Shown piece by piece: positions 1-64,000 of a stretch of DNA of 64,000 bases. The stretch spans positions 18,646,103 to 18,710,102 of the forward strand of contig NC_087072.1 of the NCBI RefSeq assembly GCF_026151205.1, read 5' to 3'. Within the stretch, counting starts at the first letter, position 1. Every line of letters begins with the position of its first letter. The translations under genes and the position numbers were made by a program. The DNA is from Bolinopsis microptera. Taxonomy: Eukaryota; Ctenophora; Tentaculata; Lobata; Bolinopsidae. Below the pieces are notes generated by a model. It saw only the letters and a list, made by a program, of their open reading frames with translations. It was not told the origin of the DNA and did no database searches.

Positions 1-1511
1 CACTTGAAGTCGGTGGCCTGTACAGATCAAAACTTTGAATATAATATGTATTATAAGTTCAGGTTGGTTCAGAAGAATAGTGAAATTTCTGTCCACACAT
101 TCGGGATTTCTGTGCGGATACGAAGTCTGCGGATACGAACTATTTCGGGAAGCCTACTATTTGAAAATAAAACTACCTTATGAAGTCTGCAAGCATCTGA
201 TTTTGCGACAGTCTCATTCGTTGTAGAATCTTCGTCTCGATCACCCTGATTAATATAAACATGATAAAGATTCATAAGCAGATAGGAAACTTTTGGGGGT
301 TAAGCAAGCGTTCACAATTCTGACAAGAATTCTCATATTTTAACGATAGGTTAGTTCGTATTTGGTACCTTTAATAAGGCTGCGATGAATCTTTGGAATT
401 CTCCAAGCAGATTCTCAGTCAAGACCTCGCTCAAACTCCGCCTTTCCGCTGCAGTGATACTTATTACAGTAACAAAAGAAAATCTAAGAACGGAAAGTCG
501 TGGAAAATTTCTTTAGTCACAACAAATGCGTATAGTAAGGTTTTGGCTGTGAACAGCCAAAGTTCTAATAAAATGTTCGTTTAATTCTGAAGTTTGTTAC
601 ATGTTGATATGGGAAATTCTTTGACGATATCTCTGACTTGTTTGGTCGAAGAACACAGAAGAACCATAAGTATCTGGTCCACTGTTGAGTGATCATTTTC
701 CTGATAATGAAATTTCTATTAGTATTAGGGTGCTAAAATGTAATCAAGCTGCGGTTAACAATGTCCTTTTATAGTCTTCCGTCTTCTGACAAAAGTGCTT
801 AAAGACCACTCAAAATCCGAGGTTTTCAAGCACTTTTAACACATTTGACATTTATGACAACTTGTGGCATTTTAAGCAGTTTCAAAAGTGATTTCTGGCC
901 TCTGGGGCTAGCGATTGGTTCTAATGGTTTCCAATGGCTGGGATAGTTATTGACCCTAAAAATAAATTTGGGTTACTGAATTTAGAATTCCAAAAATGGT
1001 CTTTAAGCACATTTTTCAGAAAACGGCAGTACATAAAGACAACAAGAATTGCGCCCGTTGTTTCGTTTTGGCGGACGCTAGATTTCCGTTCACTATTGTA
1101 ACTAAAATGAATTTAAGCTCCAATCAGCTCGCTTCATAATAATAATATTGATACACATCAGTACACTATACTACGCATGCCCCGTACAAATTGGGCTTAT
1201 AACCCAATACTATATATTGCATAGTATACATTAAAATACACTCGCGCCGCGCATTCATTGACAGGCTAGCTATATACATCACATCTCCGCAAGCAATACT
1301 CGCGCGCTGCACTGCGCTCTAGTTGTCATGGTAACTAACGGAAGGAAAGAATGACATCATATTTTAACCCACCTACTGCTATCTCCAAAATCCACGTTTT
1401 TCTGCAAAAACGTCCATTCGTAACCTTTCACTATTGCCTTTTTACAAAAGGGTGAACGGAAAAAATAATCTCTCAAGAAATAAATGAAATCAAAATGGAA
1501 AGCATTTATTA
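1..1511. other. non-coding stretch with dispersed repeat
   Basis: I see no convincing gene here. Near 796-845 there is an imperfect inverted repeat built on the word AAAAGTGCTT. A block near 1038-1095 (AACAAGAATTGCGCC, then GCGGACGCTAGATTTCC) recurs near 9914-9950 in an intron of the PAN/TSP1 gene, so it belongs to a dispersed repeat. Short open frames carry no recognisable domain or codon pattern. Confidence 0.5.
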
Positions 1512-4500
1512 CTAAAACTGTTTACTAACGGTGATAGCCTCATTCAAAAGCAAAGCAGATGCTTTTAGATATCTTAAAAGAAGATACTGTGCAGCTTTGA
1601 AAGCATCCTCTGGTAACTTTTCTTGGAGCGACTTTAACAAATCCTGGCAATAGGTGTCTGAATAATGGTGTACGATGTCGTGGTGCCCATGAGACACGAC
1701 ATCCACCAAAGCAAGGCTGATATTCTCAACATTGGGCGTGATTTCAGAGAGGACATCGTACAAGATTTTCAAATGATCTGAAAATGATATTACAAATATT
1801 ATCATTGTGATAACATTAAAACATGAATTGGAATAATACTACTCTCCCTCTTTTTCACTATTGTCTTCATAAAATGAGAACGCTTTAAGCTAAGAACTCA
1901 AACTTTTTTGCACACATTTGGCTTGATAATTGAAAACTTTTCCAAAAGTTTCAAGTTCATTGGTTAAAATATGGCTGAGTTATGACCATTTAAAAATCCA
2001 TCGGATATGTGATCCGAGCACTCAGTCAGTGATATTTGCACTCAATTAGTGATCTCGTCACCCAATCTGATCAAGAGTAAGGCGTTAGCGTGTATTAATG
2101 AGGTTCATTAGGCTTTGATTGGATACCGATGATGACTTTGCTAGAAAGGAAAACACAAATTTTTAGGATAAATCAATAAATGAAATCAACCTCAAAGTAG
2201 GGATCCACATTCTGCTTCGACAGGAATGTGTTGGCGAAATCTATCCTCGATTGGAAATCACGGTCCAAAAGTTTGTGTTTCTTTGTGATTCGGTAGGCCC
2301 GGTTAGAAAGGTCTTGCTTTAGGATTCGCTGAAGGGTTGTTCTGCTGATGTCTAAGGCAGGAGCTCGTTTCCGGGTGCCAATCTTAGGTGTGTCCATCAC
2401 GTCACCAACAACCATCGTGATGTTTTCTACAGTCCTTGAAGTTCGTCTTCTGCCGACTCTTCGCCGATCGTGTGCAGAAAACGTAAACTTGATCTTGTGA
2501 TGAATGTCAAAGCAGCTTTTCCGGCAAGGGGGTGGTCGGTTGAATTTCATCTGAAATTGTCGTTTAATCTGAGGGTAGAACACCCCATTTTCAGTCTTCA
2601 GGTAGACGAACAATCGTTGTTCTGCAGTAAAGGGAGGATAGTGAACCATTTTCGATGATTCAATGGATGGTTCATTCCTTTTTATTGATTGTAAGGAACC
2701 TGTGACTAGCAGGGCTAACAAGCCCTGAAATGGTGACACCACCATAAATTCGTGTGATAGCGTTTTAGGTGCTGTCAGCTGTATAGGCCGGCCCATAAGC
2801 AGGCTGCAACCAATCAAGCGGTGCATGTGAGCCAAACAGGCCATTAACCAAGTGACGAGATCACTGACTGAGTGCTCGGATCACGTATCCGATGAGTTTT
2901 GAAATGGTCATAACTTAGCCATATTTTAACCAATGAACTTGAAACTTTGGGAAAAGTTTTCAATTATCAAGCCAAATGTGTGCAAAAAAGTTTGAGTTCT
3001 TAGCTTAAAGCGTTCTCATTTTATGAAGACAATAGTGAAAAAGAGGGAGTGTCACGCCACGCCCACTGTAATTGGGCGTGGCTTACGAAACTTTCAGGAA
3101 ATCTAAGTTTGACCCATATCTATAATCTCTGAAATTTTGGTGCAATTTGGAGACGAATTACGTGAGTTATTAAGAGGTTGCGTGTGGGTAGTCACTTATG
3201 GGCCACCCTGTATGTCAGATAATTCAAGTATTCAGCGCATCACAAATTCAACTAAGCATGTATATCATGGTTTGGATTTCATGCAATGAAACGAACCTTC
3301 AAAAGATATCACCATCTTTGAGTTTGTGGCAGTGCTCTGCATCTCCTCTGGGAGCTGCTCGATTTCCTTGACCTCCTGTAGTTCCGCGACCTCCTCAAAT
3401 TCTGCGACCTCTTCATGCTCCACCACTTGCTCACATTCCGCAACCTCATCAAAATCTTCTATGACATCAGAGTTAGAGGGTTTACAGTTGATAACGTCTA
3501 CCGTAACATTGGCTGTTGGTACCTCCGTTAGCTTGTTCTCGGCAACAAGTACAGGAGTAAGATGAACTAATGGATCGTGCGCTGGAAGAGAATTTGGAGG
3601 AGGGGCAGGAGTGACGAGAGGACTTGGTTCAGAAATGGGGCCTGAACTCGAATCTAGAGCCAAGGAGTGTTCGGGAGGAGAATCTTCTAGAACTAGAGCT
3701 TTGGGTGATTCATCACTTTCGAAGGAAACATCATTTGTAGGAACTTCTACTGCTCCTGAAAAGAAGATTATATCGGCGAATGACAATAAGTATGAAGTAT
3801 GTCAGTCGTTGAATCGTTAAATTCCTTGTCTTATCCGACCAGGGTTATGTCGATTGTCGATAATATTCAAATCTAGATAAGATATCATTGGTTATAAAGC
3901 GATCACTTCAAAAACAAATTGTGTTTACCGTTTTCTGTGGCAGTGGTTGAGGAATTATCGAGGATAACTTCTGATTGCACAATCTCCAATTCGTAATTAT
4001 GAGAGCAATTGTCGCTTGGCTGAAATAAAGTTAATGTTGTAGGAGATTTTAAAGTGGTTACAACATAATATGACGAGCGATAAAAAGAATAACCTAAAGT
4101 TAATTAGTGCGGTCCTCCGAGGACCGTCTAGTCTGGTGACGAACTGTCTAAAACTAATTACAATCCCTCGACATTCTACTTCATTTTAATTTCAGGTCAC
4201 AAATTCGGTCGTTCAAACGAGCTGATGTGGAAGGTAAAAGTAGTACACTAAAAAACTAATAAATACAAGCCGGCTTACCCTCTTGACAGGTGACAGGTCT
4301 AGGAGTTGTAAGTGAGGGTAGGACTCAGAGAAGTGGTCCCACAGAGATTCTGAGAACTTGGTTTTGTAGTTGTAAGCTATCTCCCCCAAATCTACCTATC
4401 GAAAAGTTTACTTCATTGAATATCAATTTAAACATGTTGATCATAGTCAACTTAATTCAGCATGATCTGAAGTTAACCAATAAATGTAATGTGATTGACC

Positions 4501-4820
4501 AAGACTGAGAAGGGAAGACAACTTTGTGCTAATTAGTTAGCAGATTCCAATCAGATTAGTACATTGCTGTCTGTAGTCACGCTTATGTGCAATCTTCTAA
4601 ACATTGGAGGTTTTGAGGTAAACGTGAAAATGGTACAAAAAAGAAAGGCTATAATGAATATCGTCATGTGTGATGTTTGGCAACAGTCACATGGTAATCT
4701 GAGATAGACTCACCTCTCTCCTCATCAGAATGATGTAGAGCATATCAGAAACATCACTATCTGATAGGTGATCATGAAGGCGAGTGGCAAAATACACTGC
4801 TGGGTGAGCAATTTCTACTT
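1512..4820 (-). CDS. annexin-like protein, 3' exons (partial gene)
   Basis: Five minus-strand exons read 5' to 3' as 4820-4714, 4395-4279, 4019-3929, 3755-3297 and 1777-1512. All junctions have AG and GT ends and phases agree (0, 0, 1, 1). The first two encode the later part of an annexin repeat: 'AHPAVYFATRLHDHL', 'LYIILMRREVDLGEIAYNYK' and 'SLWDHFSES' follow the annexin pattern of HPA..FA..L, I..R.E.DL..I, Y...Y..SL. Annexins bind acidic membranes through Ca2+, but the usual GxGTD loop is not evident, so Ca2+ binding is doubtful. The 459-bp exon is Pro/Ser-rich, then very acidic with repeats like 'EEVAEFEEVAELQEV'; the last exon is predicted helical and ends '..NEAITVSKQF'. Such a long tail after an annexin core is unusual. 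The intron 3296-1778 holds a transposon. Annexin assignment is moderate and the 5' end is not in this block. Confidence 0.6.
1843..3050. mobile_element. long-TIR element around a Tc1/mariner remnant
   Basis: The ends are long inverted repeats of about 200 bp: arm 1843-2063 starts CTCCCTCTTTTTCACTATTG after trimming and pairs with arm 2848-3050. The left arm has an extra ~22 bp (ATATTTGCACTC region) that partly duplicates the neighbouring GTGAT word. Between them lies a broken transposase reading frame on the minus strand. A TA is visible next to the left end but not clearly at the right, so a target duplication cannot be shown. The whole element sits in an intron of the annexin-like gene. Confidence 0.75.
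2173..2844 (-). pseudogene. Tc1/mariner-type transposase, N-terminal part only
   Basis: This open frame of 223 codons encodes a DNA-binding N terminus of the Tc1/mariner superfamily. 'FTAEQRLFVYLKTE' is the first helix-turn-helix of the mariner-like class with an FTxEQR start, 'RTVENITMVVGDV' and 'ALDISRTTLQRILKQDL' match the linker and second HTH, and 'LLDRDFQSRIDFANTFL' matches the segment before the catalytic domain. The frame stops right after '..VDPYFEVDFIY', before any DDE catalytic residues. A complete transposase of this type is around 350-400 residues, so the protein is truncated and cannot cut DNA. The likely natural start is the internal Met of 'MVHYPPFTAEQ'; the sequence before it looks non-coding. 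Confidence 0.75.
3051..3213. repeat. hairpin and mariner-like terminal sequence
   Basis: GCCACGCCCA (3056-3065) pairs perfectly with TGGGCGTGGC (3073-3082). About 130 bp further, GGGCCACCCTGTA (around 3201-3213) reads on the other strand as TACAGGGTGGCCC, a typical terminal sequence of some mariner-type transposons. This may be the outer end of an older mariner copy into which the foldback arms were placed. No matching left end was found. Confidence 0.4.
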
Positions 4821-7800
4821 CTGAAATGGACGTAACCTTATTTTTGGGTTTTCGATTAAAAGAGATTATTTATATTCTAATTTAACATGGTTAGCACTTA
4901 GCCTCAAATCTCAGTAAATATTTGTTTAAAATTTTAAGAATTCACACCTAAAACAAAAGAAAGGTTACAGTTGAAATTTGAGATCCGAACCAAACAAATT
5001 GCTAACCTCTATCGTCGCTTAATCTAACCATTTGTGGTCGGTCCGGGACACAGCACTGAAATTGGCAGGTTTAGGAGTGTGAACTGTGAAGTGCAATTTA
5101 ATTAGCATGCGGGTTGTGAATTGCTGAATTGTGATGCGCTTACATGTTGCATTTTACTTTAATTTCATATGGTTAAAAATCCTAACGTAATTACTACAAT
5201 CCAACGCCAATGACCAACCGTGTGTCCCATACACAATTAATTTGGCTTTCTGCCGACCCGTGATTGAAACTAGTTTATTCAATTACTAATTATCAGTCTA
5301 GCGTAAGAAATAGATCACCTGACACCTAGTTTACGTCATCCTTGATACAATCTGCTGGATATTGTAAAGATTTATACATCGTTTCTATGGAAACTAGGGC
5401 CACAATTCACAAAACTTAACCAATTACATTATTACCCCATTAAGGTAGTAAACGCGCGTACCTTCTGTACGCACAGATTGTACGCGCAAGGCTTTCTGTT
5501 ATAGTGGCTGCCTATAAAGTTACATCAACTTAACACACAAACCGCTACTTCGCGCGTTCCATAATAAAAACTCTCGATTTTACACTATTCACAAAAATCA
5601 TGGTGCAATCATCGACCGTCATATACGAGACGAGACTATGATATTAAAGATATTGATATTTCTTGTCTTAGACCAACAAATGATAAGCTGAACCGAAAAT
5701 TATTTCTTAAAATTGAAATTAAAATTAAAATCGTCACGACTTGGGGGCCGCACCATGACGCTACACGCTAGCACAGACTTGTCGTACTAATACATCAACT
5801 GGTCCAGGACCTGTCCCCCGCCTTTTAAATTACTCCAACCTGTCTAGTGTCTAAAACACCTGCATTATGTCTAGTGTCTAAAACACCTGCATTATGTCTA
5901 GTGTCTAAAACACCTGCATTATGTCCAGAACTTATCCGAAACTTGTTGAGAACGACCATTTAAATAGAAGATCTTAGATCGCATCTGTCAAGATATCGTT
6001 GCAATTAAGTAGTAACTGTCAAAGAGACTTTAATATAAAAATAATTCTTAACATGGACTGTAATATACGACACATCAAGCTTGCGGGATAATTCCGTATT
6101 TCAACCACAAAACTCAATAGCTGTTGTAGTAGTTGTGGAATACTAGTATTAGGCGGGATGGTTTCGTAGACTCTTTGATCTTTTGAACACCAATGTGGTT
6201 ATTGTGGGGGTGTTGCTAAATGTGGGGCGATTATAGTTACCCGGATAGATCCAATAAAAAGTCGAAAAACCTGAACATGACGTCTCATTTGAAACACAGG
6301 AGAATTGGTATCGTATGGTTGGTATGGTTATGAAGTTAGTGTCTAGTGACGATATAAGTAAGAGTATTTGAGTTAGAGAGGAACATGGTGTACTTGAACC
6401 CAAATAATTTGCTTCCATAAATTATTGATTGAGACATAAATGGTCAGTCTCGTTGCAGTTATACACCGACGATGCAATTTAAAATGTAGCCATCGCCACT
6501 GAAGTACTTTCAAGTCAACTATTAGCTGTCAACCCATACTTATTAAATACTAACCTCGTAATAATGACATATTGCATTTAGTATTGCACGAAAATTGCTT
6601 AGCCGTTCTACCTGTTCCGAACGATACACCATTGCAGTTTTTGAAAAGAAACGAATAAACCGCAAATAACACAGGGACAGAAAACATCATCAGAGAATTA
6701 TTGAGTAAGAAATAGCCAGAAGCGAAAAGTACATATTTAGAAAGAATCAGGGATATTGATTCGTTATAAAGACATACCCACAGCGAATATTTTAATGGAA
6801 GGTAGAGAGTAGACACTGTCCTTATCTACACATCAGAACAGTGTAACTTCAACCCACCTGCTCCGTATTAGGTAATTTCCATACAATTTCAGTTAGCGAA
6901 TTTATTGAGGTTCTCATAATAACTTATTGAAATTTGTGGGGTATGTTGTATCCACAGCAGCCTCCCTGAACATGACATGATTCTATCCTTGTATTGGATG
7001 CACATAGTGCACTACAAACGTGGATTGTGGTTGAACCAAGCTGTTGTTAATGTTTGTGGGCTTCCCATACTTTGTGAATGATATCAAGCAATCATAGCTT
7101 TAATAGAATCATGTCTACTCCCTACGAAGGATCTCTCCTCGGTCTCTTTCCTTTTTCAGAGCGTTAGCAGCCTCATGCGACTAATCCCTCACGTAGCTCA
7201 TATACATAAACCAGCTCACGGCCTCACGCACAGACTATCGAAACTTCCCCACATCCAGTAAGTCTTTTTGTTGTTTGAAAATCGATCGTGCAATACAATT
7301 TCACATTAAAAGCGCTGACCTTTGGCAGGCGATAACTTCGGCTTGCCTTGGAACAATATTTTTCTATATGAGCAAAAGCAACTGTATGGTAGATATCACT
7401 CCTCTCTATCAGAAACAAGACCCCCCTCCTCCCCCTTCTTAAAGCGAGCCATACAGTTAATTAAATAATTCGGTAAGATCAGTATATCATGATATATCAT
7501 GTTTAACTTATCACAATAGATCTCTGATCTGATAGTGACAGAGCTAACGAGACAATATGATTTTACCATGAGCCTATTAATGACAGATTTACTCATTACA
7601 GGCTTACTCATTACGATCCAGCCGCAGTCTTACTTTTCCTGGTAGCAAGATTTTACAATTCCAGACTCTTACAGGAAGTCATCTGGTGACTGTCTATTGT
7701 CAATTGTCATTGACAATTAAAAAGACAATCTATCAAACCCTGATCGATGTTTATTCATCAAATGAAACAATGGGTACGACAGGCTCAATGAACCTGATCA

Positions 7801-9467
7801 ACATTAACCTTTTGTCACGAAATTTCCCTAATTAGTTAATTTCTGGCAACTACCGAGCGGTATAAGCCCTAAATTAGCATTAAAGTTAGTTCAGTTTAGA
7901 GAGTGTCTTTAGGAGTTCATAGCGCTGCTGTCGATCCTAGTGCATCGTTTCCTCTGACGTTGCTCTTCAACCTTCATCTCGTTAAATATGACGTGTTGTA
8001 GTCCACCAGTTTTGGCAGATCGAGCTGGAGGTTGATTTAAAGAGGGTTACCAACTAGTCAGACAAACCCAGCTAAATCCGTCCAATGAAATAATAGCCCG
8101 TTCAATATGCTCCGACCTGACGAATTAGGTCCTGACAAGTAGTATTAATGTCAGGAGGATCTAGTCTTTAAAAGGCAAGATTGGAATGCGACGTGAATAT
8201 GGAGATATGTGTGTGACGTATGACCATTAGGCCGGCATGTTATCGTGACCCGAAACCCATCTTGTGATAATATGTACCTTCTTACCAACATTTAATGCAT
8301 TGTGACGCGTGTTTCCATTAGGAGTGATAACATGCTAGCGCTAGCAGAACTAGTGGCTATTGTGACTTCTGCCCACGTAGGTATGTGTATTGTGTAATAT
8401 AAATATAGGAAAATCATAGCATAGGACGGGGAACTGACGAAGTCTCCTTCTTGAACCCACCTTTTGTTTTATCAGACTAAATCATAAACCCTGAGCTACA
8501 GAACCTTGGTTCACGGAGGTGATCAGGGCAGGCCCTGGGGACCGGGGATTCACATTTTTAAGGACACAAGAATAATTTTATCCACAGTGTCTAATCTTGA
8601 GTCAAAAATTTTAGATAAACCGGGCAACTCTTTTGTGCAATACTGGAGTATATTCCGGAAAGTTTAAGGTCACCGAATAAGTTAAATTATACAACAGCGC
8701 ATCTGTTTATTCAGTACCATGGATAACTTTTCAACTTTCCAACAGGATTTGGACTTAATAGGTTGTAGGACGATAAACTGAATACTATCTGAGCCATGTC
8801 ATCTATTAAATTTTAGTTTACTAATAATCGTGACACGTTGCTACCAGGGCTAATGCTATTATTATCTTGAACCCCTAGTAAGCGATCCAAAAATAGAACG
8901 TCTAGGCAAGGCTAGAGATGAGGGGAGGGCCCAAACAATAACATTAGCAAGTAGCAACCTTTAGGAGGTAGGGAAACGGGATCCTTAGCTTTTCTCAGTA
9001 CACCGACCTTACTTTATTATTTTGTTGAGAAGTAGAGCTCTTGCCTTCCTTTAACTCTTTAAGGTTTTAAAACGAGTTTTTAAGTTGAAAAGCCCAAGAT
9101 TATGGGTTTTTGTATTGACGTGCATACTGCGTTTAAAAAATAACGGTCTTAATAGCGAGAGTTTCACTTAATATATTGTCGTCAGGTTTAATATACCACC
9201 AAAGTGTTCTATAAATGATTTATAAGATCAAGTTGGTTCTGTACTGGAACATATTCATTTTGATTTGTGCTTTAAACGAAATGGTTACAAGTACAACCTT
9301 CAAACTGAAACAAAATCAAATCCATTGCACAACTATTCAATTATTTTTTCCTGAATTAGATTAATTGAACTATATGGTACTGATATGATAGTTGTGAAAA
9401 CGAAATAAAACTGAAATGTTATCCCCATTTAGCGTTCTTGACAACGATTTTTGTTGAAGGATTATAG
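4821..9467. other. long non-coding interval (intron or intergenic)
   Basis: No exon with convincing splice sites and family similarity was recognised on either strand. Short open frames such as those near 6149-6418, 6550-6816 and 7224-7611 (minus) have no motif I know. The only clear structure is the 27-bp minisatellite at 5841-5924. If the annexin-like blocks at 1.5-4.8 and 18-21 kb form one gene, this is part of its intron, and missing exons could still be hidden here. Confidence 0.4.
5841..5924. repeat. 27-bp minisatellite, about 3 copies
   Basis: The unit TGTCTAGTGTCTAAAACACC plus TGCATTA is repeated three times with almost no differences. Inside each unit TGTCTA/GTGTCTAAAACAC forms smaller repeats. 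No coding role is apparent. Confidence 0.85.
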
Positions 9468-12400
9468 ATGTTTCTGTTCTTGCTGGTTTCAATCTTTAGC
9501 AGTGGTCAGGTGACATCTGACGAGCTTCCACCAGGTGATTTTCATTATTTCTTCCCGAGCGTTAAAATGAATAGATCATATTGTATTCTGGCAGGGGATA
9601 GCACGCTAAAACTAGATTGAAACTTATTTGAGTGATATAACTTAATTTCGTGTAATAAGGTAGTCGGAACTTCAAGGTTGTTTTAAGAAATGGTATATTG
9701 TCACCTACGGTAATCTGTTATCTGTAATGATTAATTATGATTGAGTTCGAGTAATGCACTATTTTATGATTCTATTTCAGATTACACGAATTCAGAAATA
9801 GGGAAATGCACAAACGTCGGCTATAACTTACCAGGAACACACACCCACAAAGATAGCCTGAGCGGTATCAAGGTTTAAGAGCTTTATCATAGTATCATTC
9901 TTAAAAGTCATCTTAACAAGAATTGCGCCGGTTAGCGGACGCTAGATTTCCATCGCCACGTAATTAATTACAATTAACAATTGTTTCATATTGGTTAAAT
10001 TACCAAATTTCTTTGGGGCGTTACAGAGAACAAAATGGAGGGATTGCCGTTGTCAATTATTTGAATCGAAAGTTAAACGACCGGACACCGTAGCGCAGCC
10101 TGTGCGGTGATATGCATGATGCAGTTAAAAGGACATCTGTCCGACAGCGACTCTTGTCCGACTCAATATGTTACCAGAAAAAAAGACATCTGTCCGAAAT
10201 TGTGATCTAATTGCAATAAGACACATTTCCATTTTCCAATTAGAGACATGATCTGAACTGAGATATGACCTGAGCTGAACTCTACCATAGTTTATTTTCA
10301 TTTGCTGTCAAAAATTGGACAATAGTTTAAATGTTATATAAATAACTGATCTCCATACCGCTCTCCTGTGTGTAATGTAGGCTGTGATGTGATTGGCAGC
10401 TTGTTACACTGTTACAGCTTGTTAGTGTACGGCTAGCATGATCCTGTCCTCAAATAGTCAATCACGTATCGATGGATCAGATCTCAATGGATCAAATCAG
10501 CATTATATTAGGACTGTGGGAGCAACGTCACAAGATTACACGTGAGCTTGTGAAATACGAACGTGATCTGAAATTGCGAATGTGATCCGAAAGTTGGACA
10601 GATGTCGCCAAAAACGACTCCTATCTGACAGCGACTCTTGTCCGAAACCGGTAATTCGACTGTCGGACAGATGTCACCCAATCAAATCTGTGGTAGTTAA
10701 TACAATGTGAATCATAATAAAATGTATCGTTCATTTCGTCTAAATATAATGAATCAATCTATGGGCAATCATGTTCAACATGATAGTCATAACATCATAA
10801 TTTATACAACAACATAACGGATTACTAATATCGGGTTGCACCAAGCACCCACAACAAAATGAGAAGTTTGTATCGAATTGACAGCTGAAAAACTAATAAA
10901 ATAACCCTCTCAGGGTTGTGTGGACGAATGTGTAAGTATGGGTGCTCAGACCTGCGCTGGGGTGAACTGGAAAAACAATGTTGTCAGATGCTTCCTTAAG
11001 AATCCTGGTTTCGGAGATAAGGTAGCGAAGGAAGGTGTAAACTCTGTGGATTTAAGCTGTCTCGAGAATAATCGTAAAGGTCAGTTGAAAATACCCTACG
11101 CTTTAGATTTTTTTAAAGTTATCGAACAAATTTATCTTTATCATTATTTCGGAGCTTGGTCGTGCGTTATTCTGGGCTAAAAGGTATACTGATTTGTTTA
11201 GGAATGTTGTTCCAAGCCGAATATAACACTGTTACGTATTTTAGTTGATGGTGGATGGAGTGACTATGGAGAGTGGTCAGACTGTTCTAAGGAATGTGGA
11301 ACAGGATCCCAGTCAAGAACCAGAACCTGCAAAAATCCTGCTCCTGCTCACGGTGGAACTGAATGTGTAGGAGAAAACACTGAGACTCAAGATTGCAACA
11401 CACAAAGCTGCCCTGTTGATGGCGGATGGAGTGACTATGAAGAGTGGTCAGACTGTTCTAAGGAATGTGGAACAGGATCCCAGTCAAGAACCAGAACCTG
11501 CACAAATCCTGCTCCTGCTCACGGTGGAACTGAATGTGTAGGAGAAAACACTGAGACTCAAGATTGCAACACACAAAGCTGCCCTGTTGATGGCGGATGG
11601 AGTGACTATGAAGAGTGGTCAGACTGTTCTAAGGAATGTGGAACAGGATCCCAGTCAAGAACCAGAACCTGCACAAATCCTGCTCCTGCTCACGGTGGAA
11701 CTGAATGTGTAGGAGAAAACACTGAGACTCAATATTGCAACACAGAAAGCTGCCCTGTTGATGGCGGATGGAGTGACTATGGAGAGTGGTCAGACTGTTC
11801 TAAGGAATGTGGAACAGGATCCCAGTCAAGAACCAGAACCTGCACAAATCCTGCTCCTGCTCACGGTGGAACTGAATGTGTAGGAGAAAACACTGAGACT
11901 CAAGATTGCAACACACAAAGCTGCCCTGTTGATGGCGGATGGAGTGACTATGAAGAGTGGTCAGACTGTTCTAAGGAATGTGGAACAGGATCCCAGTCAA
12001 GAACCAGAACCTGCACAAATCCTGCTCCTGCTCACGGTGGAACCGAATGTGTAGGAGAAAGCTCAGAGGCTCAGGAATGCAACACACGTGACTGTACAGG
12101 TAAATATACAACCAACCTATTGTATATTTTATATCATCCTCAGCCCGTCCCAGTTTCCCAGTTTCTCTTATAAAAACGTGCAATACCCGGCGCAGCATGA
12201 GCAGCTATACCGATTATCCCCAGCGATCCCGATCCTTTTATACAATACTCAACGAAGATATCGAAATAAATTTAAGTATCAATCACCACAATATAGATCT
12301 AGTTTACATCCGTGATATATACTAATTACTAACCACCAACTAAAGGTGACACAAATTGCAACTGGGCATCTTTAGTGGTTTTAAAACTTACGTGTTCAAT

Positions 12401-15297
12401 CACTATTCATATCAAAATTTGTAACACATAGATATAATTAAAATTAAACAAACCTTGATGAGGTTCAGGACCTCTTTCTCCGTTTCAAATTTCGTGTAAT
12501 AAGGTGGTCAGAACTTCAAAGTTGTTTTAAGAAATGGTATATTTTCACCTAATCTGTTATCTGTAATGATTAATTATGATTGAGTTCGTGTAATTTGCAC
12601 TATTTTATGATTCTATTTCAGATTACACGAATTCAGAAATAGGGAGATGCACAAACGTCGGCCAAAACTTACCAGGAACGCACACCTACGAAGATGGTCT
12701 GAGCGGCATCAAGGTTTAAGAGCTTTATCATTCTTAAAAGTCATTCTTAAAAATTGACCATGAAATACCTATAATTTCAAATTCCTTAGAATGAGTATCA
12801 TTATTATTTTTACTGTTTTCAGTGCGGACTGCGGGATAAATTGTCTCCATCGATATCATAAACTGAGTTTTATCTCAGAGGCGAGGTTGAGCACTGAAAT
12901 CAGTTTGAACAACTTTATCTGGAGGAACAATTAACTACCTAGCGTATGTAGCCAGTAACTGGTATCAGGTAATTGACAGCTGAAAAATTAATATAATAAC
13001 CCTCTCAGGGTTGTGTGAACAAATGTGTTAGTATGGGTGCTCAGACCTGCGCAGGGGTTAACTGGAAAAACAGTGTTGTCAGATGCTTCCTGAAGAATCC
13101 TGGTTTCGGAGATAAGGTAGCGAAGGAAGGTGTAAACTCTGTGGATTTAAGCTGCCTCGAGAATAATCGTAAAGGTCAGTTGAAAAAATACCCTACGCTT
13201 TAGCTTTTTTTTAAAGTTATCGAACAAATTTATCTTTATCATTATTCCGGAGCTTGGTCGTGCATTATTCTGGACTACCAAGTATACTGATTTGTTTAGA
13301 AATGTTGTTCTAAGCCGAGTTTATCACACTGTTACGTATTTCAGTTGATGGTGGATGGAGTGACTATGGAGAGTGGTCAGACTGTTCTAAGGAATGTGGA
13401 ACAGGATCCCAGTCAAGAACCAGAACCTGCACAAATCCTGCTCCTGCTCACGGTGGAACTGAATGTGTAGGAGAAAACACTGAGACTCAAGATTGCAACA
13501 CACAAAGCTGCCCTGTTGATGGCGGATGGAGTGACTATGGAGAGTGGTCAGACTGTTCTAAGGAATGTGGAACAGGATCCCAGTCAAGAACCAGAACCTG
13601 CACAAATCCTGCTCCTGCTCACGGTGGAACTGAATGTGTAGGAGAAAACACTGAGACTCAAGATTGCAACACACAAAGCTGCCCTGTTGATGGCGGATGG
13701 AGTGACTATGGAGAGTGGTCAGACTGTTCTAAGGAATGTGGAACAGGATCCCGGTCAAGAACCAGAACCTGCACAAATCCTGCCCCAGCTCACGGTGGAA
13801 CTGAATGTGATGGAGAAAGCTCAGAGGCTCAGGAATGCAACACACGTGACTGTACAGGTAAATATACAACCAACCTATTGTATATTTTATATCATCCTCA
13901 GCCCGTCCCAGTTTCCCAGTTTCTCTTGTAAAAACTTGCAATACCCGGCGCGGCATGAGCAGCTATACCGATTATCCCCAGTGATCCCGATCCTTTTATA
14001 CAATACTCAACGAAGATATCGAAATAAATTTAAGTATCAATCACCACAATATAGATCTAGTTTACATCCGTGATATATACTAACCACCAACTAAAGGTGA
14101 CACAAATTCCAACTGGGCATCTTTAGTGATTTTAAAACTTACGTGTTCAATCACTATTCATATCAGAATTTGTAACACATGCATATAATTAAAATTAAAC
14201 AAACCTTGATGAGGTTCAGGACCTCTTTCTCCGTTTCAAATTTCATGTAATAAGGTAGTCGGAACTTGCAATATGTCCGACGTTATCAACTTCAAAGTTG
14301 TTTTAAGAAATGGTATATTTTCACCTAATCTGTTATCTGTAATGATTAATTATGATTGAGTTCGTGTAATTTGCACTATTTTATGATTCTATTTCAGATT
14401 ACACGAATTCAGAAATAGGGAGATGCACAAACGTCGGCCAAAACTTACCAGGAACGCACACCTACGAAGATGGTCTGAGCGGCATCAAGGTTTAAGAGCT
14501 TTATCATTCTTAAAAGTCATTCTTAAAAATTGACCATGAAATACCTATAATTTCAAATTCCTTAGAATGAGTATCATTATTATTTTTACTGTTTTTGGTG
14601 CGGACTGCGGGATAAATTGTCTCCATCGATATCATAAACTGAGTTTTATCTCAGAGGCGAGGTACAGGTTGAGCACTGAAATCAGTTTGAACAAATTTAT
14701 CTGGAGAAACAATTAACTACCTAGCGTATGTAGCCAGTAACTGGTATCAGGTAATTGACAGCTGAAAAACTAATAAAATAAACCTCTCAGGGTTGTGTGG
14801 ACGAATGTGTTAGTATGGGTGCTCAGACCTGCGCAGGGGTTAACTGGAAAAACAGTGTTGTCAGATGCTTCCTGAAGAATCCTGGTTTCGGAGATAAGGT
14901 AGCGAAGGAAGGTGTAAACTCTGTGGATTTAAGCTGCCTCGAGAATGATCGTAAAGGTCAGTTGAACAAATACCTTACGCTTTAGCTTTTTTTTAAAGTT
15001 ATCGAACAAATTTATCTTTATCATTATTCCGGAGCTTGGTCGTGCATTATTCTGGACTACCAAGTATACTGATTTGTTTAGAAATGTTGTCCTAAGCCGA
15101 GTTTATCACACTGTTACGTATTTCAGTTGATGGCGGATGGAGCAGCTATGGAGGGTGGTCAGAGTGTTCTAAAACTTGTGGAGGAGGATCCCAGTCAAGA
15201 ACCAGAACCTGCACAAATCCTGCTCCTGCTCACGGTGGAACTGAATGTGATGGAGAAAGCTCAGAGGCTCAGGAATGCAACACACGTGACTGTACAG
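9468..15297 (+). CDS. secreted PAN/apple and thrombospondin type 1 repeat protein (3' end not found)
   Basis: Exon 1 (9468-9534) starts at an ATG and encodes a signal peptide ('[17 protein letters not shown]'). Three cassettes follow. PAN part a: 9781-9872, 12622-12713, 14398-14489. PAN part b: 10914-11079, 13009-13174, 14791-14956. TSP1 exons: 11245-12099, 13345-13857, 15127-15297. Phases are fully consistent: each cassette enters and leaves in phase 1. The PAN/apple fold is inferred from the length and cysteine pattern ('GKCTNVG', '[19 protein letters not shown]', 'RCFLKN', 'LSCLEN'). Each 57-residue TSP1 repeat has '[17 protein letters not shown]', 'SRTRTC' and six cysteines. Such proteins are usually extracellular and bind glycans or matrix. 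The last TSP1 exon ends at a phase-1 GT donor; no terminal exon is visible, although reading through would stop near 15369. Gene identity beyond domain content is unknown. Confidence 0.85.
9914..10690. mobile_element. insertion(s) unique to the first PAN intron
   Basis: The intron between PAN exons a and b is 1041 bp in the first cassette but only about 300 bp in the other two. The extra DNA begins with the dispersed AACAAGAATTGCGCC block and includes a MITE-like segment bounded near 10131 by GACATCTGTCCGACAG and near 10672 by the inverse (CTGTCGGACAGATGTC). The sentence-like word GACAGCGACTCTTGTCCG occurs near both ends. No reading frame is present. Confidence 0.6.
11245..12099 (+). repeat. 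five tandem 171-bp TSP1 repeats in one exon
   Basis: Exactly 855 bp, i.e. five units of 171 bp (57 codons). The units are nearly identical at nucleotide level, differing by few bases such as GGAGAG/GAAGAG. The final unit differs in its last third ('[13 protein letters not shown]' instead of '[13 protein letters not shown]'). Confidence 0.9.
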
Positions 15298-15640
15298 GTA
15301 AATATACAACCAACCTATTGTATATTTTATATCATCCTCAGCCCCTCCCAGTTTCCCAGTTTCTCTCATAAAAACTTGCAATACCCGGCGTGGCATGAGC
15401 AGCTATACCGATTATCCCCAGCGATCCCGATCCTTTTATACAATACTCAACGAAGATATCGAAATAAATTTAAGTATCAATCACCACAATATAGATCTAG
15501 TTTACATCCGTGATATATACTAATTACTAACCACCAACTAAAGGTGACACAAATTGCAACTCAGAATTTGTAACACATGCATATAATTAAAATTAAACAA
15601 ACCTTGATGAGGTTCAGGACGTCTTTCTCCGTTTCAAATT
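12100..15640 (+). repeat. tandem segmental duplication of the PAN/TSP1 module including introns
   Basis: The intron that follows each TSP1 exon (from 12100, 13858 and 15298) is almost identical in all three copies for several hundred bases, beginning GTAAATATACAACCAACC. The introns before and between the PAN exons are also near-identical in copies two and three. Similarity after the third array ends near 15640. High intron identity means the duplications, or later gene conversion, are recent. Confidence 0.85.
13345..13857 (+). repeat. three tandem 171-bp TSP1 repeats in one exon
   Basis: 513 bp, three units, nearly identical to those in the first array. The last unit again carries the distinct '[17 protein letters not shown]' ending, so the ends of the arrays are conserved while the middle units vary in number. 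Confidence 0.9.
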
Positions 15641-15873
15641 TCGAGTCTAGCGTTCGGACGATCTCTGAAACAGAAGAAGTAGGTAAAAGACAAGAGAATC
15701 ATTCTAAATCCTTTTTAATTTAACTTTTCCTACTTTAACTACTGCTGTTTGTACTTAAATTTCCTCCTAGTGAATATCAATCGTTTCCCTGGCTAGAAAA
15801 ATATTAAATTGTTCAATGCAATGTTCTGCAACAGGTTATTAATATGCGATAACAGAGATAAGCTCTAACCCTG

Positions 15874-16198
15874 CAGTTCCACGGCTCAGTTTTGCAACCA
15901 GATTTGCTCACATTTTTTCTCACATTTTTGCGACCGGAAATGAAATTCAAAAATATTTCTCCGCACGGAGAAATATTTTTGATATGACCCAAAACTCCGT
16001 GAAAGTAGTTTTAACCTGGGCGCTCGCGTGGGTTAAATTTCATTATAATGCGCCCACGTGCGCGCACAAATCTGCGTGCAAATACTAACCGTGGGAACGT
16101 ACATTGTAAACAAAACTGCCTTCGCGGAGTTACCCTTTCAAAACTCTTTTCGCGGACTTTTGTGTCAAATTTGGTCGCAAAACTGAGCCGTGGAACTG
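15874..16198. mobile_element. 325-bp MITE-like element
   Basis: The ends are a near-perfect inverted repeat, CAGTTCCACGGCTCAGTTTT at the left and its complement at the right. A perfect internal hairpin lies at 15947-15982 (17-bp stem around ATATTTCTCCG, 2-base loop). No reading frame is present and no target duplication is evident. Confidence 0.75.
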
Positions 16199-17893
16199 GG
16201 CTGTAAGTAACTAATGGAAGTGGAAATAAAAAAGATGTGATTTTCTAATCTGAAGTAAGATTTTTTTCAATTTGTGCAATGTGTTAAGTTTAATTAAAGG
16301 CAGACTCTTCCACTTCCAGCATTAAAGATATCGACTGTGATCAGTACCAATCTTTTTCAGACATCTCGGCGAATTTTCTTAATACTAATAGGTTAAATAT
16401 GAATTATGAAGCGTCCAGCTTAAAAATGTAGTCTGATAAGATAAATCCCAAGATTACTGCTCTCTTAAATGTTATTATATGTATATGAAACTTAATTAAT
16501 CAGTTTCTAATTTTTATGCTATTTATCCATTTGGCGCCATTTGCGGACCCTCACTCTGCATGATTTTATTCGGAACGTTTTGTAACTTTATTTCTGAGTT
16601 TCAAGGTTTTATACATAATCTACTTATCGAGATTACATATTTTAACCGCTTAGTTAGTAAACTTTCTGTCTGCCCGGAGTTGACCAGACAAATCAATTTA
16701 CCAGATTAAAATAGCTAATTAGTTTTTTACTTTATTGTACCGCTTAACTGTGATAGTTTTGGGGCTTAACTGTAACTATATATTATGTATAATATGGTAA
16801 AAAAGCGAATTAACTAGAAGACATCCTCAACATTGCTGCTTCCCTAATTCCACAACATTCATTCGTAAAACTAAAAGTTAAACACCTTGCCACGCGTTTT
16901 ATTAAGTCTTAAGATGTAATGTCGTGTTTGTTGTCTGGGCAAAATTTAACAAATATAATATGTCTCAACTCCACTGTCCCATAGGCCATAAGTTAATTAA
17001 TTACTCAGCTACTTAAATACCTAAGGTGTATACTGTATAGTCAACCTTCACCTTCATCAATAATAACCACCACCCATTTGCCATCCCCATGCCATCTTGA
17101 GTTATTGACCACTGCATCTTGGTCAACCTCTATAATTTGAACTTAAAGACATCAAACGGTTACCTTGCGTAGTAAGCCACCATGCCATGAAATTGCAGGG
17201 AAGCAGTGATAGTATTCTGCACAGTAACACAACAAGAGATGGAGAAGAGAGCTCGCCTTTATAATTAATCAGTGAACTGCGGCCACCATTTTTACAGCCA
17301 GGCAAGATGTATAATATGTAGTCAGTGCTTTTGGCGCACAAATTTTCAACTCAATTACACTATTTCATGGAGCGATGAATTGGAACATGTGCTGTTCCAA
17401 TAATATCATATAATATGTTCCAATGAATATATGTTTTCGATATATTGCCCTTTTTAGTGCAACAGAATATATGTGGTCTTGGCTCAGTATTCTCAATATT
17501 GTACAAAAGAGACGAGGTAGTGCAGCAAAGTAATCAGTAAATGTATGAACCCCAGCATAGAGTATTAATCTTCATGATACCTGCAAGCACTATACACTTA
17601 ATATTGTGTAAGGGATTTATTCGCTGCTAATGTAGCACGTGACTGTGATGTATCTGCAGCATAATCTACATTTACCCAGCTTAGTAATAAGGAGTGTTGT
17701 TGAAGAAAACATGGTTGCTTAAAAGTACTGCATAAGATTATTATATAAGACATAAGCTTAATAAAGTGGTCAAGTGGTGTGTATTTCATTGATTTCGTAT
17801 ATAGTTACGATGGGATAATTTGTCAAATTTGTAATTTAATTTTTAATTTTAAAACTCTGTGGCCAGAATCTGGACAGCCTCATATTATTGAGA

Positions 17894-17928
17894 TGCACAA
17901 TGCACAATGCACAATGCACAATGCACAT
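17894..17928. repeat. 7-bp tandem repeat (GCACAAT)x5
   Basis: Five perfect head-to-tail copies of GCACAAT. Confidence 0.9.
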
Positions 17929-17966
17929 TGTAGACGTAAACAATCCCGGCTATATTAGAATCAACA

Positions 17967-18018
17967 TTGCTTTATAAAGCTTTATAAAGCTTTATAAAGC
18001 AATTGCTTTATAAAGCAA
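17967..18018. repeat. overlapping palindromes GCTTTATAAAGC
   Basis: The 12-bp perfect palindrome GCTTTATAAAGC occurs three times overlapping by GC and a fourth time after AATT. Because both the unit and the cluster are self-complementary, this block can form several alternative hairpins. Confidence 0.85.
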
Positions 18019-18097
18019 TATGTAAATATAAAGTCCACCACGTACTCACAGCGTAGTACAGCTGCTACAGAAAATACTGTTAATATTGGAGTTATAC

Positions 18098-21064
<2,967 letters not shown>

Positions 21065-22126
21065 CTGCAGAATAAGAGGAACTTTATATGGAATGAGACT
21101 AATTTGATGTTAACTGTATAATCATTTAAAGTGTCAGCAAATAAAAAGCAATCTACTAAATATCAGCAAATCAAGTGACAGGTCCTGTCGGAAGACGAGA
21201 CTAATTCATCGTATCCCTGACAGTAACTACTAACTCTGTGCAAGATTATACTCTTGCCAAGTTGCAGTACAGGTTGCAACAGGATTTTAAATTTGTACAC
21301 TTGTCGAGAGATTGCACGTGCATATTGAGATATTGGCATCTGTCCCTGTTTTCTGAAAGTATCTCTGGAATTCTTTCAAAAAAGTATTTTTCATGCCTAT
21401 TTGCAGCACTGATATCAAAATTGGGGGAAATAAAGTTCAAAAATCGTTAGTTGCTGTATCACTGGGTTACTAACAAGCAAATTACTTCGTCTTTCAGTGT
21501 AAGTGAAATTGCTCATTAAAACAGGTATACAGTAAAATACAACAAAGCGTGGAAAGAGATAAAGGCAAAAAGACACTGATTAAATTTTTTGATAGGTCTT
21601 CAACTGAGAGGTGTTGTGACCGCGCATCTATTCAATAAAATGTAAAGTTCATTGTAAAATTGTTTTAAAAACTACTTACAGCTGTGCTGGACGCTCCACA
21701 ACCCATCACACAATACCGTCAGTAGTACTTACACCGTTACTGACTTCATGGGCTACAGATATCAGATTTCATTAATGAAAAAAACATTCGGGGGCACTGC
21801 AGCGATACAAGGATGAAATAACAAGAATTTTGCAATTAATTTTGTGCACGTACGAAAATATTGATATTTTCAACTGGCAAGATACTGTTTAACAAGATCG
21901 ACCTAGGTAATTCTGTAGTGCTCTGATTGGAAATAGCAGTGGCGCTAAACGTTGCGAAAGAAAATAAATATTCAAAATTTGATTGGTTAACGCACGTTTA
22001 CAATAATCATAATTATATTTCAATTTGTACAGAATTGGATAACTAAAGATTTGCTCACAAATGAATATTTAATGGAGAGTGACTATGCCAAAAAGTAATA
22101 ATTAAAACGAACTGAACAAAGTTTAC

Positions 22127-22311
22127 CTATGATGCCCCTGTAGTGTGCTTGAATTTCTTGCCATATGATTAAGGAGTGTGCCCAGACATTAAAAGAAGTT
22201 GAAACGGTTCTGTTTGATAAACCTTTAGCTTTTGAAATTTGTATTAATTCTCTGTGATGATCATATTTTAAGAAATACTTTTGATGGCCAGCTCCAGGGT
22301 TACATTTTTGT
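22127..22311 (-). CDS. possible exon, unknown
   Basis: A minus-strand open segment with a good acceptor (AATGTCAG before 22311) and donor (ATAG/GTAAAC after 22127), phase 2 to 1. It would encode a basic segment with 'HHRELIQISKAKGL' and 'LIIWQEIQAHYRGII'. I do not recognise a family; it could be an upstream exon of the annexin-like gene or unrelated. Confidence 0.25.
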
Positions 22312-22518
22312 CTGACATTAATAGTTTTTGAAAAAGTAGCCTTAACACAATTAATGAAATTCATTTATAATCCTTTCAATATTATTACAATTTTAATTCC
22401 CTCTGGACACTGTCATGTTTAAAAACTCGTCAATAGTTTCTATGCTGAGCGGCTGATTTAAATAATAAATATCAATTTAAAAAACAAGTTCAACAAAAAC
22501 AGAATTGTCTCAGACGCT

Positions 22519-22845
22519 TCAATTCTCAAAGTTCAGTGACATTGTCTGCTTCCTGTTTGAAATCGATTTTAAAACCTCGCTTAACTCAACCGAGCAAGGA
22601 TGGAGCTGGTCGAGTGGTTTCAATTCGGATGTTTCCGTGGTATTATACTGTCCATCACGTGACCCATCTCCACCACACTCTTCCTTTTTGACAGATACCG
22701 CGGATTTAGAAAGAACCAAACATTTAATTCTTTCTAGAATACTTGATGCGTTGTTGGTTCCTGAACTGCTCTTTCGACGCATCAACCTCTTCTTGAGTTT
22801 CCATAATCTCTTCTTAGGTCTTTCCGAGCTCATCCAATTACCAAT
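22519..22845 (-). CDS. possible terminal exon or small gene, unknown
   Basis: An acceptor-like CTTCCCAG precedes 22845 and the frame runs from 'IGNWMSSERPKKRLWKLKKR' to a TGA at 22519, 104 codons from the first ATG. It is rich in basic residues, then Ser/Glu. It lies just 3' of the stop of the 22895-28087 gene on the same strand, so it could be an alternative last exon. Phase did not match the donors tested. An overlapping plus-strand frame of 125 codons exists and is considered less likely. Confidence 0.3.
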   Translation of the reverse strand: MGNWMSSERPKKRLWKLKKRLMRRKSSSGTNNASSILERIKCLVLSKSAVSVKKEECGGDGSRDGQYNTTETSELKPLDQLHPCSVELSEVLKSISNRKQTMSLNFEN

Positions 22846-22894
22846 CTGGGAAGGAGATGATGATAGGTTAGATCGAAATTAAAATCGGGCCCAT

Positions 22895-25800
22895 TCAATT
22901 TTGGTTCATGTATTTGTTTTGTGGCTGTGAATTTGGACCATGCCAACACATTTGAATATGATCAGAAATAACTTTAAAATAATAAAAAGCTGCTCCAAAA
23001 GCGACAAGAATGATAAAAGATATCACTTCAAGAAAAGTCACCTTTCTTTTCTTTTCCCGCCCAGGTCTCTCTTCTTTCTCAATGGACTCTTCAACTTGTT
23101 GTGTTATTGGTGTAAGAAGTTCTCTCAAATTGGGCACAGTGAAGTGTCCTATCACGTTACCTGACACAATATAGAGTTGCTCAATCAACAGAGAGACGAT
23201 GGAATAGCAAATTGCATAACTCTGTAACATACATCTTTAACGTAATCGAGTTGCTTGTAGTATTATTGCCTTGCAGTAGTATCGACATAAATCCAATTTG
23301 ATGCTCTAATGCAGCAATGATTTGATTTCTGCAACGATAATGCACAAAGCTTCTGACATGCAGTACATACCGACACTGTCGTAGCTTCTGGTAAGTTCCT
23401 CATCAGTACGGATCCTAGGAGAAACTCCAAACTTTCTCTCGAACTCCTTAGGAGTAAGAAATGGAGGGCCACATCCCGGCTGTACCACTCTTACTTTAGA
23501 TCCTCTCGGAATTACTCCCTTGCCGCTGTACTGATACGAGAGAAGGATTTTGGAATGATTCTCCTATGTTTATTCTTGTCCATTAATTTTAAAACTATAT
23601 TATTCATTATATTATTCATGTTATTGTTACAATACTTTCGTCAAACTAATAAAAAACACAGTGGACCATGTCGACAAACCGGAATTTGGTTTCGTTTGAA
23701 GATCTCTCTGTACAAGGGGCTAAATCTGTGATCGTCCATATGCCTCAAAACTTTACTTGCTACCTTTTCTATGTAGTCTTCTACGATCTAAGAACGAGAA
23801 ACCAGGTTAACACTTAACAGAAAATTCTTTCAAATTTAGACATGCTTATTTGAATAAACAGCAAAAAGGTATTATACTAGCAAATCGGACGTTTAATTTA
23901 GAAGTTGCAGTGCAGTGGTAATCCATCAATTTTTGCAAGTATAAACTCACGGGTTGAGTTCGAGGGTGCCAGTATTGTGTAACAACAATCTCAGCCAGCA
24001 GATCCAAACAGTCAACAAAGTTTTGTATTGAGAAGAACTTCATATGCTTCCCCATAAAATAGATCTTGCAAAACAAATGACCTGAAGACGGAACGATTTG
24101 TATTTCTATTCATTCCGACTTAAGATTTCTTTAGTTTTAAGAATACAAATTACAATACACTTACGTAAGGTCGGATCAGTCCTTGGGATGATGTTGATTC
24201 TCATTGCTGTTATAAAAAGGGTTTGTTTAGCTAAGCCCCTCTCAAATATGCGACGCTCCTTCTTGAACCACAGCTGAAAACTACGCCTCATTTCTAAAGC
24301 AATCCGAACAGCCATCTCGTCTAGTGGGTACCTCCCATGACACGTCGATCTAACCAACCACGGACTGTAATGAACTTTAGTTATTACTGCAGACATCTAG
24401 AAATATAAATTGCCTTAACTATATAAACATTAAATTAAAGACCCAGGTCAAGTCTACTTTTGTAGTGTTTAGTGGGGAGCATCACAGTTCTCGAGAGACA
24501 GCTGTCTGTTGACAGCCGTGATGCTCCTACTGTTTAAAAACTCACGCTCGGCTTTACGAGGTCTAAGTCTACTTTGTACACCTCTCAAGATATTTTGGAG
24601 TAAAATTGTTGATGCACTTACTTGAATGATACAAAGGCAGTAAGTATCACAGGTACTCACAACTCATCATATACAATGCAACTTAACTAAAAGATTAATA
24701 CAATAACAGTTAATACATTATACATACCAAACTGGAGGACCTGGCGAAAAGTTTCTGGCGGCCTGAATTTCCTGTTCAGTGAAGTTTGCGTTAATCTTCA
24801 GTGGTAACGGATGTGGTTTTACCCACGCTCTAACACCATCTGTTTCCCATCCTCTGAAACGAATACAATTATATAAAATGTCGACGTGAAACATTTCCAT
24901 AACCCAGTTTACAGTGCCCTGATCTACTGACGCGAAGTTTCTAAGAGCCCCAATAAGGGCAAGTTTTATTTACACGTATTTAATTTTAAACGTTTAAACA
25001 GGGTGGCAACAACCCAATTTCACCAATGACCAACCTGTGTTTAGCAAGAGAAGGATGATAAGCAACCTCATGGATCTGGAGAAAACGGTCATTTTTAGGA
25101 ACCATCTCGATCGATCTTCTTTGATAAACGTTCTGAGACATCGTTTGTCTTCTTTGAGATGAAGTACGTCTCTTGCTCGGTACAGTAATCTCAGTTTTAG
25201 AGTCATCCTTTTCACTGCTCTCCGATTCACTCGAACTACTATCTGTTTTTTGTGCCTTAGATGCAGACTTGGTGCCCATGATTTCTGCTTTGCTACTGTC
25301 TTTAACGTCACCAAAGAAATCAGTTTGTTTCCTCTTTCTTTTGCATCTTCCTGTCCAAATACATCATATTAATCATAGGACTAAGATTTAAGAAACTTGG
25401 TCCTATTCAGTTCATTAAAAAGCTGGGAAGGCATCGTAACCAAAACGGTTAGTCAAAATAGACGCATTTTAAAACATTCTCAGCTGCATGATTACTGAAT
25501 CAGCATTACCGATTAAGTATGTACTACTAACCAGCATTAGAATTATCATTCTCCTTGCGACCCTGCACTTCATCATTAGCACCAACTTCTAGAGTAGCTT
25601 CCTCGACTTTATCCGCTGGAATCCTGAAATGAGTGGGAAATTAAGCGTAAAATCAATATCTTCTTAATCACACCGTGACTATCAATTGTTAATAAATTCT
25701 TTAGAGTAATAGTATGTAAACGAACTTTTCAGTTGAAGGAGTATTCCCCAGACTGTCAAAGTCCTTGTCTGAATGTATTGCAGGTGTGGAAGAAGCCGTG

Positions 25801-28087
25801 AGATCGGTTGTATTCTCACTGTTAGGGAGTGGTGTTGTTTCTAAACTGTCAAAGTCTAATTTTGATTGGGTATTCTCCGATACTGGTGTCTTCATTCTCG
25901 CCGATTTGCGGAGCTGTTGAGGCGTTGCAAAATCTCTCTTTCTACCGAAAATGTAAGAAATATTAAGACAAAATACCAGTTTATGAGTACAGCCTCTCAT
26001 CAGAATACTATGACTCTAGGCTAAATTCTTAAATACAGACTACAGTTCAGCAGTAATTTCGTAATTACAAATATGTACTTTTTATTTTTTGTTCCATCAG
26101 TTCGACTTGACTTTTCGTCGTACTGCAGGGTAGCATCAAATTCGCCACAATCTACGGTATCCGTTGTCTTTACTGGCACAGGAGTCTTAAATCGTGCAGA
26201 CTTTCTTTTTTTTGTGGATGCCTTGAAATCTGCTTGTTTGCTGCAAATTCAAACTCGTTAATGGTTAGACAATAGACATTAGACAACGTCTGTATTCTGT
26301 ACAAAACTAACATAAAACTACACAAATGTTATTGTTTGATAGCTAGACTCTAGAGGCTAAGTAATCTAATTAATCTAAGTAAATCTAAGTAATCTACGTT
26401 TCAGTACAGGTTCCAACGTTAAGTTAATCATGGTGAGAAGTAATGAGTGTAAATATGTGATCAGTGTGATTGTTATTGAACGTTAGTGAGCTCTTTTGAG
26501 AACTTGTTTTTTATCAAACTGTGAAAAGTTGAGAAAATGTGCAACAAAGGTTACTGTGAGGATTAAAGGAGTGAACTGACATGGTCCTCTTGTTAGATTT
26601 CGTCACTGACTCTGAAAATTTGTAATATAATAGGTTGTCAGTTGCAGTCATTAGACAATAAAGACATGATATGATGATATGATAATTGATCAAATTTACA
26701 ACATCATTTCAAATCTTCATTCACTACAATTAATTCTATTGAAACTATTATTGCCAATATAATATTGATGGTAACGAGCTGATCAATTATTTCAATGTTT
26801 CCGTTTGGTGTTTACTCACTTTAAACTACTTGTTTAAGGTTAGCTTTAACATTTTAACCTTTACTACTTAAACAGTTCAAAACATCTTTTGGTGTAACAA
26901 TAGAAATCAATCATCACCCATCACCCATCACCCATCACCCATCACCCATCACCCATCACCCATCGCCCATCACCCATCACCCATCACCCATCACCCATCA
27001 CCCATCAACCATCAATCAGATGAGCTCTCGCTATAATATGTTATCATGTTATTTGATTCAATTTAAGTGGCCAAGAAAGTCTTGAAGGTAATAACTAACC
27101 ATTTGCATTAAATTTAAGTTTAAGTGGACAAGAAAGTTTTGAAGGTAATAACTAACCATTTGAATTGGACGGGGTATTCTCCTTTTCGTCAGTAGCAGGT
27201 GTACACGGGGTTTTGGACAAACTCTCAAAATCGTCTTCCTGTTTTCTGGGAGACAAGGAATCGTCTTGAACTAAGATTGAATTTGACACAGTAAATGTAA
27301 ATCTCTGGTTCTCGATAACAATAAAATGTACAAATAGAAAATACAAATCATCAATACGTAGCTGCATTATCATAACTAGCAGGAACCCGTCAAACCTTTA
27401 AGACTGGTGTCAAGGCTCTTTGGTGGCCGGATCAGTTCCCTACCCTAAAGTCTCCCAGTAAAAATAATTATTACCTATTTAATTCGCGTTTTTGACACCA
27501 CTTGGGAGTCCAAATTTTGGGTACTAAAATTCTTATTCCTTGGCCGATTTTCGATTTCTTCATGCTGATTTGAAGGCCATTAAAGCATTTGAATCAGTTA
27601 AAAAAGTTTCAGTTTTATATCTTGTACGGTTTTTGCGGAAACCCGTGTTAAAGTTGATGCCGTGGTGTCAGTAAAATGGTGCGGATAAATAAATATATAT
27701 ATATATATCGTCTCGCTTTATATATAGTAAGATAATGCACAATATTTTAATTCTCCATATCATTTGAATACTTATATTACTATTTCTCTGTTACTTATAT
27801 TATAAATTACAACACCATGTAATTGGGGTAATTTGATGATCAATGTTACAAGAGTAACACAGTAAGAGAAGTAATTTGTCTTTGAATCCAGTCACTTTTT
27901 AGCAACAAGGGCAACAAGCCGTTTGAAATAAACACCTTAACGATTTATATAAGCATTAGGACAACATGATGTTTTTTGTCTACATTCAAAGGTAACTTTA
28001 TCAGAACACTGATTCTACTCACCCATCTTTGAAGGGTGCTTTGAAGGGTGCCTGAAAACTTCTCTTGGCTGGTCTTGAAACCGGCAT
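22895..28087 (-). CDS. unrecognised multi-exon gene with repetitive N-terminal exons and a C-terminal membrane segment
   Basis: A likely start ATG at 28087 gives 'MPVSRPAKRSFQAPFKAPFK' ending at a phase-2 donor. Phase-compatible exons then run 26240-26112, 25941-25726, 25623-25532, 25350-25035 and 24853-24728. A second connected run is 24396-24165, 24081-23951 and 23787-23667. Downstream coding blocks lie near 23530-23371 and 23223-22895. The N-terminal part is disordered, basic and acidic in turn, with repeats 'KKRKSARFKTPV'/'QLRKSARMKTPV' and 'DFDSL..TP'. Exon 25350-25035 has 'CKRKRKQTDFFGD' and a Ser/Glu run. Later exons encode folded-looking segments ('KFFSIQNFVDCLDLLAEIVV'). The last block has a single hydrophobic helix ('FIILVAFGAAFYYFKV') near the C terminus. 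The joins 24728 to 24396 and those after 23667 do not match in phase, so an exon is missing or this is two genes. Function unknown. Confidence 0.55.
26913..27010. repeat. 7-bp tandem repeat (ATCACCC)n
   Basis: About 14 copies of ATCACCC with one ATCGCCC variant and degenerate ends (ATCAACC). It lies in an intron of the minus-strand gene. Confidence 0.95.
27157..27270 (-). CDS. candidate exon with DFESL-TP repeat
   Basis: Acceptor CTTAG before 27270 and donor GTTAGT after 27157, phase 1 to 1. It encodes 'QEDDFESLSKTPCTPATDEK', clearly related to the 'DFDSL..TP' words of exon 25941-25726. It belongs by sequence to the same gene, but its phase does not fit directly between the first exon (phase 2) and exon 26240 (phase 2). 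A further exon or alternative splicing must be assumed. Confidence 0.5.
27486..27735. repeat. dispersed repeat copy (partner near 48305-48470)
   Basis: The words TTTTGACACCACTTG, TCCAAATTTTGGG, TTATTCCTTGGCC, TTTCTTCATGCTG, AAGGCCATTAAAGCATT and GTCTCGCTTTATATA recur in the same order near 48305-48470 with substitutions. No coding content; an ancient repeat family. Confidence 0.65.
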
Positions 28088-29471
28088 ATGTTCAAACCTA
28101 TTAGGTAACAGTAGCTTAATTAATACAATGTGGAGTGTAACAATAAAGCAGTGTTTTCTTAGTGGATTCCAAGATTTAAAAATAGGTTTCAATAATAAAA
28201 TGTAAATTAAAAGAAATTTTATCAACAGCAAATTTATACAATTGATACTTAACTATGTACATTGTACATGACTGACTGGAGTAAATGCAATTTGATCAAG
28301 TTGAGGTTTCATCCGATTTTACACAGTCTAAACCCATGGGGAAAAATCAACCAAACATTTATCTTTTTGTTACTCAGCCTCAAAGGATAAGAGGTACTCA
28401 GGTGATTATTTGTTACTACAAGAGGACAGTTCAGCACTGACAGGGGGATATGTTATCACATGATACACAGTGGGCCACCAGGCTATATTAGGCTCAAAAT
28501 TGAGTTTGTCAGTTTAAGATGTATTTAAAATGATCTGATAGGAAAAATGTTTTCCTTTCAGATCATTTTTCGCTAACTCATTTTTTTGCTTTTTGGCAGT
28601 GAAAAATAGCTCTTACTCTATGTCTGTTCCTTATTTATAAGATGATATAAAGTAAATTGACTCCTTTCATAACTCCAAACAACTCTCACACCTTAATTTA
28701 TTGGAAAAAACCTTAATAGGCTATCTAATTTTGCTGATTTTTGACATGAGCCTGAGTTTTTGTCTCATTTTTAGGGCAAATTTTAGGCCAAAAATAGTTG
28801 TGTTGCCGGCCTTTGCCGCCCTATTCCATAATTCTATCTGAAAGCCTAGAGGATTCCCTACAAGATTTTAAAAAATCATCATAAGCATTAAGGGGCATTT
28901 TTTTTAAAATGCCGATTTTTTACCAATTTATTGGCTAAAACTATGTTATCTGGGGCTTGTGCCCAAATATGGGCATACATATTTTTGTTATAACTCGGCC
29001 ATCTTTTGTTCAATCTTAATGAAAATTTAAATAAAAGTCCTGGAAGTGTTCAGCTACAAGTAAAGCACCTCAAGACTGGCTTATGTGGCATTTTGGGGCT
29101 GAAAATTCAAGGAGCATCAAATTCAAAAATCCCCAATTTTCTCAGTTTTTGTGTATAGTAGGGTCGTTTTGTGTATGGTTTGGATCGTTTTTTGGGCCAA
29201 AGCAGTCTATAGAACACCTTTCAGACATATTTGGATGGTACTAACATTCTAATATAGCCCCTATTCTGGCCCACTGTGTGACAAGGGGACCTGTTGTTAC
29301 TAAGGGGATTGTTTGTTACTTTGAAGACTTAATTCAGAGCTAAGATTAAAGACTATAAGCTGAAATGTGATAATTTGTCCTAGTTGAATGAGGAAGGACA
29401 ATGCCAATAGATTCAATGTCATTATATGGTCCAAATAATTATAATGAGACCCTGAAATATAATTCATTGTC
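28088..29471. other. upstream/intergenic region of the minus-strand gene
   Basis: Contains the presumed 5' flank of the gene starting at 28087, then about 1.2 kb with no recognised exon, repeat or RNA gene. AGTGGGCCACCAGGCTATATTAGG near 28469 and CCCCTATTCTGGCCCACTGTG near 29260 look like a loose inverted pair (TATAG/TA...GGCCCACTGT), so a decayed inverted-repeat element of about 800 bp is possible. Confidence 0.35.
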
Positions 29472-29544
29472 GCCTTCGTGGCCTAATGGCTAAGGCATCG
29501 GCCTTCTAAGCCGGGGATTGCGGGTTCGAGCCCCGCCGGGGGTT
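29472..29544 (+). tRNA. tRNA-Arg (anticodon TCT)
   Basis: A 73-nt cloverleaf: acceptor GCCTTCG pairs with CGGGGGT (with G-U pairs), the D arm holds GGCCTAATGGCTAAGGC (A box), the anticodon stem CGGC/GCCG encloses CTTCTAA with anticodon TCT, and the T arm is GCGGG-TTCGAGC-CCCGC (B box GGTTCGAGCCC). No intron. The body resembles animal tRNA-Arg(CCT) genes, which supports Arg. A T-run (TACTTTTT) just downstream would serve as the polymerase III terminator. Confidence 0.92.
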
Positions 29545-29994
29545 ACTTTTTCAGCTGTTTTGTTTTAGTTCAGGATTTGATAGTTTGTCATCAAAAGGCT
29601 ACAACTTCGAATCCCACCTGTACCACCCATCTCAGGTTTGATTTTAAGAGGTTATTAGGTGTCATCTTTCAGTCAACTGAAGTACTAAGAGTGCAGAGTG
29701 TGTGTTTGTTATTCGGAGTATCATTTTATGGAGATGGGATCATTTGTACCTTTATTTGATTGAATCGCTTGATATGACGACAATAACAGTTGCAAATAAA
29801 TTGTTTCACAGTCAGTGGATCGTCAGCGAACATGTGACATGGCAAAAAGTGACATTTTTTTTGTCAAACAGTATATATACAATAAAGTAATTCAAGTGTT
29901 GCAATTGGCAGAGCACAATACAGAGGTAACGGAAATTGTCCACTGCTACCAATATTATATAATATTAAATATCAACAATCAGATATATACACAT

Positions 29995-30228
29995 CTACTC
30001 CATCATAGGGGCAGGGATGAGGTTATATGAGACTTCTGATAGTGGTGTCTCATATTTGCTGTCCATTTTTTTCCCTCTGTATCCTCGAAGAGCTATGAGT
30101 GTGGTTCTTAACATAGCGAATCTTATTCTTGTCCTTACATGTCTTACCACATCGCAATACCTCTCTTTTCTTTTTCTGGCGATGAGGTCTGCCACTCTAT
30201 TTAGAAACCGCTTACATTCTTTGGACAT
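29995..30228 (-). pseudogene. small basic open frame, likely transposon remnant
   Basis: A 77-codon frame with 'CKRFLNRVADLIARKRKERY' and 'RTRIRFAMLRTTLIALRGYR'. I recall very similar segments at the end of transposon-encoded proteins in cnidarian and fish genomes, but cannot name the family with confidence. The frame is short and stands alone, so it is probably a remnant. Confidence 0.4.
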
Positions 30229-30708
30229 GGCAAAAAGTTAGAAAAATCTATTATTATTGTGATATCGACTGTTTATATATATATTATATATTTAAGTATG
30301 TTGATGTATATTGAGGTATTATATTAATTTGTCAATAGGGATGGGACTCTGGTTGATTCTTGATGATAAAACATAATTCTTTTGAGTGTGAGACGGTAAA
30401 TCCTTCTTTCTTAAAGAAATTTAAACCAAATAAATTATACATGATTTCACCTGTATTTTAAAAGACGCTTAACAATCGAAACCTATCCCAAATGAAAACA
30501 ACTTTGACTTGGTTACCAAAAGTTGTGCATTATTATGGGAGTGAAATTTTTGCGCTGATTACAAATTATGTATATCATTATATAATTTTTCAAAAAATGG
30601 TTTGAAAAGTATTGCCAAAAAATTTTACCAAGGACAGTTTTTGAACAAATTATATTAAAAAGTCTACTATAAATGGCTTTTCAGGTGACTTTGGTTTTTA
30701 TGGTTTTT

Positions 30709-30835
30709 TTAACGGGTGATACTCGTCAAATATCTGTTCCAGATATTATTATTCCAGGACCGTCGACGAATCCAACTCGGCGCGCGTCCTGCAGTAGGTT
30801 GTAAAACTACAATGGTTTTGCAGCCGTATAAAACG
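30709..30835. repeat. copy of a palindrome-containing repeat family
   Basis: TAACGGGTGATACTCGTCAA, ATATCTGTTCCAGATATT, CCAACTCGGCGCGCGTCCTG and GTAGGTTGTAAAACTACA match, in the same order, a block at about 43131-43240, and in reverse a block at about 42861-43080. The termini resemble those of an inverted-repeat transposon. Confidence 0.6.
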
Positions 30836-30843
30836 GTTTTACA

Positions 30844-31033
30844 TAAACCTAATCCCAACCCTAACCTTCACATAGCCATGTTCTACGCGTACTACGTGAC
30901 GCTCTTGTTTCACAAGCCTTCGGCGGTCGCGCGCTAAGGAAAGCGAGAAGGCTCTGGTTAGAGCAAACCCTAACCCCAACCATAACCCCAAAGCTATCCA
31001 TAACCCTTATCACAACCCTAACCCTATTAGGGT
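30844..31033. repeat. degenerate telomere-like CCCTAA tract
   Basis: Scattered and tandem CCCTAA/CCCAACC words (for example AACCCTAACCCCAACC near 30965 and CAACCCTAACCCTATTAGGG near 31011) cover about 190 bp in two clusters. The tract ends in the opposite motif TTAGGG and abuts the truncated start of a retrotransposon. Confidence 0.7.
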
Positions 31034-32595
31034 TAGCGGAAACAAATGAAGGTCCTGAATCCAGCAGTTTGTATCAATTAACTGGATACAACAGTTTCTA
31101 CCAAAACACAATACCAGATAAAAAAAAGGGCACTGGAGTGGCTCTCTATGTTTGTGACACTCTTAGTGCCAGAGTAAACGGCAATGTATCCCATATCACT
31201 GAACATTTAGAAACTCTTTTTGTGGCCGTAAGTAGTACAACTTCCCCAGTAACAGTTGGTGTAATGTACCGTCCTCCAAGTGGTAATGTCAATGTTGCAC
31301 TATCTGAACTCTCTGACATCCTTGACAGTCTCCCCAAGTGTAGTTACCTAGCGGGTGATTTTAACATTGATTTACACGATAAGAATAGCACAATCGTACA
31401 ACGCTATGAAGAAATACTATTAAGTAAAGGATTTTTCCCCCTAATTTCGTTAGCAACACATGAGAAACCAGGCTGCAAAGCATCCTGTATTGATAACATA
31501 ATAACTAACGACGTAGAGAGTATAGTAGCTTCTGGAATACTGACTGACCGTATATCACACCACTCACCCATCTTCCAAATCTTTGATAGAAACTTGGACT
31601 CTAGCAGAATTGACCTGAAATACAAACAGTATTATGATTACAACAAACCGAATGTAAAAGCTTTTTTACAGACTCTGGAACATGATCTCAATAATAATGT
31701 TATCGACAATTTTACAACATTTCACGACATATTTAAGGACTGTATAGATAGAACTTGTAAGTTAGAAACCCCTAAATGCTCTAAAAGAACAGCACTGAAC
31801 AACCCATGGATTACACCAGACCTTGGCCTTGTGGGCAAAATTTCATATCAGCACGAACTTTACGATAAATGGGTAAAGGTCAGAAAAGTTAAATGTAAAT
31901 TTGGGGAAATTGAAAATAAAGGGGGGACATGCCAATGCCCAATATGTTGCTCAAAACGTGACAAGTATAAAAAATACAGTGACTGCAGGCGGAAGGTCAA
32001 AAAAGATCGCCGCAATGCTCAATCTAAGTTCTATGGTGGAAAATTTGCAGAGTTGCACGGAAACAGTAAAAAGACGTGGGAATTAATTAACCAAATACGG
32101 GGTAAACGAAAACGACAAACCAAACCTCTATTTACTATCAATAATGAAAAAATTACTAATCGTAGGGTAATAGCTAATGAGTTTAATAAGTACTTTGTCT
32201 CCCTAGCTTCTAATCTTAACGAGGCATACAATGAAATCGGCGAACTATTAATTAATGGCATCCCCAGTATCTATGACTACCTACCAAAATCCAACACGAC
32301 CAGTATTTACATGCATGATTGTACAATCGATGAAGTATGTAAAATAATATCAGAATTGAAAAATGGCAAATCGTCTGATATCCCAATACATGTTGTAAAA
32401 GCGTCATCCAGAATTATCGCCCCCCTATTATCTGTACTATACAATGAATGTTTGAAGGAGGGAATATTCCCGGACGATTTAAAGATTGGCAGGATCAGTC
32501 CCATATACAAGAAAGAAAATGAAGAATTACTTGAAAACTATAGACCAGTCTCTACCTTAGCCGTATTTGGTAAGTTATTCGAGAAAATTATATAT
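31034..32595 (+). mobile_element. CR1-like non-LTR element 1, 5' part (endonuclease and start of RT)
   Basis: The reading frame starts within the apurinic-type endonuclease domain ('ETNEGPESSSLYQLTGYNSF'), aligned with residue about 145 of ORF2 in the related element inside it, so the 5' end is truncated. Visible endonuclease motifs are 'VMYRPPSG', 'LAGDFNIDLH', 'CIDNIITND' and 'SHHSPIF'. A Cys-containing knuckle ('CQCPICCSKRD') precedes the RT, whose first motif is 'KIGRISPIYKK'. The frame is broken at 32595 by insertion of element 2 and resumes at 40029. From 32596 the frame runs into foreign sequence and stops at 32625. Confidence 0.85.
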
Positions 32596-32648
32596 GTGGA
32601 CAGTATTGGCATGCGAACTGCGTAGGCCTTAATGGACTAAATAGTAAG

Positions 32649-34556
32649 ATGCTCAATGATCTCACACAATGGCCCTGTCCCTTTTGTTTTGTATCACCTA
32701 TTGCTACTATATCCACCCAAGTTGACGTCTGTCACGTCTGCAGAAACACTTTATCACTACAGCAGTCAAACCTGGAAGCAGAAACAGCACTCATTTCATC
32801 ACAACTAGAACCCTTAGCCAATTGTTGCAAGCTCATTAAGGATATTGACTTTGTTCAATTCAGTAACAGAATTGACACACTTGGCCAATTTGACCAACGC
32901 CTTCAGCACCTCCTCCTAAAAGACCAGCCCTGGAAATCCTTAGACTCAGATATAAAGCTCCTTTCAGACCAGTTGGCCACTACCCTAGATAAATCACCCA
33001 CACCACCACTCAACACCACAATTGAAAACCTCACAACTGCCTTACAAACTCATGACAAGACTTTCCACTCACTCACCAACCAACTAAATGAACTCAAACA
33101 GCAAGTCACATCCCTATCATCAGACATGACCACCTCACCAACATCAGATCAATCTGAAAAGCTCCTTGAACGGGTGTCACAAGAGCTCAGAGAGGTATGC
33201 AAGCAGGAGCTGAAGCAATCAACAGCAAATCTGCAGCATTCCTCAGAGCATCCACTGACCCTCCCTGGATTACAAGAGCTCAACACCCAGGTTGTAACCC
33301 AGCTGCCCCCACACAGTCGCCCGCCTGTCTCTAAACACACTCTCGATTTTATTGATGAAGAGACAGAGAAGGATCTCATAGAAATGCTTGATTCTCGCAC
33401 ATCTGAGTTCAAGAATGAGAATGGACGATCTGTTCTGGCTTTTGGAGAAAGATATCACTACACTGGCACAAAATCATCACCCTCATCCGACCAACTCCCA
33501 GACCAACTCCAATCACTCATAACACAACTGAACAATGATCATCCAAACTCTCCACCTGTCAACAGCATTCTCATCAATCGGTATGATGGTCACTCAAGCT
33601 TCCTTCCACAACACTCAGACAACGAACCCCTCATTCACCCTGACTCATCAGTACACACACTTTCACTAGGTCACCATTGCACAGTCACTTTCAGCAAGAC
33701 TGGCACCACAGAACCCTATCACAACCAGTCTTGTCCACCACGATCACTATACACTATGACCAGGGCAAGTCAGGATTTGTACGAACACAGAATTGAATCA
33801 GGATCTGTCGACTCCGGTGTTCGATACTCTGTGACCCTCAGATCTGTTAGTGCTCTAAACCGTGCTTCTACATGCATCATGGGAGATTCGAACACTGGTG
33901 GACTTAAATTTGGACTTGATCCTAAGAGATCCTTTGGAAAGTTCCTTCCTGGAAAACAAGTCTTCGCACCTACTGTAGACCACATTGACCCATACGAATC
34001 CTGCGGCTACAAAAACACTGTCATTCTCTGCGGACTCAATGATATTAGGCAGGATAATGTCAAAACTCCATCTGACATCAAACAAGTGTTCAATAAATTT
34101 ACTAGTAAAATTGCTGAAATTCAAGCTGTCAATAAAAAAACTAATGTTTATATATGTCCGCTGCTGCCAACTAAATGTATTGATTTAAATAGAAGAGTCA
34201 ATTTCTTTAACTATCTGATACAAACCCAGCTTCTCCCTTTCAACTTTGGTGTGAGACTGGTAGAAGGGTTTCCAAGCTTTGCTGATGAGAACGGGCTATT
34301 AAGCCAACACTTGTCAAAAAGGTTGACGAAGTTCCAGAAACCTGATTACTTACACCTCAATTGGAGGGGGGTTGCAAAATTAGCAGCAATCATTAAAAAT
34401 ACTATTCTTCTTAGAGTTAATGGTGGTCGAGACAGACGCAGAGCTGGACGAGGGGGGAATCAGGTGGACTCCACATCATTTCGTGACATAACTGCACGCT
34501 CTCTTCCTGCTGATAAACGAGTATCTGGTGCTCCTGACGGCTACCAACCGTCATGA
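32649..34556 (+). CDS. element 2 ORF1: zinc-ribbon, AlkB-like dioxygenase and SGNH esterase domains
   Basis: A 635-residue protein. Residues 10-31 have CxxC-x14-CxxC. Residues about 40-200 are helical/coiled. Residues about 235-400 match an AlkB-type 2-oxoglutarate/Fe(II) dioxygenase: 'ILINRYDG', metal ligands H322-x-D324 ('PQHSDNEP'), 'LSLG', distal H380 ('YEHRIESG'), and 'VRYSVTLR' with R392 and R398 spaced as in AlkB (RxNxTFR). Residues about 408-600 match an SGNH hydrolase: 'MGDSNTG' (S414), 'CGLNDIR' (N464) and 'DYLHLNW' (D566, H569). Esterase domains are known in ORF1 of CR1/L2-type elements; AlkB normally removes alkyl groups from nucleic acid bases. All catalytic residues of both enzymes appear intact. 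The fusion suggests nucleic-acid repair or demethylation by a retrotransposon, which is inference. Confidence 0.85.
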   Translation: MLNDLTQWPCPFCFVSPIATISTQVDVCHVCRNTLSLQQSNLEAETALISSQLEPLANCCKLIKDIDFVQFSNRIDTLGQFDQRLQHLLLKDQPWKSLDSDIKLLSDQLATTLDKSPTPPLNTTIENLTTALQTHDKTFHSLTNQLNELKQQVTSLSSDMTTSPTSDQSEKLLERVSQELREVCKQELKQSTANLQHSSEHPLTLPGLQELNTQVVTQLPPHSRPPVSKHTLDFIDEETEKDLIEMLDSRTSEFKNENGRSVLAFGERYHYTGTKSSPSSDQLPDQLQSLITQLNNDHPNSPPVNSILINRYDGHSSFLPQHSDNEPLIHPDSSVHTLSLGHHCTVTFSKTGTTEPYHNQSCPPRSLYTMTRASQDLYEHRIESGSVDSGVRYSVTLRSVSALNRASTCIMGDSNTGGLKFGLDPKRSFGKFLPGKQVFAPTVDHIDPYESCGYKNTVILCGLNDIRQDNVKTPSDIKQVFNKFTSKIAEIQAVNKKTNVYICPLLPTKCIDLNRRVNFFNYLIQTQLLPFNFGVRLVEGFPSFADENGLLSQHLSKRLTKFQKPDYLHLNWRGVAKLAAIIKNTILLRVNGGRDRRRAGRGGNQVDSTSFRDITARSLPADKRVSGAPDGYQPS

Positions 34557-37500
34557 CTACTCTAACTAAAGAGGTATGTAAACACTGCTGCAAGGGTATC
34601 TATGTGGGCCAAGCCATAGTCGAGTGTTCCGAATGTAACCATGCAACTCATCATAAATGCTACAATATTGTCAATACCGATTTATGCGGTAACTTTCTCT
34701 GCAATACATGTGTAAATCTTGCTGTAAAACGATACAACCCGTTCAAATATGATATTTCCGACGAAGAAATCGATCTAGACGATACGATAACTAAGCTCTC
34801 GCAAATTTTAAACAGTTGTTCTCAGCTTAACAGAAGTCAAATTAATCAAACTCTAGAAACTTTAACCGAAGGTCAAATGTCAATGATGTTTCAAAACATA
34901 GACGGTAACAAAAGTAACTTTGATACTATGTGTATAGATCTTCGCCGATATAACAAAAAGTTTTCCATAATTGCACTTGCTGAAACAAATGTAGGACCTG
35001 AATTAAGTAGTTTGTATCAATTAACCGAATACAATAGTTTTTACCAAGCAACCTTTCGAGAGAAAAAGAAGGGCACCGGAGTTGCAATTTATATCCACCA
35101 GTCACTAAATGCAACAATCGATAATACCCTCTCCTATGTGAGTGAAAACCTAGAAATCCTATTTTTAAGATTCAACAGTGGTAACTCAAGCACCTTTGTT
35201 GGAGTTTTATACCGCCCTCCGAGTGGCAATTTTGACTTAGCGCTAAGTGAACTAGCCGACACTCTGGACAAAGTCCCCAGACACTCGTATATAGCTGGTG
35301 ACTTTAACATCAATCTTCACGGCGACAGCAACAAGGTTGCTAAATATGAACACGTTCTTTACAGTCGAGGCTTCTATCCTCTCATATCTGTAATGACCCA
35401 TGAAAAACCCGGCTGTATTCCTTCATGCATCGATAACATCATTACCAATGATTTAGACAACATTATAACATCTGGCACATTCAAAGACAAAATCACACAT
35501 CATCACCCCATATTCTTAGCACTCAACACACACCTTGACCAGAACGATTGCAAGATTAAGTATGAACAGTTTTATGACTACTGTAACTCTAACGTAGATA
35601 AGTTCACCGACAAACTATCCAATAGTCTTGATAACACTGTAATAAATTGTTTTGATACCTTTGCTGACACATTTAACGTTGCTTTTGACGAATGTTTCAA
35701 GTTAGAAACCCCGAAATGTACAAAACGCACTATGCAAAACAATCCATGGATTACACCAGCAATTATAACATCAATAAATCACTGTCACGAACTATACGAA
35801 AACTGGGTCAAAGCTCGCAAAGTCAAGTGCAATCTAGGAGATACTGACACAAAAGGTGGCTTCTGTCACTGCGCAGTATGTAACAAAAAGCGCAGTGAGT
35901 ACTTAACTTATAAATATTATAGAAAAGAACTCAAAGTTATACGTGAAAAGGCTCAAACTTCGTACAATATGGGTAAATTTAATGAAGTTCAAGGTGACAG
36001 TAAGAAAACATGGCAACTAATCAATAAGATACGCGGCAAAGGGAAACGAGAAATTAAACCCCCGTTTGTTATTAATAATGAGAAAATAATGAACCGTAGA
36101 ATTATAGCTAACGAATTTAATAATTACTTTGTATCTCTTGCCCCTAAGTTGAATGAATCATACAGTACAACCGGTCAAATTAGACTAAGTCCAATTCAAT
36201 GCTTTACGGACTACTTACCAAGGCCAAATACCTCAAGTATATTTCTCAGCGATTGTACACCAGAAGAAATAGAGAAAATCATTAGCGAACTCAAGAATGG
36301 AAAAGCTAGTGACATCCCTATTCACGTCATCAAACGAACAGTCTGTCTATTGTGTCATCAATTTTACCTAAGTTAAGTCAGAATTCACACACCTTATGTA
36401 CCTCAAATAGCCCACTGGCAAAATCATTTTTCTACAGAACTCATATACTGTGGAATGGACTCCCTTTACAGGTAAGACAGATTGTGTCTACTAGTGTTTT
36501 CAAAGCTGAGGTCACTAAGCATCTATGGAAATGTTTATTGGATAGTGAAACAACAGCCTAGCCTAGTCTCTTTTCTCCCCATATTATTATTATTTTTGTT
36601 TTATTAATTTTTTATCTACCTTCCTATACTTTCAACATCATATCACACTTCACCCGCACACCTCACACATTAATGACCATATCAGACCTGTATCTAATGT
36701 ATCTGGAATTTGACGTATTGAAATACCAATTTTGACTATATATCCACAGTTATTCACCATGGATTTGTTTGTTATTAAATAGTTTTTCATAAATTTTTGG
36801 ATTTAGATTAATTCGATGTAATGGGTCCAAGTTACTGCGGACATAGTTCACTATGTGTTTACCGTGTTTGGGTGCCCATCATATTTTACAGATGGGGGCG
36901 ATATTTTGAACGATTCTATTTTATATTAATCTATTGCTGTACTCTGTAAAATTTGAAAAGTATTTAATAAAAAATAAGCCCACTCCTGTCAGTATTATTT
37001 AATGAACACATGAGAAATGGAACTTTTCCAGACCGACTGAAAATTGGTAAAATTAGCCCTATATACAAAAAAGACGGTACAGAATATCTCGAAAACTATA
37101 GGCCAGTATCTACCCTAGCTGTGTTCGGAAAGTTATTTGAGAAAGTAATCTACTCCCGTTTGTACAGTTTTCTTGTGTCGCAGAACGTTTTGTTTGAGAA
37201 CCAGTTTGGTTTTAGGAAGAGTCACTCAACTAACCACGCCCTTAATTACTCAGTTGACTATGTAAACTCCCATATAAAGGAAAAGCAACATGTATTAGGT
37301 ATCTTTATTGACTTATCAAAGGCATTTGACACTATCAGTCACGATAAACTTCTCATAAAACTTGACAAATATGGTATAAGAGGTAACGCAAACGAGCTTA
37401 TTGGATGTTACCTATCTAACAGACAGCAGTACGTTTCAGTTTTAGGTGAGGAATCTGATAAACTCCCTGTTATTTGTGGAGTACCACAAGGTAGTGTTTT

Positions 37501-38527
37501 AGGACCGCTACTGTTTATAATTTACATAAACGATATCTATAACTCATCAGACCTAGGAAAATTTATACTTTTCGCTGATGACACCAATATATTTGTAGTC
37601 GACAAATCTGTCCAGAATCTCTACCAAAAAGCTAATACTATAATGAATTCTGTTTACAATTATATGAAATGCAATCTTCTCCACATTAACATCAAGAAAT
37701 GCTGTTACATTCACTTTACACCAGGAAAGAAGGATGTAACTAGTAGTAGTAGTAATAGTAATGATCTTATTTTAACGTTGAATAACACAGTCATTAAACG
37801 TGTTGATGAAACTAAATTCCTCGGCGTTATTATAGATAAAAACCTTAACTGGAAACCTCATACTGCATATCTTAGTTCTAAATTAAAGTGTGAAGTCGGT
37901 AAACTCTGCCGTATGAGAAGATTTATACCTAAAGAGCTGTATAATGACCTCTACCACACCCTCTTCGAATCTCATCTAGGATATGGGATCTCAGTGTGGG
38001 GAGGCATATCGAACAATAGGCTTGAACCAATATTTAAAATTCAAAAAAAGTGCACTCGTATTCTATTTGGTGATCAAGAGGCATACAGTAATAAGTTCAA
38101 AACATGTGCTAGAACCCGCCCAATTGGATCTCAAAAACTTGGAGCCGACTTCTATAAACGAGAATCAAGTAAACCCCTTCTCAGCAGAAACAAAATACTC
38201 TGCGTGCATAATTTGTATAAGTACCACTGTCTACTTGAAATGTTTAAAATAATCAAACTTCACACTCCAATACCGATGTACAATTTATTTCAAAAGTCAC
38301 CCCGACGTGATAACTACTTTATTAACCCCGCTGCAACCAATTTGTTTGTATATAAAACCTCGAATATGTGGAATAAATTCCTTAAACCTTCTAGTAAGAT
38401 TGACTTCTCGTCCCCAATTGCACTTGTTAAAGGTCGCATTAAAACTATGCTACTCAATGCTCAAAAAGCTGGAAACACTGATGAATGGTCAGAACTCAAC
38501 TTTGATGGAAATGACATGTGCCTATAA
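34553..38527 (+). CDS. element 2 ORF2: PHD finger, endonuclease, reverse transcriptase (interrupted)
   Basis: The ATG overlaps the ORF1 stop as ATGA. Residues 9-53 form a C4HC3 PHD finger (C9, C12, C25, C28, H33, C36, C50, C53). The endonuclease follows: 'FQNIDGNKSNFD', 'ALAETN', 'VLYRPPSG', 'IAGDFNINLH', 'SCIDNIITND', 'THHHPIF'. A Cys/His knuckle ('FCHCAVCNKKR') precedes the RT. At about 36331 the frame runs into foreign DNA and stops at 36376; the RT resumes at about 36980 ('SPLLSVLFNEHMRNG'), with 'FIDLSKAFDTI', 'GVPQGSVLGPLLF', 'LFADDTNIF' and 'LGVIID'. FADD replaces the usual YADD. The C-terminal region is typical of CR1-type elements. Apart from the insertion the two halves are open, so it was active until fairly recently. 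Confidence 0.85.
36331..36979 (+). mobile_element. 3' tail of another non-LTR element inserted in the RT
   Basis: The insert encodes a short RT C terminus ('YRTHILWNGLPLQVRQI', '..VFKAEVTKHLWKCLL') ending at a TAG near 36559, a pattern seen at the end of several non-LTR polymerases but not matching the host element. It is followed by a 3' UTR ending AATAAAAAATA. It replaces about 18-21 bp of the host RT, judging from element 1. Being 5'-truncated and ending in an A-rich tail, it fits target-primed reverse transcription. Confidence 0.7.
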
Positions 38528-40028
38528 TAAGAACATACAAACTAGTCCATATAGATTTCATACTACACACACAAAATAACACACACAATACACACCACAG
38601 TCAAACATAGAAACTATATATTCACACATATAACACAGAACACTGATCAGCTCACCCGCTTTACACTAGTGTCTGGACTTGTCTGGAGTGTACGTCTGGA
38701 ACGTGGGACGGACTCACAAATATATTGTGTAAACGTACGGCGCGAAACTTAAATATTGTATAACTCTATCATTTCATTACCCAGCGTGATTTACCGCGCC
38801 AGATTAATGAAATGACGCCGCGCTATATCCGTGAACCTACCGTCACTTATATCTTATATTTTATATTTCGTATCTCTTACTACGTAACGCGAAATTAAGT
38901 TGTATCACACTCCCGGTTTTGGACCCCAATGTTAACCTTGCAGCAACTGTGTCAGCCCAATATACTCTAGAAGTATGATCACACTTATTTTAATGAACAA
39001 AAGACCCATAATTAATATAATCAGATACTCGTCAACAGCAGCAGTTTCCGTCCGTGTGATGTGTTGTCCTCCTCCTTTCTGTGTCCCCGTCGTTTTGTTT
39101 TGTGAAATGTATTGTAGTAGTGTTTTAATATTTAAATCGAACGCAACTCAATAGTTAATAATAACAAACACAAATACTATTTCAAATAATTGATTAATAT
39201 CGATTTATACGAACCAAACATTAATTATTTTTTAATAACCTTTTATATATGTGTTAAACGATCCAGGGCATATCTAAAATTCGATAATGAACTTCATATA
39301 TTATTAGTGCCGCGTGCTGATAAATATTCTGGGAATCAATCCACCCAATCGTGGCGATAACATATTTTTGTGCTTGGCCGGTTTTAGGTTTGAGTTTGTG
39401 CTCCAAAAGTGGTAAATCGGGTGCTAGTAAAGCTCTTGCAGGCAACTGGCTCCTTTTGCCAACTGCTTTTGGTTTAAGCGCGGACTCACATTTGGAACTG
39501 GCACTGGTATAATTGTAATATCCTACGAAGTCAGCATGCTATATTATTTTGCAAAAATCGTTTAATATCTTGACAATATTTAAAGTTTATGGATTTAGGT
39601 TTAGGCGCGGCGCACTGCTTATATGTTATAGCTCATTCAGCTTCTGTTTTCAGCGATGTGTTGCTACACACTGTATAGCATGTGGAACAAGCGCGGTGCC
39701 GCGCCTAAGCAGCAAAAGAGTTATTTATTTTAAAATTTATTTTTGTATCTCAAAAATGATGTAAAGTTTTTAATATGACGTAGAATTAAAGCTATTTCCG
39801 TACAGCCTAAGTGCTAAGCATGCTCGTTAGATAAACTATAAACAAGGAACATAACATGCTAGCTTTCTTTATTTCTTTATTTTTGTAAGTCGTGTCGGCT
39901 GACATCTTGGGTTGTACTGGATGTAACAAGTTTATTATCGGATGTCTACTTATATTTATTATGATATCATTATTCATTGTAATGGCAATAAAATTTAAAT
40001 TTTGTTTTACTTAAATTTTGTTTTACTT
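38528..40028 (+). other. presumed 3' untranslated region of element 2
   Basis: No coding potential was found. The segment finishes with AATAAAATTTAAATTTTGTT and a second copy of the 16-bp word TTTTGTTTTACTTAAA, a short terminal tandem repeat of the sort that ends CR1/L2-type elements. Whether the whole 1.5 kb belongs to the element is inferred from the insertion boundary at 40028. Confidence 0.55.
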
Positions 40029-41399
40029 AGTAGGCTATACAGCTTTTTCCAGTCACAAAATATGATCTATGAAAATCAGTATGGATTCCGTAAAAATCAC
40101 TCTACTAGTCATGCCCTGAATTTCTCAGTGAATTATATAGAATCATGCCTTAATAAAAAGCAGCACGTGCTCGGAATATTCATTGATCTAAGCAAAGCAT
40201 TCGATACCATCTCAGCTGACAAATTACTGAGTAAGCTAGATAATTACGGAATTCGAGGCAATGCCAACAAACTCATTGCTAGTTATCTCTCTAATAGATA
40301 TCAATACGTCTCGGTCCTAGGAGAAGATTCTGACAAGCTTCCAGTTCTCTTTGGAGTACCCCAGGGATCTTGTCTTGGTCCGTTACTATTTATTATTTAT
40401 ATCAACGACCTATATAGGGCAACTGAACTAGGCAAGTTCATTCTATTTGCTGACGATACAAATATATTTGTCGCGGATGAATGTAAGATAAAGTTATATG
40501 AACGAGCAAACCAAATTCTCAAACTGGTACAACTGTATATGAAATGTAATCTCCTGCATATTAACATTAAGAAATGCTGTTACATTCACTTTAAACCAAC
40601 GAATAGAAAAAGCAAGGTAGAACATAATGAAGAAGAACACGTACTTACTCTAAACAATGTAGTAATAAAGCAAGTCAAAAAGGTGAAGTTTCTTGGTGTT
40701 ATTATTGATGATCAGCTTAAATGGGATGCTCATATACGGTCGCTCAACACAAAGCTGAAATGTGAAAGTGGGAAAATTTGTAGAATACGGCACATTATTC
40801 CAGAAAAACTCTACAAAGAACTGTACTACACACTATTTGAATCACACTTGCGATTTGGGATATCAGTATGGGGTGGCCTTAGTAACAACAGGCTTGAACC
40901 AATATTTATCACTCAGAAGAAATGTGTTAGAATACTATTTGGTAACCGAGAGGCGTACTTAGAAAAGTTTAGAACTTGTGCTAGAACACGAAGTAAAGAC
41001 AAGCAAAAATTAGGAAGCGACTTCTATGAAAAACAGCACACAAAACCGCTATTTAAGAAAAATGGTTTACTAACCATACACAGTTTGTTCAAACACACAT
41101 GTTTATTGGAAATGTTCAAAATCAATAAATTAGAATCCCCAGTCCCACTCCTAAATCTATTTAACAGATCATCAAGACGTGCTGATCGATTCATCACTCC
41201 AACCCCATCCACCTCCTTCATATATCAATCGACAAAAATGTGGAACGATTGTAGAAACACTGCTAGCAATATCAACTTCTCTACATCAACGAACCTTGTG
41301 AAATCCACAATAAAAAAGGAGTTACTCGGCATGCAGTACAGGTACGACGAAATAGATTGGTGTGAACTGAACTTCGATTCCAACGAACTGAAATTCTAA
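40029..41399 (+). mobile_element. element 1, 3' part (reverse transcriptase)
   Basis: The RT frame continues exactly where element 1 broke off at 32595: 'SRLYSFFQSQNMIYENQYGF', 'FIDLSKAFDTISADK', 'GVPQGSCLGPLLF', 'LFADDTNIFVAD', 'VKFLGVIIDDQLKW' and the C-terminal 'CARTRSKDKQKLGSDF'. It ends with a TAA at 41399. Rejoined with 31034-32595 the frame appears open, so element 1 was intact in this part when element 2 landed. Confidence 0.85.
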
Positions 41400-42860
41400 T
41401 GTCTACTCAATGAAGATATGCTGAGCGCTAAAGCCGATTGAAATGTTAATGTCTAAAGTATAAAATTTCGGCGGTCACGCCGCGCATTTTGCGCGCTGTG
41501 CCGCTATTTTTGGCCCATCTTATCAGATATTATTTACAATGTACTCGCACAGTACATGCAGGGCATGCCTCAAGATCATATTAGTGTAGGAATCATTATG
41601 TTTTCAACAATTCATTATATGTCGAATTCAGCAGTGGGTCCTCTCTTCGTCCGGTTTGTGTGTTTGTCGCCTGTCTGGACTCTCGTAGTCATGTAATTTT
41701 TAATTTTTAATTTCTAATTTGTTATTTTAATTTTAATTTTAATTTTTCAATTTTCTAAATGTGTGTTCTGCTCCGGGACTCGATTACCGTATCGGCTTTC
41801 TTGAGACTGTAAATTTGGAAAGCCAACTATGCGGGGCGCCTGCCCACCGGCACTGAAGAGTGATCAAAGAATTAACTAAAATTTCCTAATATAACGATTG
41901 AATATAGAGTTGTTTAACCGGCGCGGCCATGGGTGTGTGGCCTAGCTTTGGCTGCACACCTATGACTGCGCTGTTGCTGGTGGACAGGCGCAGTTTTTGT
42001 TGTGCAGTAGTGTTGCAAGAGAATAAAACCAACTTATTATGTACTAAATGGAATCAAGAATATTATTGACTATATTTGATAACGATGAATTGTAAATTTC
42101 GATCAATTTATATTTTTCGGTCTCCAATTATTGAACTGCGGAAGCTGGTTGCCTCAACAATATTGACTATGCATGGTATGACTGAATTGTAAAAACGTGA
42201 TAATTGAACGAAAAATAAATGATGAACATGATTCAAAAACTGTAAACCACCAAATGAATTATCGCTTAAATTTAAATAAGTATTTAAACAAAAACCACCA
42301 TGTGCCGTTAAGCAGCAGGGCGCGGCTCATCTGGGCCACAGCAAATCGGCGAAAATGGGTTCGAAAAAGCCACTATTGGCACTCGAGTCCTTGATCTTTC
42401 CGATGGTTCACTGGGGCTTTTGAGCTGCCGTCCTTCAGCTTCTGTAAACTGAAATTACTACCAATCCAAGTTGAAGCAATCAGCCGACGCGCGGCTTTTA
42501 TGGTTATATATGATATGTTTAATCTGTAATAAAGATCAAAATTCAAATTTGTTTCTCCAAAAAAAAATTTGTTTCTCCTAACCTGAGTCTTAAACAATCG
42601 GATTCAGACCATGTTTATCAGCCTGTCGCGTGACCAAAACGGTTTTTTGCCCATAACTTTTCAGGGAAGCATTTTTACCCACATCATGGGGGTGTTTCGG
42701 AATCAGCGTCCAAAATACATCGGTTTAGGTCAATTTAATACCCAAAGGGCCTTTTCACAAAAATTTTCTTAAAATTTGGGCGAGCGATTTAGTTGGAGCG
42801 CACAGTACTCTTCACAGGTAAGAAGCTCGAAAAGAGCGCCGTGCACGGGGATATAATTGT

Positions 42861-43240
42861 AGGTTTATAACCTACCAGGACGCGCGCCGAGTTTGACTCA
42901 ATACTTGTAGCGCGATGCACTACTGGGTCGCGCGCGCATCAAATAATGCTTCTCGCAACCTTCGGTAGATCGGCGAGATGCACCACTGTGCCTCACCGAG
43001 CTGCGAAGGATTGACATCGTGAATCAAACTCAATACATGGAACAGATATTTTACAAGTATCACCCGTTAAGGATATAAGCGCGTTTGGTAACAACATTCA
43101 GAGCTTAATTTTTAAAGTAGCTACGACATTATTAACGAGTGATACTCGTAAAATATCTGTTCCAAATATTAAAACAGTCGCGACGAGTCCAACTCGGCGC
43201 GCGTCCTGGTAGGTTATAAACCTACAACAGGATCCCTCTT
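42861..43240. repeat. two inverted copies of the palindrome repeat family
   Basis: TGTAGGTTTATAACCTACCA, GGACGCGCGCCGAGTT and later GGAACAGATATTTTACAAGT (left, 42861-43080) recur inverted at 43131-43240. GTAGGTTTATAACCTAC is itself a palindrome. The left arm has about 110 extra bases containing CGCGATGCAC and CGAGATGCACCAC. A third copy lies at 30709-30835. Confidence 0.7.
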
Positions 43241-43399
43241 CAAAACCCAATAATTTCTGTATTATTCGGCTGAATTGACCGCAGGGCGCAGGAGATACGA
43301 TCGCACGAAAGTTTTTAGTTAAATAGAGCTTATTCAGGGTAAAAACATAAATAGACAACAAGTTCTTGCTTGTCCATTGTTAATGGCCTTGCCCGGCGT

Positions 43400-43532
43400 T
43401 TGACGGATGTTACTCGTCTAAATTTCTTTGAAGTAGCGCGCGCCGGGCCAGACAATAAACAATGGTCAAGCCCGGCGCGCGCTACTCCGTAGAAATTTAT
43501 ACGAGCAACGGAGTAACATCTGCATCCGTCAA
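43400..43532. repeat. foldback element with GC-rich stem
   Basis: TTGACGGATG...TTACTC, AAATTTCT and GTAGCGCGCGCCGGGC on the left pair with GCCCGGCGCGCGCTAC, AGAAATTTA and GAGTAAC...CATCCGTCAA on the right around a loop of about 25 bases. The stem has a few mismatches and bulges. The CpG-rich stem stands out from the AT-rich surroundings. Confidence 0.75.
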
Positions 43533-43902
43533 GTTCTTGCAAGCAACCACATAACAATTCAATAAAGCACTAAACCCGCCCAGTTAGCCCTTTTTCTATT
43601 TTTATGAAGGAATCGAATCATTATTTTTTGTTTATGGAAAAGGACAGGTATGTAATTGGGCATACGTGGGCCTGAATCGGCTGAATGCTTTTGCACATAC
43701 CAAAACACTAATCCAGAAAAATTGAGTTAATAAAACTTTACTGGGCGGCGCTCAGCCTGTCATTCCGCCGAATCTTTTTCCGGTTATGTTTATGAACATA
43801 ATAGCCTGGGGTCCCCAGGTAAAATAAACTATGATGATTATATATTATTTTTACTTGATAGAGCTACAGTAAATTGGTTATGAAACATTACAGTGAACAG
43901 CT

Positions 43903-44349
43903 TTGGCAATCTTCCATAAACAGCCAGTATCAGTTGGAAGGTTATATTATACAGAGGCCTCTACAGTGAGCACCACAAAGCTTAAGTTTCCGCCCAAAAC
44001 AACTAGGCAACTTGAAACCCTATTCCTAAGTCTGTTCTACCCCAACAACATCATGAATGAATTTCTTCACCGGTTCAACAGCAGTAAATTTGATTCTCCA
44101 CTGTGTGAATGTGGACGAGGGGAGCAAAACTCACTTCACCTGCTTATCTTCTGTCATGATATAAAACCAAATAAAAGGAACAGCATGAGTGAGCTTCTCA
44201 AAAGACACCCATTCCACAACATCTTTAACCAGGGCTATGGTGGAAACTCAATGTTAATATCATGGAGCAGACTTCGTGAGTTCTTTGATTTAGCGGTTGA
44301 AATAACAAGGGATGCAGAAGAATTCCTTCGAACAGAGATAAAACTGTAA
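43903..44349 (+). pseudogene. C-terminal fragment of a non-LTR retrotransposon polyprotein
   Basis: A 148-codon frame with 'PPKTTRQLETLFLSLFYP', 'NEFLHRFNSSKFDSPLCECG' and 'QNSLHLLIFCHD'. The layout RF....SP.C.CG....HLL..C is typical of the segment after the RNase H or RT domain in non-LTR elements. Upstream polymerase sequence is absent, so it is a 5'-truncated remnant. Two imperfect copies of GTGAGCCGGGTT...AGACCGGACGAA follow near 44392-44465, likely in its 3' UTR; each can fold as CCGG...CCGG. Confidence 0.6.
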
Positions 44350-46139
44350 ACAGTGTGTCATATTCCAACTACTACACCATCCCTATGATTAGTGAGCCGG
44401 GTTCAATGTTAGACCGGACGAAGCATATGTATCGTGAGCCGGGTTAATCAAGACCGGACGAAAAAATGGTTACATCTCAACAATGGATAATACTACAGAG
44501 GTGCCATTACAGTTAAATTCTGTTACCTGAACTCTGATAAACAGTTTTAATATTATAGCATATACTATAATATTATGAAAGATATTTTACGACAAATAGA
44601 GGTTGTTTACTCATTTATACACCAAAGGTTGGTGTGATTTTAACTAATTTATTATTGTCAATAAAGTTTATATATTGAGAATTTTATACAGTAGTCTATA
44701 GACCAATTAAATTATTTTACTGGTCACGTGTATGGTTAAGAGTTTTATGACATTGAATGAATCTATTTATTACGAGTATTAAGGACTGCTAGTATATTTT
44801 ATTTATTTGTTTTCACTTCTGCACGCTTAGGCAGTTGCTCTTGTGACCAGAGTTTTAGAGTTATATATATATATATATAATGGATGTAAAGGTACTTCAA
44901 CCGAATTAACAATCCAACCGTGTGTATGACGTGTCCCAGTAGCCAATCATAATATATATATATACTTGATAGAGTGCTTATCTTAAAGTTAAATGTTTTT
45001 ACAGGCTCTAATGATGTAGTTTTACGAAGATTTCAAGCCTTATGATGTGTGTTTCCATTCGTGTCCAAAAGCATTATAATCCAGAAATATAGTTGTATAG
45101 AATGATTTTGTAATGTATTTGTTTCGTATTATACAGGACGAAGATGTTTGAGACTTTTGGTTAAGGCTGCAGTTAGAGTAGACAAATGACCTGCACACTT
45201 AAAAGGCTGAGTTATTTATTGATAATGGGCAATTATTATGCGTTATTATTTTAAAGGAATATTTACCAAGTCAATTTGCTCAGTTTGCGGTAATTCTAAA
45301 TACTCACACATGAATATTCGCAACTTTTACAGTATATTTCTACGTTATTAATTTTGAAATCTTATTAGCATATACAGAATTAAAATTTTATTTCTAATAC
45401 AAGAAAACAACAAGTTTAATGGATATGAGCGACCCTCACATCTAACCACATGATGGGTCAGCAAATCTGGTCGACTAGGAAATTCAGTTTGCAAACTGTG
45501 GGGGTCAAGGGAACAGCCATATCACGTTTCATTTACAAACTTTTATTTGTAATTCATATTTATCAAGAATGTTTTATCGATTATTTGAGTTTAAAGACTT
45601 GTAAAACAGACTTGTAAAACAATTATGATTTTGGAATTTATTGCTCATGAGCAGTTAAATGGTCAGTTTTGTCACCATTGCATTGCTGTAGCCAACTTAT
45701 AGCATAGCAAGGCGAGTGGCGACTATAATTATCATACATCTCTTACACGCACAGTCCACAAATAATTGTTATCGGTTTTCGCCCTTTATTAATGCATCTT
45801 TACTGACAGATTTTGGTCCGTTTTGATTTCAATGGAGTGTCGTACTTGACTGCAGGACTGCTGCATGCTGGCTCCCTCAATTATAAAATAGTTACTGAAG
45901 GAGCAAGAAACCCCCAACTCTTACCCAGCAAGAAAAAATTACCATCTGCCAACTTTTTACAGGAGTCAGGAAATCTTGCTGAGATGCAATGGAAACAGTC
46001 AAACATCTTCTTTCAACCACCCAAGTACACTTCATAGAGGCAGACTTGGTTTCGGCTCGACAATATCTCAGGAACGCAAAGTATATATTATATTGCATAA
46101 TAACTTTTTTGCCAATTTTTAATCCCCCTCGCCCCTCCA
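44350..46139. other. non-coding stretch
   Basis: AT-rich, with TATATATATATATA near 44862 and a second AT tract near 44952. No exon, RNA gene or transposon recognised apart from the GCCGGGTT repeats at its start. Confidence 0.4.
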
Positions 46140-46412
46140 AACCGCCTGCGTTGGTTTGGCCATGTCACCAGAATGCCAGACACTAGGCTTCCTAAGTATC
46201 TGCTTAACTGGACCCCTGCGCATGGGAGAAGATCTAGGGGTCGTCCAAGAAAGATCTGGATGAAATGTTTGCTGGAAGATGCTGCATCGTTTACAGGAAA
46301 CACTGACATAGACCTAGAAGGAGCGAGCGAGATGGCTAGTGACCGCAAACTTTGGAGGGAGATGATACGTCACAAACAGGAGTTCATTGGTGCAGGCCAC
46401 TCGAATGATTGA
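46140..46412 (+). pseudogene. RT C-terminal tail of a non-LTR element, copy A
   Basis: Reads '[19 protein letters not shown]' then '[12 protein letters not shown]', the highly characteristic end of many non-LTR polymerases (R.RWFGHV.RM, RGRP...W). It ends at a TGA at 46412. The frame has no RT core upstream, so the copy is heavily 5'-truncated. It is related to copy B at 46977-47588, which is in the opposite orientation. Confidence 0.75.
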
Positions 46413-46976
46413 GGAGACCTAATCAAGTACATGTAAGTTCGCCCCTCCATGATCAAGATTATCAATTATACATAACTACTGTGTTAAAATTACACTAGCG
46501 TAATCATTTAGAAACCCGCTCCCCCTCAGTGATTACATAAGATGTAACATGAACGACCCTTAAACTGAAAATGCTGAAAGTTAAAACTTTCCCTGAAAAT
46601 AATAACCCGACTCTCTCAGAGTTTAAAATGTACATTATTGTCAGTATTTTCAGTTCATAAAGTAACCCTCGGACCCTGACCCTGTTCATGTTGATGACTC
46701 TTATTATAACTGTCAACGATGGATATTTTGGAAACGATATTAATGATCCTCATAGAATAAATGTCGAATTGTACTACATAATTGTACTACATAACAATAT
46801 TAACAGCTTAAATTTAAAGATCCCTTATCAATCTGTAACTAAGAAAATCGTTTAAATGAAAGATTAGATAAACCTGCAAATCTACCTAGTGATAACAATT
46901 TCTTTCATTGTGGGAGGACCAAATTTAAAGAGTTACATACATACATGTTACATGGCGAGATCTCCATCCAAAAGGA

Positions 46977-47588
46977 TTAGTCTGCGTCGACTGCGTCATT
47001 ACTTTGTATTATACAACTTCGGCGGGTAACATTTCTCCATCCCTTTCGGTCTGCAGCTAATCTTCTCATACAATCAATCGTGAGTCCATTACGATCCAAT
47101 CTCTGCTCAGCATCCTCAATGAATACATCATTTAAGCTCTTCCTAGGCCTGCCTCTTGATCTCTTCCCATGCTTGGGTTTCCATTCAAGTAAATAGTTGG
47201 GCAACCGATCTTCAGGCATTCTACTGACATGTCCAAACCAACGCAGCCGTTTTGTTGTTATTATGTCAGCAAGGGCAGTTATTGATGCCCTTCTTAAAAC
47301 ATCCTCATTACTTACTCGATGGAACCACCTCACTCTCAGGATTCTTCTTAAGCAGTACTGATGGAAAGACTCCAATCTTCTTGTCTGCACTTGAGTCGTG
47401 TTCCATATCTCACATCCATAGGTCAGAATGGTAAGAACAGCTGCGATGTAGATTCGCACTTTGTTGTTAATGCTTATGTTCTTATTCTTCCAAATGTTGT
47501 TGAGTTGGTTAAAAGCTCCGGTTGCTTTTCCAATCCTGACACTTATTTCTTTATCAATCTTGCCATCTGATGTAATTTTGGCACCCAA
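46977..47588 (-). pseudogene. RT C-terminal region of a non-LTR element, copy B
   Basis: A 203-codon frame starting in the thumb/connection region ('LGAKIT'-type start 'MGAKITSDGKIDKEI', 'YIAAVLTILTYGCEIWN') and continuing to '[20 protein letters not shown]' and '[15 protein letters not shown]'. The catalytic RT core is missing. The frame is open, suggesting a moderately young 5'-truncated insertion. Confidence 0.8.
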
Positions 47589-48756
47589 AGAGTTAAGTTA
47601 CTCTTATGTGAGATGTGAGGAATTCCAGATCTCGCCCTTGATGTCAACACGAATCAATATCGAATGACACGAAATATGAGGATCACGAATCATACCAAGT
47701 AATGATTTGCTCGACGAACAAGGCACCCCTCACCGGTTTAGTATCATGCAATAATATCCAGTGCTAAACTTGAGTACTCGACAATCTCATTTCGGCGGTG
47801 TACTGATTGCTTTTAGTCAGAATATTGTTTGTTGAACTTGTGAAGGATTTGCCTTCGATCGTACAAGTGTAATGTCGAGTCAGGCTGAACGAGATACTAT
47901 CAAAAAGATAAAGCGGCTGGTCAGAACAAAGGTATTGTTTTAAAATGATTCTTTGAGACACTCAATTGAGGATCCTATTCTGATTATTATTGACAGTGTT
48001 TGAGTGCATGCCAGTTTGTGTTATCCGCCAAAATGATTAATCAATGAGATAGTGCAGTGATGTATTTGATAGTGATTTGTTATTATACGTACGCACAATA
48101 TTACGAATCTTAATTTAAGATATTGCATGCTTTAAGGTATGTTCGACGATAATATTATGTTTAAAGCTATAAATGCATGTAACGTATTGAACCCATTTTT
48201 GTTATAAAGCATTGTGATTGATGTTGATTTTGATTTATTTACGCCTTCGGAATACTATCAGGAACTCGTCTAAACCTAGAGACAACAAGAGACAACAATA
48301 TTTGTTTATTTTGCGATTTTGACACTACTTGTTGGTCCAAATTTTGGGACCTAAAGTTTTTATTCCTCAACCAATTTTGTATTTCTTCATACTAGTCAAA
48401 AGGCCATAAAAGCATTCCACACAGCCAAAAAAGTTTCTACGGTCTCGCTTTGTATAGTAAGATAGTAAGATTATAATCATTGAATAAATTTTAACAATCG
48501 ACATGTTTTTCTTCTGATTCAAATTGTATCACACTGATTAAATGTATTGATTCGAATCTATATTTGCACGTCTTAATTCATGATTGTACGGGTACTCGGG
48601 TAGCTTCTTGATCCTATTGATCTTGTCAGCAAAACATGATTCTGTTGAATAATCTATGGCAACCTTTGTATCGATAATTTTCGCTGAGTTTCGCAAATTT
48701 CTAATTCCAATGTGGAACATTTAATTTAAAGTTTGTTACATCAAATATTTCAGAGG
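47589..48756. other. upstream region of the kinesin gene
   Basis: Contains the second dispersed-repeat copy (48305-48470, partner at 27486-27735). A splice-acceptor-like TCAAATATTTCAG ends at 48753, four bases before the kinesin start codon, suggesting that the 5' UTR is split by an intron. The first UTR exon and promoter were not identified. Confidence 0.45.
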
Positions 48757-51684
48757 ATGGCCGAGACAATCAAGGTAGCAGTGAGGGTTCGGCCCTTCAA
48801 CATGCGAGAACAGGAGAGAGGAGCTAAGCTGGTGATCGACATGCAGGGCAGCCAGACAATCATCAACCACCCTAAAGGGAACGTGGAGCCGAAGAAGTTC
48901 CATTTTGATTATAGTTATTGGTCACACGATGGGTATAAAGAGGACGCTGAGGGCTACATGCACCCGGATGATGACCGGTACTGTGATCAAGCGAGGGTCT
49001 TCAAAGATTTGGGCGAGGGGGTCCTCTTTAATGCTTGGGCTGGCTATAACTGTTCCTTGTTCGCTTACGGGCAGACGGGTTCTGGTAAGTCCTACTCGAT
49101 TGTGGGGTACGGAGCTAATAAAGGTGTTATTCCAGTTGTTTGTCAGAGACTGTTCTCTAAAATTGAGGAGAAAGTTGCGGCAAAACCACAGGATGAATAT
49201 GAAGTTAATCTTGCTATGATTGAAATTTACAACGAACAAGTGAGAGACTTGTTAAATCCTGCTTCATTAAAGCTCAAAGGTGGACTTAAGATTCGGGAAC
49301 ATCCAAAGAAGGGTTTCTATGTAGACAAGCTAACCACACACGCTGTCGGAAGTTACGAAAATATCGAAATGAAAATGGACAACGGGACAAAAAACAGGAC
49401 AGTCGCTGCGACAGCTATGAATGCAACGAGTAGCAGAGCCCATACAATCGTTGCTTTAACATTTGTCCAGAAGACCAAAGAGGAAGGCCAACAGGCTATG
49501 ACAAAAACATCAGTAATAAACTTAGTAGATTTAGCTGGCAGTGAGAGGGCAGCTTCTACAGCGGCAACTGGTGACCGGTTAAAAGAAGGGGCTGCTATCA
49601 ACCAATCGCTCTCTACGCTCGGTAACGTAATAGCTGCTCTTGCTGATGTAGCCGCTGAAGGCAAGGCTCCTGGTAAATCAAAGGTAATTGTCCCTTTCAG
49701 AGACTCTTCCCTGACTAAACTCCTCAAGAACGCTCTCGGAGGAAACAGTAAAACAGTTATGATGGCAGCCGTATCTCCAGCTGACATCAATTATGATGAG
49801 AGCTTGTCGACGCTTAAATTTGCTGACAGAGTCAAAAGAATTAAAACTGTTGCTGAGGTCAATGAGTCTCCGACAGAGAAGTTAATCAGGGAGCTAAGAG
49901 AAGAAAACGCGAAATTGATGCATATGTTAGGTGGATCAGGGATACCTGATGTAGCCATGATAGCTGAGGCGAGTACTGAGGTATCTGAAGAAGAGAAGGA
50001 GAAGATGAGAAAAGAAATAGAAGACGAGTTACGAGCACAAATGATGCAGAATCATATGGAACTAGAAGACTCGGAAAAAAGTGCTTCGCAGAAATTACAA
50101 GAGATGGAAAAAGCCATGGAGGAAGAACGAAAGAAGAAACAGTCTGACACAGAGAAGAGACACAAAAAACCTTACCTTTGGAATTTAAACGAAGATCCAG
50201 CTCTCTCGGGTGTTGTGTGCCATCTCATTGAGCGAACCAAAGTTCTAATTGGTAAAGGAGAAAAGTGTCAAGTAAGACTACAGGGTCTCAGTATTATGGA
50301 CGAGCATGCTTTGATTGAAGTTGATAAACAGCTTATCTATATTACTGTTCGCGAGAACGCCAAAGTGACTTTGAACGGTGATCCGTTAACGACGCGAACT
50401 GAGTTACACCACAATGACAGGATCCTGTTTAGTGCGGGTCACGTGTATGTGGTTCATCATCCCTACCAGTTCAAGAAGGCTAACAAGGCAGGGAAAACTT
50501 TCGAACCGGTTACTTGGGATGTGGTTCAGACTGAGATCGCGGAGAAATCTGGCTTCGATGTTGATAGAAAAGGAAAATCACCAGAGGAGCTCCTGCTCCA
50601 AGAGGATCTTATCTCGTTGATGCCGATGGTTAACGAAGCAAATGCAATAAGCGTAGAGCTCGACAAGAAGAAGCTGTTCGAGATAGTTCTTGTCGCCCCT
50701 CAGGCCAGAGGTCTTAGTAAGGGAAGAACCGAAGTCATGGTGAAGATTTCTGATTTGATTCATAACAATTCTTGGCTCTGGGATCGTAACAAGTTTATTA
50801 ACCGAAAGTACAAAATGTTGGAAATGTATCAGGGCTATGTCGACGAAGATGCTGATTGGGATCTTCCACAGGATATTGATCCGTTTTATGAAACAGTTGC
50901 TAGTCATGTTTTGATAGGACAAGCTCAAATTCATCTCAAGTGTTTGACTTACCTGATTGGATTTGAAGAAAGTGTGATAATAACTGATTACCAGGCCCAA
51001 GAGAGGGGTTATCTTCAAGTCAATATCGTTCCTCTTAAACAGGATGAAACCCCAATTGAAGATGACGATGACGATTATTTCGTAGAAGAGCCCAATGAAT
51101 TGATCGGTAAAAACATGAAATATAAATTTATCATTGTTGGGGCTAAAGGTCTTCCTCAGAAAATATCCAACGATGTTTACTGTGAGTTCAAACTCTATCT
51201 AGAGGACTCCCCAAACGAAACTGACCATATTAATTCTAAGAATCCTGATTGGAACTGGTCAAAAGTATTTTCTCATTCGCCTGTTACGGAGCAACTGCTG
51301 GAATACCTCAACGAAGAGGTGCTCATCGTAAAAGTTTGGGGGAAACAACGTCTTGAAGATGATTCTAAGGTAAACAAGCTTACTACAAAGGAATTGAAAT
51401 CACTGAACGAGAAAGAAAAGCTCACCTCATACATGAAAAAAATGGAAGGTGCTGGCGGAGGTTTCGATATGGCCACAACAGTCCGGAAAATAGAGCTCAT
51501 GCACCAAATGGTTACTGAAATTAAAAAAGTTACCGACGACGCGAAAAAGGATGGGAAAACGACAGTAGATGTGGCAGCAATCGATGCTATTCTGACGCCA
51601 GAAAGAATGAAACTGAACGATGTTAGCCAAATGATCCAAGACGAAAAGAAAAATCCCAACAGTCAACTTTGTTGCATTTCTTGA
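48757..51684 (+). CDS. KIF28-like kinesin-3 motor protein
   Basis: A 975-residue protein in one exon. I place the start at 'MAETIKVAVRVRPFN' because an AG acceptor ends at 48753; an in-frame ATG 24 bases earlier would lie in the intron. The motor domain (about 1-375) has the P-loop GQTGSGKS (106-112 core), switch I 'NATSSRAH' (222-229, Ala where SSRSH is usual) and switch II 'DLAGSE' (258-263). 'FDYSYWSHDGY' and the long loop after it resemble KIF28/KIF1-type kinesin-3. Coiled coil follows (about 385-465), an FHA domain (about 470-570, 'VLIGKG', 'LSIMDEHALIE'), and a C2-like segment (about 785-880, 'MKYKFIIVGAKGLP'). It ends 'CCIS', a CaaX-like box. Kinesin-3 motors move cargo to microtubule plus ends. 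AATAAA occurs near 52349. Confidence 0.9.
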   Translation: MAETIKVAVRVRPFNMREQERGAKLVIDMQGSQTIINHPKGNVEPKKFHFDYSYWSHDGYKEDAEGYMHPDDDRYCDQARVFKDLGEGVLFNAWAGYNCSLFAYGQTGSGKSYSIVGYGANKGVIPVVCQRLFSKIEEKVAAKPQDEYEVNLAMIEIYNEQVRDLLNPASLKLKGGLKIREHPKKGFYVDKLTTHAVGSYENIEMKMDNGTKNRTVAATAMNATSSRAHTIVALTFVQKTKEEGQQAMTKTSVINLVDLAGSERAASTAATGDRLKEGAAINQSLSTLGNVIAALADVAAEGKAPGKSKVIVPFRDSSLTKLLKNALGGNSKTVMMAAVSPADINYDESLSTLKFADRVKRIKTVAEVNESPTEKLIRELREENAKLMHMLGGSGIPDVAMIAEASTEVSEEEKEKMRKEIEDELRAQMMQNHMELEDSEKSASQKLQEMEKAMEEERKKKQSDTEKRHKKPYLWNLNEDPALSGVVCHLIERTKVLIGKGEKCQVRLQGLSIMDEHALIEVDKQLIYITVRENAKVTLNGDPLTTRTELHHNDRILFSAGHVYVVHHPYQFKKANKAGKTFEPVTWDVVQTEIAEKSGFDVDRKGKSPEELLLQEDLISLMPMVNEANAISVELDKKKLFEIVLVAPQARGLSKGRTEVMVKISDLIHNNSWLWDRNKFINRKYKMLEMYQGYVDEDADWDLPQDIDPFYETVASHVLIGQAQIHLKCLTYLIGFEESVIITDYQAQERGYLQVNIVPLKQDETPIEDDDDDYFVEEPNELIGKNMKYKFIIVGAKGLPQKISNDVYCEFKLYLEDSPNETDHINSKNPDWNWSKVFSHSPVTEQLLEYLNEEVLIVKVWGKQRLEDDSKVNKLTTKELKSLNEKEKLTSYMKKMEGAGGGFDMATTVRKIELMHQMVTEIKKVTDDAKKDGKTTVDVAAIDAILTPERMKLNDVSQMIQDEKKNPNSQLCCIS

Positions 51685-52840
51685 TTTTTTAAACCACAGA
51701 AAATGGTTTCTCAGGTCATGTTCAAAACACTCTATTTCTGATATTGGGAACAGATGCCATTTCTATAAAATTCCTTGTTTGGCGAGTTATATCGCAATAT
51801 GTTTATCGTGTATCATATTTCATATTGTTATACCTAAACTGAAAAATTTGGCAGAGTCTTCGCATGTATCAAAAATAGTGTGTTGTCCTGACAACAACAT
51901 ATATCTATGTAATGTCACATGTGTTCCAGTGTCTATGTGACATGCTTAATGTTCGACTAAGTAATTTGTACGTTGATGTTCATAATTTCATAATCGTTCA
52001 TGTAATTGATGCTGTTTTAAGCGTAAGACAGATGACAAGTAAAGATTATGTAGTACATAAATAAGCTGGACTTAAAATGGTGATTGATATTTCATTCTCT
52101 AAAATATTTTCCTTGATGACAGATTGTTATTATACTATTAATCTTGTTTATTGACAGATTTACATTATCTAACTCAACGATTCTTACTTGGTTAAGACTT
52201 TTTGTAGAATATTCCGAAAAGTTTTTCAGTTAAAATTTGCTTGAGCTAACAATTCCTGATTGATGTTGACTGTTGAGTAACACTGCATAATAGTCTAATT
52301 TATACCACATAGTCTGCTACGCTCACCGCTCGTTTTAAGTGTCCTAAAAAATAAAGGCTGCGGTTTTGAGAAGTAAATAACGTACTGACAAATACAGATC
52401 TGATGATTAGTCGTCCTCGTTTGTCATGCTTTAATTCATTATTTTCTAAAATGCCGCCAAACTATATATGAAAAAAAATTCATTAAGTGGCGATCTTTAG
52501 TCTATGAGAAGCAGCGATTCTAATTTTTAATAATTGAATGTAGGATGTTAGCTATGGAGTATGGGGTGCCCCAATACGCTGAACGCAAGGGATCACTGCT
52601 CCTCCGATCCAACCATTGCTCCTTTAGAAAAGGGGTCCGTAACACAAACTGGTAATAACTTAAATATCATTACATTTCAGATTGTGTTTCTATAGCTCTT
52701 ACATTTTGTTATCAACTTTAAACGGCCAGTAAGTGACTTCTTTACTTTACTTAAACCCTTGACAGAAAGTTGTACTATTTTACTTGCACTTAAAACTTTG
52801 GTTTAGTTTTGCCACTTTAATTTCATTCTTCAGGCACCAA
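51685..52840. other. kinesin 3' flank and intergenic region
   Basis: The kinesin 3' UTR probably occupies the first several hundred bases. No other gene, repeat or RNA was recognised before the acceptor at 52833. Confidence 0.4.
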
Positions 52841-54156
52841 ATGAGAGAATCCGAACCAAAAGACTACGACATAACCAATCCCAATAATTACAATCTTCAC
52901 AAGTCAACGTATTGCAACGGAGTCGGGCAATACGTATTTGTAAGAGCTTATTATAATAACTTTAACTACATTACTTAGGCACTTAAAAGGAATAAAGAGC
53001 ACTCTCAGTTGCCTAGGAAACTCATTGATTTTACTAGCAGATGCATTTTAGGAAATAATTTGTTTTCTTAATGTAAGAGCAAGTGTATTATGTATTACTT
53101 CTATAACTCGGGTCTAGAAATAAGATCTGACACATTTGAGGGGTTGCCCCCCTCTCCTTCTATTTGATAACACAACTCCTTGCAGGAGAAACCTCCAATA
53201 AGCGAAATGAAAGAGCGAATGTCGGACTTGCACAAGAAGTCAGATTTCCAAAGAAAGGAAGTTCACAAGTTTATGCTCGATCAGGACGCTTTCAAACAAG
53301 TCGACTGGAAAAAGTACGTTTCTTTACTATTTTATGATTTAAGCTACATTTCCAGTACTCTTTGTTCGCTGCTCCAAATTAAACGCTTGAGAATCTGTTT
53401 GTTTCTGGAGTGCTGTGAGATAAGTAATATTATTTAGGGTTCAGGAGGGGGGTATAATCAGACACACATCAAATCACAATGTGATGTTTCTGGGTACAAC
53501 CAACAGAGAGGACTACAAACCACCATTTGAGTACAAACCTTATGCCATTGTGAGTACAAATATTTGTTTAGACTGTTCGGATTATTTATTCTGTCCAAAT
53601 ATATTTATTTCTTGCCAACATCTCTTTGCTTGCTTATTTAATAACTACTCACTTTTGCTAGAAAAACGTGAGTATAAAGCCGGAAATGAAATGGCGGAAG
53701 ACTCACAGCGAGCTTTACGATACGTGTGACCACCGGAGACGGGGAGTCAACACTTGGCAGGACGAATACAGGGTCTCCAAGACTGGAGGTGGTCCTAGTA
53801 CTGTCATCAGGGTAAATATTGTAAACATTCCACAGTTTATATATTTATAATTTATATGTTATAGTTGCTGGTAAAAGTAAAGCAGAATCTTTAAGTGAAA
53901 GTGGACGATGGTCAAGTGTAACAGGTTGCCAGATTACTATGCTTAAGTGGTCCTGTATTCGACAATTTCCTGTGCCTACAGTAGGTATATGATCAAACCA
54001 TAATCAGAAGCAACCAAAGAGGCACATTATTGGTAATTTAATGAGACTCTGGACGAGTGATGAGATCTTACTATTTATATTAAATATTTACAGGGTAAAC
54101 CGATTGAGATGCCGAGAAGTTCAGTTTTCTCAAGATACACAAGATTGACAAGATAA
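52841..54156 (+). CDS. small basic protein of unknown function, five exons
   Basis: Exons 52841-52933, 53186-53313, 53438-53549, 53662-53811 and 54094-54156 join without phase conflict (0, 2, 0, 0) into a 181-residue protein. It starts 'MRESEPKDYDITNPNNYNLH' and ends '..FSRYTRLTR'. The first coding exon is preceded by an acceptor (TTCTTCAG), so there is a 5' UTR intron. The protein is rich in Lys, Tyr, Asp and Asn with no membrane segment or signal peptide. Words such as 'MFLGTTNREDYKPPFEYKPY' and 'WRKTHSELYDTCDHRRRG' are in the style of small axonemal microtubule inner proteins, but I cannot assign it to a named family. The complete and consistent splicing makes the gene itself convincing. 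Confidence 0.75.
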
Positions 54157-56340
54157 ATAACGTCAACTATTTAGAGACTGCAAAAGAGATTTGCAAAGAT
54201 CAGGAATTCTACGATTTTAGTAGGAACAAAGAGTTTGATTTGACGCATTAGACGATGAATGATTTCTATATTTAATTGAAGATTTGAGTAATGATCGGTG
54301 AAGTGTACATTTAGGGTAGGATTATTATAGATCTTGCCAGATTATTATTGTTCCCATTTGTGAAATTTATAAAGTGATTTATACAGTTTAAGTCTTCTTG
54401 TCACTAAGCGAAATTTCCTTTTATAATTCTCTCTTAGCAAAGAGATTGTTGTATTACGTTGCCTTGGTAACGGTTAGAGAGATACCTTACATTCAGTGAC
54501 CCTGTGAGCCGCAAAGGGCATTAATAGTATGTATGTAACGCGCGAACACCGAACTGATAGTTTGTGTTTAAATAAGCAATTAAATCATCCACCATAACAT
54601 GACATTCAGCGCGCGCACTAAATAATATTAGGAATTAATTCTGAGCACATGTCCACACATGAGCGTGTGTAGTAAAAAATGTGATTAGACCTGGCAGATT
54701 TTTCCAAATCCTTTCTTCAAACCGTTCAAAGACACAACTTCTGAAATCTGAGAAAGATCGACCAAGTTGCATTTCACCTGTCTGTGACCACTGCAAAATT
54801 GTCCCAAACTTTAGTAATAGTATTGACTCTAAGTTCATGGAATCTTTAGGAATACTTCGACCAGTAACAGGAGTGCCCACATAAGGGATGGTCGGTGGTC
54901 CATATTATAATCCAGTATCCACCGTTAGCTTCCCGTTTTAGACAGTAGACTCAAGGGCCGGGTGCATGTGGAGGATTGTTTTTTGCTGTACAAAAAACTC
55001 ACAATCGATCATAGTTATATTCGGTATAGAAATTAATTAGTATACCATTACTTATTTGTAATTAGCAACTTTTAGAAATTCCAGATCAATGAAGAAAGCC
55101 GGGTAATTCATAGTAGATTCAGTATTGTTCAAGTCTTTGCCAACATCAAACATGTATTCTTGGTTACATTTATGATTTATAAATACAGAAATATGGACTC
55201 CAACGGTGAATACGATACCCGATTCCCTGCAGGCCACTGAAATACAGTGTGTAATATCAGACAATTATTTGGCAGGGTCAGCTGCTGTGGAGATTGCATA
55301 GGATAATATTTTTGACTGCAAGTGTTTATTTAAGGTTAAACTACATGTTTGTTGCGTATCATTTTAGTAATGCAGACAAATAAAACACGTTGATTTCAGT
55401 TAAGAAAATGGTTAAGAGCAAATTTCACTGAAATAATTGCCTGGACAATTGAAATCTATCCAAGAACTCCATAACTGTTTACATATTATGCATTATGTAG
55501 TACACATATTATATATTAGTGCTTTGTTTATTTTTACCCCGCGATATTTAACTCAGGAAGATCTTCATTTATCGTCCACTGAATACCGTAATATCATTAC
55601 ACCTTGAGATGAATCATATCTTGTGTACATATTACATAGTAACCCATTATCGTTTAATACAAATCAGGGCGGGGTAGGAGTCTGACGCGATAACTAAGGT
55701 AATAAAGATCCTAGATTTTTATAGTGATCAAATCTTCTGACCAACTTCGCGACATTCTACTACATTGAAAGCCTTGGAAATTAAAAGACAGTAGTCTATC
55801 AGACATCACACTTCAATGAAATATTTACAATTCGAGCACTCCTAACGCGAATGGAGAAATTGTTCACAGTTCATTTAGACATTTCTTGGCAAGCTGGGAT
55901 CTAAATTCTAAACAGGTTGTGGAGAAATAATTCAGAAGCATTAGCCACAACAATAATGTACAAGCGAGTCAGGAGGTCAAACAATCTGATAAATTTATTC
56001 ACATTTCATGGTCAGCTGTATCTGTATTCCTAATTCAGGATTTGTAATGGTCGTTTACATATTACGCTATCATAAATGATAATGCTAGTGTAATTTGAAT
56101 ACAATCGCTATGTTTAAAACTGATTGCGGATGGGTTGGCAATTGGCCAAACGTGATGGCGTAATATGTTAACGACCCCTTATATTATGTCAGCGGTGCGG
56201 TGCGGTGGAGCAGAGATATTTAAACGGGATCGCAAACCATCAAATAAATCCAAAGCAAAATTCAATTCAATATATTATCTCGAAATATTATTACCCTTTC
56301 AATAAATTAAGAAATCGGAGAAACATAATTTATGAAGGTC
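54157..56340. other. intergenic stretch, no gene recognised
   Basis: A minus-strand open frame at 54635-54880 ('SFSDFRSCVFERFEERIW') has a repeat-derived look but no domain I know. The rest is AT-rich without recognisable features. Confidence 0.4.
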
Positions 56341-57363
56341 TCAGCTTCCCCCTTTTGATGGCAGTCCCAAAAAACCTCTACTTAAATTTTCATAAGGGTC
56401 CCTTTCATACTCATGATCATGTCTAAACCACTCTGTTTGTCTGTATAAATGATAGGGTCCCATCAGTTTCTTAACCATTTCTACTTTTTCTGGATCAGTG
56501 ACTTGAACTGGTTTCCCTTTCAATGGTTGATACCTGAAGAAGGAAACCATAGTTAATACCTGGAAGTTAACCTTCTAATTAAACAGTATTCTTATTCTAC
56601 TTACTTTGTTACTTTGTAGGGTTTCATAGAATCCTCTATCGGGCCATCGAAAAAGTCGACCCCCCGGACAGTGTAGAAACTGTTTTATCACCACTCCAAT
56701 CAAGCAAGGAGTTTCCATTCCGACGGCTGTATCCTGGAGCTGGAGGCTCGTCCGGAAATGACTTCACAAAGTTCGTTAAAGCCGCTTTGAATTGCATAGG
56801 ATCCTTCTAAAGTAAAACTGAAGGTCAGTCTAGCACATAGAATGAAGTGACCAATTTAACGTCTTACCTCCCATATCGAAAGTATCCTGCATCATCTCTG
56901 GGCCAGTGCCAAATTGTATCATCCTCTTTCCACCAGAATCTCTGACAGGCCTCTTTGTTGGGTCTCATCAATCGTATTCTGAGAGTGTAATTAATAAATA
57001 TGGAAATGTTTGTCGATGAACATTGAACAAGGTGTCAAGGAAAATGTATGCACTAAAACATTGTCAAAGAAATAATCCAACATTAAGCTACGTACTCAGC
57101 CCGCTTCCGTTTTGGCATGATTGGAGCACCATCCATCATCTTGTATCTCCATTTCGTGCAGAGAGCAGCTGTAGTATGCAAGCACTTTGTACCTGTGTTA
57201 AAAGGTCATGATATGTGAACGCTGAACATAATTACATTTCTATTTTCAGTGCGTCAATCTGAAGATTGGATTCTTGGCAACACGAGGAAAGTGAAATTAA
57301 CTGTGAATTATCCGAACCTTTCAACACAGAGGAAGAAGTACATCCAAGTGCCGCCACAGACAT
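56341..57363 (-). CDS. predicted mitochondrial protein, frame-disrupted
   Basis: Exons 57363-57318, 57192-57096, 56978-56868, 56806-56605 and 56533-56341 (stop TCA complement at 56341). The N terminus 'MSVAALGCTSSSVLKGTKCL' and following 'HTTAALCTKWRYK' look like a mitochondrial presequence: hydroxylated, basic, no acids. The body has 'CQRFWWKEDDTIWHW', 'FVKSFPDEPPAPGYSRRNG', 'FYTVRGVDFFDGPIEDSMKP' and 'YHLYRQTEWFRHDHEYE'. The composition suggests a small mitochondrial ribosomal or respiratory-complex protein, but I cannot name it. Joins 1-2, 2-3 and 4-5 agree in phase. Exon 4 does not: its best frame begins in phase 0 although exon 3 ends in phase 2, and inside it the frame must shift by one near an AAAA run at about 56690. 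Either sequence errors or gene decay. Confidence 0.6.
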
Positions 57364-58889
57364 CCTGCTAAATAAATGTCAATTCCTATCTCTGTATTGA
57401 CAAGAACTCGCGCTCGTCGCGTGAGCTTTAAGTTGCACAGAATGCTGCACATAACGTTGTTTGTAAGCAAAACGTGACAATTTATTACTAGTACTTTAGA
57501 TCTCTTTGCCATTATGTCCCGGCCCGGGAGAAATCCGTTGCGCGCACCTCAGCCCCGCCACTTTCGAACACAGACGTCCACAAAACCTCATCAACCATTC
57601 AAATTCAATGCACTTTTAACATGCATATTATACACGCACGTCACAGTTCTCGTACAATCACCTCAAATGATTTCTTTTGTTACCATGGCAATAACACGAC
57701 GTTTTAACAAGAATACAACAGACAATACAATGCCAGGAATTTTATCAGTATAGCGTGCAGAGTGAGTGTATCATATTCCTTCACATGGTAAGGAATTCGA
57801 ACTTCCTTTTAATATTTGTGCCTCATTATCAGCTGTTGGAAAGGAAAACCTAAACGATAAAGTTGTCATGTGCTTACGTGATACGGACATATTTTCTGTT
57901 AGGATTACGTGAAATCTAATTGTGAAATCTAATTGTTCGCAACGATGCTATACACATTCAATTTCCCTATTTTGCAACTGCATTACCCAATTGATGATTA
58001 ACTACTTCGTACATATATTTTATCCGGTAAAATATAACACCTTGTAAAGCACACTTAGCTCGGCAAATTAACCGTTCTATAATTAGCGCCAATTACTGAT
58101 GTCAGGCATTTCCTGGGTAATTACATTCACAAGCTACCCAGATTGCAGACACATTTAATGTAAGCATACAATTAGACATGTTATTGGCCAGAAACAACAG
58201 AATAGTAATAATATGCCGGGATTACACTTACTACAAAGGAATGTTATACATTTACTTAAACAATTGTCTAGCATGAAGGGTATTTTACTTACGAATTCTA
58301 GAATGAAATAATATGATTTTAATAAACAGTAAACGGAGACCTGGCACCCTCATTCAAGATGAAGTCATGTGGAACCAGAGGTCAGGAGTCCCGAGAGTAA
58401 TTTGGCAAGGTCAGTCCTTATCATCGAACAAAATATCATATATCCGGTACCAGTATAATGTGGTCACAATACAGTTAATCTCAACGGTATGTACGTACGT
58501 GTTTTAAATATAAGGAATTTCACGAAGAGACTATGAGATCATATAAATTTAACATAAAGCAATTGAGATTTTAAAATAATGTAGCAAGGATATGACACAT
58601 AATTTCATCCTGGAATGATATAATTTGTAAAATTAAATTCAAATATCAAATTTACGATCTGATCGCCGATTGAAATCGGAGCAAAACACTTACTTCTTGA
58701 AAAATCACAACGTTAGTAATATAAAGCAAGTTTGTATATTATTATCAATAAATTTGTCAGTAAAATTGAAAATTAGTATAGTAATAAATAAGTATATGCT
58801 GAGCACCAATTAATCGCACAAAATATGTAAAAATCAAGTATTTCATGTCAATGACGATCTGAAAAATGCGATCATTATTCCCGCTAAAT
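57364..58889. other. intergenic stretch
   Basis: The first part is the likely promoter of the minus-strand gene that starts at 57363. A plus-strand open frame at 57514-57753 ('MSRPGRNPLRAPQPRHFR') has no support. Nothing else recognised. Confidence 0.4.
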
Positions 58890-60191
58890 CTAATTAATAT
58901 AAACGTCGACTGTGGGCGGATGTATTAACTTATCCTCAGTGATAATCAACTCTTTTTTAAAAGAGTGAGCAAATCTGACACAAGCACCGCGAGTAATCTC
59001 TCTACATGATCTGAAGTCTAACCAAGTCAAATCATAACACTTCTTCATCATGAGCAAAGACTTGTCTGTCACATGAGGACAGCCACTAAAGTCTATCCTA
59101 GTTAACGAATATATCAGATCTGATCCACAGATTGCCTCCACAACCCTATCATTCATGTTGTTGTTATAACTGAGATCTAAATGTTTCAGATTGGGACAGT
59201 ATCTGATGATATTGTTGATAACCTCGTCTGTTAATATACATCCTGACAGCAACAGACCTTGGAGATCTCGGAATCTGGGTCTTTGTTCCCGACCGGAGGG
59301 AACACTCAACAAGTCTCTGAGTCCCCAGTCGTTCAAATCATCAACCCATCTCAAGTCGATGTGTCGCAGATTTGCAACCATAGGTCCGTTCAAACTACCG
59401 ATTATATTCATGGGAAGACCTGAGAGTCTGATAGTTTTCAAGTTGGGTAATCTGGGAAGTAGCCAATCACATTGTTTTCTGGTTATGGTACAGTAGGATA
59501 AATCTACTTCAACGGGTTGTCGTAGGACTACTGATTTTAAAGTATCAGGGAAAATAGGACCGTAACGGGAGAGGTTGATAGATGGCCAGAAGATAGGATC
59601 AGATATCCACTCTAACCATACCTTGCAACATTTCATGCACTGCACCAAGTTACCTGGCGGAAGATAAGAGAATATCCTCCTCCATATCTCCCGAGTCAGT
59701 ACGTGTTTCGAGCCGTCCGTCAGAGTTACATACTCCTGGACTATCACTGATTTTGGTACTTCCAGACCGAAACGTGTGCGATCTTCCTCTGCTGGGGGTG
59801 GAGTGCTGGGTTGGTCAGGCTCCTCTGGATCTGGTGTTGGGGTGTCGAGTAGCGCCATCTTAGGGGTCTCCAGCAGTGCTAATTTAGGTTTGTCAAGGAG
59901 TGGCTGTTTGGGCGGTTTCTCTTTATTGCCAGGGGAATATGGTTCATCTTTTTCTAAATTCGTCACTTTTTTCTTCTTTATCTTAAGTGTTTTTGGGATT
60001 TCCTTTTTAAATTCCTCTTTTACGGGCGATAGTACCACTGGTTTTACTTCGTCCATAGACTCGGAGTCAGTGCGCTTCTTCTTGGGTATTTTAAAGCTGG
60101 GTTCTAGTTTCCTCTTCTTGTCCCCTTCAAGGAGGAGGTCTAACGGCGGACCTTGCTCAGCAGGTTCCATTTTAATATATCCCTGTATCAC
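58890..60191 (-). CDS. KDM2-type F-box and leucine-rich-repeat protein, terminal exon
   Basis: One open exon of 433 codons with an acceptor (GTCTAG) just before 60191 and a stop at 58890. The first ~150 residues are disordered, Lys/Pro-rich with nuclear-localisation-like runs ('KKRKLEPSFKIPKKKR'). At about 160-205 is an F-box ('LTREIWRRIFSYLPPGNLVQ', 'CKVWLEWISDPIFW'). Then come leucine-rich repeats ('RQPVEVDLSYCTITRKQCDW', 'LRHIDLRW', 'LKHLDLSYNNNMND', 'LTRIDFSGCPHVTD', 'LTWLDFRSCREITRGAC') matching the C terminus of KDM2A/KDM2B histone demethylases, including the conserved 'RQPV..DLS.......QC.WL..RLP.L'. The JmjC, CXXC and PHD parts would lie upstream, beyond this window or in unrecognised exons. 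An in-frame ATG at 60170 could start a shorter F-box-only protein of 426 residues. Confidence 0.85.
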   Translation of the reverse strand: MIQGYIKMEPAEQGPPLDLLLEGDKKRKLEPSFKIPKKKRTDSESMDEVKPVVLSPVKEEFKKEIPKTLKIKKKKVTNLEKDEPYSPGNKEKPPKQPLLDKPKLALLETPKMALLDTPTPDPEEPDQPSTPPPAEEDRTRFGLEVPKSVIVQEYVTLTDGSKHVLTREIWRRIFSYLPPGNLVQCMKCCKVWLEWISDPIFWPSINLSRYGPIFPDTLKSVVLRQPVEVDLSYCTITRKQCDWLLPRLPNLKTIRLSGLPMNIIGSLNGPMVANLRHIDLRWVDDLNDWGLRDLLSVPSGREQRPRFRDLQGLLLSGCILTDEVINNIIRYCPNLKHLDLSYNNNMNDRVVEAICGSDLIYSLTRIDFSGCPHVTDKSLLMMKKCYDLTWLDFRSCREITRGACVRFAHSFKKELIITEDKLIHPPTVDVYIN

Positions 60192-63100
60192 CTAGACAAT
60201 AATGGTCATGATAAAAATAAACAATTTTCAGTAAAATAGAAACAGTTACATGATGAATAGCATGGTAGAGTTAATTTTAATTTTAATTTTGATCAATTGT
60301 TCATCCCAACCAAGTAAGATAAATAAGACTTTCATCATGCATGAGTCTTAACGCCAGATCTTTAATTTTAACAAGTTAAATCACAGACTCGTGCTCAACT
60401 TGATTAATGTGGATACGATTTGCTTATTTTGCCGAACGACTAGTTGAAAGTATGGTTAAAACTTAAAAGCTGCATCGGATTAGGTCTCCATAAATAATGT
60501 AGTTAAGGCGTTTCTCATGCTTGACATGTTATAATGAAGAATACTAATCGAAACAGCCGATGGGGCCGGGGGAGCTGATGCACATTGCACAGCTTACGTA
60601 AGTGATTGCTTATTCTTCAGGACCAATCAACTTTTAAAATTTCGACCTTACTGTCGACCAGTGCAGCATGGAGCACGTTAATGGGTTAAGTCAGAAACTG
60701 CCATATGTATTAGTAGCAAGTGTCATGGAGCACTTAACATGGTGATCTCTACCAGTCTACCATATCATAGCGATGTGTACACTGTTATTATACTGTAACT
60801 CCGTAAAAGCTTATCTAACAAATCACTAGACACTGCGGTGTACTACTACTAATGCTACTAATACTACTGGGTCGGTGTACCTATGTTTACTGGTATCATG
60901 TGTCAGGTTGTTCCTGACACTGCACCTGTCTATATGCCAGTATGTGTGCCAGTAGATTTAATATGTATATTTTAATCGTGTGAAATACACTGTATTTGAA
61001 CACACCACCATTACACATTACAACGGATACAGTTTTACGTACACACAACAATTATTGTGAGAGCCCATTATCAAATATAAACCTTTTTCCGGGATAATCG
61101 TTAGCCGGACTGCAACTGGTCAGGATATAATATAGTAGGGGTTGTCATGGCGCTGTGTGTTCTATACTACCGGATTACAGGTCGAGTTTAACCACTAATT
61201 ACGAGTCTACTGGTCTGATTGAAAGCATTAGCAAGACATTATCCCTGGAGTAAATATCAGAGCCTACATGTAGAGTCTAGCACAGACCTTATAATACGTC
61301 ACGACACAAGCAGAGAGTTAGGTAGAGAGCTTGATAAAGTGGTCTCTTAACAGTGAGTAACAGTTACTCTCCTTCTCGCTTAGCTCATTTTCAGAGTCTA
61401 GCCACACGACAAATACATTGGCTCACTTTGTAGCTGAGCATGGCACATTAACGTATTATAAATACCACGTGTTTCCCCCTTACAGGCTACTACTGACTCT
61501 GATGCGTCCTCTCTGTACTACACAGTACACACGCTGTTCTGACGAATATAGATAGCTCCTGTAAATAACATCGTGACATTCAAATTCCGGGACATCATCA
61601 CGAGGCCGAATATTTTACTTATTGTCACGCATCTTACGGATAAGACATATTCCAAGAACAGTCAGTTCTGTGCTACAGAATCTGCGATACGAGATAAGAG
61701 ACAGTCGGATTGGTAGTGTTTAAGTGTGCGTGTGTCTGTGTGAGAAAAATAAGCTAATCACAAGAATGTTATCATGCAGGAATACTACATGGACTGTTCC
61801 TATTGGACACTTTGCACGTTACGTTTACAATACAGTTAGAATCGTTAACTACAGAGAGACTATTAAATATGCTCTTAGTTAGTGCATCACACCTGCTCCA
61901 TTATTTGCGGAATTGTATTTTTACCCTTTTTATAACTTCGTAAAGTATACAGTAAAGAAGCAGTATACAGTAAAGAGAGTTGAGCTGCGAGTAAATGGTT
62001 AAATTGTCTAGCCGATACCTCGGAGCTCTATATACGGGGCTGTTTTACTGATAGCTTTGTTTTACTGAGTGGTGGTTATTCAAAATATGAGATTTTAATT
62101 TTGGTACCTTAAAGCGCTAAAAACAGAACAATGAACTATTTACTCAGAGAAGAGAAGCAAGAGGGTGCTCCAAAATTCTTTAAATTATACACATTATCTG
62201 GAAGAGATGTATCAGTAATTGCATAACTTAACATGTATGATCATTAGCAGCGTTTAAATACGTTCTGTCTAGATATTACAATTCCTAGATTGAAGAAAAG
62301 AATTACTCATTTTAAACATGTACGATGTTTATTTTTGTTTTCAAAACATTTAAATTTATTCTGAAATCTGACTGGATCGGCACTTGCATGTCAATTTCGA
62401 AGTGCGGTCTCATACGTCAGTTGACGTCAAAGCAAGTAGCCTACATATTTTAAAATTGCCTTATTTGACAATATAGTATGGAATCTTAATGGCGTCAAAT
62501 ATTGGTAACGTTGAAGATAATGTGAATGACGAAGGCGTTTGGTAGTTCCGATTTGACATCAGTTCAGCCTTTTAGCACGTTTAGTACAAGTTACAGCCTG
62601 CCGGGAATTATTCTGAGATCTAGCAGGAATTTCGGCGGCTCCACATTTCTATCACAAGTACATAGTACATCTGTCATCTAGAGGCAATATAATATGTGCT
62701 TTGGATATTAATCGTGAAATGTTGGCTAAATTCGTGAATTTTACGATTTTACTCTTCGAAGACCGTCAGTACTTTTCAAAGTAAGACAACACACGTTGCT
62801 CTAGTGCACAGTAAGCTTGATTAATAGTACGTGTAATGAATGGCTTGAGTCACACGCAGTAATGTAATTTATAAAATGAAGAGAAATTCAGTAAACCAGT
62901 AAAACACGTTAATGATCACAAAATATTTCATTAGACGAACAATGCGTTAGAAACAGAACAGTACTGTTTTCTAATATATCTAGTTCATTTCTTATTCTTA
63001 TTCTTCTTAAACTCAGCCACTGCCAAGATGCATCTCTCTAAGTATTACCCAATAGCTTATAACATTATGAGTATAGAATGAATATAGTATGGGAAGTTCA

Positions 63101-64000
63101 TATTTAACAAGACCTTTCATAGTTTCATCAAATATTAACAACTTAATTTCAGATCATCAAACTACACATAAACTGCAACTGAATGGTTTCATCATTAAAT
63201 CAGCTACTGGGAACGATGAAGTATTTTCAAACCCTGAAAGCCCTGTTTCGAATACTAGCGATATTTTAAAATTAAAATAAACTTGTTCACATGTGGGAAA
63301 GCAGTTTTGACTAGGTAATCATATCATCACAGAGTACAAAACTATTTAGTTCAACTAGTTAATATAAATTATAACCGATCGATTACAGTAACAGCTTGTA
63401 TCATTATTATTGTTTATAAAGCAAAAATTGGCCCAAATGGGTAACCCAAAAACCAACGAATCAATAACAGCATTCCATTATTTACTCTCAATATCTCATC
63501 ATCTGTGTTAATAAATATTCCAACTTTCACGGACTAGTCTGGTGCACACAGAATGGATGTACAGCTGGAATGTCGGTTTTTGTAACTCTGCATTGCACCC
63601 ATGGTAACACCGGAATGTTTTTACAAAGTTTACTACATGTGCTCAACTGGCCAGCCTTATTCATAATTTAAAATTTTGACCCGAACGCTTTTAACAAGAT
63701 AAGCTTAGCATGAGCGGGAATGTGCTCGTATCTTAGAGACATTTCGAGGAGGTCACCCCAAACGCTAGAACGCAAAACTTTAAACTCTATCAGCTATGAT
63801 CTAGAACTTGAACGTTTAAGAGCAACTGTATGAAACATTCTGCACTTATTCAGATCAAAAATGGTTGATGTAATTGTAGATGGAAAGTTAATGTGAACAT
63901 CTCAAACGTCTTGACATATTTTTACTTAAGTTCACTCCAGTGAGCAAACCGACTAGTTCCTTTTACTCCGAACTGTACGTTTTTTGTATCATTGCAGCGA
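60192..64000. other. no recognised gene
   Basis: I looked on the minus strand for JmjC, CXXC or PHD exons of a KDM2 gene and saw none. A plus-strand open frame at 63089-63280 has no similarity I recognise. Most of this stretch is AT-rich without clear repeats. It may be a long intron of the KDM2-type gene. Confidence 0.4.

Follow-up and report, generated by a model that had tools for sequence, protein, structure and literature searches.

Why should the first open reading frame of a retrotransposon carry a dioxygenase of the AlkB family beside its esterase? The question is raised by a 64,000-nucleotide stretch of the Bolinopsis microptera genome (the window), in which a sequence-only reading had recognised, within a single open frame at 32649–34556 of the plus strand, a retrotransposon ORF1 fusing an AlkB-like dioxygenase to an SGNH esterase. 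The fusion and its setting in a non-LTR retrotransposon are now confirmed by the PF13532 profile, the catalytic residues, the AlphaFold2 fold, the genome copies and an endonuclease–reverse transcriptase (EN–RT) ORF2 downstream. The features concerned are as follows.

31033..32594, plus strand: element 1, first part, with endonuclease and start of the RT (99.6% to copy L057 over 1563 bp)
32595..40028, plus strand: element 2, a 5'-truncated LINE inside element 1 (blastn against L039–L041, junction frames, contiguity of L057)
32595..32745, plus strand: rear part of a PHD-type finger and second zinc knuckle (read in the ORF1 frame from before the ATG to past it; the whole finger is present in homologues)
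32649..34556, plus strand: ORF1, open frame of 635 aa with knuckle, helices, AlkB and SGNH in this order
32733..33239, plus strand: long helices, residues 29–197, presumed coiled-coil region (AlphaFold2 secondary structure, pLDDT about 45–75)
33306..33851, plus strand: AlkB-type 2OG-Fe(II) dioxygenase domain, residues 220–401 (H322, D324, E326, H380, R392, R398)
33858..34424, plus strand: SGNH esterase domain, residues 404–592 (S414, N464, D566, H569)
34553..36344, plus strand: ORF2, first part, zinc finger and endonuclease (ORF list; PF03372 E 6.5e-7)
36345..36973, plus strand: 629-bp insert breaking ORF2 of element 2 (absent from L039)
37010..38527, plus strand: ORF2, second part, reverse transcriptase (PF00078 E 2.2e-36)
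39995..40028, plus strand: 16-bp tandem repeat tail, 3' end of element 2 (TRF array 39995–40029; junction against L057)
40028..41939, plus strand: element 1, second part, RT and downstream (99.9% to L057 over 1912 bp)

The residues assigned from the letters alone, H322-x-D324, H380, R392 and R398 for AlkB and S414, N464, D566 and H569 (Ser, Asn and Asp-x-x-His in order) for SGNH, were placed correctly and, together with E326, are invariant in all 37 aligned proteins, that is the window ORF and 36 near-full-length homologues of the 57 found (P0028 and P0039–P0058 were omitted). PF13532 matches residues 266–398 of the window ORF1 (E 7e-14, 52.9 bits against a curated cut-off of 31.2) and is found at E ≤ 0.01 in 36 of 37 family members; the esterase profile PF13472 remains under its cut-off of 32.9 in the window copy (E 0.05, 14.5 bits) and reaches E ≤ 0.01 in 18 of the 37. 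The AlphaFold2 model gives most residues from about 221 to 590 a pLDDT > 90, the value falling to 69 at 271–280. The sequence-only reading hung on structure prediction giving a double-stranded beta-helix with the H-D-H triad, and the AlkB half of the model indeed matches solved AlkBs of this fold, as the other half matches solved SGNH hydrolases; the zebrafish ZfL2-1 esterase (4c1b) is absent among the 50 structural matches listed.

The CxxC...CxxC knuckle reported at the start of the frame stood only in part: the second knuckle is present, but the first part is the surviving rear of a PHD-type finger, since homologues, mostly ~100 residues longer on the N-terminal side, show the PHD-type pattern there, which rules out a gag-type knuckle. 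Only the rear of the finger is left in the window because this copy is 5'-truncated. PF00628 (PHD) reaches E ≤ 0.01 in 16 of the 37 members, and the family-alignment profile matches solved PHD fingers with a best E of 1.6e-4. As the full copy L039 of the window's own subfamily has no PF00628 or PF13472 match at E ≤ 0.05 in Pfam, the support for calling these domains PHD and GDSL comes from homologues, profile and fold.

The initial 3750 bp of element 2 are 99.95% identical (blastn) to L039, located elsewhere in the genome. Similarity to L039 begins at 32595, and on frame translation ORF1 runs on upstream to this point, the ATG at 32649 being internal to the frame; its length is 741–751 codons in 20 genome copies, compared with 635 aa in the window. 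L057 is an uninterrupted copy of element 1, and its single base 5090 joins what the window splits at 32595 and 40028. Since both flanks meet at this base, element 2 is a 5'-truncated insertion in element 1; comparison with L057 shows no target-site duplication longer than ~1 base at the two junctions. Element 1 belongs to the sister subfamily L057/L058 (RT 98.9% identical), the copies of which likewise have the PHD region, AlkB and SGNH, and position 41939 is the end of the L057 stretch used for comparison rather than a mapped end of element 1. Within element 2 the TGA of ORF1 is overlapped by the ATG of ORF2 as ATGA. The 629-bp insert, which has no match in the other genome loci compared, interrupts ORF2 relative to L039, so the window copy cannot be autonomous. 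ORF2 also starts with a cysteine/histidine-rich finger (34553–34720; weak C1/RING/PHD profile matches in copies L039 and L042), so that a zinc finger opens both ORFs of the element. The window also holds several repeats. Degenerate telomere-like CCCTAA repeats (30990–31035) lie right before the point where similarity to element 1 starts, and GGCGCGCGTCCTG-type dispersed repeats, direct and inverted, flank element 1 on both sides (30706–30812, 42848–43236 and 43409–43509) and could be a short non-autonomous element. Further away, 171-bp tandem repeats at 11244–12087 and 13344–13845 (4.9 and 2.9 copies by TRF) look by eye like thrombospondin type-1 repeats.

Could the fusion be an accident, with a host AlkB gene adjoining a retrotransposon or joined to it in assembly? 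Searching the genome (264.65 Mb in 232 contigs) with the AlkB domain gave at least 150 matches (150 scored of 774 first-look candidates); 143 of the 150 scored are without an internal stop, as counted by eye, and 74 sit in frames of at least 700 codons. In the 20 loci examined in detail, selected for long frames, PHD region, AlkB and SGNH share one frame without exception. The sequence-only reading had made its case depend on the AlkB region being shared by other copies of the family, and these 20 all have it. EN and RT matches follow ORF1 in each of them, as a single open frame in 18 and broken in L055 and L056, i.e. as a LINE-type ORF2; in L041 the remainder of ORF2 is set off from ORF1 by an insert of ~0.8 kb. 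The ATGA overlap recurs in 8 of 12 junctions inspected (L039–L046), and the coding sequence of L039 spans 871–6443, more than 5.5 kb. Dispersed, 5'-truncated and near-identical copies, a hallmark of LINEs, are present, the window copy being itself truncated and nested, and the family is abundant and recently multiplied in this genome. The helical region was located by BLAST in only 14 of 21 loci. The number of copies and their constant domain order, along with relatives in Mnemiopsis, refute a chance or assembly fusion, to which we attach practically no probability. In L042 a divergent AlkB-SGNH ORF1 fragment (about 365–826, minus strand) lies head-to-head upstream of another copy.

The protein database search gave 57 relatives (7984 candidates scored), 54 of which carry PF13532, and these relatives rule out an oddity of the window only. 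Four come from Mnemiopsis leidyi (P0034, P0035, P0045 and P0059); three of the four carry PF13532, a caution that gene models named 'AlkB' in genomes like these could be ORFs of transposons. Are there forms in which one partner stands alone? In a protein search with SGNH only, which like the genome searches below reaches close relatives only, 17 of 18 matches carry PF13532, and the lone exception, P0059, is a gene model retaining just both ends of the AlkB domain. In the genome AlkB is present in all 22 loci examined (the 20 plus L059 and L060), which were chosen for their long frames; the many shorter SGNH frames of 165–400 codons may be truncated or broken copies or AlkB-free ones. It lies just upstream of the SGNH match in 62 of 62 loci (44 distinct places), the majority of which had been chosen through an AlkB match or a long frame. 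L038 and L062 have AlkB but no SGNH match within the stretch examined.

A search of the genome with the PF13532 profile again returned at least 150 matches (150 scored of 587 candidates), mostly in other frames; those listed have 551, 593, 611, 646, 676 and 707 codons, some exceed 3000, and many are further repeated families. Three of the four further families read (L061–L064) are AlkB-SGNH fusions: in L061, L063 and L064 an AlkB domain (E 3.1e-23, 1.7e-19 and 2.2e-18) is followed by GDSL/SGNH (E 4.3e-6, 6.5e-4 and 7.1e-5, under the Pfam cut-off), and the esterase blocks Ser, GxND/GTN and D-x-x-H can be made out by eye. The fourth, L062 (C3:14440900–14442300, minus strand), has AlkB followed by tandem low-complexity repeats in a 3321-codon open frame, and several giant frames of this kind appear in the same search. 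The AlkB domains of the three fusions are 27–31% identical to that of the window lineage, with the six catalytic and contact residues still kept, and their SGNH halves align weakly with the window's (22–26%, E 1e-4 to 0.009). RTs are found ~3 kb past L063 (L065, PF00078 E 6.8e-19) and L061 (L067, E 3.7e-40); compared with that of the window they show 44% identity over 154 aa and 31% over 353 aa, respectively. Judging by distance and strand across the intervening 1.5–1.6 kb, L063/L065 and L061/L067 probably each represent one element. The 476-aa protein P0064 is a distant AlkB-SGNH fusion (PF13532 E 1.5e-16, PF13472 E 1.1e-5), its AlkB matching ALKBH2 (E 2.6e-14) and its esterase half, weakly, the ZfL2-1 ORF1p (4c1b; E 0.016). 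Scanning viral_contigs with P0064 for a viral origin gave no relative. A 163-aa frame, L066 (C10:14635600–14637000, plus strand), loosely resembles by eye a degenerate AlkB domain and has no RT match within the stretch chosen.

Is the AlkB domain maintained in these elements? The dN/dS across copies proposed in the sequence-only reading was estimated by NG86 for pairs with dS of 0.05–1, which leaves out 162 of 210 AlkB pairs with dS above 1. The AlkB median is 0.163 (range 0.117–0.306; 20 of 210 pairs), compared to 0.104 for SGNH (20 of 210), 0.058 for EN (20 of 190), 0.044 for RT (25 of 190) and 0.159 for the helical region (20 of 91). These 20 AlkB pairs amount to few independent comparisons, 12 of them being a single one: L051–L056 against L057–L058 (dS 0.25–0.28, dN/dS 0.15–0.18). 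The others are four within L047–L050, three of L055 with L051, L052 and L054, and L044–L048; seven of these have dS < 0.08 and one has dS 0.99. Pooled near-identical pairs (dS < 0.05; 28 for AlkB) give 0.34 for AlkB, 0.26 for SGNH, 0.22 for EN, 0.16 for RT and 0.78 for the helical region. AlkB is therefore under purifying selection, within the few independent comparisons available, looser than on EN and RT, and it is less constrained than SGNH (0.10), EN (0.06) and RT (0.04).

Does the domain work as an enzyme, or is it retained for RNA binding or structure only? No activity is known for this AlkB half, and the GDSL domains of Athena-L retroelements, according to the available part of PMC5408684, lack catalytic residues. 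However, the six metal, 2OG and base-contact residues are present in 37 of 37 proteins, and intact at 39 of 42 distinct genome places (the exceptions being L018, truncated and changed at H322, L034, changed at E326, and L060, changed at H322), and they are kept even in lineages ~27–31% identical in AlkB. We consider a purely non-catalytic role very unlikely.

Which base would such an enzyme act on? E326 is the acidic residue of an HxDxE motif, aligned to HRDDE of ALKBH2; besides the 37 proteins it is found in P0064, L059 and L061–L064. ALKBH3 has this residue as well; ALKBH5 and FTO are not known to have it. The single AlkB sequence of the window finds ALKBH6 and ALKBH8 best in the PDB (E 2e-6 to 4e-6; ALKBH2 E 0.36), whereas for the family profile and for L063, L064 and P0064 the closest solved relatives are ALKBH2/3; in the structural comparison ALKBH3 and ALKBH2 are equal in Z and both stand above ALKBH5. 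The active site appears to lean towards the m1A/m3C-type ALKBH2/3 class, and the matches of the sister lineages may strengthen this substrate argument a little. Fold and residues leave the substrate unfixed, as ALKBH3-like and ALKBH2-like readings are indistinguishable here. Human ALKBH3 and ALKBH2, which unlike the ORF1 domain serve the host in repair, share 17–22% identity with it. This genome has an ALKBH2 segment of its own, L068 (ALKBH2 E 5.3e-55), with just 27% identity to the window AlkB over 83 residues.

An m6A eraser that hides the element RNA from host surveillance based on m6A, the role suggested for the AlkB of an orchid Ty3/Gypsy element, is unlikely in our opinion: the acidic base-contact residue of ALKBH2 is retained, ALKBH2/3 outscore ALKBH5, and the PDB sequence matches of L063, L064 and P0064 at E ≤ 1 do not include ALKBH5. 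Nor need m6A erasure benefit a LINE, since retrotransposition of human L1 is aided by m6A and suppressed by ALKBH5, as described in the accessible part of PMC7873242. We find it quite unlikely that the AlkB half works instead on DNA, repairing alkylation or lifting methyl marks in target-site DNA or new cDNA, with the PHD-type finger bringing the complex to chromatin. Such a role would fit the dsDNA enzyme ALKBH2 being among the closest solved relatives and the PHD-type finger of the longer relatives, but nothing links the enzyme to DNA and the ALKBH2-like affinity cannot be told apart from an ALKBH3-like one.

We propose instead, giving it about an even chance, a PHD–coiled coil–AlkB–SGNH LINE in which the AlkB half would clear m1A/m3C-type modifications or lesions from the RNA of the element itself or from its first cDNA. 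What sequence and model show is the architecture, the intact catalytic residues, the predicted fold, the copies, a constrained AlkB and the ALKBH2-type base-contact residue; catalysis on such a substrate, in cis and to the benefit of transposition, is our inference. ORF1p would assemble on the element RNA via its helical region, and the esterase half would act as in other esterase-type ORF1 proteins, in a membrane or lipid step. The AlkB half would use Fe(II) and 2-oxoglutarate to strip, by oxidation, marks or lesions of the N1-methyladenine/N3-methylcytosine type from this RNA or from the cDNA strand made first. Adducts of the m1A/m3C type block base pairing and stop reverse transcriptases, so their removal would help reverse transcription to reach the end of long templates; a LINE like L039 has to copy its coding sequence of more than 5.5 kb from one RNA, and would do so within an RNP carrying the dealkylase. 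More tentatively, and with the balance somewhat against it, LINEs of this animal lineage may have had an esterase-fused dealkylase, clearing RT-blocking template methylation in the RNP, before their RTs diverged to 31–44% identity.

That this jumping gene keeps, beside the esterase, an intact AlkB, a domain of the kind that takes harmful methyl groups off DNA and RNA, suggests that it carries a tool of its own for repair or for removing marks. If so, a template-repair module would be built into a retrotransposon, in the ORF1 proteins, which are the least understood part of LINEs. A constrained dioxygenase in several lineages makes it testable whether methylation or alkylation of template RNA limits retrotransposition and whether elements counter it, and the elements would offer naturally occurring proteins in which an AlkB-type enzyme is joined to one that packages RNA.

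How does this element compare with known systems? By its ORF1 type (PHD, helices, esterase) it appears to be a CR1/L2-like non-LTR retrotransposon, going by its sequence and the available text of PMC4120745 and PMC3905857. CR1, L2 and RTEX LINEs are well documented as having esterase ORF1s (PMC3905857 and PMC5408684, in part), and in the accessible portions of Metcalfe and Casane 2014 (PMC4120745) they are restricted to two vertebrate subgroups, PHD fingers occurring in CR1/L2 ORF1 types IC, IIC and III, N-terminally as here. Zebrafish ZfL2-1 (PDB 4c1a/4c1b; type IV) similarly has a coiled coil, then an SGNH esterase, in ORF1 ahead of ORF2, and its S143, N195, D279 and H282 (PMC3905857, available text) are the same set as S414, N464, D566 and H569, with the same D-x-x-H spacing. 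In contrast to ZfL2-1, for which that text gives no AlkB, a complete AlkB of ~180 residues is placed here between helical region and esterase. No type in the available text of Metcalfe and Casane, Table 1 included, combines PHD, esterase and AlkB, and the term AlkB is absent from the accessible texts of both PMC4120745 and PMC3905857, in agreement with the sequence-only reading, which had put AlkB outside the described ORF1 architectures. None of the open PMC papers found on AlkB in retroelements, judged by title and start of abstract, describes a LINE that carries AlkB (subscription literature and Repbase reports lay outside this scope).

Selfish RNA-based elements with AlkB are also known among plant RNA viruses, where the domain sits in the replicase polyprotein; BFVD structural matches include plant-virus replicases and polyproteins, which share the fold only. 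Viral AlkBs, according to work attributed to van den Born in 2008, reportedly repair RNA. A retrotransposon-encoded AlkB domain has a parallel in the orchid Ty3/Gypsy family Gypsy_Pa_2799, described in the available part of PMC9289625 as a plant LTR element with an ALKBH5-like AlkB in an additional ORF that is an m6A demethylase in vitro. In the ctenophore element we find not an LTR-type pol but a LINE-type EN-RT ORF2, the acidic residue is of the ALKBH2 type and AlkB is fused to the esterase, PHD–coiled coil–AlkB–SGNH being a class of non-LTR retrotransposon ORF1.
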